A DNA stretch of 64,000 bases from Physcia stellaris. Lineage: Eukaryota > Ascomycota > Lecanoromycetes > Caliciales > Physciaceae. Below the pieces are notes generated by a model that did not search any database, was not told where the DNA came from, and worked only from the letters and a program-made list of their open reading frames with translations. Positions 1 to 64,000 of the stretch are shown here, piece by piece. How positions within the stretch are numbered: position 1 is the first letter of the stretch; every line of letters begins with the position of its first letter. The position numbers and the translations under genes are program-made. The stretch spans positions 186,001 through 250,000 of the forward strand of contig JABSSW010000013.1 in the NCBI GenBank assembly GCA_018902385.1. The letters run 5' to 3'.

Positions 1-285
1 CTTTCTGGCTAGACAGAACAACTGTTTTCTATAGAGATTGGGGTTGGTGCGAAGTTCTAGATTTTCGAATCAACAATCAACAAAGCCACATCAATACTGA
101 TTGTTCGAGAGGATGATCGAGCACTTGGTCTAGCTAGCATGCTAAATTACGTCCGATGTGACAAAGCGCAAGAACCTTCTATACACATTGCTGACCACAA
201 ATCCCGAGGCACCAAATCACATTAAGCACGTTCCAACTCAATCCTCGAATGCTTCCTCCTCCTATAAGGACACCAGCCCCATATA
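1..285. other. Intergenic, left window edge
   Basis: No gene is seen. This is the 3' flank of the minus-strand NmrA-like gene. Short open frames here are unsupported. Confidence 0.5.
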
Positions 286-1077
286 TCAATTCGAAATCAC
301 AGGCGTACTCCTGTTCCAAGTATCCTGCTCCACGGCATCGACCAGGAACTGCGCGACACTCGCCCTCGTGATCGCCGAACCCACCCCTTTACCCGTGTTC
401 CCAAATGTCTTCACTGGCTTTGACTCTCCCTCCGTAAGTCTTGTAGGCCTCACCAGCACGTAGTCCAGCCCACTCTCTTTGACCTCTTTGTCCACCATAT
501 TGTGGTCGGCATACGCTTGGCCCATGTTCGAACCCTTGACGATCCAGCGCATGATGAAGATCAGGTTTGGCCAGGAATCGCCCACGCCGAGGGCTTGCAT
601 GGTAACGAGTTTGCGAGCGCCATGTTGTTTCATGCTAGCTGCAACGTTGGCGTTGGAGTCAGCCATCAGGCGCGGGGGCGATGTGGTGGCTGCCCATGGG
701 TTATCGCTCGTACGCGTGGAGGCAAGAGCGACGATGACGGCGGAGGGAGGGTCGGAGGAAGCAGGCGTGAATGCATTTTCCACGTCAGAGCTGTTGAGCG
801 GGGAGCCTGAAAGATGATTGTTTAGCAATGGAGGAGGAGAGCAGGCGGCAGTAGACACCGACCTTTGACGAGGCTCAAACCATCTTTGGCTGCGATCGCC
901 TCAGGATCCCGGACCAGTGCGGTAACTTTGTGACCTGAAGTACTCAGTTGTTAACCTCGCATCGCGACATTGATGGATATTGTATTCTGTGCAGGAACAG
1001 TACGTACCCCGCTTCAGTGCTTCGTCGATGACTAATCTTCCAGTACGGCCCGAGCCACCAAGTACGAGGATATGCAT
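286..1077 (-). CDS. NmrA-like / SDR-type NAD(P)-binding protein
   Basis: Three exons (1077-1008, 934-863, 806-286) join in phase to give about 220 aa. The N-terminus carries the dinucleotide-binding motif GGSGRTG (residues 7-13) within a first beta strand MHILVLGG. After the first intron the frame reads GHKVTALVRDPE, the second strand typical of NAD(P)H-binding atypical SDR proteins. The C-terminal part has the usual VRPTRLTEG segment. Such proteins act as NAD(P)-dependent reductases or isomerases, or as redox sensors. It is transcribed divergently from the FAD monooxygenase across about 360 bp, so it may be a tailoring enzyme of the same cluster, but this is inference. The start at 1077 is chosen because the dinucleotide motif follows at once. 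The substrate is unknown. Confidence 0.8.
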
Positions 1078-1438
1078 TGGGCTGCTGTAGATACTGTGAT
1101 AATCCTGAGCGTGGGGAGGTGAGGGAGAGCGAAGCTTCAGTAATGCCAAATGGGTGAGAGACTTGGTAAAGACCGAAGTGTTTTTGAATATGGAGTAAAG
1201 CCGGAACAGACTGTCCATTCGGACATCGGGCATTCCGAAGCTGACACATGGCTGTTTATTTGTGTCACGGAGCTATTTCATATGAGGCAGACATCGATGC
1301 ATCGGCGTTCTGCTCGTGCCTCTCCGTTGAATATGTCTGCCTGTGCTAACTGCTCATTTATTTCAACATTCGTTTTCTTACGCTGATCTGCCATTGGATC
1401 ACCCACATTCGAAGCAGAAGCTCACTGGCACCACCGCC
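1078..1438. promoter_or_regulatory. Divergent intergenic promoter region
   Basis: The 361 bp lie between the divergent starts of the NmrA-like gene and the FAD monooxygenase. It must hold both promoters. No clear TATA box or operator was identified. Confidence 0.4.
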
Positions 1439-2746
1439 ATGGACCAAGCACCACCAAAAGAAGTCGCTATCATCGGCGCTGGTCTTTCTGTAAGTCGGGA
1501 TACCATACCCATCAGCCTCTAACTATCCGCTGATCGTACCCAGGGACTCAGCTTAGCTCTTACTCTCCACGCTCATTCCATTCCATGCACGATCTACGAG
1601 ATCCGTCAGAAGTCTTATGACATCGGCGGCGGGATCATGTTGTCCCCTAACGCGCTACGTGTTCTTGACGCTTTGAAAGTCTATGAGCGAATCCGTACAA
1701 AGGGCTACAACTTCGAACATTCCGATTTCAAGAACGAGCAGGGTGAGACGACGGGCACTTACTACTTCGGTCACGCGCAGCTGTACGGCTACAAGGCACT
1801 GAGAATCTACCGTCAGACCTTGATCGAGGAGCTTCGTGCCATGTGCGAGGAGAAAGGCATCACCATCCACTACGAAAAGAAGTTTACTGGCGTCATCTCC
1901 GAAACTGCCGAGGACGTGAAATTCGAACTTGCCGACGGTTCCGTGATAACGGCCAGTCTTTTGATCGGCGCCGACGGCATCCATTCCAAAGTTCGTCAGT
2001 ACATCATTCCGGGCGCAGCTCCCAAGTATTCAGGATTCATGGCTATCAGTGCTGCTGTTTCGAAGGCGGACCTGGAATTCCCCTCCGAGTGGGATACCTC
2101 GTGCCCGATATCCATCTCCGCCAAAGCCGGCGCATTCATCCTGGCGCCCCAGGGCGTCCATGGCGAAGAGTTCCTGGCAGGCACCCAGCGGCCGTTCCCC
2201 GAAAAGGACCGCTTGGGATGGGAGCAGCTGGCGGCCTCGAAGACGGAACTGCTAGCCATGCTCCGCCAGAACCAGGATTCCTGGCCTGAATTCGTGCAGT
2301 CCATCATGAAAGCCATCAAACCCGAAAGCGTCGGCATCTGGCCCTTCTACGCGATCCCGAAGCTCGAAAAGTGGGCTTCCTCCAGCTCGCGGGTCATCAT
2401 TGTCGGGGATGCAGCGCACGCGATTCCGCCCACTGCCGGTCAGGGTGTCAATCAGGCTTTCGAAGATGTTTACAGCCTCGGCCTCCTGCTTTCAAATCTG
2501 TCGTCCAAGAGTCCGCTGGAGGCTGCTCTGAAGTTCTGGCAGACGTATCGTGAGGAGAGGGTTGGTAAGGTTCTTGCTTTGACGCATCAGATGAATACCC
2601 TTCGACTGCCGGCGGAGGAGCGCGCCAAGGCTATGAAGGATACGGCGTGGGATGAGTCCCGTGTCAGCGGTGCGGATGGCCAGCTGCGGTGGTTGTATGA
2701 GCCGGTGCTCGACGACGTTGTCTCGGAGTGGGTGGCCAGGCAGTGA
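1439..2746 (+). CDS. FAD-dependent monooxygenase, PHBH/salicylate hydroxylase type
   Basis: Two exons (1439-1489, 1544-2746) give about 417 aa. All three flavin signatures of group A aromatic hydroxylases are present: the Rossmann motif GAGLSGLSLA (interrupted by the intron after GLS), the DG motif GADGIHSKVR near residue 130, and the GD motif VGDAAHAIPP near residue 300. Length is normal for the family. The enzyme would use NAD(P)H and O2 to hydroxylate or epoxidise an aromatic or polyketide/alkaloid substrate in the cytosol. Its place beside a DMATS prenyltransferase and an NRPS suggests a tailoring oxidation of a diketopiperazine alkaloid; that role is inferred. No frame break is seen. Confidence 0.88.
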
Positions 2747-2961
2747 CGTCTCGTGGCCTGTAAGACTTTACGCATGCTTCGGAGCTTAATTTGCGATCAG
2801 AGGAGCAAGAGAGGGAGCTAGAGAAAGTTCTCGAATTGACTTGGTAATATAAATTATTGTGTACCTTATATGCGCCACCATTTCGAATTGGATCAAGCGG
2901 TAGACCTACAGCCCTTTTGAGCTGTCACTGCACGTCTTCCCGTCGTTTTCCCTCCCCACAG
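2747..2961. other. Intergenic spacer
   Basis: 3' flank of the monooxygenase. A short AT-rich stretch near 2845-2870 may belong to its 3' end. Nothing else is recognised. Confidence 0.4.
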
Positions 2962-3356
2962 CTAGTCGCGTGCTCCAACGCCTTCAAATGTCGCTCTGGA
3001 AAATTGCGTTCTGCAAATCCATCTGGGGGAACCCTCCAACATGCTGTCCACCTCCCTATCAATTCGATTCCCATCCCTGAAAAACCCACTTCATACGTAA
3101 AAACGGATAACCCGCCTATCACGTTCTCCGCTTACCGTGAACGCAGATTCGAGAGTAGTGGGATTCGGGCATTTTGGGTTTCGTTTTGGCACGAACTGCA
3201 TATTTTTTCGGGGTGGGGGCTGGACGCCGGTACGTTAATATGGTGAAGTGAGTTGCTAGCGTATACGATCTTGATTCTCGAGTTCTGTTGAGCGAAGCTG
3301 TTGAAAGGAGTTGGGGGGCTTGCAGATGGCAGATTGGGCGGCTTTGATGAAGACAT
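2962..3356 (-). CDS. Possible small two-exon hypothetical protein
   Basis: A minus-strand frame starts with ATG at 3356 (MSSSKPPNLPSASPPTPF, Ser/Pro-rich). It runs to a good donor (CG|GTAAGC, exon end 3136) and resumes in phase after a TTTTTCAG acceptor (exon start 3076), ending at TAG 2962, about 111 aa. I do not recognise the product. The support is phase-consistent splicing with strong sites and a protein-like second exon containing NRIDREVDSMLEGSP. It could equally be a chance open frame in the monooxygenase 3' region. Transcript data would decide. Confidence 0.25.
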
Positions 3357-3999
3357 TTTGATATCAGTTTCGCGGGAGTTTTCTTAGGTCGTGTTTGCAT
3401 CAGATTCTCGTTTCGGAAATCTCTTCACTGTTTTGGATCATCTGCTATACCCTCTAGACACCTACATATATACACTAATCACAAATTACTCCCCCCTTTG
3501 CGATGCGCAACAGTATAGTGTTGCATGTTACGCATCAAGAACTTTATTCAGCTCCCCACTGCTGTTAATAGATTATCTCCGTGTGCGAATGCTGTCATGC
3601 ATGACTTTTGGGCCATTCAGTCACGCGACACGAAATCTCGATACAACCACCCTTCACCGCCCTGGCATCCTGCAAGGCCGATTCCAACGGGCCCGCCGAG
3701 GTGGTGGGAGTCTCGGACGCCTGTTGTCAGCCCCGAGCTCGACTCAGCTTCGTCCTCATCGTAATTGCCATGGTCTGAGGACTGCTGCCGGTGCCAGTAT
3801 CGGCCTCCGAAAGGCTGGCTGTCTTGGATAGCTCTACGGTTGCACACGATGTTTTCAATTTTCGATGGCTATTTCAAACGTAAGATCCTACCTTCCCCTC
3901 TAATTAGCAGATCTAGCCCTGAGCTGCTATATACGCTAGTTCTACGAAAAGGATCGAGAGTGCTCTCCAAGTGCAAAGTTAGCATCCACACAGTTCATC
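3357..3999. other. Intergenic, upstream of the prenyltransferase
   Basis: About 640 bp. Open frames on both strands have no domain similarity I recognise. It presumably holds the prenyltransferase promoter. Confidence 0.4.
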
Positions 4000-5705
4000 A
4001 TGTATGACTTCGATTCTGTCCAGATTGCGCGACCTGTGGAGCTTCCCGTGGCACGCAGGATGTCTGTTGATCCAAGCATCCATGGTAGTGCTTCTTGCCT
4101 TAGGTCTGCTCCTTGATGGTTCGTGCTAAGCGGTATAGGCCTCAGCTATTCCCCAATCGTGAAGACAGATCAGACTCTGTCGTGGTTGATCGAATCGCCA
4201 ATCGCAGGTTCGTTCCCAATCGGGGCTCTAGCGAATCTGGACCCCGATCTCAAATCTACAAAGAATGTATCAGTCTCAGACCGGGAGGTGTCGGATGATC
4301 TTGACGAGGTCGAGCCCGAAGAGACTCGGTTGAGCACATCTATCACCCCAGTCTCGTCGGGCCTGGATCAAGATGCGGATTTTTGGTGGAAGACAACGGG
4401 GACGGTACTGGGATTGATGATGCAAAAGGCCGGCTACTCGGTCGAATCACTCCAGAAACACCTCTCTTTCTTTCGTCGATCTGTAGCACCAGCCATGGGG
4501 CGGTCTCCGGGCGCCGACGGGAAACCACAGAATTGGACAAGCTTCATGACCGACGATTTCACGCCGATTGAGCTTAGCTGGTGCTGGAAGGCGGGCAAGG
4601 CATTACCAGTAGTGCGCTATGCAGTTGAGCCTATAGCAAGAACCGCCGGCACTGGTCACGAACCTTTGAACTTCCGCGCAACCAAAGAGCTGATCCGCAA
4701 ATCGCACAGTTACTGCTCCGATATTGAACTGGATTGGCTCCGGCAATGTGTTTCAGAGCTGCTTGTGCAGACTGAAACCCCAGAGACATCTGCCGATGGC
4801 GATGATAGCTCGCAAATATTTCTGGCGTGGGACCTTCAGGAGCATGGCGCCAGTCTCAAAGCCTATTTCCTGCCCAACCTCCGGACAAAGCAAACGGGCC
4901 AGTCAAAGCTGAAACTTATGCAGAGTTGCATGGATAAGCTCTGTGTCCAACAGCCTACCATGGCTGATGCTTTCTCTGCTTTCTCAGATTACGTCCGGGC
5001 CCGCGTGGGCGAAGACGCGCTCACCGTGGAGATCGCCGCCATCGACTGCGTGGAGTCTTCGGCCTCGCGAGTCAAGGTCTACGCCAGGTGCCGTCAAACA
5101 GCCTTTGACAGCGTGAGAGACGTCATGACCATGTCCGGCTTGCTCGACAGCGAAAACATGCGCACAGCCATCGCGTCTCTGAAAGAGCTCTGGGCCCTTG
5201 TCCTGGGCCTACCTGCCGACTTTGACCCTTCGGCACCTCTCCCTCACAGCCAGCACAGGACTGCCGGGATACTGTATTACTTCGAGTTTAAACCCGGCGC
5301 GAAACTTCCCAGCGTGAAGGTCTACATCCCAGTCAAGCATTACGGCATCAACGATCTTGAGGTTGCCAAAGGACTGTCAAAGTTCCTTGCGGGCCGTGGT
5401 AACCGATTTGCCGACTGCGGTTATGTCGAAGCGATGCAGCAAATCTTGTAAGTTCTTCTTGGTCCCTTATTGCGAAACCCCCCTTTCCCCTTTTTCCGTA
5501 CGCCTAGCTCCCCCATACTATGCAAGCACGCGCAACTCTTCCCCATCAAAACGTGGCTGATGGCGTACGAAGTGACCACCGAGAGCTGCAAGCAGGATCC
5601 GGGCTTCAAACCTACGTAACGGCCGCCATCGCCGGGTCGGCGCTCACGGTCACGGCATATGTCAATCCTGAGATCTACAAGTATCGACGTTTTGCGCGAA
5701 AATGA
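4000..5705 (+). CDS. DMATS-type aromatic prenyltransferase (one-base frame break near the 3' end)
   Basis: Proposed exons are 4000-4084, 4139-5447 and 5508-5705, about 530 aa. Family marks include FWWKTTGTVLGLMMQKAGY, an SFFRRSVAPAMG segment, and FTPIELSWCW followed by VRYAVEPI, the usual early conserved block of ABBA-fold indole/tyrosine prenyltransferases. YYFEFKPG, VKVYIPVKHYG and a C-terminal NPEIYK also fit. These enzymes move a dimethylallyl group from DMAPP to an aromatic amino acid or cyclic dipeptide, without the DDxxD motif. The last exon starts in the frame giving HAQLFPIKTWL, but the conserved C-terminus (LQTYVTAAIAGS) is in another frame. The frame is one base short at the GGG at 5601-5603. 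This is an assembly indel or a real lesion. Exon 1 is the least certain part. Confidence 0.8.
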
Positions 5706-6003
5706 GAGCGACCATGGCTATTCACTTCTTCTCTTTTTCTAATGGTGGTCTTGTATGGGCCTCTTTTGACTGGTGAAAAGTCTCTCGAGTTACTCATTGC
5801 GTTCTTTGGACCGGGCGTTGGAAGGGAAGGAACAACAAAAAAGGCCGAGAGAGTCTCTTGCACTCAGCCAAGATAGCATATAGACCTTCAGATGAAGATG
5901 TTAAATAGCATAGTCCGTGGGCGGAAATTTGGGTCCATTGGATCATTTGTTCAGTATCCATGATATAGCGGTTGCATTGTGCCTGGACTGGACTGGCAAA
6001 TAT
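5706..6003. other. Spacer between prenyltransferase and AT-rich block
   Basis: Normal base composition. No gene is seen. The repeat unit begins at about 6004. Confidence 0.4.
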
Positions 6004-6004
6004 C

Positions 6005-6105
6005 TCGTCCAGGCTAGACGTGGATGCTAATGCAGGAATGACGAAATGAAAAAAACTTGAAAAAGCTGATCTTCTAATTAAATAGAAAATCAATGTCTCA
6101 TTTTT
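6005..6105 (+). repeat. Terminal repeat copy A, left, largely unmutated
   Basis: It aligns base for base with 10404-10504 at an offset of 4399. The left copy keeps C and G at positions that are T and A in the right copy (for example CTAGACG against TTAAACG). It is a near-ancestral reference for the mutation pattern. Confidence 0.8.
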
Positions 6106-9100
6106 TTCATTTTTCATTTTTTCTTTTTTCTTTTGCAAATTATTTGCAAAAATCAATTGTAAAAATTTTTACATCAATTTTTCGATTTTCGCATATTTTT
6201 TGCTGTAATATTTCGTTCGACTTAATTAAAATTCGATTTCGTTGATTTTTTCGTCGTCGCAATAATGTTTGTCGATATCAAATTCATTTTCATTTCAAAC
6301 AAAAACAATGTTATCGTCGTCAAAAAAAACAATGACAACGACGTATTCAAATTCAAATTCAACAAATTTGCAATTTTCAAACGAATCATTTTCGACGTAA
6401 AAAATCGTAATCGAATTGAAAAATTTGTTTCACGTTTTCGTTTCATTTCAACGCGTTCATTTAAAAACATTTTTCGTTTTGTTCGTTTTCGAATTTTTTT
6501 TTTTTTCGTTTGATTATTTCGAAAATCAAATCGAAAACGTAAATGAAAACGATTTCAACGTCGTGAATTTTGATTTTATCGATTTCGACAACGACAACGA
6601 CGACGCATTCGACAACGACAAATTTCAAATTCGACGATCACGCGCACGCGAAAAATTCTCAAATAACGAAAATTTCGTTCAAAAAAAAAAAAATTTTTCG
6701 TCGTAAAATATTTTTTCAAAAAGAATAAAAACGTATCAAAAAAAATTGAATGAATTCATTTTCATTCAACGTACGTTGTTTTCGTTATTTTTTTTTCACA
6801 TTTTTTCAATTCGTATTTCGTTGTCGCGTTCATTGTTCAAACGATCGAAATTCGTACGAATTTTTACACATGATTCATGATTCGAAATATTTCAAAATGA
6901 AACGAATATTTGTCAACGTGTCGTTTCGATTTTTGTAAAACGTTTATCACGATCGTCTGAATATCAAAAATTTTTTCAAATTCATTTTTTTTTGAATTGC
7001 ATTAAAAATCGTTGTCGATACGCGTTCAAAATTCTTCAAAAATATTTTTTTTTGTTGATGACGATGAAAATATATTGCAACGTTGTTTTCGAATTTATTC
7101 ATTCGAACATTCAATACAAATTGAATTTCGTCATGAATGCGTATCGCATTCGTATCATGAAAACGTATTTTTACAAAACGTGAACGTCGATCGTGACGTG
7201 ACACGAAAAAAATTTGATTCGAATCATTCGCACAAATCAAAACGATTCGATTAATTGATTAATTAAAATCGATTTCATCGAGTGAAAATTGAAAAATATC
7301 GTCGTCGTCGAATCAAACAAAAAAACGATTAAATATCAATTTTTCGTTTCACGCGAATTCAAGAATAAACGTATTACAATTCGCAACGATGTTTGTGTTG
7401 CATTCAATAACAATATTCGTTACGACGAAAATTGCAAATACAAACATATTTGTACAAAATGTCAACAAAAAATCACGACAAATTCGAATGTATCAACAAA
7501 ATTATCAAATGATTAATCGTTTTTTTTTTCATTCAATTTTTTTCTTTTCAATTTTTTTTTTTTCGAATTATTTATTTCGTATGATCATGTCGATTTCGAT
7601 TGAATGATCGTCGAAAAATTTTTTGTATAATGTCGTTTTCGAAAATGCATTTGATTTCGAAATCAAAATGTCATTGAAAACGACAAAATGAAATTTTTAT
7701 TTAAAAAATCATTTTGATCGAAATTTCGTTAACAAACTGTTTAACATTATTAAACGAAACGCGAGCATCGAATATATCGATAATAAAAAATTTCGCATTT
7801 TCAACAATCACAATTCGATCAACGAAATTCTCGATTTATTCATTGTTGATTTCGTCAAACAAATGAAAATTCATCGATTGACTAAATTACGCGATATTTT
7901 TTCTTTTCATTACGTATGTTTTTCGCTAAATCTGATTTCAAAACACGACGACGATTGAAAACGTATTCATGATTTATCATTTTTCAAAAACGATTCGATC
8001 AATGAAAACATTATATTCGACGCAAAAATTTTGAAATACGTCACGTTCGATGAAATCATTGCAATATTCATATATCAAAAACGAAATGTTGTAATGTTCA
8101 AAAAGAATTTCGCAAACGCGTTCAAACACATTTTTGTAATCGTATGAAATCGTTGATTATTCGATTTTTGTTGAAACGACGAATTTTACATGAAATTATT
8201 TTTATTTTTCGATTTTCGAATCGCTTTTTTTTTGATTTATTTGCTAAAACGTTGCATTGAATTTTCGTTAAAATAAATCATTTTCGCATCGTTTTTCACT
8301 ATTTAAACGATTTTCTTTTCATCATGAAATTTGACATCGATTTTGAATTATACAAAATCATTTGACGAAATATTTGCAATAAATTCGATTTCGAAACAAA
8401 CACGAAAAAAAAACATTTGACACAAAATTCGAATTTCTGAACATCGAATTCGATAACGAAATCATGAAAATTCGATTTCTCTCAATCAAATTGACGAGAA
8501 CAGTGAAATTTGTCAACGTGATTTTTATTCAAAATGTTTTCACATTTCGTCAAATCGATTTTTTCGTGAATTTTCTATTTTTTTGTGCAAAAGTCGTGAT
8601 TTTTGAACGATTTTTTTTATTTTTTGTATCGAATTCGCGATCACATTCGAAACGTCAATAAATCATGCAAATTCAACGAAATCATGCGAACAAATTTACG
8701 TTAATGACAAATGTTTTTTTCACGATAAAACGATATCAAAATTTTGCGAAAAATATTTTCACGATCGTCAAATCATATTTGAACAAACGTTTCGAATAAT
8801 TGAAACATAAACGATTTTTGATTTCGTGTTTTTGACGACGAATCATTCGAAAATTTCAATTGACGTTATTCAACGCGTTTTCGCAATCGACAATTGAATA
8901 TTCAAATCAAAAAAATGCGAACGATGTTACACGTTTTGCGTCAATGATTATTTCATTTCGAAAACAACAAAATCGTCATTCATTGCGACAATCAAATCGT
9001 TTGTGTCGAAGTCGACAAAAATACGATACGTAATTCAACAATGACATTTTTTCGTGACGTAATCATGTTGTTCGCTTTTCATGATATTTTGATTGAAATG

Positions 9101-10280
9101 ATGTGATTAAATTCGAAATTCAATCATTTCGTTGATTTATTTTCACGTGATAAACACGATAAAATCGTTGACGAATATTCGCAATTGCAAATTCATCATG
9201 ATCAATTTTAAATTTCGATTTTTCGTTCATCGTTGACGCATCGAAATATTAATATGTTCAAATGTCATTGAATAAAACGATCGTTCGATTTTTGTGATGA
9301 AATTTGATTTCAAATACGCGAAAAATTCACGATTCGATCGTCAATTCATATGTGAAATTTTGCGCTTTTGACAAGTTTCAAACGTTTTCGTTCACGTGAT
9401 TTTGCATTGTCGAATGAATAAATTCGTTGAAATTTCGAAAATTCAAATCGAAAACGATCAAAACATATATTATTGATTTACGTTTCGTTTGCGTCGATCG
9501 AAAATATTTTGATTTTATCGTTTTCAATGAATTTTTGTTGCAACGCGAAATCAACGACATCAAACGTATGTATGACGAAAACGAAACACGTAAACGCAAA
9601 ACGATTACTCGTGATATTTTGTTAAAAATTTTGCAATTTTTCAATATTCGCATCAAAAAAATGTTACATTGCACGTCGCATTTTGTTTGATTTTTGTAAA
9701 AATTTTTGCGTATCGATGAATTTACATAATTTGATATTGATCGCACGTTCAATTTCGACAATTGATTTGTTATTCGTTTTTCGATAATTTTTTTGACGAT
9801 CATTTCGTTTTAACGTTTTTTGTCTCGAAAATCGACTCATTTCGCAAAAAAATTTCGATATTCATTGCAATCACGAGTGATGTTGTTTGTGCAATAATTT
9901 CATTACGTCATTTGTTTTTGCATTTCTCGATTTCGAAATACGTTTTTCTGTTTCAAATCGAAAAATCAAAAATTTTCAATGTTCAATTCGTCATCAAAAT
10001 ACTACGCAAAACGATCGAAAATCTGAAATACGATGACAATTATTCGAAACATTTTTTTCGACGTGATGCGACAATCGAAATTCGCAATGCAAACGTTTCG
10101 AACGATTTGATTCAATTTCTAAAAAAATGAAAATCGAAAACGTTTTTGTTGTATATCGAAATCAACAAAAATTACGTTTTTCGAACATCGCGTCATCATC
10201 AAAACGATTGAATTGTTTTTTTTTTTCGTTTTGTTTAAACGACGACGTCGTTTTTCGACGTGTTTTGAAATTGTGAAAAA

Positions 10281-10400
10281 TAATTAAATTTTGAAAATTG
10301 TTTTGTTGAATTGTTTTCGTTCATGCAAAAAATTTACAAATCGATTAAATTCAAAACATCAAAATTTTTGTACATAACAATGAAAAAAATACGAAACATT
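10281..10400 (+). repeat. Repeat copy B, mutated
   Basis: It aligns without gaps to 10637-10756 at an offset of 356. Differences are almost all C to T or G to A in this copy. It abuts mutated copy A at 10401-10403, which marks the head-to-tail junction. Confidence 0.85.
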
Positions 10401-10403
10401 AAT

Positions 10404-10504
10404 TCGTTCAAATTAAACGTGAATGCTAATGCAAAAATGACGAAATGAAAAAAATTTGAAAAAATTGATTTTTTAATTAAATAAAAAATCAATGTTTCAT
10501 TTTT
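10404..10504 (+). repeat. Repeat copy A, mutated
   Basis: Mutated partner of 6005-6105. It begins the second, truncated unit directly after mutated copy B. Confidence 0.8.
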
Positions 10505-10636
10505 TTCATTTTTCATTTTTTTTTTTTTTTTTTTTTGTTTCGTTCATTCATTTTTTGATTTTCTTCGACGTTTTTCATCTTTTTATGAATTTTTTTTTTT
10601 CTCTCGTTTCAAAATCCAGTCGCAAAAACAAAAAAG

Positions 10637-10756
10637 TAATCAAATTCTGAAAATTGCTTTGTTGAGTTGTTTTCGCTCATGCAGAAGGTTTACAGGCCGG
10701 CCAGGCTCAAAACACCAAGGTTTTTGTACATAGCAATGAAGAAAGTACGAAGCATT
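10637..10756 (+). repeat. Repeat copy B, right edge, unmutated
   Basis: Unmutated partner of 10281-10400. It retains GC-rich runs such as GGCCGGCCAGGC, which read ATCGATTAAAT in the mutated copy. After it, single-copy sequence resumes. Confidence 0.85.
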
Positions 10757-11477
10757 AGCTTAGCGTATCTGGTTTAGCTTAGATATCGAGACTAGTCCTA
10801 TTGTCATCTCAAGCAATCCTCTAGGCTCTCATTCATCTGTGAAAGTCGCAATCCGATGTCCGCCTACAAGCACTTGCATTTCCTCGAAATCTGCGCACCC
10901 CGTGATACCATCTGTGGCTTTCATAATGCTGCGATATTATCCCATTAATCGTTGGCTGTAGACCTACGAGTGGGTCAAGAGTCCTGTGTGGGGGTTGAAC
11001 GAAGATGGTCGCCGGACGGAGCCGCACGCACGCGACGACGGCAAGCCTGTGATCGAAAATCGTTTGGCAGCATGCATCTAAAACGACGCTTCGGGCCGTT
11101 ATGCTTCGCATGGACTTGCTTCACTGAGGAGTTCTCTTTCATGTCCGGATGGGGGTGCTGGCTCGGTGTCCAGATGGCGGCCCGAGCTGTGCTGACCTTG
11201 GCTCGGCACTTTTACCTCCAAACCCCAGCGCAGCAGTATCGACGCCGAGAAAGAGTTTCCATTGCCGCTGTCAGACAATGTCTTTCTGGGGGCCTTATTC
11301 GGTTTTGAAAGCCACGGGCCGGTTTTCCAGATCATCACAGCGCGTCGTTTCGAATGGCGTGTTACTGCTCGAGTAATGACTTGTAAAAGGGAGAATTGTC
11401 CCACAGGTGTCGTACACTTCTTGGGTGTGAGTTTCTGGCTAGGGATCTATGAGCATATCTGTTTTCGTATCATCAAC
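10757..11477. other. Intergenic, P450 upstream region
   Basis: About 720 bp of normal composition. No gene or clear operator is recognised. It should include the P450 promoter. Confidence 0.4.
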
Positions 11478-13341
11478 ATGGGTTCTTTTGACTATCCGTT
11501 GGCGTATGGGATGTTTCTCGTTGTGGGACTGCTCGTTGCGGTGCGGTTCTCGAGAAAGGAAACTGTCATCACTGTACTGTAATGACGATCCGCGCGATTG
11601 CTGGTTCCTCCACTGATCATCTGTCACAGGCGTTCTTGTCCACAATACATCGAGTGACAAACGATGCTGGAGCATCGATCCGGGGCCCCCAGTGGCAATG
11701 GCCGAACGGCCACCTCATCGACAAATTCTTGGCTGGTCGTCAGAGAAGTCAGGAGTGGCAGCAATATGGCTCCGTGTACCGCATCTGGTCATGCACAATA
11801 CCTGAGATGTACGGTTCCTTTTCACGCGCGTTAGGACGATTCTCTATTGGGGGGCTGGCTGACGTTAGATTCGAAACATAGAGTCATCACCAAGCCTGAG
11901 GACGTACGCGCTTTCCATTCAGATTCTTCCCAACACAAAAAGTGCGAGTCTAGCAATGCCGGGTGGCTTTTCGGGCAGTTGCTAGGAGACTGCTTGGGCT
12001 TCTTGAACGGTCCTCGATGGGAGCGGCTCCGTTCACAAGTGGAACCCATTTTCTCCCATAAAATGAGTATGGCTCGCCTTCCAAATACCAAGGAGGAAGC
12101 CAGACTTTACCTCGATCGTCTACGCGAATATAATCGCGATAAAGTCTCCAGTGGGTCTTTGTGCCTCCATGCGACCTCCGCGTTTATGAAATTCCCATTC
12201 TTCCATACCGCAACTGCTCTGTATGGTGCGTTGACCGAGCAGGACGAAGAAGAATTATGGGCCATCGGACAAATGAGGATTGCTTTACTTCGGCATGTTG
12301 TCGCAGGGGGTATACATCGATTCGAAGCGAGCAAATGGCTTGCCAAGGGTGCATTCCATGAGCTGGAAGCCTTTCGGGTTAGATGGCACGCATTTAATGA
12401 AAAGATGTATATGGATCGCAGATCCCATAACCCCGAGCCACCGATAGTGTCCCTCTGGAGATCTTCTTTGAATTCAGATTCGAATATCACAGAGGTAAAG
12501 AGGTGGAGAACTCTACTCGATGTTGTCGACATTGACAAGCGTTATAGGTGACCCAGACCTTGGACGAAATGCTCTTCGCCAATCTGGACGTAACGACACA
12601 TGTGCTGACATGGATTATTACCTTATTGGCGGACAACATAGAAGCGCAAGCCGAGCTTCGAGAGGAGATCCGCCGGAATCTCGACGACGTGGATGGATAT
12701 CTCAATCGCAAAGATAGTCTTCTGCATTTCTGCTTCTGGGAGAGCCTTCGAGTACGCCCAGTGTCAGGTTCGTACACTCCATTGATCGATGCTCTGCCCA
12801 TACTCTTATCATGCTCACCAATTGGTCGCATCCAATAGCCTTTTCTATCCCGGAGAGTTCACCCACACCCAAGAAACTTGGCGGCTTCACGATACCAAGC
12901 AATGTAAGCTGAGCTACTCCCTCCACTTGATTAGCTCGCTGCTCACTCACTCTAAAGACTGACGTTACCGTCGACGCCATGGCAATCAATATCAGAAATC
13001 CCTTCTGGGGAAAAGACAGCCAGCAATTTCGACCGCGAAGGTTTGAAAATATTACACCCTCCCAGGTTCGTAGCCTGGGATCTCTTCGCAAAAGTCTGAC
13101 CCTTTGGCTAACCATCATTCAGCTTCGCTACAACTTGTTCGCGTTCGGCTTCGGCACAAGGAAATGCCTCGGTCAACATGATGGCGAGCGAGCTGTCAAA
13201 GCTCTCGTCTACCAGCTCATTGACCGCTTCGCGTTGAAGATCCAGCGTGGTCAGCAATCGGGCACAGACTATAAAATCGAAGAAGGTAACTGGGTGCCTT
13301 TGGCGGATGTAATGCTGGAACTCGAGCTATTAGTGAAATAA
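11478..13341 (+). CDS. Cytochrome P450 monooxygenase
   Basis: Seven exons (11478-11573, 11630-11813, 11869-12494, 12548-12767, 12839-12903, 12958-13065, 13123-13341) join in phase to 505 aa with no frame break. The N-terminus has a hydrophobic anchor (YGMFLVVGLLVAV). Next come GPQWQWPNGHLIDKFL and a YRIW segment, common in fungal secondary-metabolite P450s. The I helix reads ANLDVTTHVLTW, the ExxR motif is ESLR, and the haem loop is FGFGTRKCLG with its Cys ligand. It is an ER-bound oxygenase needing a P450 reductase. Placed 1.3 kb upstream of the NRPS on the same strand, it is a likely tailoring oxidase of the peptide product. Gliotoxin-type clusters carry such P450s; the exact reaction is unknown. 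Confidence 0.9.
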
Positions 13342-14656
13342 GTGGTAGTGGTAGTGATAGCAGCACGGCAAGTGTCATGTGTGCAGCCCATGTGCTGCAA
13401 CTAGACTGTTGTAAATGTAGTAGGCTCGCGATTATCCATGGGTTTGGGGACCTTATGGAGATCCGCGCGCACTTTTGCAAGTTTCCGCTCGCAAAGTCTG
13501 CTGGGGCACTGACTGTCTGATACGTTATGGTGACATGTAGAGAGCGGGTATATGAAAAAATGCAGCTTGATAGAAAGTGTGATGTATGGGCATAGCCGTC
13601 TTTCTGTGCTATTGCCAAGGTGGATCTCAAGCAATTAAATTACTAAATGCCATATGCTTACCTTAGTACTCGACCCTTTACAGTCTTGCCCGTATGAATT
13701 CCACTCAGATTTCACGATCACCCTACCCTATCATCTATGGTACCTTACCATAGTGAGTGCAATGTATTACCCTGAGAAAAGCCACATGAATGGCGCCGTG
13801 TGGCAGAAGGGCTCGAGTTGAGGCCCAACAGGTCAGATAGACGAGTAGCGCACCCATGAGAGATCTACTTTCAATGCTATCTATCATAAGGCCTGCAAGC
13901 ACCGAATTGGAATTTCTAAGATGCCTGACGCCAAGCCTCAATTACGATTACATAAGCATATTCTGATTGGTGCGCTTTACATCTTCGCAATCCCTTCCCA
14001 CTTCCCACCAACAGTGAACACCCTGACACGTCCCTAAAGACGGTTCGCATTCACTTCCTCTTCTCGTTTGGATCAAGTAGTGCATCACCTGAAGTTCAAT
14101 GCTCATCGGTCCTGGACGTGAAACTCGGGCCATCTGCACAGGCCGGCGTTCTTTACCGGCATGCTTACTCGGCGACTAGACTCGGGACCGTTTCTCGGAG
14201 ATCTTGGGGACTTGCTGCACCACACCGTAGGATTATTATTCCGATCGAACGGCCAAGACGATAGAGGGAGTTTTACGAGAATCATATCCACTTGTGTCCT
14301 CGCCGCGTCCTGGCTCGGTATGCCCGTGGGTGAGACGAGACTAATAACCCGTTTACCGAGTCCTTGAACTGTGGCTAACGAGGTAGCACTACCTCAGCCA
14401 GAAACGGTACCCAGAATGATGTGCAGAAGGGAGGGTCTCCGTACCCGCTGCTGATATGGCCCTACGGCGAGCCACTACGAGGGCCGCCGGGTATGTAGTC
14501 AATATGTGTAGGTTTGACTCTTGTTTGAGATGTCGTGGCCTTCCCCTTAATGTCTTGAATTCTCGCATGAAAACTGAGAATCTATTCGTATAGTATCACT
14601 TGGCTTCTTCGGTGTCGTTTCTTTTACTTTGCATTTGTCACGAACTGCATCGCAAT
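13342..14656. other. Intergenic, NRPS upstream region
   Basis: About 1.3 kb. Small open frames have no recognisable domain. It presumably holds the NRPS promoter. Confidence 0.4.
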
Positions 14657-17600
14657 ATGTCTGTGGGTTCGTTTTATTCAGTCTGTCATTTCATCTCCCA
14701 ACGTGCACGGAATTCCCCAAATTCGGTTGCCCTAACCCATGGCAAAGATCTCCTTACCTATGCAGAGTTAGACGCAGCCAGTGTCAGGCTAGGTACAACG
14801 CTTTCTCGTAGAGGGATAAAGACCGGGGATCTTGTGCCCATTCTGACTACCCGCTGCCTCGAGGCTATCGTCTGTCTTGTCAGCGTGTTAAGGATTGGTG
14901 CATGCTATGTACCCGTCGATATAGAGTCGTGGAGCACGGAACGTATCACAACGACACTGCAAATCATCAAGGCCAGGACGTTGGTAACCACTGGACACTC
15001 TACCTTTTTGCCATACGAAACTATTACAGCGCAAGAAGTTTGCGATGCAATCCGTGGCGGTCTCACGAGTTCCATACCAGCAACGGGTATACCGTCAATT
15101 CAACCCTCGGATCTTGCCTACGTCATCTTTACCTCTGGAACCACTTCCTTGCCCAAAGGAGTCATGGTACCGCATCGGGCTTTGGCAAATTATGTTCAGC
15201 AGGGTGGTGATAAGACTCCCTTTAACATGGGCGTCAAACCTTCCGATCAAGTTCTTTTACTCATGTCCATTGCATTTGATGGTATTCTTCGCCATGTATT
15301 TGTCCTTTACTCAGCTGACTTGTAGCAGCATGCACTGGCGTTGTATTCTCCACGCTTTGTAATGGAGGAACCTTGGTCATTTCAAATCCAGCGTCATTCG
15401 CAGAAGACGCTAAAAAATGCTCCATTTTACCCGCTACTCCATCAATATTGAATACCCTTCAACAACCGGAGCTGTATCAAAGTATACGGGGATTTTCCTC
15501 GGAGGTGAATCGCCAAGTCGAACCTTGCTTAATGCTTGGTGCACCCCTACCCGCAAGCTTTTCAACTGCTATGGGCCTACAGAAACTACTTGTGCTTCCT
15601 TGATTACCGAGCTACGGCCTCATCGGCCAATCACTTTAGGGTTACCCATGTCGAACAGTGATGTTATTTTGCTAGATGGAGAGGAAGAAACGCTTAGCGA
15701 AGGAGAGATTTGTATTAGCGGACCGGGCCTTGCAACCGGGTACTTCGGAAACCCTACGCTGACGGACGAAAAATTTCGCCTCTATAAGGGCACAATGTTT
15801 TATCACACGGGAGACATTGCGAAGCGAACTAGCCACGGGCTTGAGTTCGTCGGCCGAATTGACGCCCTCGTTAAAAATAGAGGGTTTCTGATCAACCTTG
15901 AAGCTCAGGTGATACCAGCACTACAGGATTGTCCCGGAGTCATGTCCGCTTCAGCAGTCATGCATGAAGGAAGGCTTGTGGGCTTCGTTACCCCCCTTGG
16001 AGTTTCAGGACAGTCGCTACGTGCAAGGTTAGCAGCCCAACATGATAGCTTCATTGTCCCGGATCAGATCCACTCGCTCCACGCTTTGCCACTGACCGCC
16101 AATGGTAAAGTCGATCCTCGCGCTTTGAAAGAAAGCCTGCTTCAGTCATTAGAGGAGATTAACGTAGCAGACGCTCATGAGGAGTCTGCCATCTTTGTTC
16201 TCCGCCGATCTCTATCCAGTACCTTGAAGATTGCCACCAAGGATATCAGTGATTCTGCTTCTTTCTGGGACCTTGGTGGTAATTCACTTGCAGCGGTCAT
16301 GTTGGTCTCACAGCTCCGTAGCCAAGGATTCACCGTTACAATCCCCCAATTATTTCAGCTTAAAACGGTCAAAGAGGTTGCGGAAGCTATGTCCCACAAC
16401 ATTATCATAGCACCGAGTCAGGCACAGTACTCGACGGGAAATGCAGGCACCGGTGTTATGGACCCTCATTCTGCTATTCCGATAAATGCCGTACAGCTCA
16501 AAATGCTCCGAACATCCATCGAGAAGCCTTTTGTCAACTACATGCTTCTCTCGATTGATATCAACCACAAAGGCCGGCCTTTCCCGTCGTTCAGGTTTCG
16601 ATCTGCTCTGGAGACTATATTCGAGCGTCACTCGGTGTTCCGTACATGCTTCGATCTGGCCCAGGGAGTGCAGATTATTAAGCCCCACGCGGAGCTGGAC
16701 TGGCAAGAAGTAATTGTCGAAGCTGATGCTTGGAACTCTGCCTGTGATGGGCAAGCACAACAGATTCGAGAGAGTGTACAATTGTCTGCAACGAGAGAGG
16801 CGGTTAGCTCCACCCTCGATCCAGCCACAATCTTCAGAGTCATCAGCAATGCAGAAGGAAATACCCGTCTGTTGTGGATGCTTCATCACAGCCGTGTTGA
16901 TGGTTGGTCGATGGGGATTCTGTTTGAAGAGATACAGGCTCTCTTGGACGATAAGGAGCTCGGAAAGGTGCCGCAGTCCTCGGAAATTGCTATAGTCCAG
17001 GACAATATAGCAAAACAGTGCCGACAACAGGCGCTGGATTTCTGGTCGGAAGCCTTGAAGGGTCATCTACCTCCAGCCTCAATACTATTACCTAAGCCAG
17101 ACACACCTACATCGTCTAAATTGACCACGCAACATAGTCTACGCACCTCGCTTACACCGGCCTACCTCGAAACTAGCGCGCGTGCTCTCAAGGTATCATC
17201 CGCCACTATCTTCTATAGCGCATGGGCTATGCTTCTCTCGATGTATAGTTCCAGTGACAAAGTAACCTTTGGGACAGTATTTTCAGGCAGAAACCTTCCC
17301 ACGTCATTGGCACATCGCGTTGTGGGCCCACTGGTCAATACTTGCCCACTACCTGTGCGAATTGACAACACAGCAACCGTTCAGATGTTGCTATCAGAGG
17401 TGCAGAACCGCCTTTTTAGAATGAATGAACTACAATGGTCAGCTGCGGAGGTGATCGCGGATATCACTCCTGACGGCCAAGCTGCGTTGTTCGATACAAT
17501 TGTAGCGCTACAGTATGACCTTCCCGAGATTTGTTGGGATTGTCAATGTCTTCCTGGTCCATGGAGGATGTCCCGAGAAGATACGAGCGAGTTCGGGCTT

Positions 17601-20600
17601 ACGCTCTTGATCGAGTGCGAGGACGGTGAATTGGTATTGAAGATTCTATCGGACACAGCGCGTTTCGAGTCCTCAAACATCGATCATATGCTGTTGCAGC
17701 TAAAGAACATCATCAGCGGCTTCATAGACCCTACTTCTGACATCGTTGAGCACGTGCGTCAGAAAGCGATGGACGATGCGCAGATCATGTCGCTTACCCA
17801 ACACTCTGCTTCAATTGCTGATGAATACAGTGGAGCAACAAGTCTGAAGGATGCCTTCGAAGAAGCGGCTCAGAAGTGGCCAGCCTATACCGCTTTAGAT
17901 TCTGTGGATGGCACAATGACATATAGACAGCTGGATGAAGCGTCGAACCGCATTGCTGGGCAGCTTTCCTCTATCGTTGGTACTGGTGATGTTGTTACTA
18001 TCGTGAGTGACGGCTCTCTACTATGGGTTGCGGGCATCTTGGGTATAATCAAAACTGGAGCCACTTACTGCCCGATCGATGTTAAGCTTCCTGCAGAAAG
18101 GGCCAAGATCATCCAAAGCGAAAGCACAGCGTCCGTGTGCTTAGTGCCGTCTCGAAAGGTTCAGAATGTCTTCAATATCGGCTCGTTGGCTAAAGTCATT
18201 GTTGCAGAAGAGTTACTCTGCAAGACTACGATGGAGAATGTCCGTCTCGAGACCAAAATTGGTCCCCGAGATACTGCGTGCATTGTTTTTACATCTGGTA
18301 GTACGGGGAAGCCTAAAGGAGTGCAAGCGCATCATCTTGGAATCTTGTCGTACCTGTCTTTCCCCCCCGCACGATTGCATGCAAGCCCTGGTAGACGCAA
18401 CGCCCAGCTGTTCTCTGTTGGATTCGATGCTTGTGTAGCTGAAGTGTTTGGAACGCTTTTGTATGGCTCCACTCTTTATCTGAAAGATCCTGAGCACCCC
18501 TTCGACCACCTAAAGCGTGTCGATGCAACGATGGCAACACCATCATTCCTATCCACCTGCCGACCTGACGACTTCAAGAATCTAGACACGGTATGTTGCA
18601 TGCTTGTGTAGGGCTACTTGCTGCTGACCATTTCAGATCCTGCTTGGAGGCGAGGCTGTTACCCAAGAACTTTCTGATGCGTGGAGTCGAGGTAGGAGGC
18701 TCTATAATGGATACGGACCTTGCGAAGTCAGTCACAGAGTATCCTGATAAAAAAAACCTGCTGACATTCTCAGTGTACCGTGGGCTCTGTGTTTAAAATG
18801 CTCCGTCCTGGTGACAAGGTCACTCTAGGTCGACCGATCCCTCGAATGACTGCTTACCTACTGGATGAAGGCCGACGACCTGTCCCTCTAGGCGTTCCTG
18901 GCGAGATCTACCTTTCAGGAATCCAAGTTACGAAGGGATACTTCGGCCTCAAAGCCCAGACAGACGCAAGCTTTGTTCCCGACCCATTCGCTAACGGCAG
19001 GATAATGTACCGTACTGGCGACCTAGGTCGCTGGACCTCCTCAATGGAATTGCAGTTCATTGGCAGAGTAGATACCCAAGTCAAAGTCCGCGGCTATCGA
19101 ATTGAGCTTGGTGCAGTCGAAGCCGCTATTCGAGAAGTCAATTCAGAGATCACGAACGCTGTTGTGGTAGTCCGCGCCGATACATTGCGTGGTTTCATTA
19201 CACCAGGCACTGTCAATGGTAAAGAGGTCCGTGATAAGCTTCGATCTGTTCTTCCGAGCTACTCCCGTCCGGCACAGATCTTCTCCATGGACTCGTTCCC
19301 GTTATCTGTAAACCAGAAGGTTGACAGAAAGGTCCTCGCGCAGCTCGATCTTCAACAGGATCAGACAAAGGTTGCGCTCGCCAACGCCACAGAAACAGCA
19401 CTTGCCCAGATCTGGCAAGAAGCCATAGGCACCTCGAAGTACCCTGAGCCCAGTGCTGACGACGATTTCGCAGACGTTGGTGGCCACTCGTTATTACAAA
19501 TTAAGGTCGGACGCCGTATATCTGAGGTGTTTGGAGTTGCTGTTCCACTTGGGCTGGTCATTCGTAACCCAGTCTTGCGCCAACTTGGGAAAGCCTTGGA
19601 CGAATTATGTGCAAAGCATCAAGATGAAATAGAGCGATGCGAGCCGTTTCTACAGTCGCAGAGATTACTCCGAAACAGTGATCTACCTGTTTCCCACCTC
19701 GAAGAGGAGATGCTTATATACCATCTTCTAACCGATACACGCTCAATCTTCAACATGCCGTGTCGCATCAGAATAGAAGGCAGAATAAACCTCGACGTCC
19801 TCAAACAAGCCATCAGTACTGTTATTACAGAGAATGAACTCCTTCGATGTCGGTACAAGACTCTTCATGGCAGACCCGTTCGACGTATAATCCCTACGAC
19901 AGCTTCCCCCCACGATTTCCCTGTCGGTTCTTGGAACGAAAGTACCGTTGAGGCTGCCGTCAATGATCCTTTTGATATTGAAAATGAACAACTCCTACGA
20001 TCTTTGATCCTGAGGCATGGCGATGGAGATATTGAGTTACTCTTGGTCGCACACCATATCGTTGCGGACAAAGCTGCGCTAGCTTCCATACTCAGGCAAA
20101 TTCAAGCAAGATACTCAAGGCTGCTATATCTGACAGACCCGGGTGTTCCACTGACCTCAAAGGCCAGCAATAACCAAGAGCTATCGCCAGCTTATGAAAT
20201 CAATTACGTGGACTGGGCTCAATGGGCTCGCAAGCGCGTGGCAAGCACTGAGATCTCTGAGTACTGGAGGGAGACTCTTAACCAAGTGCCTGCTCCTCCC
20301 TTCTCTACTGCTACTTGTGTCCAAGGACGAGATGCTGGGACATCAACCACCATCGCCCTTCCCATAGCGATGCAGAAGGAGATGACGGAGAGTTGCCGAA
20401 CGCACGCCATCACCAGCCACCAGTTGGTGCTTGCCGCCGTCTCCCTTACAACCCACATCATCACAGCAAACTGCAATGACGTCGTACTTGCTGTTCCGTA
20501 CATGGATAGATATGAATCTGGAACCAGCGATCTCCATGGTTTATTCCTTGACCGCCAGCCGATCCGTATCAAGCTATCCCCTACAGCACTTTCCTCTGCA

Positions 20601-21275
20601 CAAGAGCTTTTCCAATGCACAAAGAACGCTGCACTGGGCGCGCGAGCAAATTACATGCCTTTCACCGACATCCGCAAGATGCTCCGCGTCACGCCACAGT
20701 CATCCCTCTTCGACATCATGGTGACGTATCATCCTCGCACGGACTCCCTCGAGGCCTTCCAGCTTCCGGGCACCAGAACGCGTTTCCAGAGAACCAGAGC
20801 AAACGGCGCCAAATTCCCATTGATGTTCGAATTCTCAGAGGACTGGCACAGCGGTGCGCTAACGTGCGAGCTGGAGCACAATACAATTCTATTCACTCCG
20901 CCGCAAATCGCGCAGCTGCAAGAGGTCTTCTTGAAGGTGATACAAGCTCTATGTCAAGGCCAGGCTCCGTGCGATATCGCCACGTCGCTTGCAGCCAGCG
21001 GTGTGGATTGGCCGTCACCGACACCGGCTCCCTCGCCCGCGGTGTCCAAGGATCAAGGCAAGATCGACGTCGTCAGGCAGGTCTACGCGGACATCTTGGG
21101 ACTGCAGAGGAAGGACATTTCATGCCAACGCACCCTTTTTGAGCTGGGAGGCTCGTCGGTGGATGCTTTGGCGGTGGTACATCGCCTCGGTCAGAGGGAG
21201 ATACAAGTCCGATTAGGCGACGTGATAAGGCTAGGTAGCGCAGACAAAATCGCTGCGCTTGTTTCGGGGTATTGA
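14657..21275 (+). CDS. Bimodular NRPS, A-T-C-A-T-C-T, ETP/diketopiperazine synthetase type (one-base frame break in A1)
   Basis: Four exons (14657-15281, 15329-18590, 18637-18726, 18774-21275) encode about 2160 residues. A1 (to ~500) has FTSGTTSLPKG, YGPTETT, YHTGD and NGKVDPRAL. T1 (~524) has LGGNSL. C1 (~590-1010) has HHSRVDG. A2 (~1050-1510) has FTSGSTGKPKG, YGPCE, YRTGDLGR and KVRGYRIE. T2 (~1561) has VGGHSL. C2 (~1750) has HHIVADK in place of HHxxxDG. T3 (~2116) has LGGSSV. Order and length match GliP/SirP-like synthetases, which make cyclic dipeptides via the last C-T pair. The A1 frame is one base short at the G run 15488-15491, before the FLGGE core; it is an assembly indel or an inactivating mutation. 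Amino acid specificities were not predicted. The start at 14657 is the first ATG in frame. Confidence 0.9.
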
Positions 21276-22796
21276 GATTGCGATTTTGGCCCTTGGATCA
21301 ATCCAGGGTGCATAGGAGAGAAAAAGTTCCTGGATTATTGTATGCACCGCGATATCAACTTCTTTTTCTGAATTTCAGCAGCGCAATATCATCTACAGCG
21401 AGATCACGCCTTCTCATGTCGTCGGGTGATGTTACTAGCCGTCTTGTAGTAGTATCCTCTTATACCTTCTCAAATTAATTGAGAAACCCCTGATTCATTG
21501 CCCCTCCGCCAACCTCCGCCATGTATACGATGCGTATAGCCAGATAGATAGTATACTTTCCAAGCTTCCTTGGGGGGGGGAGAGAAAGTGCCGCAACCAG
21601 CGAGCAGAAAAAGGCGGGGAAAAATACAAACAGATACGGAGTCCGCATATCAATGAAGAAGCAAGCACGAAAGCGCTCAGAAAGCACGAGACCAAGCTTG
21701 AAAAGGCCGTGGGGAAGGAAGGAAACGCCAACGTAGCGACAACCGAAACACGAGATCTCAGCTTCCAGCAGCCTGCCACTTCTTATTTTGACCTGATTTT
21801 TCGGAATCTAATGTAGATCCGGGTTGGGTTGGGTGAGTCAGCATCTTGGGGGCCGTGTCTCGTATAGGTAGGCAGGGCGAGACCGTGTGACTGTTTCGGG
21901 AGACCTTGTGCAGCTGGGTCGAGCTGAAGTCTACGCCCTCGCTGTAGGGAAACGAACGCCATGTGGCATCAGGGGCCCTTACATTAGTGTCGCTTACTGT
22001 GTCCACCTTTTTTTTATATATACCTTGTATATCTGATACGGGCGGATTCGTGTAAATACGCGCCGCACTCCCATACTTTTCTCATGACCCCGAAGTGTAT
22101 GTGGCGTTTCCTTCTAATCTCAGTCATCTCATTCAGCGCTTTCGTTCCCGCCTGATAATAAGGCTTATAATCCGCCTCACCCCCAAATGCGGCCAGCTTT
22201 GCCTCCACCCACCCCCTTCCCTCTCAGCCCTGGGTCTAGAACTTGATTTGAGCTGGAAGTTCTTTTTTTGGGTCCTTTGGGGGTAAGGTAGCTTCCGAGT
22301 CGGCCTGGATATGGGCAGATGAAAAAGGGCAGAGCTGGTGTACGGTTTCAGCCCCCTGGATGCCTCAATACTTGGCTTGCGGCACCTTTGGAGCTCAGCT
22401 GCTTTCGATTTTTTTCGGGTACCTTCGCTCCCTGGGCACTGGCTTGAAGAAGTGCGGCGTGTGGCGTGTTGTGTATGTGTGTGTGTTTGTGGGGGGGAGG
22501 GGGAGGGATGGATGTAGATATATAAGGGGATTCAGCAGCGCTTTTGGGTTCGGTGTGTCCTTTCGCTCTCGCTCTGGTTTCTTTTGAAAATTCTGCCATT
22601 CCATTGATCCCCATACCACGTTTTGGGAGACGATCGTTCGTTCCAGGGGTCCGCTTCAGGGGACGCACATTCGTCGCAGTTGTCGATTTTCAGACACTCG
22701 CTGGCATCAGTATTCCAACCTCCATTTGCTTTCCTGTCTGCGCGAGGCACTTTGTAATATTTTCCTTCAATCATCAATCCCTCCTTTCCTGCAAGC
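21276..22796. other. Intergenic, between NRPS and secreted protein gene
   Basis: About 1.5 kb with no supported gene. It includes G-rich and GT-rich simple stretches near 22470-22510. Confidence 0.4.
22519..22525 (+). promoter_or_regulatory. Possible TATA box of the secreted protein gene
   Basis: TATATAA lies about 270 nt upstream of the ATG at 22797, which would imply a long 5' leader. It is a candidate only. Confidence 0.25.
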
Positions 22797-23706
22797 ATGT
22801 TCCACCAACTACTCAGCGTGGCACTCCTCTCCTTGTTGCTAGACAGCACCACCGCAGCCCCGAAGCCGAAACCAGCCCCAGCTTGCTCGTGGGACACGCC
22901 CAACGTGAAATGTACCTGCCCAGCCAACACGTTCTACTCCAGCTCGACGACGTGGGCAACCATCGGTGCCAATGCTCGCGATGTCCGTGCAATCACTGAT
23001 AACTGTAGGCTCTATCTTCGAAGATGACTCCCCAGCTTATTGGGAGATAGATGGCTAATGGGGTGAATGATATAGTTCTGGACACGGCATGGCTGGGCTC
23101 CGTCCCCGTGGCACAGTCCGGGAACGGGCGAGTGGCCGGCGCAACACGGGGATTCGAGCAAGACGGCGTCGTCTTCTCGGAGAGATTGGTCGACTACCGT
23201 ACCCAGAACGATGGCTCTTTTGTTCAGAAATACGACCAGTTGGACGGTACGCCCTTTTCTCTGTTCCCTTCTTTCTCCTTTTTTTCATGGCCCTGCTTTG
23301 CTTTTTACAGAGAAAGACCCTTTTCGCAAAAAACCAAACTCTGATCAACAAAAACAGCTCCAATCACATACAACCTGAGCACCGGCGCCGTCACCTACGC
23401 CGGGGAATGGGATACGCTCAGCGTCAAGGCCGCGGGGCCCCGGTCTACCCAGGTGACTTGGAGTATCTACGCTTGCTTTGGAGCTGAGAGCCGTGAGTGT
23501 TTTTACTTTCCCACCTGCCTACCTACCTACAACAATCTGTCCGTGAATAGAGCCGACTATCATGTGTACTGACCTTGTGAGCACTAGCGTTTGCGGCGTT
23601 CCACGAGAGCGCGATCAACAACGCGACTGCTATTCTTCGAAAGGCGGGGAAGATCCACGGGTACGATGTGGCGCCTCATTCGAAGAGCTACGAAGATCCA
23701 CATTAA
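22797..23706 (+). CDS. Small secreted protein, fungal-specific
   Basis: Four exons (22797-23004, 23076-23246, 23358-23492, 23588-23706) join in phase to about 210 aa. A signal peptide is evident (FHQLLSVALLSLLL, cleavage probably near STTAAP), and no later membrane segment is seen. Early cysteines occur in ACSW and KCTC, and a further one in YACFGAE. The body has TWATIGANARDVRAITDNF, WLGSVPVAQSGNGRVAG, ERLVDYRTQNDGSFVQKY and FAAFHESAINNATAIL. This pattern resembles secreted SRPBCC-like fungal proteins of unknown function, from memory and not by search. It could be an effector-like or cell-surface protein. There is no obvious tie to the NRPS cluster. Confidence 0.8.
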
Positions 23707-25054
23707 GTGAGAGCGGGAAATGAGGAGTCAGAGGGGGTTTTGTTCCGAGGTTTGTGGTGTCAAGGGGGAGGGACTTTTTTATTTCTCTTGGAGCGAATAA
23801 TGCTCTCTGTTTGGTGGTCAATGTCTGGGTTTGTTTTGCTTTTTTCCCCCTTTGTGGGTCGGGTTGTATAGGTATGCATATGGTTCTGCGCTGTCCCAAA
23901 CTTCCTGGTTTGTAAATCTAAAACGTCATGTATAAGTCAGCATCTGAGTCAGCTCTGCTATTTGTATCTCCAAGCAGATGTCGCGATCGGGTTCTCCCTC
24001 CCACATCCAATGGTCTTGTTTTTTTCTTGCGCCACAAATGCTCCGAAAGATCCGGGATAACCTGCTTTCTCTCCCCTCACCTCTGCTCCCAGCATCCCTC
24101 TGTTTAGCATCATACACGTCGGCTGCATCGTTTAGTACATCTCGCGGGGTATCTCCCTCCACGCGCTATCATTCAGCCACGCATGGGAAGGCCGTTCACA
24201 TACACGCAGCGAAGTGACTACTCCGCGTAAACCGGAAGTCGAGAACAAACAAGTAAGTGTCGCCGCAACAAGTGTGCCACGGATACTACGTATACCAGAG
24301 CTTGATCGAGAAATGCTATTTGGCAGGCGAACAACGTCTCAGATATGCGGGACTAATGATATATCGAGCCGCACGAATGGCTTGTCTCATGGCTCCAGAA
24401 CAACAGAGTCCCCTTTGGCTACTTCCTTATTGGTTTCGAACTTGGTCCCTCTCTCCACCGCTTTCGGGGCGAGGGGCTTCACAAGAAAGCGGGAACTGCA
24501 GGGGCGGGGCATACGGTTCTTGACCACGGATTGCTGAGTAACCTATGGAAATCGACCGGGATTGAGTGTCTGGGACCGAAAGCCATCGAGCATATTCTGT
24601 ATATCTCCCGCCGGTGCAGTACTCCTCCTAACGCTCATCAAGCTAGAAGAATGACGAGCTGAGTAGAGATAGAGGGTAAAAAATCATGGGGCAGAGAGAC
24701 ATGGCCTTCCGATGCAAATCCGGTATTTGAATTTCAAAAAATACCCTACAGTATTCTTTCGTGCTTTTCCGTTCTTTTGTCGGTCTTTCATGGTCAGTTG
24801 TCCGAGGTTGAGCAAAGCCCCCACTTCAGCCCAAATCCACAAGTGGTGTGGCTCTTGATCAAACCCCATTCCGTCTACATACATTGCCCGTTTCTCCAAA
24901 GTTCACCTTTTTCTCATCCCTTCGTGCCAAATGCCGAACACTCACTAAACCGTGTCCGCTTTTTCCTCCGCTATGCAAAAACATACCTGGTTCTACCCAG
25001 GAGCTAGGCCAATGTTCCCCATGATCATGCTCTGTCGTAGTTCATCACTCGTCG
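23707..25054. other. Intergenic
   Basis: About 1.35 kb between the 3' ends of two convergent genes. Open frames at 24214-24537 and 24257-24523 show no domain and are treated as chance. Confidence 0.4.
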
Positions 25055-26341
25055 TCAGGGCTCCTCCACCGTCATGACAAGGCTCTCTAGCCGTCGCGCC
25101 ATCTCATTCACCCACTGCTTGTGCAGCGTCAAACTCTGAACACGTTGCATCTCGGGCCTTTGCAACATCGTTGCCAGCGACTCCAGTGTCTGCTTACACT
25201 TGCGTAGTTCTCTGCAGATGATATAAGCGCGCATCTCGGCGTGTTCCTCGGCATCGATCTGAAAAGAGCCGAGGCGGAGCGGTGGTGCCAACGCATCCAT
25301 TTTCGACCCCGTGGTGGGTCTGGACTGGACGAAGATGGACTCGAAGAGAGTGATCATTTGATCCATGGTAATGGATATCAGCAGCGGACAGCAAGCGCTT
25401 TTCTCGGACTTGTCGAGAGCCATGATTCGGGAGATGGCGCTGATGAAGGTTTTGTTGACGTGCATGACTTCGTCCAGGGGTACAGTATCCTTCTGTGCGA
25501 CCCGGTCCAAATACTCCATGAGCTTGCTGCAAGCTTGGATACATTGACGATTGACCGGGGATGAGCTTGATGTCAGGTTCGCCAAAATGGGTGCTGGTGG
25601 CGAGACTTTGTGGGAAGGGACCATTGGACCTGCGCTGTGGCGTGACTGTAATTCAGGTCGCTGAGGTTTCTTCTGAGTGGAGGGCCTCGACGTAGCGGGA
25701 GAGTTTGATCCGCTGCCACTGAAACTACCACTCACATGGTTTCTCGCGGTGTCTGACAGCTGGTCCAATTGGAGGCCATCCAGATTGAAGGCAGAAGGGG
25801 ACGCAGTGAGAAGATCGTGGAGCGGTTCATTGGTGCCTGCTGGCTGAGTGATATCGTTTGTCAAGAGACTATGAGAGATTGTGAAGCAGTCGTTGTCGCC
25901 GTCCAAAGTGGAAGGCGGGAATATGTCTCCATGTTCGCCCATATCAACCCAGTCCATGGAAGAGTCGCCTGCGAAAAAAGAGATTGACGAGTCCCTCGTC
26001 ATGGGCATGGCTGGCTCGTCAACCGAGTCACTCCTCGAGACTGGTGAATCAGACCCAGACGGCTCATTCACGGTTCGCGCACGCTTGTTCTTGTTTCGCG
26101 TGCCTGGGTTTCTTCCCGCTCTCGATATGCTGTAGACACAATCATAGTCTAGACTTTGACAGCGGACACAGCCAGACTTTTCACCACTACACCGCACCTG
26201 GACAGACTGCGTAAGCTTTTGGCTCGGCAATGGGTGCTAGAAGACGCTAACTTTTGAAGTATGGCATTGATTACACGCAGCACGAAGCTTGGCTGCCTTG
26301 GCCGACCATGGGTAATTCGTGCTATGCGTCACCAGAGCCAT
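25055..26341 (-). CDS. Zn(II)2Cys6 transcription factor, AflR-like
   Basis: Two exons (26341-26252, 26197-25055) give about 410 aa. The binuclear zinc cluster spans the intron: ACNQCHTSK in exon 1 joins VRCSGEKSGCVRCQ and DYDCVYS in exon 2, giving six cysteines with standard fungal spacing. A basic linker (GTRNKNKRAR) and a long Ser/Pro-rich region follow. The C-terminal helical part (CIQACSKLMEYLDRVAQ, then SACCPLLISITMDQM) resembles AflR-family regulators of secondary metabolism. It would bind CGG-type half sites in the nucleus. It lies about 4-5 kb beyond the NRPS with the secreted-protein gene between, so it is a candidate cluster regulator, but the link is inferred from distance only. 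Confidence 0.85.
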
Positions 26342-27951
26342 GATCGGTAATACTCCAGACCGAGCGTCCTTTGACCTTCTTATATAGGAGTACAATTTGA
26401 GTATTCGAGGGCTCAGGGCCGGGGATTGAGCACGATCGTTACATCTAGCGGATGGGCTTGGATCTATAGACGGCTAATCCTCGACTTGGAAAGTAGGTTG
26501 GTCAAGGAAGCTCGTGTCTAGGGCTTATGAAGAGCATAAGGCTGTAGGCATGATTATTTGCAGTTGCATTAGTGATTTGACCGCCGCCCGCAACGTGCGA
26601 TATTATTGTAGGGCTGTGGCGGCATTGGTACTCCATTCTTTGAAGGTGACATCGGAACGCCTGCAGCAGACGGTGAAACGTTGCGGACAGCAAGAGGGTT
26701 CAGCTTTGGCTGTGAGGGAACTAAGGAACCCGTTGGGGCACCCTACGCTCGGGAATAAGAAGTCAGTACTTGGCTGGAATTGCACGAAGCAACGAAACCT
26801 TACATGCACAAGCATGACTGACGCTGCTACATAAAGTCTGGAAGCGTTGAGGCTGGCTGACGGTGCTCATGCGGGGATCCAGGCCGTTCACCAATGACCA
26901 AAATGTGTGTCGTAAGTCTAACCTCGAAACAAAATTTTGATGTACTTTGAGGTCAGGTAGAGCTCACTGGGTATTTCGTACATAGATTAATCTTTGCACC
27001 TAGAGAAGACAAGAAGTGAGTGAAGGGCTATCACGTCTCACACGGGTGAGACTCGCCTTCTGCTTACTCAGATCTTTGAGGAGGACCAATTATTCCCGAC
27101 CTCGTGTTGTACTACCTGCATACCACCCCGTATTCTTCTACCTGCATGATTTGGGTCTCACCAAAAGAAACCCGCCCCCACAAAAGCAGCATAGCCTCAG
27201 CCCATTCGGGTAAGCCACTACCTTAAGGATTCGTCCGGGTCGCACCACATCTCGGAAAAGCCGTTCGAGAAAATGCGGTGTGCATGCAACCTGAGAGGAG
27301 CGAAGTCTTACTCAAGCTTCGAGGCAAATGCGAACTACAACGGAGCCTCACGACGGCGCGGGATGCGCGGACAATGAGATGCCGAAGCCCGAGCCTCTCA
27401 TCGGTTCCCCACCCCTCTCCCAGTCTAAAGGATTGTCAACACGATTTGAGGTGGTTCCTCGCGTTGGCTCGGGCTGAAGACCTGGTGGTCCAGACTTCAG
27501 TGCTGACTGCTGACTGCTGACACGGACGGCCTGAATGCGAGGATGCGTTGAATCATGGATAGGCCGACCGACTGACAATCACCGAGTTTTGGTGCTCCAA
27601 GGAAGGGGGTTGCGCATACCGGGAAAGGGGGTGCGCTTAAGACAAATGACACATCTGGAAGCGAGGGAGGGATCCAGTAAATATGGCGGAGCCTCGAAGG
27701 GAGAGGCCAACATTGACTGGAATCTCATGACTGGTGTCGTGTTTGCAGAGAGCTTTAAGAGAAGGCGGTCGAGGCTGGCAAGGCTAATTCCCCGGCAAAA
27801 TGATATTCCGCCCGGGCGCTGCTAGACTCCATTCCATGACCCCCAAATGACAAAATAGCCCCTCCTATCCAAACCCCCTCCCCATCCTCCATCTCCATAC
27901 CAAACCAACCCAAAACCCAACTCCCACCAACCCCCAAAACAAACCACCACC
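26342..27951. other. Intergenic
   Basis: About 1.6 kb between divergent genes. No supported coding frame. A pyrimidine/CA-rich leader (27840-27950) precedes the next ATG. Confidence 0.4.
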
Positions 27952-28383
27952 ATGCCCCTCGTAGTCCCCGGCCTCATGGGCGGCTCCCAGCAAGAAGAAT
28001 GGATGACCAAGCTGCTAGGCAAGAAGCTGAGCGATTCGCATGATGAGACTGTATGTCTGTCTCCATTTCACCAGCAGAATCAATCATTTCCCAATTCCCA
28101 TTCAATAGTAGCGCTTGGTGGGGGTGGTGGCTAAAGCGAACCCTACCTAGAGTTTCGCGAAGCAGGATCTACCGAAAGAACATCGCATCGTGGAACCGGG
28201 GGCTATGGTGACGCAGGAGGTTAATTCTGATCGGTAAGTAGATATGGAATGGGAGATTGATGATGCTATCTTATGAGGACCAAGAGAGGAGTAGAATAGG
28301 GCTGAAGGCTAATGCGGAAAATACATAGGCTTAGTATCCACGTTGGCGAGGACGGGACTGTGAGACATGTCGAGTACAAGTAG
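27952..28383 (+). CDS. Small I78-type peptidase inhibitor-like protein
   Basis: Three exons (27952-28050, 28151-28233, 28329-28383) join in phase to 78 aa. The N-terminal part MPLVVPGLMGG is followed by EEWMTKLLGKKL, then MVTQEVNSDRLSIHVGEDG and VRHVEYK at the C-terminus. The DRLSIHVGEDGTV pattern is the core of the I78 (potato-inhibitor-like) family. It has no signal peptide, so it is likely cytosolic. The length is normal. Fungal members are mostly uncharacterised; inhibition of a protease is inferred from family. Confidence 0.8.
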
Positions 28384-28522
28384 CTCAAGGAATGGCGCGA
28401 GGGCTTGAATGAGTAGCGATCAGACTTCTTGGATTTGATGGATGAGTAGCAGAGAATGTACGCTTGCTAGTCTTGACATAACAAGCCATAAAGACATGCG
28501 TATCTTCATTTGCAATGCACGC

Positions 28523-31500
28523 TTAAATCCCAAAATCATCCCCCACAGCCTCCAGAACCTCCTCCAGCGCCCTCTTCAGCTCCTCATCCCTGACCGTGAC
28601 TTTGATCGCCCTCATCACAAGCGGATACAGCCTATACAAATGCTTTTTGTGCCGCGAGACCACGCCGGCACCCTCAGCATCCGGGAATGCGTTCGGCTCG
28701 CAATCCAATTCCACCAATTTGCGAAGCACGTAGATCATTTCTCTCTTCTGCGACGAAGGCTGGGGCGCACGACCCCGTAGCGGGTGATCGAGCACGTAGG
28801 CTTTCAACGTCAGTCCAGCGCGTAGGATCAGATATGGTGCAGCGGCCTGAGCTAGTCGTACACGGCCTGGGGAGCCATCATGCACGGCGACCAGGCTGAA
28901 GAGCTCATCGAGGAGGACGTAGCTCATGTCTATGCGGGGTGTGGGAGGGACGTTGTAGGTGCGGCCGATGCGCTTGTTTTTCAGGCCTTCGAGGAGCTGT
29001 TGGTCTGGCCGGGCGAGGTCGTCGATGTCGGGCTCGTGAATCTGCGATTTCTCGAAAACGATTTTTGCGTAGGTGTTGTGTACGGAGTCAGGGATATTGG
29101 AGGAGCCTAGAGTGGGGATTGTGAGTTTTTGCAATTCGTGGAAGGCGTCGATGTCGAAGGATTGATCTTCTGGGATGTTGGTCTCGCTTTTGCATGATTC
29201 GCATTTGGCGGTTACTACGCCATCGATCACACGTACGACTTGCTCCCAGAAAGCTTTCATGTCTTCGTCAGATGCTCTGACCTTGAGGAGACTTGGCATG
29301 CACGTTTGCAAAATTTCTAGGACCGCGGAGGTGGCTGGTTTCCACAAAGAGGGCGCTTTGCCGTCCGCATACCATGTATACTTTAGTTGAATGGGCTCCG
29401 CTAGAGCGTCAAGAGCTTGTGTAATCAGGTCATGGGGGTTACTTGTCGTTGCGGAGTGGTTGATAACGAGTTTCTGAAGGAGTCCAATGGCCGTTTTAGA
29501 GACTGCCAGGTGCGTCTGTCCTGGTTGTTTGACCTTATTCTGTACGTAAGGCAAACGCACGAGGAATGTAATGAAGCAAACGATATGGGACAATGCAGCA
29601 GGTGAAGTAGCTGGTATCATCTTGAGATTTTCAAGAACACCCTGTTGAACAGGTGTCGCACGGTCAATGTCATTGCTGTAAGCTCCCACGTTGGCATTCA
29701 CGATGCATGTCTGGAGCTCTTCGATCACTTCATCTGCAATCCTTGTCCGTGATTCAATATCTCTAAGGCGTAAGATCTGAGACAAAGAGCGCAAATATGA
29801 CAGCAGTGCGTCCTGGTTGTTAGGTGGGCCATTTGAATTACTGCTGTGAGAAGCTGGATTGCTTTCTTTCCAGACCGTCCATGCCTCATCCACCGTACTC
29901 CGGCTCATCATCCGAGGGTCTTCTATCTCTTCCAGAACGGAGACTAAGCCCGCGAAGACCGCATTGCTCAATTCTTGTACGCCTCTTTCAAGAAAACATC
30001 GTAAATACTGGAGAAATTGACGCCATGTCTCTGAAAAGGTTTGCTCTTCCTTCATGGTGCTTAGGTTGCTTGCAAGGATGCCTGCGGTTCCGTTAACGAT
30101 GACGATAGCTGTTTGATTCCAGTCGCTCTTCAACGTGTTGTTTTTGGCATCAGCTACGCTTTTCAGATTGAGCTTGTTGTACTTCCGCTGATTCTCGTCC
30201 AAGGTCTGACGGATGATGATGTTGAAGCAAGCTCGCCACGCCTGACTGCTCAGGTCATCGCCGCATTCGCTGAATATCCGGAACAATGTATGCAATGCAC
30301 CTAACAAAATCAGCATGAATCGTGATTTATACATTAGGAGCATTACTATGCCGCACTTCCAGTCTCTCGTCGACGGTGATGTCTTTCAACCGTGACATCA
30401 ACAAGAGCCACAGTGCTGAAAGAGGAGTTCTTGAAGAGTTATGTTCTACCACAAGCGCCAATTCATCGTCAGATGTACAGCTACTAAGCGTGTGATCGAA
30501 AGTCAATTGATCGCTGCGGTGTTGCAGAAATCCCGAAACATTAGCAAAAAAGGTCGCGGTCTGCTCAAAGTCAATGCAGGAACGCCAAATCCCTTGGTGT
30601 ACTTACTGTTAGTGAGATATTGAGGTCTTGGGCCTGTGAGGAAAACATATAAAGCGTATCTAGTAACATAGATAGGCACGCTAGAGGTACATTATTTAAG
30701 AAATCGGAGCAAATCAGCTGTAGTGAGCCATACGACGATCTTACAAGCTGTGGTGATCTCGTGCGAAATCTGGACAGTGGAAGCTCCTCTTCGCCGGTTG
30801 ATGACCGATCAAAGGTACTTGTGATGATCGCAAACACCGTATCCCAGCCACCTTGAAGCGAGTCACCACAGTGTTCGAGGATCGAGCGTAACGCCTCCAG
30901 CAGTATACGATGTATCTCTACATCACAGTTCTGCGTGTCCTTTGACCGTTGCCGTACTTTTGTGTATAGAGCAGATATAGATGTCAGTATTGCTGAGAAC
31001 ATCTGCTTTCGTAGTATATGCTGCTCTTCCAATGTGGACTCCTTTGACGTTGCTACCATGACGACCAAGTCATTCATAGTCTCGGCAGCTTGTACCCGAA
31101 CGACCGAATTGGATGCATGATCGCTTAATGACGTTTCAAGCTGTTTGATAAAAAAATTCAGACAGGCAGCCGACTCCGTGTTTATCAGCCGATTAGTGTT
31201 ACATCGGAGAACATAATCCAATTTCTCGAGGACAAACATGTCTCCCTGTAACCCAAAACCCTCATTCGTGGTTGCTGAGAGGCTAGGGGCCCTTTGATGT
31301 TTCTTCGCAGGCGTCTGTGGAGAGAGCAGTCCATCACGAGGCTCATCTGTAGCGATGTCTTCCGATGAGACTTTTCGCATTAAACTGCTGAGGCATTTCA
31401 CAAAATCTAGAAATGCTTCGTCTGGCAAATCCCCGGAGCTTTCCATCATTCGCGAAGCAGCTGTGTCTGCTGCAAGAATTTCTAGACCAAAGTCTTCACC

Positions 31501-33866
31501 ATTTTTGCTTTCTTCCGAGACCACCTGGCTTGATGCGGTCTGACTAGACTGTCTTGCTGTCCTTAGTCGGTGCTTGCTCGACTTAGGCAGCATGAACTCG
31601 GCTTGCTGGAGGGTTTCAAGAATGATTGACCAGGAAGATTGCAAGAGCGGGCCTAATGCTATACCTAAATTGAGTAAAGCTCTTAGACATAGCAGATTGC
31701 GAGGTGCCATAGCAATGTATCCTAGATCAATGGACGAGCGTTTGCTAGGTGTAGGGCTAGATTCAGCATCACTGTTTTCGTTCAATTCTAATTGATCAAG
31801 ACTTGGTCTCATCATCAAAGCCATATTACGGCCGATGGGTAGGGAGTGTTTGGCTAGTGTAGTAAGAAAGGCATCTCGCGGTGTCGCCAGCCCTAGTAGC
31901 CCTGCGACCTGCGTGAACTTTTGAAATGATCGAATCAGAGCATGGAAGAAATCGGAGTCCATGGTAGCATTGAGAAAGGTGGAAGAGGTTGCTAAGAGTG
32001 CAGGCCAGCATTTATCAACCATATGGGCAGAGGTCTGGATCTGACGGTACAAGACATGGTCCTTTAGACTCAGTGGGTTGACTGGTACCTTTTTCGCTTT
32101 GAAAGACCGACGTCCTGAAGGCGGCTTCGTTGCTTCTGGTGGATTCATATCGCTGTTGTCAATCTCCTCGGTACTGCGGTCTTGCTTCTTAGACTTGTTC
32201 TCTTTGGGCGAAGTGAACGGAAGTAGAAACTTCCCAAGACCGTCTGAAAAGTTGCTGATACAAGTTACTGCAAGCGCATACAAGTAGGTCGCGGGCAAAC
32301 TTGGTGGTTCGGTCTTGTCCAGGAGCTCTAAGTATGGCGTTCTAGGCATGCTCCACTGAGTGCTGATACCTGATGCCTCGGACTCCGGTGTATTGATTGC
32401 GGCTCCAATAGTTCCGACGATACCACCGGCCTGTAGTGCTGCTTGATCGCCCCAGTCGTCCTTCTTGCGCACTGACATTGATGATTGTTGACCTAGGCCT
32501 ATTATATTTGGCTTCTCCGACGCCAAACGGACTAAACTCGCAAGATGATCTCGAATGATATCTTTTCTTTGATCATTCTCATCGTAATGCTCATATACAT
32601 TCCTCATCAGCGTATGATCGGCATGTAAATCACGGAACACCTCCATAGCAAGAGCACGTTTCCATGATTGAGATGCATCCAGCTCAACTGTACGATTGAG
32701 CAGACTGAGTGCATTTCCACATTCTGGAGCAAGAGCGAATAGGAGCCGGCTGATTATCAATTGGAGGAGTCTCATCACTCGAATCGTTGTTGCAAAGGGA
32801 GCCTTGTCTGCTATTATCTTTAATATGAGGGGCATCAAATACAGCCTCAAAACATGTATTTGTTCCGGATGTGCCATGGTTGTGTCAGCATAGTTCGACA
32901 AAACGGACTCGATCAGCTCAAATCCAAAGTTCTGTGAGAGGGACCCAGCTGCAAGGAACTGTGGTCTTTGACCCTCTGTCATAAGACATATATCATTCAA
33001 CAGCTAAGACTCTTATTAGACTGTATCGTAATCCGAGGTTGTGTGGTGCAACAGACCCGATACGCATCAAACGCATTGTGGCGGATTTTCAAGACGCCTT
33101 CAGGGGTCGTAACCTCCGCATTAGAGCCTTCGTCATCAAGGCTACCTTTTACATGTCAACACAAGTACGAAAGCATGCATTGGTTGACGAACCATCTTCC
33201 AAGGCTACCTGCTCAAACGTGGAAGCTACCAACTGCTGCAAAGCCGCGGCAGCAGTATTTGAGACTACCGCTGTCTTACTACTATACAAGGAGAAGCATA
33301 CTTCAAAGGCAGCCGCAAGAAGCTTGTCTGACAAAGCGTCTGAGTAATTCTGTAGCAGTGAGGGAAGTGCTTGAAGCACCTTCAGTTGAATATCAAGTGC
33401 TCCCAGAGGTTAGTCGACCTCTCACAACGCTAGATCACGAACAAACCAAGAGATGTGCATTCTCGAAATGCTTCAAGAACACTGTCGAGGGACTCTTGGG
33501 CCAGAGCCTTGGTGAGCACAAGACGTTGGAGACAGATTACGGCACTCCCCGCGAACTTGGAATTTCGAGTACCACAAGCCAGTAGGAATGGCCTCAAAAA
33601 GATTGGGCGATTCTTCAAATCTCTTTCGAGGTCAGCCTTCACAACGAGCATATGTGAATTTGTCGAATTACCTGCTGCGAGCTGGGCTTCAGAGGTTTGC
33701 GGGAGAGCTTTAAGCTCCCCGAGAGATTTTTCGGCCGCCTGTCATAGATTAAGCCATTTTTTCCCGGCAGGTATTGACTTTTACACACATTCCGGAGGTC
33801 TTGATTCTTCCTCTTGGAGTCTTGGAAAAGGGCTGTCAGCTCGTTGGTGAGTAGCTGAACGGTCAT
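28523..33866 (-). CDS. MON2: MON2 homologue, Sec7/BIG-related Golgi-endosome trafficking protein
   Basis: Eight exons (33866-33789, 33738-33672, 33620-33447, 33399-33193, 33145-33057, 33003-30607, 30560-30347, 30300-28523) join in phase to about 1667 aa, close to yeast Mon2. Recognisable parts are the N-terminal MTVQLLTNELTALFQDSKRK, LQRLVLTKAL, LKVLQALPSLL, LWLLLMSRLKDITVDERLEV and a C-terminus ending VGDDFGI. The protein is a large helical-repeat scaffold that binds Golgi and endosomal membranes with Dop1 and Arl1. It lacks a Sec7 catalytic domain. The start at 33866 is the first ATG; an in-frame TTG just upstream is ignored. It is head to head with the MMS2 homologue. Confidence 0.9.
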
Positions 33867-34265
33867 AGTCAAACAACAACGGCTGGGGAAGGGTGAGATC
33901 CCAGAAAGCCGAACTTTGACGAATCCAGATTTGTTGTACTCGTATCATTCATAATTCGATAGTGAGGGACGCTGTGCATGGCTGAGAGAAATGATGAGAG
34001 CAAGGCTCGCAAGGCCACCTTTGGGGTGTTACCAATAATACAGCTCTAGTAATATATACCGTTTGATATGTAAACATCCGCATCAGTCACATGCTCACGC
34101 TCATCAGCTATTGGGCGCTTGTTCGCTATTTGAAAAGCGCTTTGCTCCTCTCGGCGGATCTTCAAAGATAACATTCGACAGACAGACCTCCTTGCCTGAC
34201 CTTTACAAGTCAAGTGAGCGGCGAAAATTGGAGTGTCGTCGCTGTAATATTCTGGCTTCATCGAG
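33867..34265. promoter_or_regulatory. Bidirectional promoter between MON2 and MMS2
   Basis: 399 bp separate the two divergent ATGs. No specific element is assigned. Confidence 0.4.
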
Positions 34266-34895
34266 ATGGGTGCCAAAGTACCCCGAAACTTCCGCCTCCT
34301 CGAAGAGCTCGAAAAAGGAGAAAAGGGTCTTGGAGCAGGTATGTGTACGTTTCAACGTGGAGTGAGGGCCATGTATTAACTCGAGTTCTAGAGGCATGCT
34401 CCTACGGGCTTGCTGACGGTGGTGACGACCTCTTGATGTCCAATTGGAACGGAACAATCCTCGGTCCTCCCCATGTACGCTACCTACAGAGACAGGAAAG
34501 CGGTGCTGACTCGACCGGGTAGAGCGTGCACGAAAATAGAATCTACAGCTTGAATATCCATTGCGGCGATAGCTACCCTGATGTACCACCCCTTGTTCAG
34601 TTCAACTCAAAGATTAATCTCCCCTGCGTTGATCCGAGGACGGGAAAGGTGACTGATCACTGACCATGTACTGCCTTTGAGTTGCTGCTGATGTTGGCTA
34701 TAGGTTGACCCGTCGAGACTACCATGCCTATACCAGTGGAAGAGGGAGAACACAATGGAGACTATCCTCATTGAACTGAGAAGGTGCGCACACAGCAATG
34801 GGTGTCTGAACAGCAAGTTGACCCTCAGCGATAGGTTCATGGCTCTACCTCAGCACAAGAAGCTTCCCCAGCCTCCGGAAGGATCGACATTTTGA
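34266..34895 (+). CDS. MMS2: Ubiquitin-conjugating enzyme variant Mms2/Uev1
   Basis: Five exons (34266-34338, 34392-34474, 34523-34648, 34704-34783, 34835-34895) join in phase to 140 aa, the usual size. The sequence begins [20 protein letters not shown], continues with [12 protein letters not shown] and [12 protein letters not shown], and ends [12 protein letters not shown], nearly identical to known Mms2 proteins. The variant lacks the catalytic cysteine of E2 enzymes and pairs with Ubc13 to build Lys63-linked chains in error-free post-replication repair. The last acceptor is taken at 34834 and not at an earlier CAG, because only the later one gives the conserved ELRRFMA. Confidence 0.95.
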
Positions 34896-35190
34896 AGATG
34901 AACGAATGACGCATGGCAGACATTATGAGCATAAATGGATGAACGAAGCATGAATAGGAACAGCACACGCATGTGCAGGCGCCTGCAAGGCTATGTGGGA
35001 CTTCTGTTGTTGTTGCTTGCAAGATTTGGAGCACTATCGCTCAGTCTATGGTGCACGTTGTCGCTTCGAGTGTATCTTCTCTCGATGATTCTTCAAGGAG
35101 TCATTTGCATGCAAAGGCTATCAACCCACGAACAGCTTGTCTTCAGAAGCTATCAAGCTGTCAGGTACTCGCAGCGCTGAGAAGTCCAAT

Positions 35191-36024
35191 TCACGGGCGT
35201 TTGCCTGCTATCGCCACATTGAATCGAACATCGTCCTCTACTACACCCGCCGAATTTGCTGCTTGATCCATGAGTTCTTGGAATCTACCAACTGACCTTT
35301 CTCTTAGCTCTGGATCCGTGATCTCCCCGTGATCGGTGTATTTGATCCATTTATCGAACTGGGCGCGGGCATCTTTGGCATCTGTTTGAATGGTCCCATA
35401 AGAGTCCGTCTCAAAAACACGGATTGGTGCTAGACCTGCGTTACGAATAGCCTGTTCAAAGGAAGCCACCGAGTCAATTCCATGTCGGCCAAATACCACA
35501 ACTGATGGCGAAGCAGTCTCGAGGAGCGTTCTTTCGAGTAAATTCCCAATGACCATCGATGTTCGGGTGGGATAGTCGACAATCAACTTCCCGGCTGGAC
35601 TCAGAAATGTAGCCCAATGTCTCAAGACTTTCAAAGGATCGCCCAACAACGTCAAACCCGAGGCGCAAGTGATCAAGTCGAAACCTTGATCGTCTTCCAG
35701 GGCCAATGCCTGCCGGTCAATCTCTGTGACGTCTCCAGTGATGAATGATATCTCGAGCTTCGCATCAGCTGCCTTCCGACGTGCCTCTTCCAACATCTGC
35801 TTGCTAACATCTACGCCTACAACCCGACCTTTGGACCCGACCGCTTGTTTGGCCAGTATGGTGACAAGTCCGGTGCCGCAGCAAAAATCTAAGACATTCT
35901 GGCCTGGTTTTAGTTCTGCCCACTTGATGAAGTCTTCCGCTTGACGTGGATGGAAGGAGTCGTCGTATTTGGAGCTACGCTCATCGTATATCGTAGCAAC
36001 ACGCGAAGCTTTTAATGACGCCAT
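35191..36024 (-). CDS. Class I SAM-dependent methyltransferase
   Basis: A single-exon frame of about 277 aa if started at M 36024 (MASLKASRVATIYDERSSKY); the open frame continues upstream to 36171. Motif I is VLDFCCGTGLV, followed by VVGVDVSKQM (motif post I, acidic Asp), ITGDVTEIDRQ and DLITCASGL. This is the fold of UbiE-type and small-molecule methyltransferases. It would transfer a methyl group from SAM to an unknown acceptor. It sits among housekeeping genes, 14 kb from the NRPS, so membership of that cluster is unlikely but not excluded. The downstream start is preferred because related proteins begin just before the SRVAxxYDER block. Confidence 0.8.
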   Translation of the reverse strand: MASLKASRVATIYDERSSKYDDSFHPRQAEDFIKWAELKPGQNVLDFCCGTGLVTILAKQAVGSKGRVVGVDVSKQMLEEARRKAADAKLEISFITGDVTEIDRQALALEDDQGFDLITCASGLTLLGDPLKVLRHWATFLSPAGKLIVDYPTRTSMVIGNLLERTLLETASPSVVVFGRHGIDSVASFEQAIRNAGLAPIRVFETDSYGTIQTDAKDARAQFDKWIKYTDHGEITDPELRERSVGRFQELMDQAANSAGVVEDDVRFNVAIAGKRP

Positions 36025-36248
36025 TCTTGTGGATGCATTCAGTCTTTCTAATAGTACATCACCTACCTTGAGCAATGGATTTGACAGCATGACGTCTATC
36101 CATTGCCCGAAGCACATAGATCTCGTGACAAGCCTGTATCGTATCACTAGCGGTAAATTATCAAATAGCACGTGACAGCGAGCCTATCTCGCTCATGCGA
36201 CCTCTTCGAAAATTTTGGCTTACCGTGTACATAAGTTCACAAGATGGA

Positions 36249-37285
36249 ATGCACTGGCATCGAGATATTCAGCGTTCAGGTGTACATCGAGCAGCATGTA
36301 AGGATTACTTACCCACTTGTCGACCAGCCATATCTCACCAGGGTGAATTACAGGCTTGGCCCTCTATCGTGCACTGCTCCGCCAAACATCGAGGCTTCCG
36401 CCACCGGACCCAACCTTCCATGGACAGCTCCGTGACACGTTGAGAAGTACCTTCAGACACAACGCAGATATTCAGAGCCCAACTGTTGTCCTAGCAGCCT
36501 TACGTCAAGGCTATCAGGTACTACCCTCCAGCTATTCCCCGGTCTACCTAATCCAGCTCACCGGTTTACAGGCACTGGACACCTTGTACAACGTGGTTTC
36601 TGGAGGTACGGAGGCGTATGAGTCTATTATACAGCAAGCGCAAAGCTCAAAAGCGAAACATTCCAAGACGTCGTCAGCTTCTCGAAAAGAAAAAGGGCGT
36701 AGCCATCCCAGTCCCAGTCAGCAAGACAAATCACCGGGTCCAGCTTGTACTCCAGCCACTCCTTCGATCCTTGCTCGACCGTATCCCGTCGTTAGTGGTC
36801 GCCGCACCGTCCCACACCTGATCAACGCCAATGGTTTCCCTTTCCTTCGGTACCAAAATTCTCAGCCACCAGCGCTATCGAGGATACTAAGTGATCGAAT
36901 AAGAGCGTTCGAACATCGCTATGATCGCCGTTATCTGTATCAAGATCAGGTACAGCTTGGTAAGCTTGAGGATGCCTGGGACCGAGCCTTGAAGCGGTAC
37001 TGCAATCTTGATCCGGGGTGTAATCATGGCTCGTCGTGGAGTGAGGCGCCTTCAGTCGCCTTGGATGGTTTGTTTCAAACCGTAAGAAGACATGCGGATC
37101 GGACTAGAACGATAACATTGGGCATGCACCAGGTGGTGGAGAAAGAGCGAGCGTTAGCAGAGAAAGAGAGAGTGGGGCGTAGGGACGAGAAGCATAGGAA
37201 GAACAAGGCAAAACGCATCGCACGGTGTAAGGCAGCTTCGGCCAACAAGCCAGCAGAAGAAACACAAGCCGCACTGGCAGGATAG
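36249..37285 (+). CDS. LYR-motif (Complex1_LYR-like) protein, probably mitochondrial
   Basis: Proposed exons 36249-36297, 36354-36517 and 36572-37285 give about 308 aa. After the first intron the frame reads LALYRALLRQTSRLP, an LYR motif followed by the usual helix; LAALRQGYQ continues into ALDTLY after removal of a 54-nt intron. LYR proteins bind the mitochondrial acyl carrier protein and help respiratory-complex or Fe-S assembly. The C-terminal half is long, basic and low in complexity (RRDEKHRKNKAKR), atypical for small LYR factors. Without the first intron the frame would have to start at a TTG, which supports the upstream ATG. Specific partner unknown. Confidence 0.65.
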
Positions 37286-37375
37286 TGGTTATGAGAACAA
37301 GACATGCAATCAAAGGATTAGCGCCTCATCCTTCACAACGGTTTCTCTATTCATCATCGCACACGAACTTTTCCA

Positions 37376-38484
37376 ATGGGACTCCCAAGTGCCACAGCAA
37401 CTTCTTCCGGCAATATGACCGACAAGCAACCGCCGCGTGAGCTTTTCAAGTCCAGATTCGATGTTCCGTACTCAGACCTCAGTGCCCTGAACACTGTCGA
37501 CCTGCACTTCCCCACCAACCCCGCACCAGACTTTCAAAAATCCAACATATGGCTCATGTAACCTCCCTCTTCAGCTCACCTCCAACTATCCAGTAAATTT
37601 CAATCATCCAAGGAACCACTCAGCTAACGATTCTCCTCAGCTACATCCACGGCGGCGCATTCCGCGACCCTGGCAAAACCTCCCGCTCCATCCTCCCCTC
37701 ACTGCCACACCTCTTCTCCCCTTCATCCCCATACCGCCAACCTTTCATTCACGGCGTCGCATCCCTCAACCACCGCCTCTCGCCCTATCCCACTCACCCT
37801 ACGAACCCAAGCAAACCGGGGGACCCAGCGCGTAGCTCAAAATGGCCAGACCATATGAACGACGTCAAGGCCGGTATAGCATGGGTCTTAAACCAAGGCG
37901 ACGACAGCCAAGAAAATACTAAGCCAGACAGCGGGAGGGACGGGATCTTCAAGAGGCGATACATCCTGGCAGGCCACTCGGTAGGTGGCACCATGGCGAT
38001 GTTAATCGCCCAATCCGATCCCGCGGAGCTTGCTATACCGCTACCGCTGGGGATCGTCCCTCTCTGCGGCATTTACAACTTCACGGCCCTCCGAGACGCG
38101 CATCCCGCCAATGCAGATATCTACAACACTTTCACGACCGCAGCGTTTGGCCCCGAGGACGAGGGTGGTTGGGAGAGGGGGAATTGCACGAAGGGGGTCA
38201 TTCACGATGAAGTGAGAGTCGTAGTCATGGGCCATGGGAAAAGAGATACGCTCGTGGAGTGGGGACAGGTTGAGGAGATGGCGGGCGTTATGGATAGGGT
38301 TAATGAGGGTATTTCGGGGGGCGGAGGGATTAGGAAGGCACGGGTTATTGAAGTGAAAGGGGATCACGATGAGGTTTGGGAGGGAGGCGTTGAGGTAGCT
38401 GGGTGTGTGGATGTTGCGATGAAGACGCTGGGGGTGATTCGGGGATTGGATTCCATAAGGGATAGGAAATCGGGTGCGTTCTAG
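37376..38484 (+). CDS. BNA7: Kynurenine formamidase (Bna7-like alpha/beta hydrolase)
   Basis: Two exons (37376-37557, 37641-38484) join in phase (IWLIYIHGG) to about 341 aa. The oxyanion-hole motif HGGAFRDPGK and the nucleophile elbow GHSVGG (Ser) are present; a late GDHDEVWEG can supply the catalytic His. HGGxxRDP is characteristic of N-formylkynurenine formamidase, which hydrolyses formylkynurenine to kynurenine and formate in tryptophan breakdown and NAD synthesis. The ATG at 37376 is used; a second at about 37413 is possible. Length is slightly above the family mean because of a variable central loop. Confidence 0.85.
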
Positions 38485-39422
38485 GCTAGAACTAAGGGGG
38501 GGTTTATTGGTGCCAAATAGCTTCAGATGCGCTAAAGTAGGTACCTTCTGTCGATCATTTTTCTCTCTTCTCGCAACTCTCTCCCCCCTTGAGTGGGCTC
38601 CCCTCCACACAGGAATTGTCTTTGGATGGTCACGTTTCCTGCATATATGCTAGTTTTGACGTGCAGATTCGAGATTTCCTACACGAGGACCTTAGGAAGC
38701 GAGCTCAATTCCATGGGACCACCCAAAAACAGAAAAAAAGCAAAAAAAAAACATCGATAGCTTTTGGAATCGGAAGGAAAAGGGGAAGGGAGGTACTTAC
38801 TCGATGATGATGATACTCGCGATGCTTTTCTTCACTTCAAGCCTCAAGGGAAAGGAAAGTAATTTAATTGCACAAGTACTCCTACCGCGATCTTGGCGTC
38901 TTCACGAAATCGCAATTCCGTCTGCGGTTTTCAAATATTTCGAGCGATTGGATCCGGAACTTGCCGTCAAAGGACATACTGCTGTGTATGTTTGCTTGTC
39001 TCATTCGTCCCTTCCCACTTTCCATGTATTTATCATGGGATGTTTGGTGCTTTTCAATCATAACCATCCAATACACGAGTCCCCCTTCATCTTGTTTTCC
39101 AATAATGCCGATACGAAAAAGGTCCGTCCTATCTAGAAATACCAACAAGAATAAAGATTAATACACAAGCGGATATAGATAGATGGTCATTTAGGGTTAT
39201 TCGTTGAAGGCTGTTGAAGATTGGCGTGTTGAGAAAGATGTTGGATAATGCAGGAGACACGAGTATCGAGATTAGGGGATCCGGGGGGGTTGATAGTTAA
39301 TGTGGAATCCTGTCCATGGCTGTGTAAGGTCAATTCGTATGAACCGAGTAAACCTTTTCCAGCCCTGCTGTCCCAACTGACAGGCTCCCAAGCTGAGAAA
39401 TTGGGACACAGTATCATGTAGT
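38485..39422. other. Intergenic
   Basis: About 940 bp. Open frames at 38804-39136 and 38882-39148 overlap on opposite strands and have no domain; they are treated as chance. Confidence 0.4.
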
Positions 39423-39966
39423 TTCCCGGTATTCACACCTACCCTCTCGAAAGACACACTTGCAGACACCTAGGTCACTCAATGGAATCCTACCACGAAA
39501 TCGCCGCCTCAGGGCTCCGGAACCTTGTTTACTTTCAGAAAATTTGCCAAAAACCGGAGAATTCTAATCAACCACCTATCGAAACCGTGGAACAAGCAAT
39601 GAAGACTCGCTACAAACGGGTCAGATTGAATTCTACGTACACGCGAAGAAGAAGAAAGACGCGAAAGAGAATTTCGGAAAGAAAAATCCGCGATGGCGAG
39701 GGCCGGTGTTGAGATACAAAAGCAAGATCATCGATCATTATTGAATGTATTGAACAGTTCGAAGAAAATGAACAATTCATCATACTAAATGTCTACATCT
39801 TCAGTAAACGAATCATCTTTCAATAATGGATGTTGAATTTTCGAAGTCGAGATCTTTGATAAATATAGCATGCCGGGTAGAAGCTTTGCCGGGTTTCGGG
39901 TGCAGAATTCGAGGACTGTAGCTCTGAAGGTATGTCTACCGAAATGATAGGTGTGAATACCGGGAA
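39423..39966. mobile_element. MITE-like inverted-repeat element
   Basis: TTCCCGGTATTCACACCTA at 39423-39441 recurs as a perfect inverted copy at 39948-39966. The match continues inward imperfectly for about 25 bp more. The 544-bp interval has no credible gene. ATCAT occurs just outside both ends (39412-39416 and 39969-39973) and might be a target duplication, though the left copy is a few bases away from the repeat. It is most likely a non-autonomous DNA transposon. Confidence 0.55.
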
Positions 39967-40003
39967 CCATCATTTTCGATAATTTTGCAGAATCTTGACT
40001 ATC

Positions 40004-42350
40004 TCAGATTCCTCTCTCCGCCCAGCTCTGGATCATGCCCTCAACGGTAGGCTCGTACTCTTTCAACATCACCTTTCCGGCCTCATCCAGGAACGTATTC
40101 GCCTGCACCAGCAGCAGTCTAGGCCTCCTATCCGCAAGCACGATCCTTCTCCACTCCGAATAAACGCCGTGGACGCGGGTTAGATTTTCAAAGTACTCGC
40201 GGCACGGCACCACGTCCGCCGTGCAGCGGTAGATGTGCAAGCGCAGCAGCAATCTCCCCAGGGCGGGTTTGCCGTGCGTCAGCACTTTCGAGCGATCGAT
40301 ACGCACCGTCAGTTTATTTGTTGTGGGATGCTGTCTCACGGTCAGAAAGCCATCGCCGGCGTCGAGCAGGACGCGGAACATGGCGAAGTGGGCGCGGCTG
40401 TGGGCTTGGCCCCATCGCTTATCATCTTCGATGTAATTCTCCAAAGCGGAAAGTCCGGCCGCGGCGACCTGCAGGTAGACATTGTATGTAATATCTTCCG
40501 GCGTCATCTTGGTCTCGTCGAAGTCGAATAGGCGCAGTAAGCTCGGGTCGTCCATGAGATAGGCACCTACACACTCGGCGCGGCATTCATCTAGGCTAGT
40601 CGCAAGATCACCGAAGATTCCTGTCCAGCTTTGACCAGGCTTGTACCAGGTTGTTATAGGCTTGCCATTCAAAGGGCTGATTGGCGGGTTGGCGTTGTCG
40701 AAATTGTATGAGCCGTCGCTGTACTGGGTGAGGAGTTTCGAGGTGCCGTGGCCGAGGAGCTCGTGGAGGACGACCCAGATGTAGAAGGCGTTGTACTCGG
40801 CTTTCAGATAGGAGGGTGCTTCGGATGGGTCGATGAAGGGGGGGTCAGCGCGGTCGGAGCTGTACTCGGCTGCGATCTGGTTTGAGATCATCACGTTTTT
40901 GAAGCCGACGTCTTGGCGGATGTCGTTGAACTTGCAGGTCAGTCAGCGAGTGATGGAAAGCGTAGATGTGGCGGGTTTACGTTTGGGAGATTGATACCTG
41001 GGAAGATGATGCTTGAGCAGTATGCTAGAGCTGAAAACCATCGTCAGTAATCGGCCGAGTACACAAATCTTGCTTAGGAAGTATGACTTCTTAGGACTTC
41101 AAGACTAGGGAACCCAACATACTCTGTAGACTCGTAAAGTCAGGAGGCTCGAAGAGCTCCTTTTCGAAAGGGCCTTTTCCATTATTTTCTGTGAATCCCT
41201 CAGTCCATGGTAACTTGCAAATGTATGCAGCTGACGAGTCCACCAGTTTGGTGAGGACTTTTGTTTCTTCGGTATTCACGAACGCAACGATGCCTTCGAA
41301 CTCCGCTCTCGTTCCATGAGGGTCGCGGTAGGGTTCTACGAAGCCAAATGCATTCTCAACGGTAGGCTGAAGATCTTTGACCCAAAGCCGTTGGGATTCT
41401 TTGAATGCCTCGATCTCACCGGTTCTGAATGAGTCGAGGTACTGATCAATTACCAACCTTTGTTGTGGGTTTGCAGCATATTCTTTTGCTTTCTCAAGGC
41501 ATTGGCACACTGGCTCCAACTGCCTAGCGTGATCACCCTTCACGACTAAGATTTCCTCTGACGAATTTGGAATGCTGATTCGGCGACGAGACTCATGTTG
41601 ATCAACTTCGGTCGAGGCCTGCAGGACTTTGTAAATCGTGCGACCACCCTCAATGACTTTCTGAATCCGTGTATTCTCGGGGAACACTCCCTCCTTCTCT
41701 AGAATGATGGATACGCGCTCGATGTCCTCTCGCGTGATTTCCTCGTCGCTTGGGTAATAGGAGCTCTGCGCTACCTCACTTGGAAAGCCGAGACTGCCCG
41801 GTCGAGAAGAGAACAAAGGTTCCTGTACTTCCTCAAGAATCTGTGCACATGTGGGCGACGTACTCGATAGCTTCTTCAATGCTTCCGGATTTATCCGCGG
41901 AATGAATTTTTGATCCCCACGCCCCTAGACTTGTGAGAATCGCCTCATCAATCAGAAGTAGGGTCTTCGTTCTCACATAATAGTTTCCGATGTTGCCTAA
42001 AAAGACCGCAGCGTAATCAAGGAAAGACTCAACGTCTTCCGTCGACACATCTGCTCTCGAAGCCAACGATGCCCAATCACCTTGGCATGCCAGATACAAC
42101 TCAATTATCAGATCGAAAATAGGCGTTGATTCGGGTGAGACTTGGCGTAGTATGACTCGTGCTCCGTGCCATGCAGCCCTAGAAAGTCAGGCATCAATAA
42201 CACAAGGTCTCGCATGCAGACTTTTGCTACCTGCCTTGCCAAGTGGTGTGCATAGAGCTGTTCCGTCGGTGTCTTGCTTTCAAAAGCTTGCCTGACGGAC
42301 ATCTGCCCTACGGGCGGACGCCTAGGTGCTATCATGTGCTCCTTTGACAT
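40004..42350 (-). CDS. DPP3: Dipeptidyl peptidase III (M49 metallopeptidase)
   Basis: Five exons (42350-42235, 42178-41977, 41924-41123, 41030-40981, 40930-40004) give 698 aa, normal for DPP III. The zinc site is HELLGH (two His) with the third ligand in LDECRAECVGAYL. GNIGNYYGRGDQKFIP and RQDVGFKNV are also diagnostic. It is a cytosolic exopeptidase releasing dipeptides from short peptides. The first intron seems to use a GC donor (AG|GCAGGT, intron 42234-42179): only this junction gives the conserved HHLARAAWHGARVILRQ, whereas the nearby GT donor puts exon 2 out of frame. No lesion is seen elsewhere. Confidence 0.92.
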
Positions 42351-42849
42351 TGTTTTGAATAAGCCTATTCAGGCATTACGAACCTCATACGGGGTCGGCT
42401 CGAGTGCTTGATGATATCATGAATCAATCAATCGATCACCGTTCAGACGCTAATGGGTGGTGACACTTATGTGAATCAAATCGGTGGCGCAGCCTCAATT
42501 GTTCAAGGCTACTGATCCTAAGCGGAGAATGTTATCAGAGGCGGAGAGGGGATTAGAACGAGGGAAGTAGATACCTTGCTGTATGTTCGACGATTTAGTC
42601 CTGAGCAGGACTGTATTGAAAAATAGTTGGACGCCCAGGCAAAACCAATGAGTCTTACTACCCGGTCTAAGGGGTAGGTACTATCTCTATCCCTTGGTTC
42701 GTCAAGTGAACAGCCCAGCCCATTTTTGGTTATATTGAGAGCTAACAGCCGCCTGAAAACCCTTGACCAGGCCTACATACGGCATAACGGCTACACCTTA
42801 CCTTACCTTATCGCCCCAAAACGCCACGCTAATTGCCCAAACCCTCTTT
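42351..42849. other. Intergenic
   Basis: About 500 bp between DPP3 and the sirtuin 3' end. Nothing recognised. Confidence 0.4.
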
Positions 42850-44457
42850 TTATACAGCCATCTTAAGCTCATACCTCGATTCATAGCCCTCCACAAGCCT
42901 AACATCAACCTCCCTCCCCTCAGGCACCATCTCATGCCTCAACTCCCACCCCAACCTCCGACACAGCTCCGCAACAACAACATCGCAATCCCCGAGCAAA
43001 TCCACATCGAAATCCACATGCGCGCACGCCTCCCTCGATATATACACCTGCGGCGTCCCCCTAGGCAGAAATCCCACCACCTCGCTCACGGGCGCGACCT
43101 TCAGACTCGTGCCAATGACAAGCACCAGATCGACTTTGTCGCGATCGTGCTGCGTCAATCGCTTGCTGAACGCGTCCGGTAGATCTTCGCCAAAGAAGGT
43201 GATGTCCGGCTTCATCACGCCCGCGATCGGGATCTCGTAGTCATCCTCTTCGTCATCCGTGCTGTCTTCGTATTCCTCGCGCTTCTTTTTGGTTTTGTGC
43301 GGCTTTTTGGTGGGGAGCCCGCCGTAGCTGCGTTTCCGCTTGATGCCCCCTGCCGGCTGGGCTTGGAGGAGAGAGTGGATGCAGCGCTCGCAGCGCGCGA
43401 CACGGCCGGCTTTGAGGTCGTTGTAGATTTCGGAGCAGGGTACCTGGTGTTTGCATTCGAGACATGAAGCGGTGGCGAAGGAGCCGTGGCATTGGATGAG
43501 GTTGGAGGGAAGGATGCCGGCGTGGGTTTCAATGTTGTCGATGTTCTGGGTGTAGTTTGTGAGGAGCTTGGATTTGTCTTGGAGGAGGCGGATGAAGGCG
43601 TGGGTGGGGGAGAAGGAGGAGGTCGAGGGCAGGATGGAGGAGGCGATAGAGTAGAATATCGTTGGGTCTTCGCGAAAGATGGAGATATCGAAGACTTCTT
43701 GCGGGTCGGAAAGGCCGAGGTGTTGGAGTTGTGAGTAGAGGCCTGTGGTTTTGGAGCGGAAATCGGGAATACCGAGGGAGGTAGAGATCTATGTCGAGAG
43801 ATGATGGTTAATCGGGATGAAGTAGGGGCTGTTGATCGGCACTTACGCCTGCGCCGGTGAGAACTATGATGTTGGAGCTTTTCTTGAGGAGAGTGACGAC
43901 ATCGTCGATAGTATTATACTGAGATAGCTTGGCGCGCTTTGAGAGCTCACGGCAGATGCCCAGGCTTAGGAGATTATAGTATGCCTCGTCGGATTGTCCT
44001 TCCAGAAACGCGGGTGGTCGAATGCCGAAGGCGGTACATAGCTTTTTCGCAGAGATTGTGCCATTTTCGACTGTCTCTTCTAGAAACTTATCCTCGCCGT
44101 CTGTCCGTAGCCTCTTCCGAAAGGCAAGACTCTCTTCGACGGTACACGCATCTAGTACTATACAAGATCAATTATAAGCTCGGCACCGTTGATTGTCTGC
44201 TCACAATGGTCGGCGGTGTCGTGATCCAGTGCACCTGCTAGAGCATCTTCGTACATGGACCACTCATCGTTGCCAGTATCAATAGAGCCAACGTCCTCTT
44301 CATGCGACTGCTCTGGGGGCCCCACGGGATGGCCGGTGGAGTCTTCAGTGTCGGAGAGAAGGTTGACAATCTCAATCGCTGGCGCCTTGAGTGGAGACCC
44401 GCTGAAAACGCCATCGGCATTTGCCATGCCCGGCGAGCCTGTATTCGACGCGCTCAT
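42850..44457 (-). CDS. NAD-dependent protein deacetylase, Sir2/Hst1 class
   Basis: Three exons (44457-44205, 44151-43847, 43788-42850) join in phase to about 498 aa. An acidic N-terminal region (SDTEDSTGH) precedes a helical segment ending [14 protein letters not shown]. The catalytic core shows VLTGAG (before the second intron), [29 protein letters not shown] and the catalytic-His motif IQCHGSF. Two CxxC pairs (CLEC, CERC) bind the structural zinc, then come [13 protein letters not shown] and [14 protein letters not shown] basic insert ([20 protein letters not shown]) with an acidic stretch after it sits between the zinc pair and the MKPDI block and may be nuclear targeting. It fits a class I nuclear sirtuin acting on histones. 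Confidence 0.92.
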
Positions 44458-44580
44458 GCCATGGACGTTACCAATTGAAACGTGATGTTCGCGAAATCAC
44501 GCGGCAGGCTTCCGCAGTCACGAGACTTGATCAGATCTCAGCCCTATCTATTATTACAGCCCTATGGATTTAACCCAGTA

Positions 44581-45356
44581 CCTTAGCGGGCAAAGGGAGT
44601 CGTCAGAAATGGTCTCCGAATCAGTGCCTCATAAATGTCAGTCTCGAATAATACAAAATTGATCGCAAAATCACTGATGTACTAAAATCGTTATGCTGTT
44701 ATTGTATGTAAAATGATGCAAAATTTCAATACATTGATTGAAACTAATCAACGATACATGTATGATTTATGTGTATCGATGTATCGATTGAATCAATCAA
44801 TGACACAATCACAATGAACGTCGAGCATCAAGCGCTAACATTTGCACAATAATTGAGCATTGATAGTTCTGTGATTGAATTCTGAAATGTGATTGAGTTT
44901 TGAGACTTGACATTAAGAGTTCAATTTTTTGAAGTTCTTGTTGCGCATGAACATTTGCAGCACTTCGCTAAATGCACAGTTGTTTTCACATCAACGCCAT
45001 ACTCGTAGTAAATTAAATGTCAGATTCGTGAGATTCGCGCAAATTTGAGTCTGGATGAAATCATATCGAGCGATTTCACGAGTGAGTGCGAATGATGCGC
45101 ACGCAGATGTTGTTAGTTGACTCGCGCATCAATCAAAATTCACGTCAAAACATAATTGTAATTGTAAAACGATTGAATTTTGCATGCGATTGAATTTGAA
45201 ATGCGATTTAATACGAATACAATCATTTAAAAACGATTATTGTAACGTAAAATCAATGTTTGCAATTGCATTTTGTTTAAAACAATGTTCGATAATATTT
45301 TATTATCGTTCAATTTTTCGAGAACAATTTTCGAGCACTCCCTTTGCCCGCTAAGA
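44581..45356. mobile_element. Tc1/mariner-like MITE
   Basis: Terminal inverted repeats are CCTTAGCGGGCAAAGGGAGT at 44581-44600 and its complement with one mismatch at 45337-45356. TA dinucleotides flank both ends (44579-44580, 45357-45358), as expected for TA target duplication. The 776-bp interior is AT-rich and non-coding, with partial loss of CC/GG dinucleotides. It is a non-autonomous or decayed DNA transposon. Confidence 0.8.
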
Positions 45357-45458
45357 TACAAGAATGATTTCTTAGCGTGAAGCGCGGTCTGCGAATAAAT
45401 CTTATTTCGAGTCAATCTATTTCGTATTCAGTTTAAGAATTCTGAAATCGACGAAAAT

Positions 45459-45665
45459 TATTGAAAGAATCATGGGTGACTACCATTCTATTGCTCTGAA
45501 TCTCGTTATTCTTGTAACATACATGCAGGTGGAGCACAAGAAGTGTGCGGGTGCCAAGGCGCTAGTCCCAACAAGGACGCACTAGTCCTCCTTTCGTCAG
45601 GTTATACCAACTGGATCCTGACTGCAGCACCTGCCGAGCACACCTGCGGAGGCTGTATTTCAACA
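45459..45665 (-). repeat. 3' LTR
   Basis: 207 bp; matches 48597-48803 except for about seven substitutions, five of them clustered near 45630-45645. Confidence 0.85.
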
Positions 45666-45674
45666 CTCCCCCAC
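45666..45674 (-). other. Polypurine tract
   Basis: On the minus strand GTGGGGGAG directly precedes the 3' LTR, as expected for plus-strand priming. Confidence 0.6.
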
Positions 45675-45732
45675 AGCAACCGCTTGTGCCTCCTGCCCTG
45701 TATCCTAACGAGCCCAGCCTAGAGCTTCCGTG

Positions 45733-45860
45733 CAAGCTCCCCCAGCGATGTAGATCCTGGCTCCCCCAGCGATGAGTCCTGGAGCTCCCCCAGAGCGAGC
45801 TCCCCCAGCGATGCGCATTCTAGTGCCTGGAGCTTCCGAGCAAGCTCCCCCAACGTGGTG
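45733..45860. repeat. GCTCCCCCAGCGATG short repeats
   Basis: Several near copies of GCTCCCCCAGCGATG and the related AGCTCCCCCA lie inside the LTR element just beyond the 3' LTR. Confidence 0.6.
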
Positions 45861-46407
45861 AGGTCATGCACCGATGCGAAGACTGCAGAAACGAACGAAT
45901 CAAGATCCGATGAACCTGTTGGCTCCAGATATGACGTAAGGTCGAATTGTGAGGCGTGCGACCGAGCATCTGAAAGATTGCGACCGTGTTCTGGATCTCC
46001 ATGAGGTGAAGCATCGATGCGGGAACTGGTACCTAGAATTGGGTAGAAGGTACATCAAGGAGCAAGTACCAATTGCCTGAGTAGTGCGATATTGACGAGA
46101 GTGCGGGTTACACCATGATCTTGGTAGCATCATTGTGTCTCAGGGTTCTCAGGTACTGCTTGCGACATCAATGGCCCGATACCTATGCAATTTGGCTGCA
46201 GGAAGTCCATAAGGCATGCCAGTGAGATGTGAGGGGCTCGAGATGGCCGAGAATTCGATAAGGAAAGGAGTGTACCGATGTAAAGAGTGCCGAATCGAGC
46301 TTTTCTGATCTGACTTAGCCCTGCCTGAGAATCAGGTCGATTAGTATGCGACAAGGTCAGATATCTCCTGATCTTCTTGATCGAGTTCCCGCTCTGCAAG
46401 GCCGAGG

Positions 46408-46555
46408 TGTAATGACTGCATAGTACGCTCTCCCGAAGCGGTACCGTGTGACTCCATCGAGTATGTAATGACTTCGTACAGTACGCTCCCCGAAGCGGTA
46501 CTATCTGCGAATGTAATCGTCTTGGTCAGTACACTCCCCCGAAGTTGTACTGCCC
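46408..46555. repeat. Short repeats with a GTACGCTCCCCGAAGCGGTAC core
   Basis: Three related copies of GTAATG...AGTACGCTCCCCGAAGCGGTAC, the last two diverged, lie in the non-coding part of the LTR element. Confidence 0.5.
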
Positions 46556-46936
46556 TCGACTGTCCTCGTCCATTCTAGCGACTGTACTCGCCCTCTCCCC
46601 CTCGTATTTATCGGGCGACTGAAGCCTCAAGGGTAGTAGGGAAGGAGGCGATATCGTAGATCAGTCGTGTTAGATCAAGACGAAGCCACAACAGAGGTAA
46701 GTCCCTACCATATTCGTGAAACAATAAACAAATAAACAAAGCATACAACAACTTGTAAAGCTCCCCAGGCCACAGGGCGGGAGGGGCGGGACATCGAATC
46801 CACTAAAACAACAACAACTTTTATGCTCCCCCAAGCCATGGCCGATCAACGGTTAACAGGGGGGGCTGGGCGGGCAAACAAACAAACAAACAACATGCTC
46901 TAACTCCCCCAGAGTAGTGACTCCCCCGACGAGGGG

Positions 46937-48256
46937 TCAATACTCCCCCAAAGCAGGGTGGAGAGGAGCGAAACGCCAATAACGCATCCCCATAGGTATC
47001 CCATTGTTCTCAACTCTTGAGGCACTTGGCATGGCCCAACCAGTAGGCCGATAGGTGGCAGAACGCCCTTGACAATGCCTGCAAACAGGAGGCGGGCGAG
47101 AGACCATTGGGAATCGAAAGGGAAAAGAGGTAGGTGAGGCCGATCGTGGGGAGACCGAAAATTGGCGCGGAACGTTTCCGCGGGCATGTGTTGGTCCAAA
47201 TGCTTCGGATTTGGCCGATTTGGAAGCAGGTGTGGCCACCGCATGGAAGTATGACGTAATGCGGCTTTGTATGGGGCCACATTTGCTTGCGGGACTGCAT
47301 TTGCCAGGGCCGCGCGGAGAGAACGAACGCATTTGGTGCCGCTGCAGGCCAAATGGACTCGGCTTCCCAGCGAACATGCGGAACAGGTCGTCCACGGTGA
47401 GATAGGGCTTCTGAATGCCTTGATGTTTCGGTGACGGGGTACGAGGCGGAGTAGGCGGGCAAGCAATGCTTGCATTCTCCAACGGTTTGCACACCGATTT
47501 GGGTGTCGCAATCGGGAGACGAGAGGGTTTCGGCGCAACGACTGGCCGTGAGGCAATTTCTGCCCAAGATATCGGTTTTCTTGGTGTTGCAACCGACGAG
47601 GAATCTGGTGAGGGTACTGAAGGAGTAGGTGATACGCTCTCTGAACGCTCGCGTACAACTTCTGGTGTAGGGATCGAGAGAGGTAAGAGTTTCGGTGACG
47701 AGGGAGGTGAGGAGGTTATCGATTCAGATGACGAAGCAGGAGGAGTAGGAGGTGAAACAACAGACTCAACAGATTGTTGAGCAGGCTGCTTCGGCTTCTT
47801 CGCATGCCGACTGCGGATATGCTCGTGAAGCTTGGTGTTGCTGTCAAATTTGGCCGAATGCTTGCAACGCCTGCACGTATATTCTTCAGCTCGTTTTTTG
47901 GTCAGGCGGGCTTTCTTCTTTTGTTTTGTCAATTGCTTCATTTTCTTCTTGAGCTTGTTCTTGACCTTCAACTCATGCTTTCGTAGATGATAACTCTCTT
48001 GTGCTCTCTTCGCTTGAGTGAACCAACTGCATTTCGAAACACTAGTAAGGCTTGAGTTCGTGTGCTCGTGATACAGCGATCGAGGGTCTTGCGTTCTCGG
48101 ATCATTCGCGTCGAGGCAGGTGCAAAGAAGAGGAGACCAAGGAAGGAAAGCGGGCGGCGATTCGGAAGTGGAGGATGCACTCTCTGGGTGCTTGCATACG
48201 ATTCCTGGTGCACGAATCGAGAGAGGCGAGTGCTTTGTAGATGAAAGAGTCGTCAT
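46937..48256 (-). CDS. C2H2-finger protein of the LTR element (gag-like?)
   Basis: An intact 439-aa frame in element sense. The N-terminal third is basic (KKKMKQLTKQKKKARLTKKR). It is followed by a C2H2 finger YTCRRCKHSAKFDSNTKLHEH with a second His in RSRHAKK. A Ser/Pro-rich linker leads to YLTVDDLFRMFAGKP and a conserved C-terminus with VCRHCQGRSATYRPTGWAM (a second Cys/His cluster). I recall similar proteins annotated as hypothetical in many ascomycete genomes; that cannot be checked here. Its position between primer site and polypurine tract makes it the only product of the element. A nucleic-acid-binding or Gag-like role is inferred. Confidence 0.7.
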   Translation of the reverse strand: MTTLSSTKHSPLSIRAPGIVCKHPESASSTSESPPAFLPWSPLLCTCLDANDPRTQDPRSLYHEHTNSSLTSVSKCSWFTQAKRAQESYHLRKHELKVKNKLKKKMKQLTKQKKKARLTKKRAEEYTCRRCKHSAKFDSNTKLHEHIRSRHAKKPKQPAQQSVESVVSPPTPPASSSESITSSPPSSPKLLPLSIPTPEVVRERSESVSPTPSVPSPDSSSVATPRKPISWAEIASRPVVAPKPSRLPIATPKSVCKPLENASIACPPTPPRTPSPKHQGIQKPYLTVDDLFRMFAGKPSPFGLQRHQMRSFSPRGPGKCSPASKCGPIQSRITSYFHAVATPASKSAKSEAFGPTHARGNVPRQFSVSPRSASPTSFPFRFPMVSRPPPVCRHCQGRSATYRPTGWAMPSASRVENNGIPMGMRYWRFAPLHPALGEY

Positions 48257-48579
48257 TCTGACTGAGTGGTAGGTATTTCGAATAGAGGTCCGATATCGTA
48301 GGGTATTCGTAAGGGGGTTCGGTAGGTAGGCGAATTCGCGAAGGATTCGTAAGGTGGGTAGGTGTTACCGATGTAACTGAGGGTACTGAATGTACTGATT
48401 TGTACCAAGGTACTGAATATTGCTCGATTGCAATTAGGTCGATTTCGGGTCTGACAAGACTGGATACTCCCAATGGAGTTGGTTACTGCTGGAGTACTGC
48501 AAACCTGCTGTACTGCCCGACGGCTAGGTACTACGTGCGCTCATGCTGTAGCTGGTACTAGATGTAGCGAAAGCTGCTA

Positions 48580-48596
48580 ACCCGGTTCTCATAACC
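48580..48596 (-). other. Primer-binding site (initiator tRNA-Met half-tRNA type)
   Basis: Directly inside the 5' LTR the minus strand reads GGTTATGAGAACCGGG. GGTTATGAG is complementary to the anticodon loop region CTCATAACC of initiator tRNA-Met, the internal primer used by many Copia elements. Confidence 0.6.
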
Positions 48597-48803
48597 TATT
48601 GAAAGAATCATGGGTGACTACCATTCTATTGCTCTGAATCTCGTTGTTCTTGTAACATACATGCAGGTGGAGCACAAGAAGTGTGCGAGTGCCAAGGCGC
48701 TAGTCCCAACAAGGACGCACTAGTCCTCCTTTCGTCAGGTTATACCAACTGGATCCTGACTGCAGCATTCGCGGAGCACATCTGCGGAGGCTGTATTTCA
48801 ACA
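48597..48803 (-). repeat. 5' LTR
   Basis: 207 bp; partner of 45459-45665. It starts TGTTGAAATACAG on the minus strand. Confidence 0.85.
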
Positions 48804-48913
48804 AAAATTCACAAAAATTTTCAAATCAACTGTCTAATTATCATACAATTTATCATACAAATTGAGCAGCTGAATCAGAGATTGCTCAAAATTTGATAAC
48901 GTTGTCACGTTGA

Positions 48914-49070
48914 TTTCGTAACACGCTGTTTCGTTGAATTGCAAGTCTCGTAATATATACGCTGTTTCGTTGAATTGCAAGTCTCGTAATTGACTTCGTA
49001 ACACGCTGTCTCGTTGAATTGCAAGTCTCGTAATATATACGCTGTTTCGTTGAATTGCAACAGTAATGCA
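48914..49070. repeat. 80-bp tandem repeat, two copies with a ~40-bp subunit
   Basis: CGTAACACGCTGTYTCGTTG recurs with an 80-bp period. Each unit holds two copies of GTTTCGTTGAATTGCAAGTC. Copies are nearly identical. Confidence 0.8.
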
Positions 49071-49167
49071 ATCAACGATATGCGACATGCGACATGCGAC
49101 GAGCTAAAAACGACGCTAAAAGAGAAAGCGCTAAAAAGAATTCTTGTATGTATGTTGTCTATATTCT

Positions 49168-49224
49168 ATTGTATGACATGTCATGTCATGTCATGTCATG
49201 CTATGTCGTGATATGATATGATAT
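49168..49224. repeat. Microsatellite (TGTCA)n and (TATGA)n
   Basis: A run of TGTCA repeats is followed by ATATGATATGA repeats, between the tandem repeats and the BRE4-like gene. Confidence 0.75.
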
Positions 49225-49613
49225 GAAGAGTGTTGATTTCATCAAGAATCGGTGAGATTTATTTCAACGAAACGCTCGATTTTTGCGATTTGAACGTAAT
49301 TGTGTGTATATTCGAACGCAAAATCATCAACGTCTCATCGTATAATCGTGAATTGTCAATAATGTGATGGGTTGTACAACAGAGCGGTGGTGGTGATGGT
49401 GAAAAGGCGATGGTGGTGGCGAAAGCTGTGATATTTGGTACTAACCCTAAGATAAAATGCTGTTGCATTTTGCAGGCGTTTACCTTGTTCGAACCTCAAC
49501 CCTTCATCTCGATGGAATTCATTCCAGTGTGCTTCTTTCAACTCAATTCACAGACATCTGGGGGAATTCTTCGCACTCTTCAGAGATGACTGGAAGTATG
49601 CTCTACTGGAGCA
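49225..49613. other. Intergenic, BRE4-like gene upstream region
   Basis: About 390 bp. No gene seen. Confidence 0.4.
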
Positions 49614-52600
49614 ATGGCCAACATGGAGGTTGGAAGCGGGCCATCCTGCGACATCCGAATCAGAGCACCCACCTTTCAGGATACGGGTGATGGTAAAGAT
49701 ATTGCTTCGCGAGATATTGAATCTGCACCTCGATCTGTATCACACGATTCTACCTCAAATTCGAAGCGTAGATCTAAAAGCCGAGGGTACGATGATTATT
49801 TTGTCCCAAAGAGGAACTCAAATCCCAACGTATATCTCGGTTCTTATGGTAAAGGGCCTGAACATGCAAGGTCTTCCCTGAGAGGCTCGATCGACGCCCG
49901 ATATCCGTATCAGTCAGGCTCCATTTCACCAAGAGCCAGTGCAAGCCATCTACAATTACAGCATCTTCTACGGGCTGTAGATGTGGACATTGACACGTAC
50001 GGACTCTCGGAACTTCGAGACGGCTTTTTCGATGCGTTATTCTATCGTCCTTTATCAAGAGAGGAGTTCTTTGAGGGTGACCAGGACGTCAAAGAGCATC
50101 TACCGGCTGCTTTTCGTAGGTATCATCCACTATCTCTCCGACGCTTCATACCTCAGCAATGGCGAGAGTTCAAAGAATTTGTGATTCAGCTTCAAAAGTT
50201 CAGTCTAGCTATCAGAATGTTGAAGAGTTTCCTCGGTTTCTTCATTGCCTACATCATTTGCCTGATTCCCACCTCGCGAGACTGGCTGGGAAAATACAAT
50301 TACATTATGGTTATCTCGACTATCGTAAATCATCCGGGACGGCCAGTAGGCTCGCAAATAGATGGAGCTATGTTGACCGTTCTAGGGACCGTTGCTGGTC
50401 TTGGGTGGGGATCACTGGCTCTCTATGTCTCTACATCAACCGGACCCGCTCGCTCGGGTTACGGTGGGGTTCTTGCTACTTTCCTCGTCCTTTTTGCCGC
50501 AGCAATTGCATGGCTTCGTTGCGTTTTTATGCGTTTCTACCAAGCTGTACTTAGCGCGGGAATTGCAATCTGTTATACATGCCTTGCCGATACCTCAGAA
50601 GAGGTAGGATGGCGAAAAGTCTTCAATTATGGCATTCCTTGGCTTTTGGTCAAATCATTTGCCTGATGGTCTCATTTTGTATCTTTCCAGATACTGGGTC
50701 TCGATCTCTGGCGTTAGTATCTTCTTCCTAAGGCAAACAATCCAAAATAACTCACAAGTCCATAGTCTAGCTTTTCATAACTCGCTCCAACTGGTCAAAC
50801 AAGCCCTTGATCTACCTAGAGACGAAAGTCCCGTTCTACGACGTGATCTTGGTTGGAGCTTTGTCAAGCTTTCGGTTGCAGTCCGGGACTTCACGATCGA
50901 CTTAACAGTATCCCGCTACCTGCCAGACGATGCTCGCTCCATAAGAAACCTAATTCAGGGTGTCATTAGAGGAGTATTGTCCATCAGACCAGAAACAACT
51001 TTGTTCAGTCTTGCAGATCGACTTTTGGAGGGTCACACAACAGTCTTGGAACCATCAGCTTACCGAGAGACGTCGACAGATGAAGAGGCTTCATGCAATG
51101 CTGATATGACACTTGGTGTGATAGTTGAGCTGCTTGCTAAGCCCACACGCGAGCTTTTAGACGTTATTATCGCTGCTGTCGACTCGACCGATGTCACTCT
51201 AGCACGTCTTGGTGGCGTCAAAAAGTTATGCAACGTCCATGAAAACAAGCTTGACAGTCTCACAAAGAATCTTGAACAGCTGCAAACCGCTATGGATGCT
51301 TTTGACGCTGCGGATCGGCTTCTTCTCCAGCGGACTGAACTGCCACCTGCCTACTCTAATCGTCCGGAGGTTGTGGAGATATTTCTATTTGTTCATCCCA
51401 TTCGACAGGCCGCAGACAAGGTTCTACAACTCCTCAGAAAAGCCACTCAAATTCAGCAGAAGGACACAAGCTGGCATATCAATCTTCCGACATATCCATT
51501 CGTAAAATCTCTGGACAGAGTAAATGCGCAGGTGCGTCATGATAGAGGTGGCTTAACAGCTGGCTTCTATTTTCGCAGCAAGCAGCAATTGGAGAAGAGC
51601 ATGGCAGATCTGCAGTATACATCATATGTTCCTAGGTCACGTTCCATAGCCCCAGTTGAGGATCGGAAAGAGCAGATGCCCAGCCATGAGGGATATCAAG
51701 ATCCAAATAACGGAAAATTACGGAAGGCGAGGAGTCCTCTAGTTGCAAGATACAGATATCTAGTCTGGCAGTTCCTTCACCGACTTCAGGGATTTGAATC
51801 TCGATTCGCTTTCAAAGTGGCCTTGATTACTACGTTGCTTTCAATTCCTGCATGGCTTCAGCAAAGTCGAGGATGGTGGAATGAATCCGAGACCTGGTGG
51901 GCCGTCGTTACAGTGTGGATGATGATGCACCCTCGGGTGGGTGGTACCTTTCAAGATCTCTGGGCTCGAAGCTTATGTGCTGCCCTTGGGGCCACATGGG
52001 GCGGCTTTGGATGGGCTGCTGGCAACGGCAATCCCTATGTCTTAGCTGTCTTCGCCGCCGTCTTCATGTTTCCGATGCTTCATCGATTTACCCAGAGCTC
52101 ACATCCACGCTCGGGTGTCGTTGGCTGCATCAGCTTCACTGTAGTCTCGTTAGGCGCTTACACGAACCACGCTCTACCGTCAATTGTCCATTTCGCCTGG
52201 GTCAGAGGTCTCGCATTTGTCGTTGGCATCGTCGCAGCTCTTTTGGTAAATTGGGTTCTGTGGCCGTTCATAGCTCGCCATGAACTCAGAAAGTCCCTTG
52301 CTACAATGATGCTTCATTCGTCAGTTCTGTACCGTAGTGTTGTCGCCCGCTACATCTACTACGCCGAAAACCACGCGCCAGGTCCAGCTGATATTGAACG
52401 ATCGGAGATGCTGGAGTGTCGTCTCCGCGAAGGTTTCGTCCGCATACGCCAACTGCTGGAGATGACAAGACACGAGATCCGCCTACGTGCGCCTTTCGAC
52501 CCAGTCCCGTACAACGCCCTCATAGACGCCTGTGAGCGTCTCTTCGAGCACCTTGTCGAAGTGCGTCAGTCCTCCATTTACTTCCAGCCTTTTATGCTCA

Positions 52601-53007
52601 CCCGCGGCGCCGCTGCCTCCAACGCACTTTTCGAAGTCCGTCGTGATGCTGTCGCCGTCATCCTACTTAATCTGTACTCATTGTCCTGCGCTCTTCGTGC
52701 CGACCTGCCCGTTCCAAGATACTTGCCTTCTGCAGCGGCAGCAAGGCAGAGGCTTCTGGATCGTATGGAAGCTGTTGAGGCGGAGTTCCGAGAGAAAGAG
52801 AAGGTCGGTGGAGTTGAGCCAAGATCTGGGATTGGGAGAAGGTGGGCGGATGTGTATCAGTATGCGTTCTCGTCTGCACTGACGGACATTGTGGAAGAGC
52901 TACAGCTGCTTCAAAGGTGGACGAAAGAGATCTGTGGAGAGATGGGCTTTGATTCAAATATTTGCGTTGGAGAAGGAGTAACCGGTGGGGCTGGGGATGA
53001 ATCATAG
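49614..53007 (+). CDS. BRE4/FUSC-like multi-pass membrane protein (one-base frame break)
   Basis: Exons 49614-50712 and 50766-53007 would give about 1113 aa. A Ser-rich N-terminus is followed by two membrane blocks, each with several hydrophobic segments. The first includes FLGFFIAYIICLIP and LTVLGTVAGLGWGSLAL; the second includes WWAVVTVWMMMHP and VLAVFAAVFMFPML. This is the layout of fungal ER-transporter-like 6TM N-terminal plus DUF2421 proteins (yeast Bre4, brefeldin A sensitivity), related to FUSC transporters. The frame ending FNYGIPWLL hits a stop. One base later a frame continues QIICLMVSFCIFPDTGSRS and then splices correctly into the second exon. One G is therefore missing near 50648-50649. 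The function is poorly known. Confidence 0.82.
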
Positions 53008-54028
53008 CGAGATAAAGGCTTTCATACGGACGGGCTGCGACGCTGGATCTGCCTGGCGCTGATTAACCCAGGGGCGAAGGTCGAATAAGCGGCCATGTAA
53101 GATACTACGCCGGGAATCCCCCTGGATCTGAGCTTCATTTCCGATCTATGGCTAATAACGAAGTAGTTGCAGTGTTACTAATGTTACCGTAGAGGCTACT
53201 TTTCCTACGCAGCACAGCATCTGCTCAAGGCATTTAAGTAGCATCATAACGGCGCATGTATAGTTTGCCTTTCATTTTCTCCGAAAAATATAGCATCAGA
53301 TGTTTCAATGTACCGAATATTTCACGATTGTCACACAATCATTTCAACATGGCACTATCCTGCATTAATTCGAGTTTGCGAAAATTCTCATTTACATTTT
53401 CTCATCGAGAAGCAATAAAAGCAGATATATTTCCTAAAGTCGTATATTTTCTATCAGACAAACACTGACGATTACCCGACTTCGAATCAAACACTGCCTT
53501 TGATGAAAAAAAAAAAACAAAGTCTTGATGAAAGTCCTGAGCTTGATATTAGCTGCTGTGGATATTTGTTGAACAGCATCAAAATTATTTCTAAATCGTG
53601 ATGCAGGAGGTAATAATCTGGAGCTTATAGCCTCCATACGGTATCAAATATACTATTTGGAATCCCAATTATTGCTTTTGGGGCCTCCTTTCGCATGGTG
53701 CCTAGAGAACTGCTTACCAATTTCATGCCTAAGAGCGTGCAGAGCATTTCATGTCTGCCTTGCATCAGCCTCACCACCTCACAACCATTCTCATTCGTCA
53801 GCCTTGCGCAACTTCCGTCCACGAATCTGGACTGGATCTACAGGGTAGCATCAGAAGAGCAGCCTTACCACCATGGTGTCGTTCTTTACGCTCACTACCT
53901 CTTGTAGATCATCTGCTCACTGCCTATGCTACCTCTCCAGGCTACCGTCTCATTACGACGTTCTCCTTCTTTCCTCTCCCTCCAACGAAATTAGATCCGC
54001 TTCGGACCTTTAAATACCTTAGTCGTAA
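53008..54028. other. Intergenic
   Basis: About 1 kb, AT-rich near 53250-53640. Open frames at 53695-53907 and 53751-54167 have no recognised domain. The second runs out of frame into the repeat ORF below. Confidence 0.4.
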
Positions 54029-54514
54029 ATATGGAACCCACCCCCAGTCAAAAAAATCCAAATTCTCCAAAATTTCCAAGGGACTCAAACAGCTCAAAAG
54101 CCCCCGACTCCGGAAAGTCGAGATCCGCAGCCCGCCCGACCTACCTCGCGCAACGAACAACCGTTAGCAAAGACGATTCAAGAATCCGCTTCGATACCAA
54201 ATGATGAGCGAGCTTCACGCAAGAAGCAACCGTTAGCCAAGACAGTTCAAGAACCCGCTTCGATACCAAACGATGGTCGAGCCTCACGCGACGAGCAACC
54301 ATCGGCAAAGACGATTCAAGAACCCGTATCGATACCAAACGATGGTCGAGCCTCACGCAACGAGCGCCTTACTAATGATGTCTCATGGTGGTATTGCTGC
54401 AGATGTCAATACATGAATTGCATTACAATTGCAATACGCTGCAACGATTGTGGACACGTGAATTGCTGGGGGTGTCAACAGGCAGAAGGAAGATTCGGCA
54501 GCTATCAGTGTTGA
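54029..54514 (+). CDS. Repeat-containing protein with C-terminal zinc ribbon, start unresolved
   Basis: A frame open from 54029 to TGA at 54514 (about 161 codons) has no ATG before its end region. It encodes three 23-residue repeats (for example EQPLAKTIQESASIPNDERA) and a Cys-rich C-terminus: WWYCCRCQ, then RCNDCGHVNCWGC. CxxC...CxxCGHxxCxxC clusters after WYCC are common at the C-termini of short fungal proteins of unknown function. An ATG at 54031 is in another frame and would connect only if one A were removed from the seven-A run near 54050. Alternatively an upstream exon supplies the start. Coding is supported by in-frame 69-bp repeats and the zinc motif; function unknown. Confidence 0.5.
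   Translation: MWNPPPVKKIQILQNFQGTQTAQKPPTPESRDPQPARPTSRNEQPLAKTIQESASIPNDERASRKKQPLAKTVQEPASIPNDGRASRDEQPSAKTIQEPVSIPNDGRASRNERLTNDVSWWYCCRCQYMNCITIAIRCNDCGHVNCWGCQQAEGRFGSYQC
54155..54361 (+). repeat. Three 69-bp tandem repeats
   Basis: The copies start at 54155, 54224 and 54293. The period is a multiple of three and keeps the reading frame of the zinc-ribbon ORF. Confidence 0.85.
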
Positions 54515-55863
54515 TGAGAAGCTAGAAGGCATGATTGAGGTTAGTGGTCTAGAGGGATTTGGTTATATATTTGTTGAGTGAATCTTTGCCAATTCTGTCT
54601 CGTTCAAAGCCGTTCGAGCTTGGTGATAGGCGCGAGACTCGGAAGTGGGAGGGTGTTGAGAGCGTGATCTCAGGGACTTGGTGGGATTTGCAGGGCGTGA
54701 GGTTTGGGAATCAGAGGAACAGTGGGAGGTATGAGGAATATAATCAGATCGTCCGGGACTGCAACTCTTCTAAAGAGTAAGACCCGCCATGAGAGTATTG
54801 ACTAAATAACCGACCTATTCGACCAGGAAGGTATCAATCATATACATCCAGAAGCAGTCGCTTTAGGCGGAATATACGTGTTGGATGAATGATGTGGGTT
54901 CGGCTTCGACAGAAGAGCGAGTGGTGCAGACGCAGCCACCGGACAGCGAGAGCAGTTATTCGGATTGAAGGCCCGTCATTTCTTTGAGCATGCAGGTTAA
55001 TACCGTGGCGCTGTGCCCTCTATACACTATTGGAAGCCGCGATAGAAGGTTGTTTTCTTTCCTTCCCCCAGCCTTTGGTAACTGGGTAATGTGCTCCTCC
55101 CCCTACGAATAAGCCTCCACCATCGTGATTCCTAGACCTAGGTAAGATTACCATCCATTCCCCGTTCCCCTACCCATCCCCCTCCGCCGAAGAAACCCAC
55201 CCCACCTCCCTATAAAACCATTAATGCTTCTCACCCCATATCCAACCCTGGCTATCATCCTATCGTTGATAAAGAAGAAGTTGTGCCCATTAACCTACCT
55301 TCCCATCCCCTCCCCTCTGCATTACTACCCCCCGCCCCCTGGCCCCCATTCATCATCACCCCTCTCACTCCCCTCCCCAGTGTAGTCTCCAACATCCCAT
55401 CCCCCAACCCAACAACCACTGCTCTCAAACAAAATCCACAGAATACACAGCCATACCCGCCCTAGCACAACCCCAGAACGATGACTGCCATATCCATGCC
55501 GTTGTCAATTAACTCCCTCCAAATCTGAATCGTGTTCTATATTGATAATTGATGAGGTCGAGCCGGAACTCCCTTCAGAGTAGTATGCCGCAGGGGGTAG
55601 GGGATGGGCAAAAAAACTGTATGGGATGGGGTATATGGTGGATGCAGTTGAGGCAGTGGGGGCTTTGAAGCTGGTGGACAGCTTTGGCGATGGCTGGGGT
55701 AGGATTTTTGGTCATAGGATACTTTATCATAGCGCTGGGGGAGATGGGGCTGCTGTGAGTGGATTTGGTGGAGGATGAGGGGGTTTATGTTTTGATTTTG
55801 AGATCTTTTTTGGGGGGAAGGGGGTTGGAGAGGAAGATGGGTTGGTGTTTTGCTTTTTTGGGA
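54515..55863. other. Intergenic with strand-asymmetric tracts
   Basis: About 1.35 kb. A pyrimidine-rich plus strand at about 55160-55470 is followed by a G-rich plus strand at about 55570-55860. No supported gene. Confidence 0.4.
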
Positions 55864-56331
55864 CTATGGGTAGATGGGTGAGAGGTGGATTAGATGAGAA
55901 GGTAGGAATATTTGTGGATTTTGGTTTTGAGTAGGGAATGGGTATAGGTTTTCGGTATAGTTGGAGAGGTGTAGCACTCTCGTTCCAAGTCCTTCTGGAT
56001 TAGAAGGGGAGGTAGGGATATGGAGATGAATGATCAGACGAAGTAAGATCTTCGTCAACAGTTGCTCAGTGCTTTGAGTAGGAAATGCGTACAGCTGTTT
56101 AGTACAGTCGAAGAGGTGTAGCATCCCCCATCCACCTCCTTCTGGATCCTCCTTCTGGATCAGAGGAGGAGGTACGGATATGTAGACCAGTACAGTATTG
56201 TCGAAAGGAGTAAAGTATTCGCACACAGCTACTCGGTCTTTCGAGCAGATGTAGCTCACAGTCTTTGCGAGGTGTATAGTTAGTAACAGCCTCCTACAAT
56301 CCCAGTTCAGCCCCCTTATTACAACCTCCAT
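55864..56331 (-). CDS. Orphan 155-aa ORF with duplicated motif
   Basis: An ATG-started frame of 155 aa on the minus strand. The underlying DNA is an imperfect tandem duplication of roughly 150 bp (about 55925-56240). Both copies are read in the same frame, giving LHLFDCTKQLYAFPTQ and LHLSNYTENLYPFPTQ. I do not recognise the product. Frame retention across the duplication hints at coding, but no homologue is known to me and no introns are evident. It may be a decayed or chance frame. Confidence 0.25.
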   Translation of the reverse strand: MEVVIRGLNWDCRRLLLTIHLAKTVSYICSKDRVAVCEYFTPFDNTVLVYISVPPPLIQKEDPEGGGWGMLHLFDCTKQLYAFPTQSTEQLLTKILLRLIIHLHIPTSPSNPEGLGTRVLHLSNYTENLYPFPTQNQNPQIFLPSHLIHLSPIYP

Positions 56332-57075
56332 CGAACATCCACATCAAAGTACTCGATTTACCACCGGTGCCTTGTTTAGAATCTCACCGTCTTCATATGC
56401 TGTGTCCCAAACATGGGTAAATGTCTTGTCATATTAGATGTATTGGTGGCGAGGCCGGATCGCACCACACCAGACCATGGGATATCTTGAAGTGAAAAGA
56501 AAAAGACCATGCAGATTAGTCTTCTCCATTCATGTCCACCTCGGCGTTTCCACATCCATAGCTCCCCTCCCCCTACCCCAAACGCCCCTCGCCTCCATCG
56601 GCACCATTACATCTTCAACTCCGGTCCGGCCAACGAGCTCCACTTCCCGTCCGCCCGCTCCTATCTTGATGGGGGTGGGATTAGCGTGATCGAACAGAAT
56701 GAAAGACAGCATCATCCCATAGTCTGGTCCTAAGTGGTGGCGACTTTCTAGCACAATACCCTGAATAGACCCCCCGATACCCGACTTGGGACGGAATAAG
56801 GGGTGATTTGCCAGAGACGGGTACGCGTCTTGTCATGTTAGGCGTATTTCGTGATGGGAGGCAGAATTCGCACCCTATCAGTCCATGGGATAGACAGTTA
56901 TCACGTATAGAAATTGGAGGGATCTGTCCGGCGGTAGAGTCATCCTCCTCCTCATAATGCGGCACGCTGCGTCTGTCTCGCTGTCGTGCTCGCTCGGAAG
57001 GTTTTACACCGGTGTTGAGCTTCGATCCTTCGATATCACGACTTTGCGACGGAATCGGTACGGAGTTCCTCGTCC
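56332..57075. other. Intergenic with a diverged ~63-bp direct duplication
   Basis: Positions 56421-56483 and 56828-56890 share TGTCTTGTCAT.TTAG..GTATT and end CCATGGGATA. They may be fragments of a repeat family. No gene seen. Confidence 0.4.
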
Positions 57076-60000
57076 TTACCACGTTGGGATTAACCGTTCC
57101 GAAGTCGCAAATAGACGCAAGAGCTTTTGTAGAACCTTGTCATCGATATCTTCACAAAGATCCTCCATCAGGTCCCTTCGTGGAGGATTGCTGTAGCGTT
57201 TTCTGAGTATCTCAATTACGACATCTGAGTCTGCTTCTGATAGATCGTATTCGTCAAGCAACCTGTCCCGATTATTTTTTAATCGGAATTTGAAACACCT
57301 TGCATAGTAAGATACGCCAGAAGAGAAACATATCTCTCTGATACGAGAGATCTCTCTTTGACCATTTAGGTATATTTCAGCAAATGCTAGTGTAGACAGG
57401 TCGACATCAAAGCTGCATCTCAACACTTCTTTCTGACCTTCGACGGTTCTTGAAACCCGAAAACGGAACGTATGGACGTAATTCTTGTTTAGATCTGCCC
57501 CGTTTTCGGAGAATTCAAGTGTGGTTTCAGCATACGGAAGTATGAGTCCAGGGATAATAGGCGCAAACTCGAGGATATAGAACCAAGCCTGGAAATTTCT
57601 ATGCATTGTTTTTACAAAAGACGACCATATGGTATCAACTCCGCTTATTGCACAGTTTGGATTTGCACCTCGTCTGAGCATCTCATTCACAAGTTGTGAG
57701 GCCAACGTGGACCTTCTCTCAACGTTATCCGTAGACGCAAGGTGAGTAGGTTCATTGATGATAGCACGGAAACATACAATAACCAATTTGCGGAGCTGAT
57801 CTCTAGCGGTGTCCTACGGCCTTCGAGCACTTCTCGTACATATAGATAAAGGCCATACCAAGCTGCCAAGGATACAAAACTCGGCTCTCTTCTTAGCACC
57901 ATGCTTGAATCATCGTCTTCCGATTGAAGACCGATAGAGCTCACTGACCCCTCAAAGCGCGATTGAGAGCTTTTGCTTGATATTGAAGATATGACGTCCT
58001 CTTTCTGCTGCCTAAATTCTTTTGGACCCCATCGCGCAGACCAGTGGGAGTCTTCATGCCCAGTATGGTCTCGATCGATCCTCGACATGATGTCATCCGT
58101 CAGGCTACACAATTTTGTCTGCGCTACACCGGTTTCACACTCGATATACGAGATTCTTAACATGATATCATCGATAGCATAGTCCACCTTGAACTCTCTC
58201 GATTGTGAAACTCCTAACAACTTTACTTGGGCAAGCAAATTTTTGACATGGAACGTTTTCGGATCGAAGTTTATGGGGGTGTTGACATTCAAGAAAGCCC
58301 CTCCTTGTTTTTGATCAGTCATAAAATCGACGGCTGTTCGATGAACGAAAGTGACTTGGGATTGGAGACAAATGTCCAAGCCTCCCGGCCCTGCTAATAT
58401 TTCTTCGCGGTAAGAGATCTCGTTCTCGGAATTGGCGTACAGGTGCTTGTCAGCAGAATCTGCATCTTCCCCAATGGAGTCCGGTTGAGGTTCTCCGCCA
58501 TTACAGTCAGAACCGGATTCCTCACGGTGAGAACCAGAGTACGGTTCGTCTCGATCGGGGCTGTAGCAAGACTCTTCATCATACATATGCGTATGGAGTT
58601 CGCGACTTGCTTTAGCATATTTAACATTAACCTCTAGAAGGCCTGCACAAGTTGTGGCAATTCTGTTGGCCACGGTATGGTGTGACGTGATTAATCGATC
58701 TTCTAGCATACCACCAGGAGCGCTGAGTATGCCGTCGAGGTCTGGTTGCATTGCAAGTACGTGACTAAGGAGGGACCGGTCACGACCATTCAGAGCTATC
58801 TGCAAGAATATTGACGCCTCTTTCCTGTGCGGCTTCTTGATCTGACTCAGCATGCGAGCATAAATATCCTCAATCTCGTCAGGTAGACATTCAAGACTTT
58901 CTTCGAGCTGTTGCAGGCTATCACCATTCTTGAGACCGCGGATTTGATCCTTTACAGCCAAATCGACCCACAAAAAGACTCCTTCTGCTCTGTCCAAAAT
59001 GTTGTTTTTCGTCCATTCAAGCCAATCTGAAGCTTCTGCAGCTGTTGGCAATATTTGTAACACTTCTCTGTCTTGGAACTTATTCACCACAAACTTTCGT
59101 ATATCATTACGAGTCAGATCCTGGAGGCGAAGCTTTGTCGAAGACCCAAAAGCCTGGTCGAATGCACGATAGAGGCGACTGGATAAGCACATCTTGATCT
59201 CAGTGCTCCATAATGTTTCTCGAATAAAGCTGACTAGCTCATCGTGGTCACCATCAAATTCATCCAGTCCGTCAAGAAAAATGCATACACGATGCGTTGC
59301 TACAACCTGTGGTATGATGTTCGTAAACATAGTTCGAAGTCGACGTTCTGTCCAAGACGCAATCGGTTCGGCGGTAAGCGAGCTCCCACTTGTCAATTGA
59401 AGATTGCTGACGTGCAAATTTGGCACATGTTCGAGAATTTGCCAAAGTAGTGATCGCAGCAAACCGTTGATACTTTTCTCCAAGGAAGTCCCACCGCTCC
59501 AAAAGTAAAACTTAAGAACCAGAATATCTTTATTTGTCGACCAAATCCTCAATGACTCTATCGTGCAATGATTCTGACATATGAAACCCATCAAAGTCGA
59601 CTTTCCGGATCCTGGCTTGCCGCTAATCCAGTAGGTGCCCTGACCGAATTCCAGCCATTCAACGAAATTGTCCCAAGGACCCATGTTCTTTGCAGACTTA
59701 TCGAGTATCCACCTGAAGGTTTGAGGATGAGCATATCTGATCGTCTCCTCACGGCTATAGAGCTCATCAAACCACAAGCTTCTATGAAACTGCGTACGAA
59801 ATTCCTTCACTTCTTGAACGTGATCACGCTCCTGGAACGATTTGGTAACATGTTCCCGGGTTTGCACATGCTCGTCTTTGATCAATTTCTGGGTCTTTCC
59901 GTGTTCATCCCGTATCAATGCTCTGAGTTCTTCGAAACTTTTGGGGCCTTGAGCGAGACTGGATATCAGCGTTTGTACCTTCAGGTCTATTGTCTGGAAG

Positions 60001-60604
60001 TCTTGTCTCTGCTGTAGAGATGTCAGGTCTTGACGATGCCTACGTATGTATAGACATAGATCGTTAGCAATAAGACAGGGGATTGTAACCCGGCACAGTA
60101 TCATTAGGAGTGAATAGTTCGAGTCTAATCTTCCGAAGAAAATAAGGTTACATACCTCAAATCAATCAGAATCCGTGTATCCAGCGCCTTCTGATGCGCA
60201 TCAAGCTGTCTCTGAAGCTGCTTGATATCCCCTCCCCTCCAGATCGCTTTGAACGCCTTCGAAATCGCCTGCCGCTTCTTATGATGTGGGCCAGCCACGC
60301 TGAATTCCCGCAGCTTCTTAACGAGCTGCTCTGCCGTCTCAGAGCACTGTTTAGCGACTTTCATCAAAAGGTCATCCTGCTGAGGCAGTATTTGAGCACT
60401 TCCAAGGCTACTCGGGGTGTTGCCGCCGGGGAGACCGAGACTGCGTTGCAGATTGAAGAGGTGTTTGGCGGTTTCTTCCAGGTCCTGGTATTCCGACAGA
60501 ATGCCATGATCATACAGTTCTTTGCACATGACCAAGGCTTTCGAGCCGAAGTCTACGACTTGGATGATGTTACACGTAAGGCTGAAGGCTGACAACGGAT
60601 CCAT
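57076..60604 (-). CDS. NACHT-type STAND receptor (fungal NLR-like, one-base frame break)
   Basis: Exons 60604-60156 and 60039-57076 give about 1137 aa if the frame break is allowed. The N-terminus MDPLSAFSLTCNIIQVVDFG is typical of fungal STAND N-terminal domains. The NTPase core has Walker A GKPGSGKST (with YWISG before it) and Walker B VCIFLDGLDEFDGDHDEL, followed by SSRLYRAF. A helical winged region (LPDEIEDIYARMLSQI) and an acidic variable region follow. The C-terminal frame includes VNEMLRRGANPNC, an ankyrin-like end. The reading frame changes at about 57812-57820, where the coding strand appears one G short. Such proteins act in non-self recognition and programmed cell death; the ligand is unknown. 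Confidence 0.85.
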
Positions 60605-61424
60605 TATTTCTGATGCTACACGTTTCCATACGCACGCTAATAGGCCATAAGTCGCCTTTGTTCCATTGAAGTCCGGTTATATCTGTCCAGCAGCGTTTTT
60701 GCGATGATGGATGCTCATGGTCGATTCAGCTGAAACCTGGAAGGCTGCAGAAGAAGCACACTTGGCGCAGCTGATTGACGTAGTCCTCAAGCCCGAATAG
60801 GCAGTCCAGTCTCGTACTACACGTTTTGATTTTTCGTGGCAGGTGTCTGATGGGCGACGCTCAACGGGAAGGCCCCCATAAAAGTGGCTCCTGGTTGTCC
60901 ACTTCGAAGACAGTATTCGGTCCATCGAAAGGTATTTGTCAATCTGTGTCTGATTGAAGTTATTCGACTTTGCGGAATAGATCTGCTCTCAATACCTTAC
61001 GTCGAGAAAACCTTGATTGAAATCCTTCGCGGGTTCTATCAATGGAGAACATTTCCATGTTGGAATGACCACGATTTAATCTCATGCCTTATGAAAACAC
61101 TCTAGGCTCAGATTATCACTGGATTTCGAATCGCATTAGAACCGTAGGTTAAGTGCTTTACCATGTGCTTCTGCGTAGAGAAAGTAGCAGCTTCTAGGCC
61201 GAGATTTTCTTCCTTCCCAGGCATGGTAAATAAGAAAGTCCCCATGAGTAGGATTCGTTAGCCCAACGTCTTCACACATTATTGTATACTCGCAATGTTT
61301 CTTTTCTCTAAGTTCAATCGCTTGTCCAAGGTCTTGAAAAAGGCTACCTTGGTTCTAATGCATAGACAACATCATGAGTCCATAATAAGTCACTTCGCTA
61401 GAGAGTACGGCATCAACATCACCA
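60605..61424. other. Intergenic
   Basis: About 820 bp. Frames at 60677-60925 and 60884-61105 are unsupported. Confidence 0.4.
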
Positions 61425-62796
61425 TCACCGCCCAGCGCCTCTCCCCTGCCCACCACCCATGAAGTTTCTCGCCCTAGACAGTTGTTAGTCTACTGTAAAA
61501 GTGGGTGGTCCATCAGTAAGCTTACATCTCTGCGATTGCAGGATCGTTCATCATGCTTGCCAGATCTGGCATCCCGCCTCCTCCTCCTCCACTACCACCA
61601 CCACCGCCTTGACCACCATCTGCACCCCGAGCAGCGCCACCGCCGCCTCCGCCGCCGCCAAAGCGATCTGCTAGTCCGCGGAGTTGGGGGTTGTTCATTA
61701 GACCTTGGAGAGCTTCGGGATTGCTCATGAGGTTTTGCGCCATGCTTGCGAACATAGGGTTGCTCATTATGCTGGATAGATCTGTTGAGAAATAAAGTCA
61801 GTCAAATCATCCTAGAGAAAGCACAGCAGAACGTGACATACCCGGCATGCCACCTCCGCCACCTCCTCTGCCTCCTCCCAACATCCCAGCCAGCGCTGAC
61901 AGATCTGGCATTCCGCCCGCCGGCGCACCCCCACCCCTCGCACTCTCGCCCACATCGTCATCCTCATCCTCATCCTCATCAGCCGGCTTCTCCTTCTCTT
62001 CCTTCTCAAATCTCTCCTTCGCAGTCTTGTAGCCCTTCTTCATGGCTTCACTGCCACCATTCCCTTCATACTCAATCCCCTTGCCATAAGCCTCCATGCT
62101 CCCCTTCGCATCGCCCAGCACATAGCGCGCTAAGCCCAGCCTTGACCATGCCTTCGTATAGGATGGATCTGCCGCGACAGCCATCTCAGCATCCGTACTC
62201 GCTTGCGCATGCTGATGCGAAGCGCTGTACGCGGCGGCGCGATTGGAGAGGTAGATTGGATTCAAGGGCGAGATGGCGATGGCTTTAGAGTAGGATTCTA
62301 TAGCAGCCGTATAATCCTTTCGCTGCATAGCCGCATTGCCTGCAGACTTGAAGTTCTCAGCTTCGGGAGTTGACTCAGTGGCTTTGGACTGCGAGGGTTT
62401 CGCTGAGGCACCGTCTTTGGAAGCGGAAGGTGTGCTGGGTGTGGCTTCCTTGGCGCTGCTGGGGCCGGAGGTGGAGGGTGCTGATTTTCCCTTGAGCTTC
62501 TCGTAGACGCCGTATATGGAGAGGAGGGATTGGTCGCCGATTGCGTCTTTCATGTGGGCCTTGTTGGCGGGATCGACGTGAAAGGTGTCAGCGATGCAGG
62601 ATTGTGCAATTTCAATGCTTTCTTTGTCTTCGGCGGTGATTGTGCCATCTATTCAGCAGATAGCTGGTTAGCTTTTGCGATACGGAGCAGTTTGAGTATG
62701 AAGAGATTGCTACCTACCGGTGAGTGAATTCGAGAGGAAATCAATAATTGCAAGGGCAAGTCGCTTCTTAGAGTCTAGGGGTGAGGTGGATGCCAT
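61425..62796 (-). CDS. SGT2: Small glutamine-rich TPR co-chaperone Sgt2
   Basis: Four exons (62796-62718, 62648-61842, 61781-61526, 61473-61425) join in phase to 396 aa. The N-terminal dimerisation domain starts MASTSPLDSKKRLALAIIDF and binds Get4/Get5. Three TPRs follow (ENFKSAGNAAMQRKDYTAAI, NPIYLSNRAAAYS, AWSRLGLARYVLGD). Then come an acidic stretch and Gly/Met-rich segments (LSSIMSNPMFASMAQNLMSN). The last exon adds ARNFMGGGQGRGAGR. Sgt2 receives tail-anchored proteins and hands them to Get3 in the cytosol. Long poly-Gly runs make the C-terminus larger than in yeast. The ATG at 62796 is chosen over upstream in-frame ones because MASTS begins the conserved domain. Confidence 0.93.
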
Positions 62797-63085
62797 GATG
62801 GCGATGGCTCCAGGTTGGGCGATTGATTTCCGTAGACTTTGAGTGCGATAAAGATATAAAATAGAGGAACAGAAAATAGTTAAGGTGCTGATGCTCCAGA
62901 ATAAGAGGAATTTGAGGGTTGACGTATTTGTTAGCGCCTTGAGATCCATATTCAAGTTCGTTATCTTATCGCAATCCCTGTGTCGATCTTATTATACCTT
63001 CCCACCCTGACCCAATCACAGGCAGTTCTTGTTCCTTTTCTTGCGGAGGCTTCGACTTGTGCGATTAAGTCAACACCATGGAAAG

Positions 63086-63871
63086 ATGGGTCGTGAAGAG
63101 CAGCTTGAGGAACGCGAGGTCCTTGACTCGATATTTCCTGACGAGATAACAGGTCTGGGCTGCTCCTGCCTCGCATGTGAAATTGGGGGTGACTGACGCT
63201 TTACAGACATCTCGGAGAGTTCCTACAAGGTCTCAATTCCACTAGACGTTGAACATCAAGATGAAGAAGCGGAAAAGCGTGCGTCACCAAAATTTTACTA
63301 CAGCCCACAAAATATTGACCTCTAGCTAGCATGCCTCTTCTTTACCATCTCCTATCCTCCAGACTACCCGGATGTTGCCCCTAATCTTGATCTCACACTC
63401 GAGCCCTCATCACTATCACCAGACTATCTTGATATAGCTAAAGACAAACCCCAACTCCTCGACTCTCTGAAAGGCAACATTGAGGAGAATCTTGGCATGG
63501 CCATGATCTTCACCCTGATCTCGACACTGAGGGAAAACACCGAGCAGTTGATCCTCGAACGACAACAAGCCGCTGAAGCTGTCAAAGACGAAGAAGCACA
63601 AAGGCAGGAGGAGGCAGAAAATGCAAAATTCCAGGGGGAGGCGGTGACTAGGGAAAGTTTCCTAGCATGGAGGGACAAATTTAGGGCTGAGATGGAAGAG
63701 AACCAAGTGAAGGAGGAAGCAGAAAGAGAGACAGAACTCGGAAAAAAGAAGATAAAGATGGAGGAGAAGCTGACAGGGAGACAATTGTGGGAGAAAGGTA
63801 TGGTTGGAAAGATTGATGAGGATGAAGATGAAGGGGAAGTGGATGCGATCGAGAGATTGAAGATAGGGTAG
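63086..63871 (+). CDS. RWD-domain protein, Gir2/RWDD1-like
   Basis: Three exons (63086-63152, 63207-63278, 63330-63871) join in phase to 226 aa. The RWD domain starts MGREEQLEEREVLDSIFPDE and includes the hallmark FFTISYPPDYPDVAPNL. A long charged coiled-coil region (LILERQQAAEAVKDEEAQRQ) follows, then VTRESFLAWRDKFRAEM, typical of the Gir2/RWDD1/DFRP2 group. Gir2 binds Gcn1 and the GTPase Rbg2 and modulates Gcn2 signalling on ribosomes. An earlier ATG at 63078 is out of frame. The last acceptor is the second of two adjacent TAGs, which alone keeps the frame. It diverges from SGT2 across 289 bp. Confidence 0.9.
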
Positions 63872-64000
63872 AACATGGCCATTTGAGCAAATCTCTACTG
63901 CAGGAAGTGACAAATAGCACTTGATCAGAAAGTGGTCGATGCTGGGTCTCACGTTTCAACACCTACTCTACTGCATGACAGATTACTTGATTAGTCACAT
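63872..64000. other. Right window edge
   Basis: 3' flank of the RWD gene. Nothing recognised. Confidence 0.4.

Follow-up and report, generated by a model that had tools for sequence, protein, structure and literature searches.

The window, by which we mean the whole stretch of 64,000 nucleotides analysed here from the lichen-forming fungus Physcia stellaris, holds one copy of a dispersed repeat family, the features of which are collected in Table 1. Using positions 6005-10760 as the query we obtained at least 95 genomic matches, 38 of the 149 candidates having been scored; six near-full copies, that of the window included, are 90-100% identical, and a second subfamily stands at about 73-80% identity. 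The window copy carries split direct repeats in the order A1 ... B1-A2-B2, which we take to be the DIRS order (Ngaro/PAT-like element). The idea that these repeats are a tandem duplication of the local flank was rejected because each of the six near-full copies includes both A1 and B2 in its match. A cysteine/histidine-rich stretch was also seen on the minus strand at L011:2610-3116, presumably resembling the zinc-knuckle of DIRS-type gag proteins. The coding sequence of the element is badly mutated: no Pfam family exceeded the cut-off in a search of its 13 open pieces, and the window copy was absent among the best 150 of 527 RVT_1 candidates. A search of the genome with the PF00589 profile gave no matches.

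Table 1. Features of the repeat element in the window
Feature	Position	Strand	Basis
Whole repeat element, one copy of the dispersed family (~4.75 kb)	6005..10757	.	genome matches of query 6005-10760
A1, outer left terminal repeat, unmutated	6005..6134 (~130 bp)	+	direct repeat D3, 87% identical to 10404-10533
CpY-depleted hypermutated tract, both strands	6136..10590, borders approximate	.	interior dinucleotide counts; tapering edges
B1, inner copy of right terminal repeat, mutated	10276..10401	+	direct repeat D4
A2, inner copy of left terminal repeat, mutated	10404..10533	+	direct repeat D3
B2, outer right terminal repeat, unmutated	10632..10757 (~126 bp)	+	direct repeat D4

Dinucleotide counts between positions 6105 and 10620 (GC content 27.6%) yielded one CC, no GG, 37 CT and 12 AG, as against 297 CA, 236 TG and 332 CG, the observed to expected ratio (O/E) being 3.88 for CG and 0.33 for TA. 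In the control stretch 28523-44457 the O/E values of CC, GG, CT, AG, CA, TG and CG ranged between 0.92 and 1.11, and that of TA was 0.68. An earlier note on this DNA had described 6105-10620 as nearly devoid of CC, CT, AG and GG and rich in CA, TG and CG, and the counts confirm this description, CT and CC but not CA and CG being depleted once base composition is corrected for. In the interior (6150-10580) CC and GG are absent altogether and CT and AG number 33 and 11, with CA, TG and CG retained and TA depleted, whereas the minima over 1000 base shuffles of the same interval were 66 (CC), 53 (GG), 212 (CT) and 167 (AG). Cytosines followed by a pyrimidine (CpY) have hence been cleared from both strands of this interval, and the DNA flanking the element in the window has a normal composition. 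The tract itself is real, but its limits are somewhat narrower than those first drawn (see Table 1), as the outer ends of the repeat are unmutated.

Because the outer terminal repeats are unmutated and their inner copies mutated, the element carries its own control. With A1 as the reference, A2 had changed to T at 4 of 4 CC, 13 of 14 CT, 0 of 14 CA and 0 of 6 CG sites, so that the C>T/G>A differences of this pair are confined to CpC and CpT; with B2 as the reference, the corresponding values in B1 were 8/8, 15/15, 2/19 and 0/6. Pooling both pairs, C>T changes affected 40 of 41 CpY sites versus 2 of 45 CpA and CpG sites (Fisher p about 8e-21), CpA alone contributing 2 of 33. Comparison of family copies yielded the same direction and specificity. 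In the strongest of 15 copy pairs (L012 to L003) C>T changes were found at CC 19/19, CT 105/111, CA 28/277 and CG 10/310, and CpT had changed more often than CpA or CpG in all 15, although the pairs are not independent and all-pairs totals must be read with this in mind. When L012 and L020 served as references, 82-100% of CpC cells, 62-84% of CpT cells and 5-15% of CpA cells differed; the sparing of CpA and CpG noticed earlier thus holds largely, but for CpA not wholly. The base 5' of the cytosine and that at +2 had little influence on CpY mutation in the family alignment. CpY rather than CpA is accordingly the main mutated site of the ~4.75-kb family, as the earlier note had proposed, and the CpY signature was at least partial in all 30 family loci examined, three copies (L004, L019 and L021) showing intermediate depletion. 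Deamination of CpG was considered and rejected, CpG being the least affected context.

The mutation is restricted to the element, and normal DNA alongside is untouched. Eleven of 22 element termini adjoin normal DNA, and all 11 retain CpY over roughly 100-200 bp at the outer end, with depletion setting in further inwards; the other 11 lie within depleted or partly depleted DNA. The abrupt ends of L012 and L020 were rejected as termini, being internal breaks at query position 2592. These two loci belong to a duplication of ~5.1 kb, 92% identical overall, in which the element part shows CpY-biased differences (20/128 CpY versus 11/575 CpR) and the left flank shows no such bias (8/365 CpY, 12/334 CpR), the flanks having a normal composition though duplicated. 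The escape of these flanks, which speaks against a RIP-like reading, and the spared ends of the 11 termini, which speak for it, roughly cancel. The repeat-directed character put forward in the earlier note holds for the ~4.75-kb family and is less certain for the affected DNA as a whole, since two sampled stretches (L040 and L045) are affected and match no other locus in the compared set; the sampled stretches were 8 chosen from a random list of 94 with a bias towards small contigs, and give no estimate of the affected fraction of the genome.

Standard RIP indices miss this signature, as had been predicted. Between 6150 and 10580 the values were 0.35 for TA/AT and 1.24 for the substrate index, none of 291 affected 500-bp windows passed both indices, and CpA/TpG depletion occurred in none of 664 windows of 500 bp, a set made up mostly of loci fetched as family matches, with some overlap between loci and with thresholds set in this analysis. 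The signature reaches the stop codons of other transposon sequences elsewhere in the genome. Under a CpY rule Gln and Arg codons are not turned into stops and only Trp codons are (TGG to TGA), which predicts the dominance of TGA that we found: TGA/TAA/TAG stops numbered 250/33/3 in RVT_1 sequences (best 150 of 527 candidates) and 44/3/0 in the DDE_1 transposon (10 matches), compared with 14/18/18 in the P450 control (108 matches; 92 of 248 candidates scored). The RVT_1 copies are mutually related, so that Fisher values on these stops overstate certainty. Two reverse-transcriptase/integrase copies with identical scores (C5:1166521 and C12:60312) are without stops, as are 5 of 6 rve and 4 of 4 HTH_Tnp_Tc5 matches; such seemingly intact elements count against the RIP-like reading.

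Taken as a whole, these results are best read as RIP-like mutation of C before a pyrimidine, the reverse of the usual fungal CpA rule. We assign a probability of about 0.83 to the view that a RIP-like process directed at repeats converted C to T on both strands of this transposable element copy, its preference being similar for CpC and CpT, far lower for CpA and lowest for CpG. Like RIP of the Neurospora type, the process produces C:G to T:A transitions on both strands of duplicated DNA, spares unique DNA beside the repeat (in all 11 such termini, and with normal flanks in the window) and occurs in a genome with a RID-class cytosine methyltransferase gene. It differs in that CpC and CpT are targeted and CpA nearly spared, in that TA/AT falls rather than rises and (CA+TG)/(AC+GT) is not lowered, and in that stops are mostly TGA and not TAA or TAG. 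Recognition of repeats would rest on homology and take place during a sexual or premeiotic phase, and an enzyme of the DNMT1 superfamily, most likely RID-like A and possibly DIM-2, would catalyse or direct the mutation, its target preference having presumably shifted away from an ancestral CpA.

The search for RID and DIM-2 homologues that had been suggested identified a pair of RID-class genes and a DIM-2-like gene, all with open frames, that of the DIM-2-like gene coding for 1118 aa. In a quick tree RID-like A fell inside the Lecanoromycete RID clade and RID-like B near DmtA. In the RID orthologue of Physcia and of many relatives the catalytic loop has Asp where others have Pro (SPPCQFFS-D-AHT), and the next position is the one aligned with a DNA-entering loop residue of DNMT1. 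The loop Asp is present in 94 of 118 proteins of one list and in 0 of 114 of a second (both lists being the best 120, with 6 of 238 proteins lacking a recognisable loop). Dirinaria, Blastenia, Squamulea and Letrouitia have Pro, Dirinaria and Physcia belonging to the same order, and the Asp loop is therefore not a clean marker. Asp is also the loop residue in Heterodermia, Xanthoria, Usnea, Alectoria and Lecanora, and Pro that in Lasallia and Trapelia.

The most serious alternative is that silenced repeats were methylated by a DIM-2-type enzyme preferring CpT and CpC and then slowly lost 5-methylcytosine by deamination, and not in a one-step RIP burst. We regard this as possible but at odds well short of even; it overlaps the RIP-like explanation, so that the odds of the two need not sum to one. 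The open frame of the DIM-2-like gene and the copies of intermediate depletion are in its favour. Methylated CpG is the usual site of classic deamination, whereas here CpG is the least affected context, and the near saturation of CpY with CpG intact in one copy fits a directed process better. Neurospora DIM-2 is described in a 2026 review as methylating all CpN with CpT preferred (PMC13297926), but Zymoseptoria Dim2 is reported to work on CG and CA, mutating CpA and leaving CT almost unmethylated (PMC8016269), and a role for DIM-2 would hence also need an altered preference. A cytosine deaminase of the AID/APOBEC type, with exposed repeat DNA or cDNA as its substrate, would explain strongly context-specific C>T changes, yet such enzymes select by the 5' neighbour and here the 3' neighbour decides, both strands are cleared, and the stop signature extends to a DNA-transposon family (DDE_1), all of which makes this explanation improbable; profile searches of the genome gave 8 matches for PF00383 and none for PF08210, for which the control likewise gave none. 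Canonical CpA-directed RIP, with CpY loss as a by-product or compositional drift, is more improbable still: the RID orthologue and the minor CpA changes agree with it, but TA is depleted, CA retained and most CpY sites mutated, and stops are chiefly TGA. A sequencing or assembly artefact (such as contamination, bisulfite conversion of the DNA or insertion of foreign AT-rich sequence), in favour of which nothing was found, is the least credible, given that both strands of one molecule are changed with normal DNA adjoining on the same contig, that copies lie on many contigs and that the published assembly was built from Nanopore and Illumina reads of an axenic culture (PMC7513301).

The RIP-like CpY process can be compared with the closest known systems. 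According to Amselem et al. 2015 (PMC4352252), Botrytis, Sclerotinia and Magnaporthe show a CpT signature as well as CpA, and it is connected there with a RID-class protein bearing a particular motif; CpA is a main signature there too, whereas in Physcia CpC and CpT are near saturation and CpA is minor, and the term CpC is absent from the main text of that article. The CpG-type mutation described in basidiomycetes and Tuber (PMC4352252) is likewise a context-specific C>T change in transposons, but CpG is the least affected context in Physcia. A preference for CpC and CpT together was not found in the titles and abstract openings of the papers listed, up to 20 per search, from the open-licence PMC literature other than preprints, and may still be in print. 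Cladonia rangiformis is a Lecanoromycete. Its low-GC 'ripped' islands share with Physcia repeats at very low GC, RID and DIM-2 homologues and sharp borders, RIP being deduced there from GC content in a main text from which the terms CpT and dinucleotide are absent (PMC12542154). An analysis of 1,239 fungal genomes published in 2025 presents CpA preference as common to RIP-like defences (PMC12543289).

We advance, as a rather doubtful proposal, that Lecanoromycete lichen fungi may have evolved an inverted-target RIP (CpY, not CpA) through the Asp-loop RID orthologue, and that lichen RIP may have been misjudged by CpA indices; if true, RIP target preference would be a readable and evolvable property of one enzyme. 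RIP surveys lean largely on CpA to TpA indices, and in Physcia transposons are heavily mutated with these indices pointing the opposite way. RIP may consequently have been undercounted in lichens and other understudied groups. A CpY-directed process would make the choice of target by RIP an evolvable trait, and would provide a natural contrast for locating the residues that set the preference.

Examination of the dinucleotides of the block at 6105-10620 bore out the earlier note, which had described CC, CT, AG and GG as nearly absent and CA, TG and CG as frequent: CC occurs once, GG never, CT 37 and AG 12 times, compared with 297 CA, 236 TG and 332 CG, and the block has 27.6% GC where the surrounding DNA has about 50%. 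Neither CC nor GG occurs in the interior (6150-10580), and TA is found there 192 times compared with about 576 in base shuffles. C before a pyrimidine (CpY) has been cleared on both strands of one molecule, with CpA, TpG and CpG kept; the residual interior sites are asymmetric between strands (33 CT and 11 AG left). The stretches flanking the block (1637-5451 and 15417-21275) encode a FAD-binding protein, a tryptophan dimethylallyltransferase and NRPS modules, and the mutated block may lie inside a secondary-metabolite cluster. Elsewhere, and on the minus strand, a Mon2/Sec7-like protein extends across two long frames (28523-33000), presumably split by introns, and a NACHT-type protein that carries a Nephrocystin-3 N-terminal domain lies at 57687-60104; such proteins are linked to fungal self/non-self recognition.

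The repeat copy containing the block (the element, 6005-10757) carries its own control, its outer terminal repeats being unmutated and their inner copies mutated. With unmutated A1 as the reference for A2, the cytosines changed were CA 0/14, CC 4/4, CG 0/6 and CT 13/14, and with unmutated B2 as the reference for B1, CA 2/19, CC 8/8, CG 0/6 and CT 15/15; pooled, 40/41 CpY sites had changed versus 2/45 CpA or CpG (CpR) sites (Fisher p about 8e-21). The repeat order A1-B1-A2-B2 resembles that of DIRS/Ngaro elements; no domain supporting this identity was found by Pfam on open pieces, by PF00589 genome-wide or in the best 150 RVT_1 matches of 527 candidates.

Features of the element and candidate methyltransferase genes
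Feature	Position	Description
A1 split direct repeat	6005-6134	unmutated
B1 split direct repeat	10276-10401	mutated
A2 split direct repeat	10404-10533	mutated
B2 split direct repeat	10632-10757	unmutated
RID-like A	C5	Lecanoromycete RID clade (quick tree, 45 class-I rows)
RID-like B	L035 = C6:790000-793500	short, DmtA-like; with Heterodermia near DmtA proteins (quick tree, 45 class-I rows)
DIM-2-like gene	C3	open 1118-aa frame

Family alignments tabulated by 3' neighbour upheld CpY as the main mutated site, the CpT change rate exceeding those of CpA and CpG in 15/15 copy pairs. The strongest pair, from the partly mutated locus L012 as reference to L003, gave CC 19/19, CT 105/111, CA 28/277 and CG 10/310; weaker pairs included L012 to L001 (CC 10/19, CT 83/112, CA 16/278, CG 5/310) and L011 to L013 (CC 0/2, CT 51/77, CA 49/300, CG 63/362). 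Over all ordered pairs, which are non-independent and include ordinary divergence, the rates were CC 0.55, CT 0.66, CA 0.146 and CG 0.118. When L012 and L020 served as references for six copies, 82-100% of CpC and 62-84% of CpT cells had changed, and 3-13% of CpG; because TpCpA changed in 15% of cells and other CpA in 5-7%, CpA is at most a weak secondary target.

Other families were compared through their stop codons. CpY-only change is predicted to create stops from TGG alone, as TGA, and never from CAA, CAG or CGA; CpA-directed repeat-induced point mutation (RIP) predicts TAA and TAG. The best 150 RVT_1 matches of 527 candidates contained 250 TGA, 33 TAA and 3 TAG (10 without a stop, 112 with TGA only, 28 with some TAA or TAG), and ten DDE_1 matches (DNA transposons) 44, 3 and 0, versus 14, 18 and 18 in 108 matches to P450, the chosen control family, in which stops are expected to come from introns. 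Fisher tests against this control (2e-17 for RVT_1, 1e-11 for DDE_1) overstate the certainty because copies are related. Two further families were less informative: five of six rve matches had no stops and one had 2 TGA, and stops occurred in 0/4 HTH_Tnp_Tc5 matches. Two reverse-transcriptase regions (C5:1166521-1166997 and C12:60312-60788) have equal scores, equal integrase scores and no stops; they probably belong to intact retroelements, nearly identical to each other, that were spared from mutation.

Searching the 44-Mb genome (147 contigs) with 6005-10760, with 38 of 149 candidates scored, gave at least 95 matches, including six near-full copies at 90-100% identity, the block copy among them, as well as a second subfamily whose identity is about 73-80%. 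The signature, CpY depletion by C>T/G>A, was present over at least part of the length in 30/30 family loci examined. The halves of a single element copy, L012 and L011, are separated by about 5.6 kb on one contig (C98:20628-26274), as if later DNA had been inserted into a copy already mutated. The published assembly derives from an axenic ascospore culture (Nanopore and Illumina) and totals 46.57 Mb in 184 scaffolds; the term 'RIP' has three matches in that paper, those listed being RiPP (PMC7513301).

Eleven of 22 true element termini adjoin normal DNA, the other 11 lying in depleted or partly depleted DNA. At all of the former (among which L012 and L020 have one duplicated flank in common) CpY is kept in the outer 100-200 bp or so and then falls to near zero. 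Abrupt edges occur at internal breaks only (element query positions 2592 in L012/L020 and about 1093-1100 in L007/L029), which would fit later insertions. L012 (C98) and L020 (C20) belong to a duplicated stretch of about 5.1 kb that has an overall identity of 92% and flanks of normal composition. From L012 to L020 the element part is CpY-biased (CpY 20/128, CpR 11/575); the left flank has no such bias (8/365 vs 12/334), and the right flank has an excess at CpC (21/126) without one at CpT (4/175). Thus the neighbouring DNA, present in two copies and ordinary in composition, escaped, while the element, present in many copies, kept changing. This duplication is a partial counter-example, and sets a limit to any statement that every duplication is affected. 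One flank holds a frame (L012:92-586) that we take to be P450-like.

Four of eight 10-kb genome samples, in which small contigs were favoured, carried the signature. One of them, L040 (C87:16-10015), has a GC content of 13-18% over 8 kb (sample range 13-27%), CpG observed/expected of 6.4-8.1 and almost no CpY, and so shows the signature in a more extreme form. Compared with the loci analysed, the samples gave long matches for L039 only, both to itself, the tracts having no repeat partner there. Among 664 windows of 500 bp from the loci analysed, 291 were CpY-depleted and none CpA/TpG-depleted. The standard RIP indices (TA/AT >= 0.89 with substrate index <= 1.03) were passed by 0/291 affected windows and 9/373 others, median TA/AT being 0.38 versus 0.64, so that these indices do overlook the signature, as had been anticipated.

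The RID and DIM-2 homologues sought are present, a PF00145 genome profile search yielding four matches in three genes (see table). RID-like B is a second gene of the RID class, in addition to the RID orthologue; its top named relative among the matches listed is Heterodermia. RID-like A carries SPPCQFFSDAHT; among the matches listed, D occupies this loop position in 94/118 proteins of one homologue list and 0/114 of a second, where P is commonest (91), and several lichens, Dirinaria among them, have P. Aligned to DNMT1, the D residue lies one position before the catalytic-loop Met, a residue that enters the DNA. Loop D as a determinant of target preference would be a lead, not a result.

According to the passages concerned, CpT is affected beside CpA in Botrytis, Sclerotinia and Magnaporthe (PMC4352252) and in Neurospora Tad1 and some Stagonospora repeats (PMC2621366), and for their alignments of RIP-capable fungi van Wyk et al. 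2021 likewise list CpT changes as dominant (PMC7882544); change at CpC and CpT with CpA spared is absent from these passages. Zymoseptoria Dim2 is described as promoting CpA mutation, with CT almost unmethylated (PMC8016269), the lichen fungus Endocarpon has canonical indices with TA/AT of 1.47 (PMC3897900), and in Cladonia rangiformis GC content was the basis for calling DNA 'ripped' (PMC12542154). The process in Physcia works like RIP yet fails the CpA test, and for that reason we class it apart from canonical RIP; the sequence comparisons give good support to a RIP-like process whose target preference is inverted.
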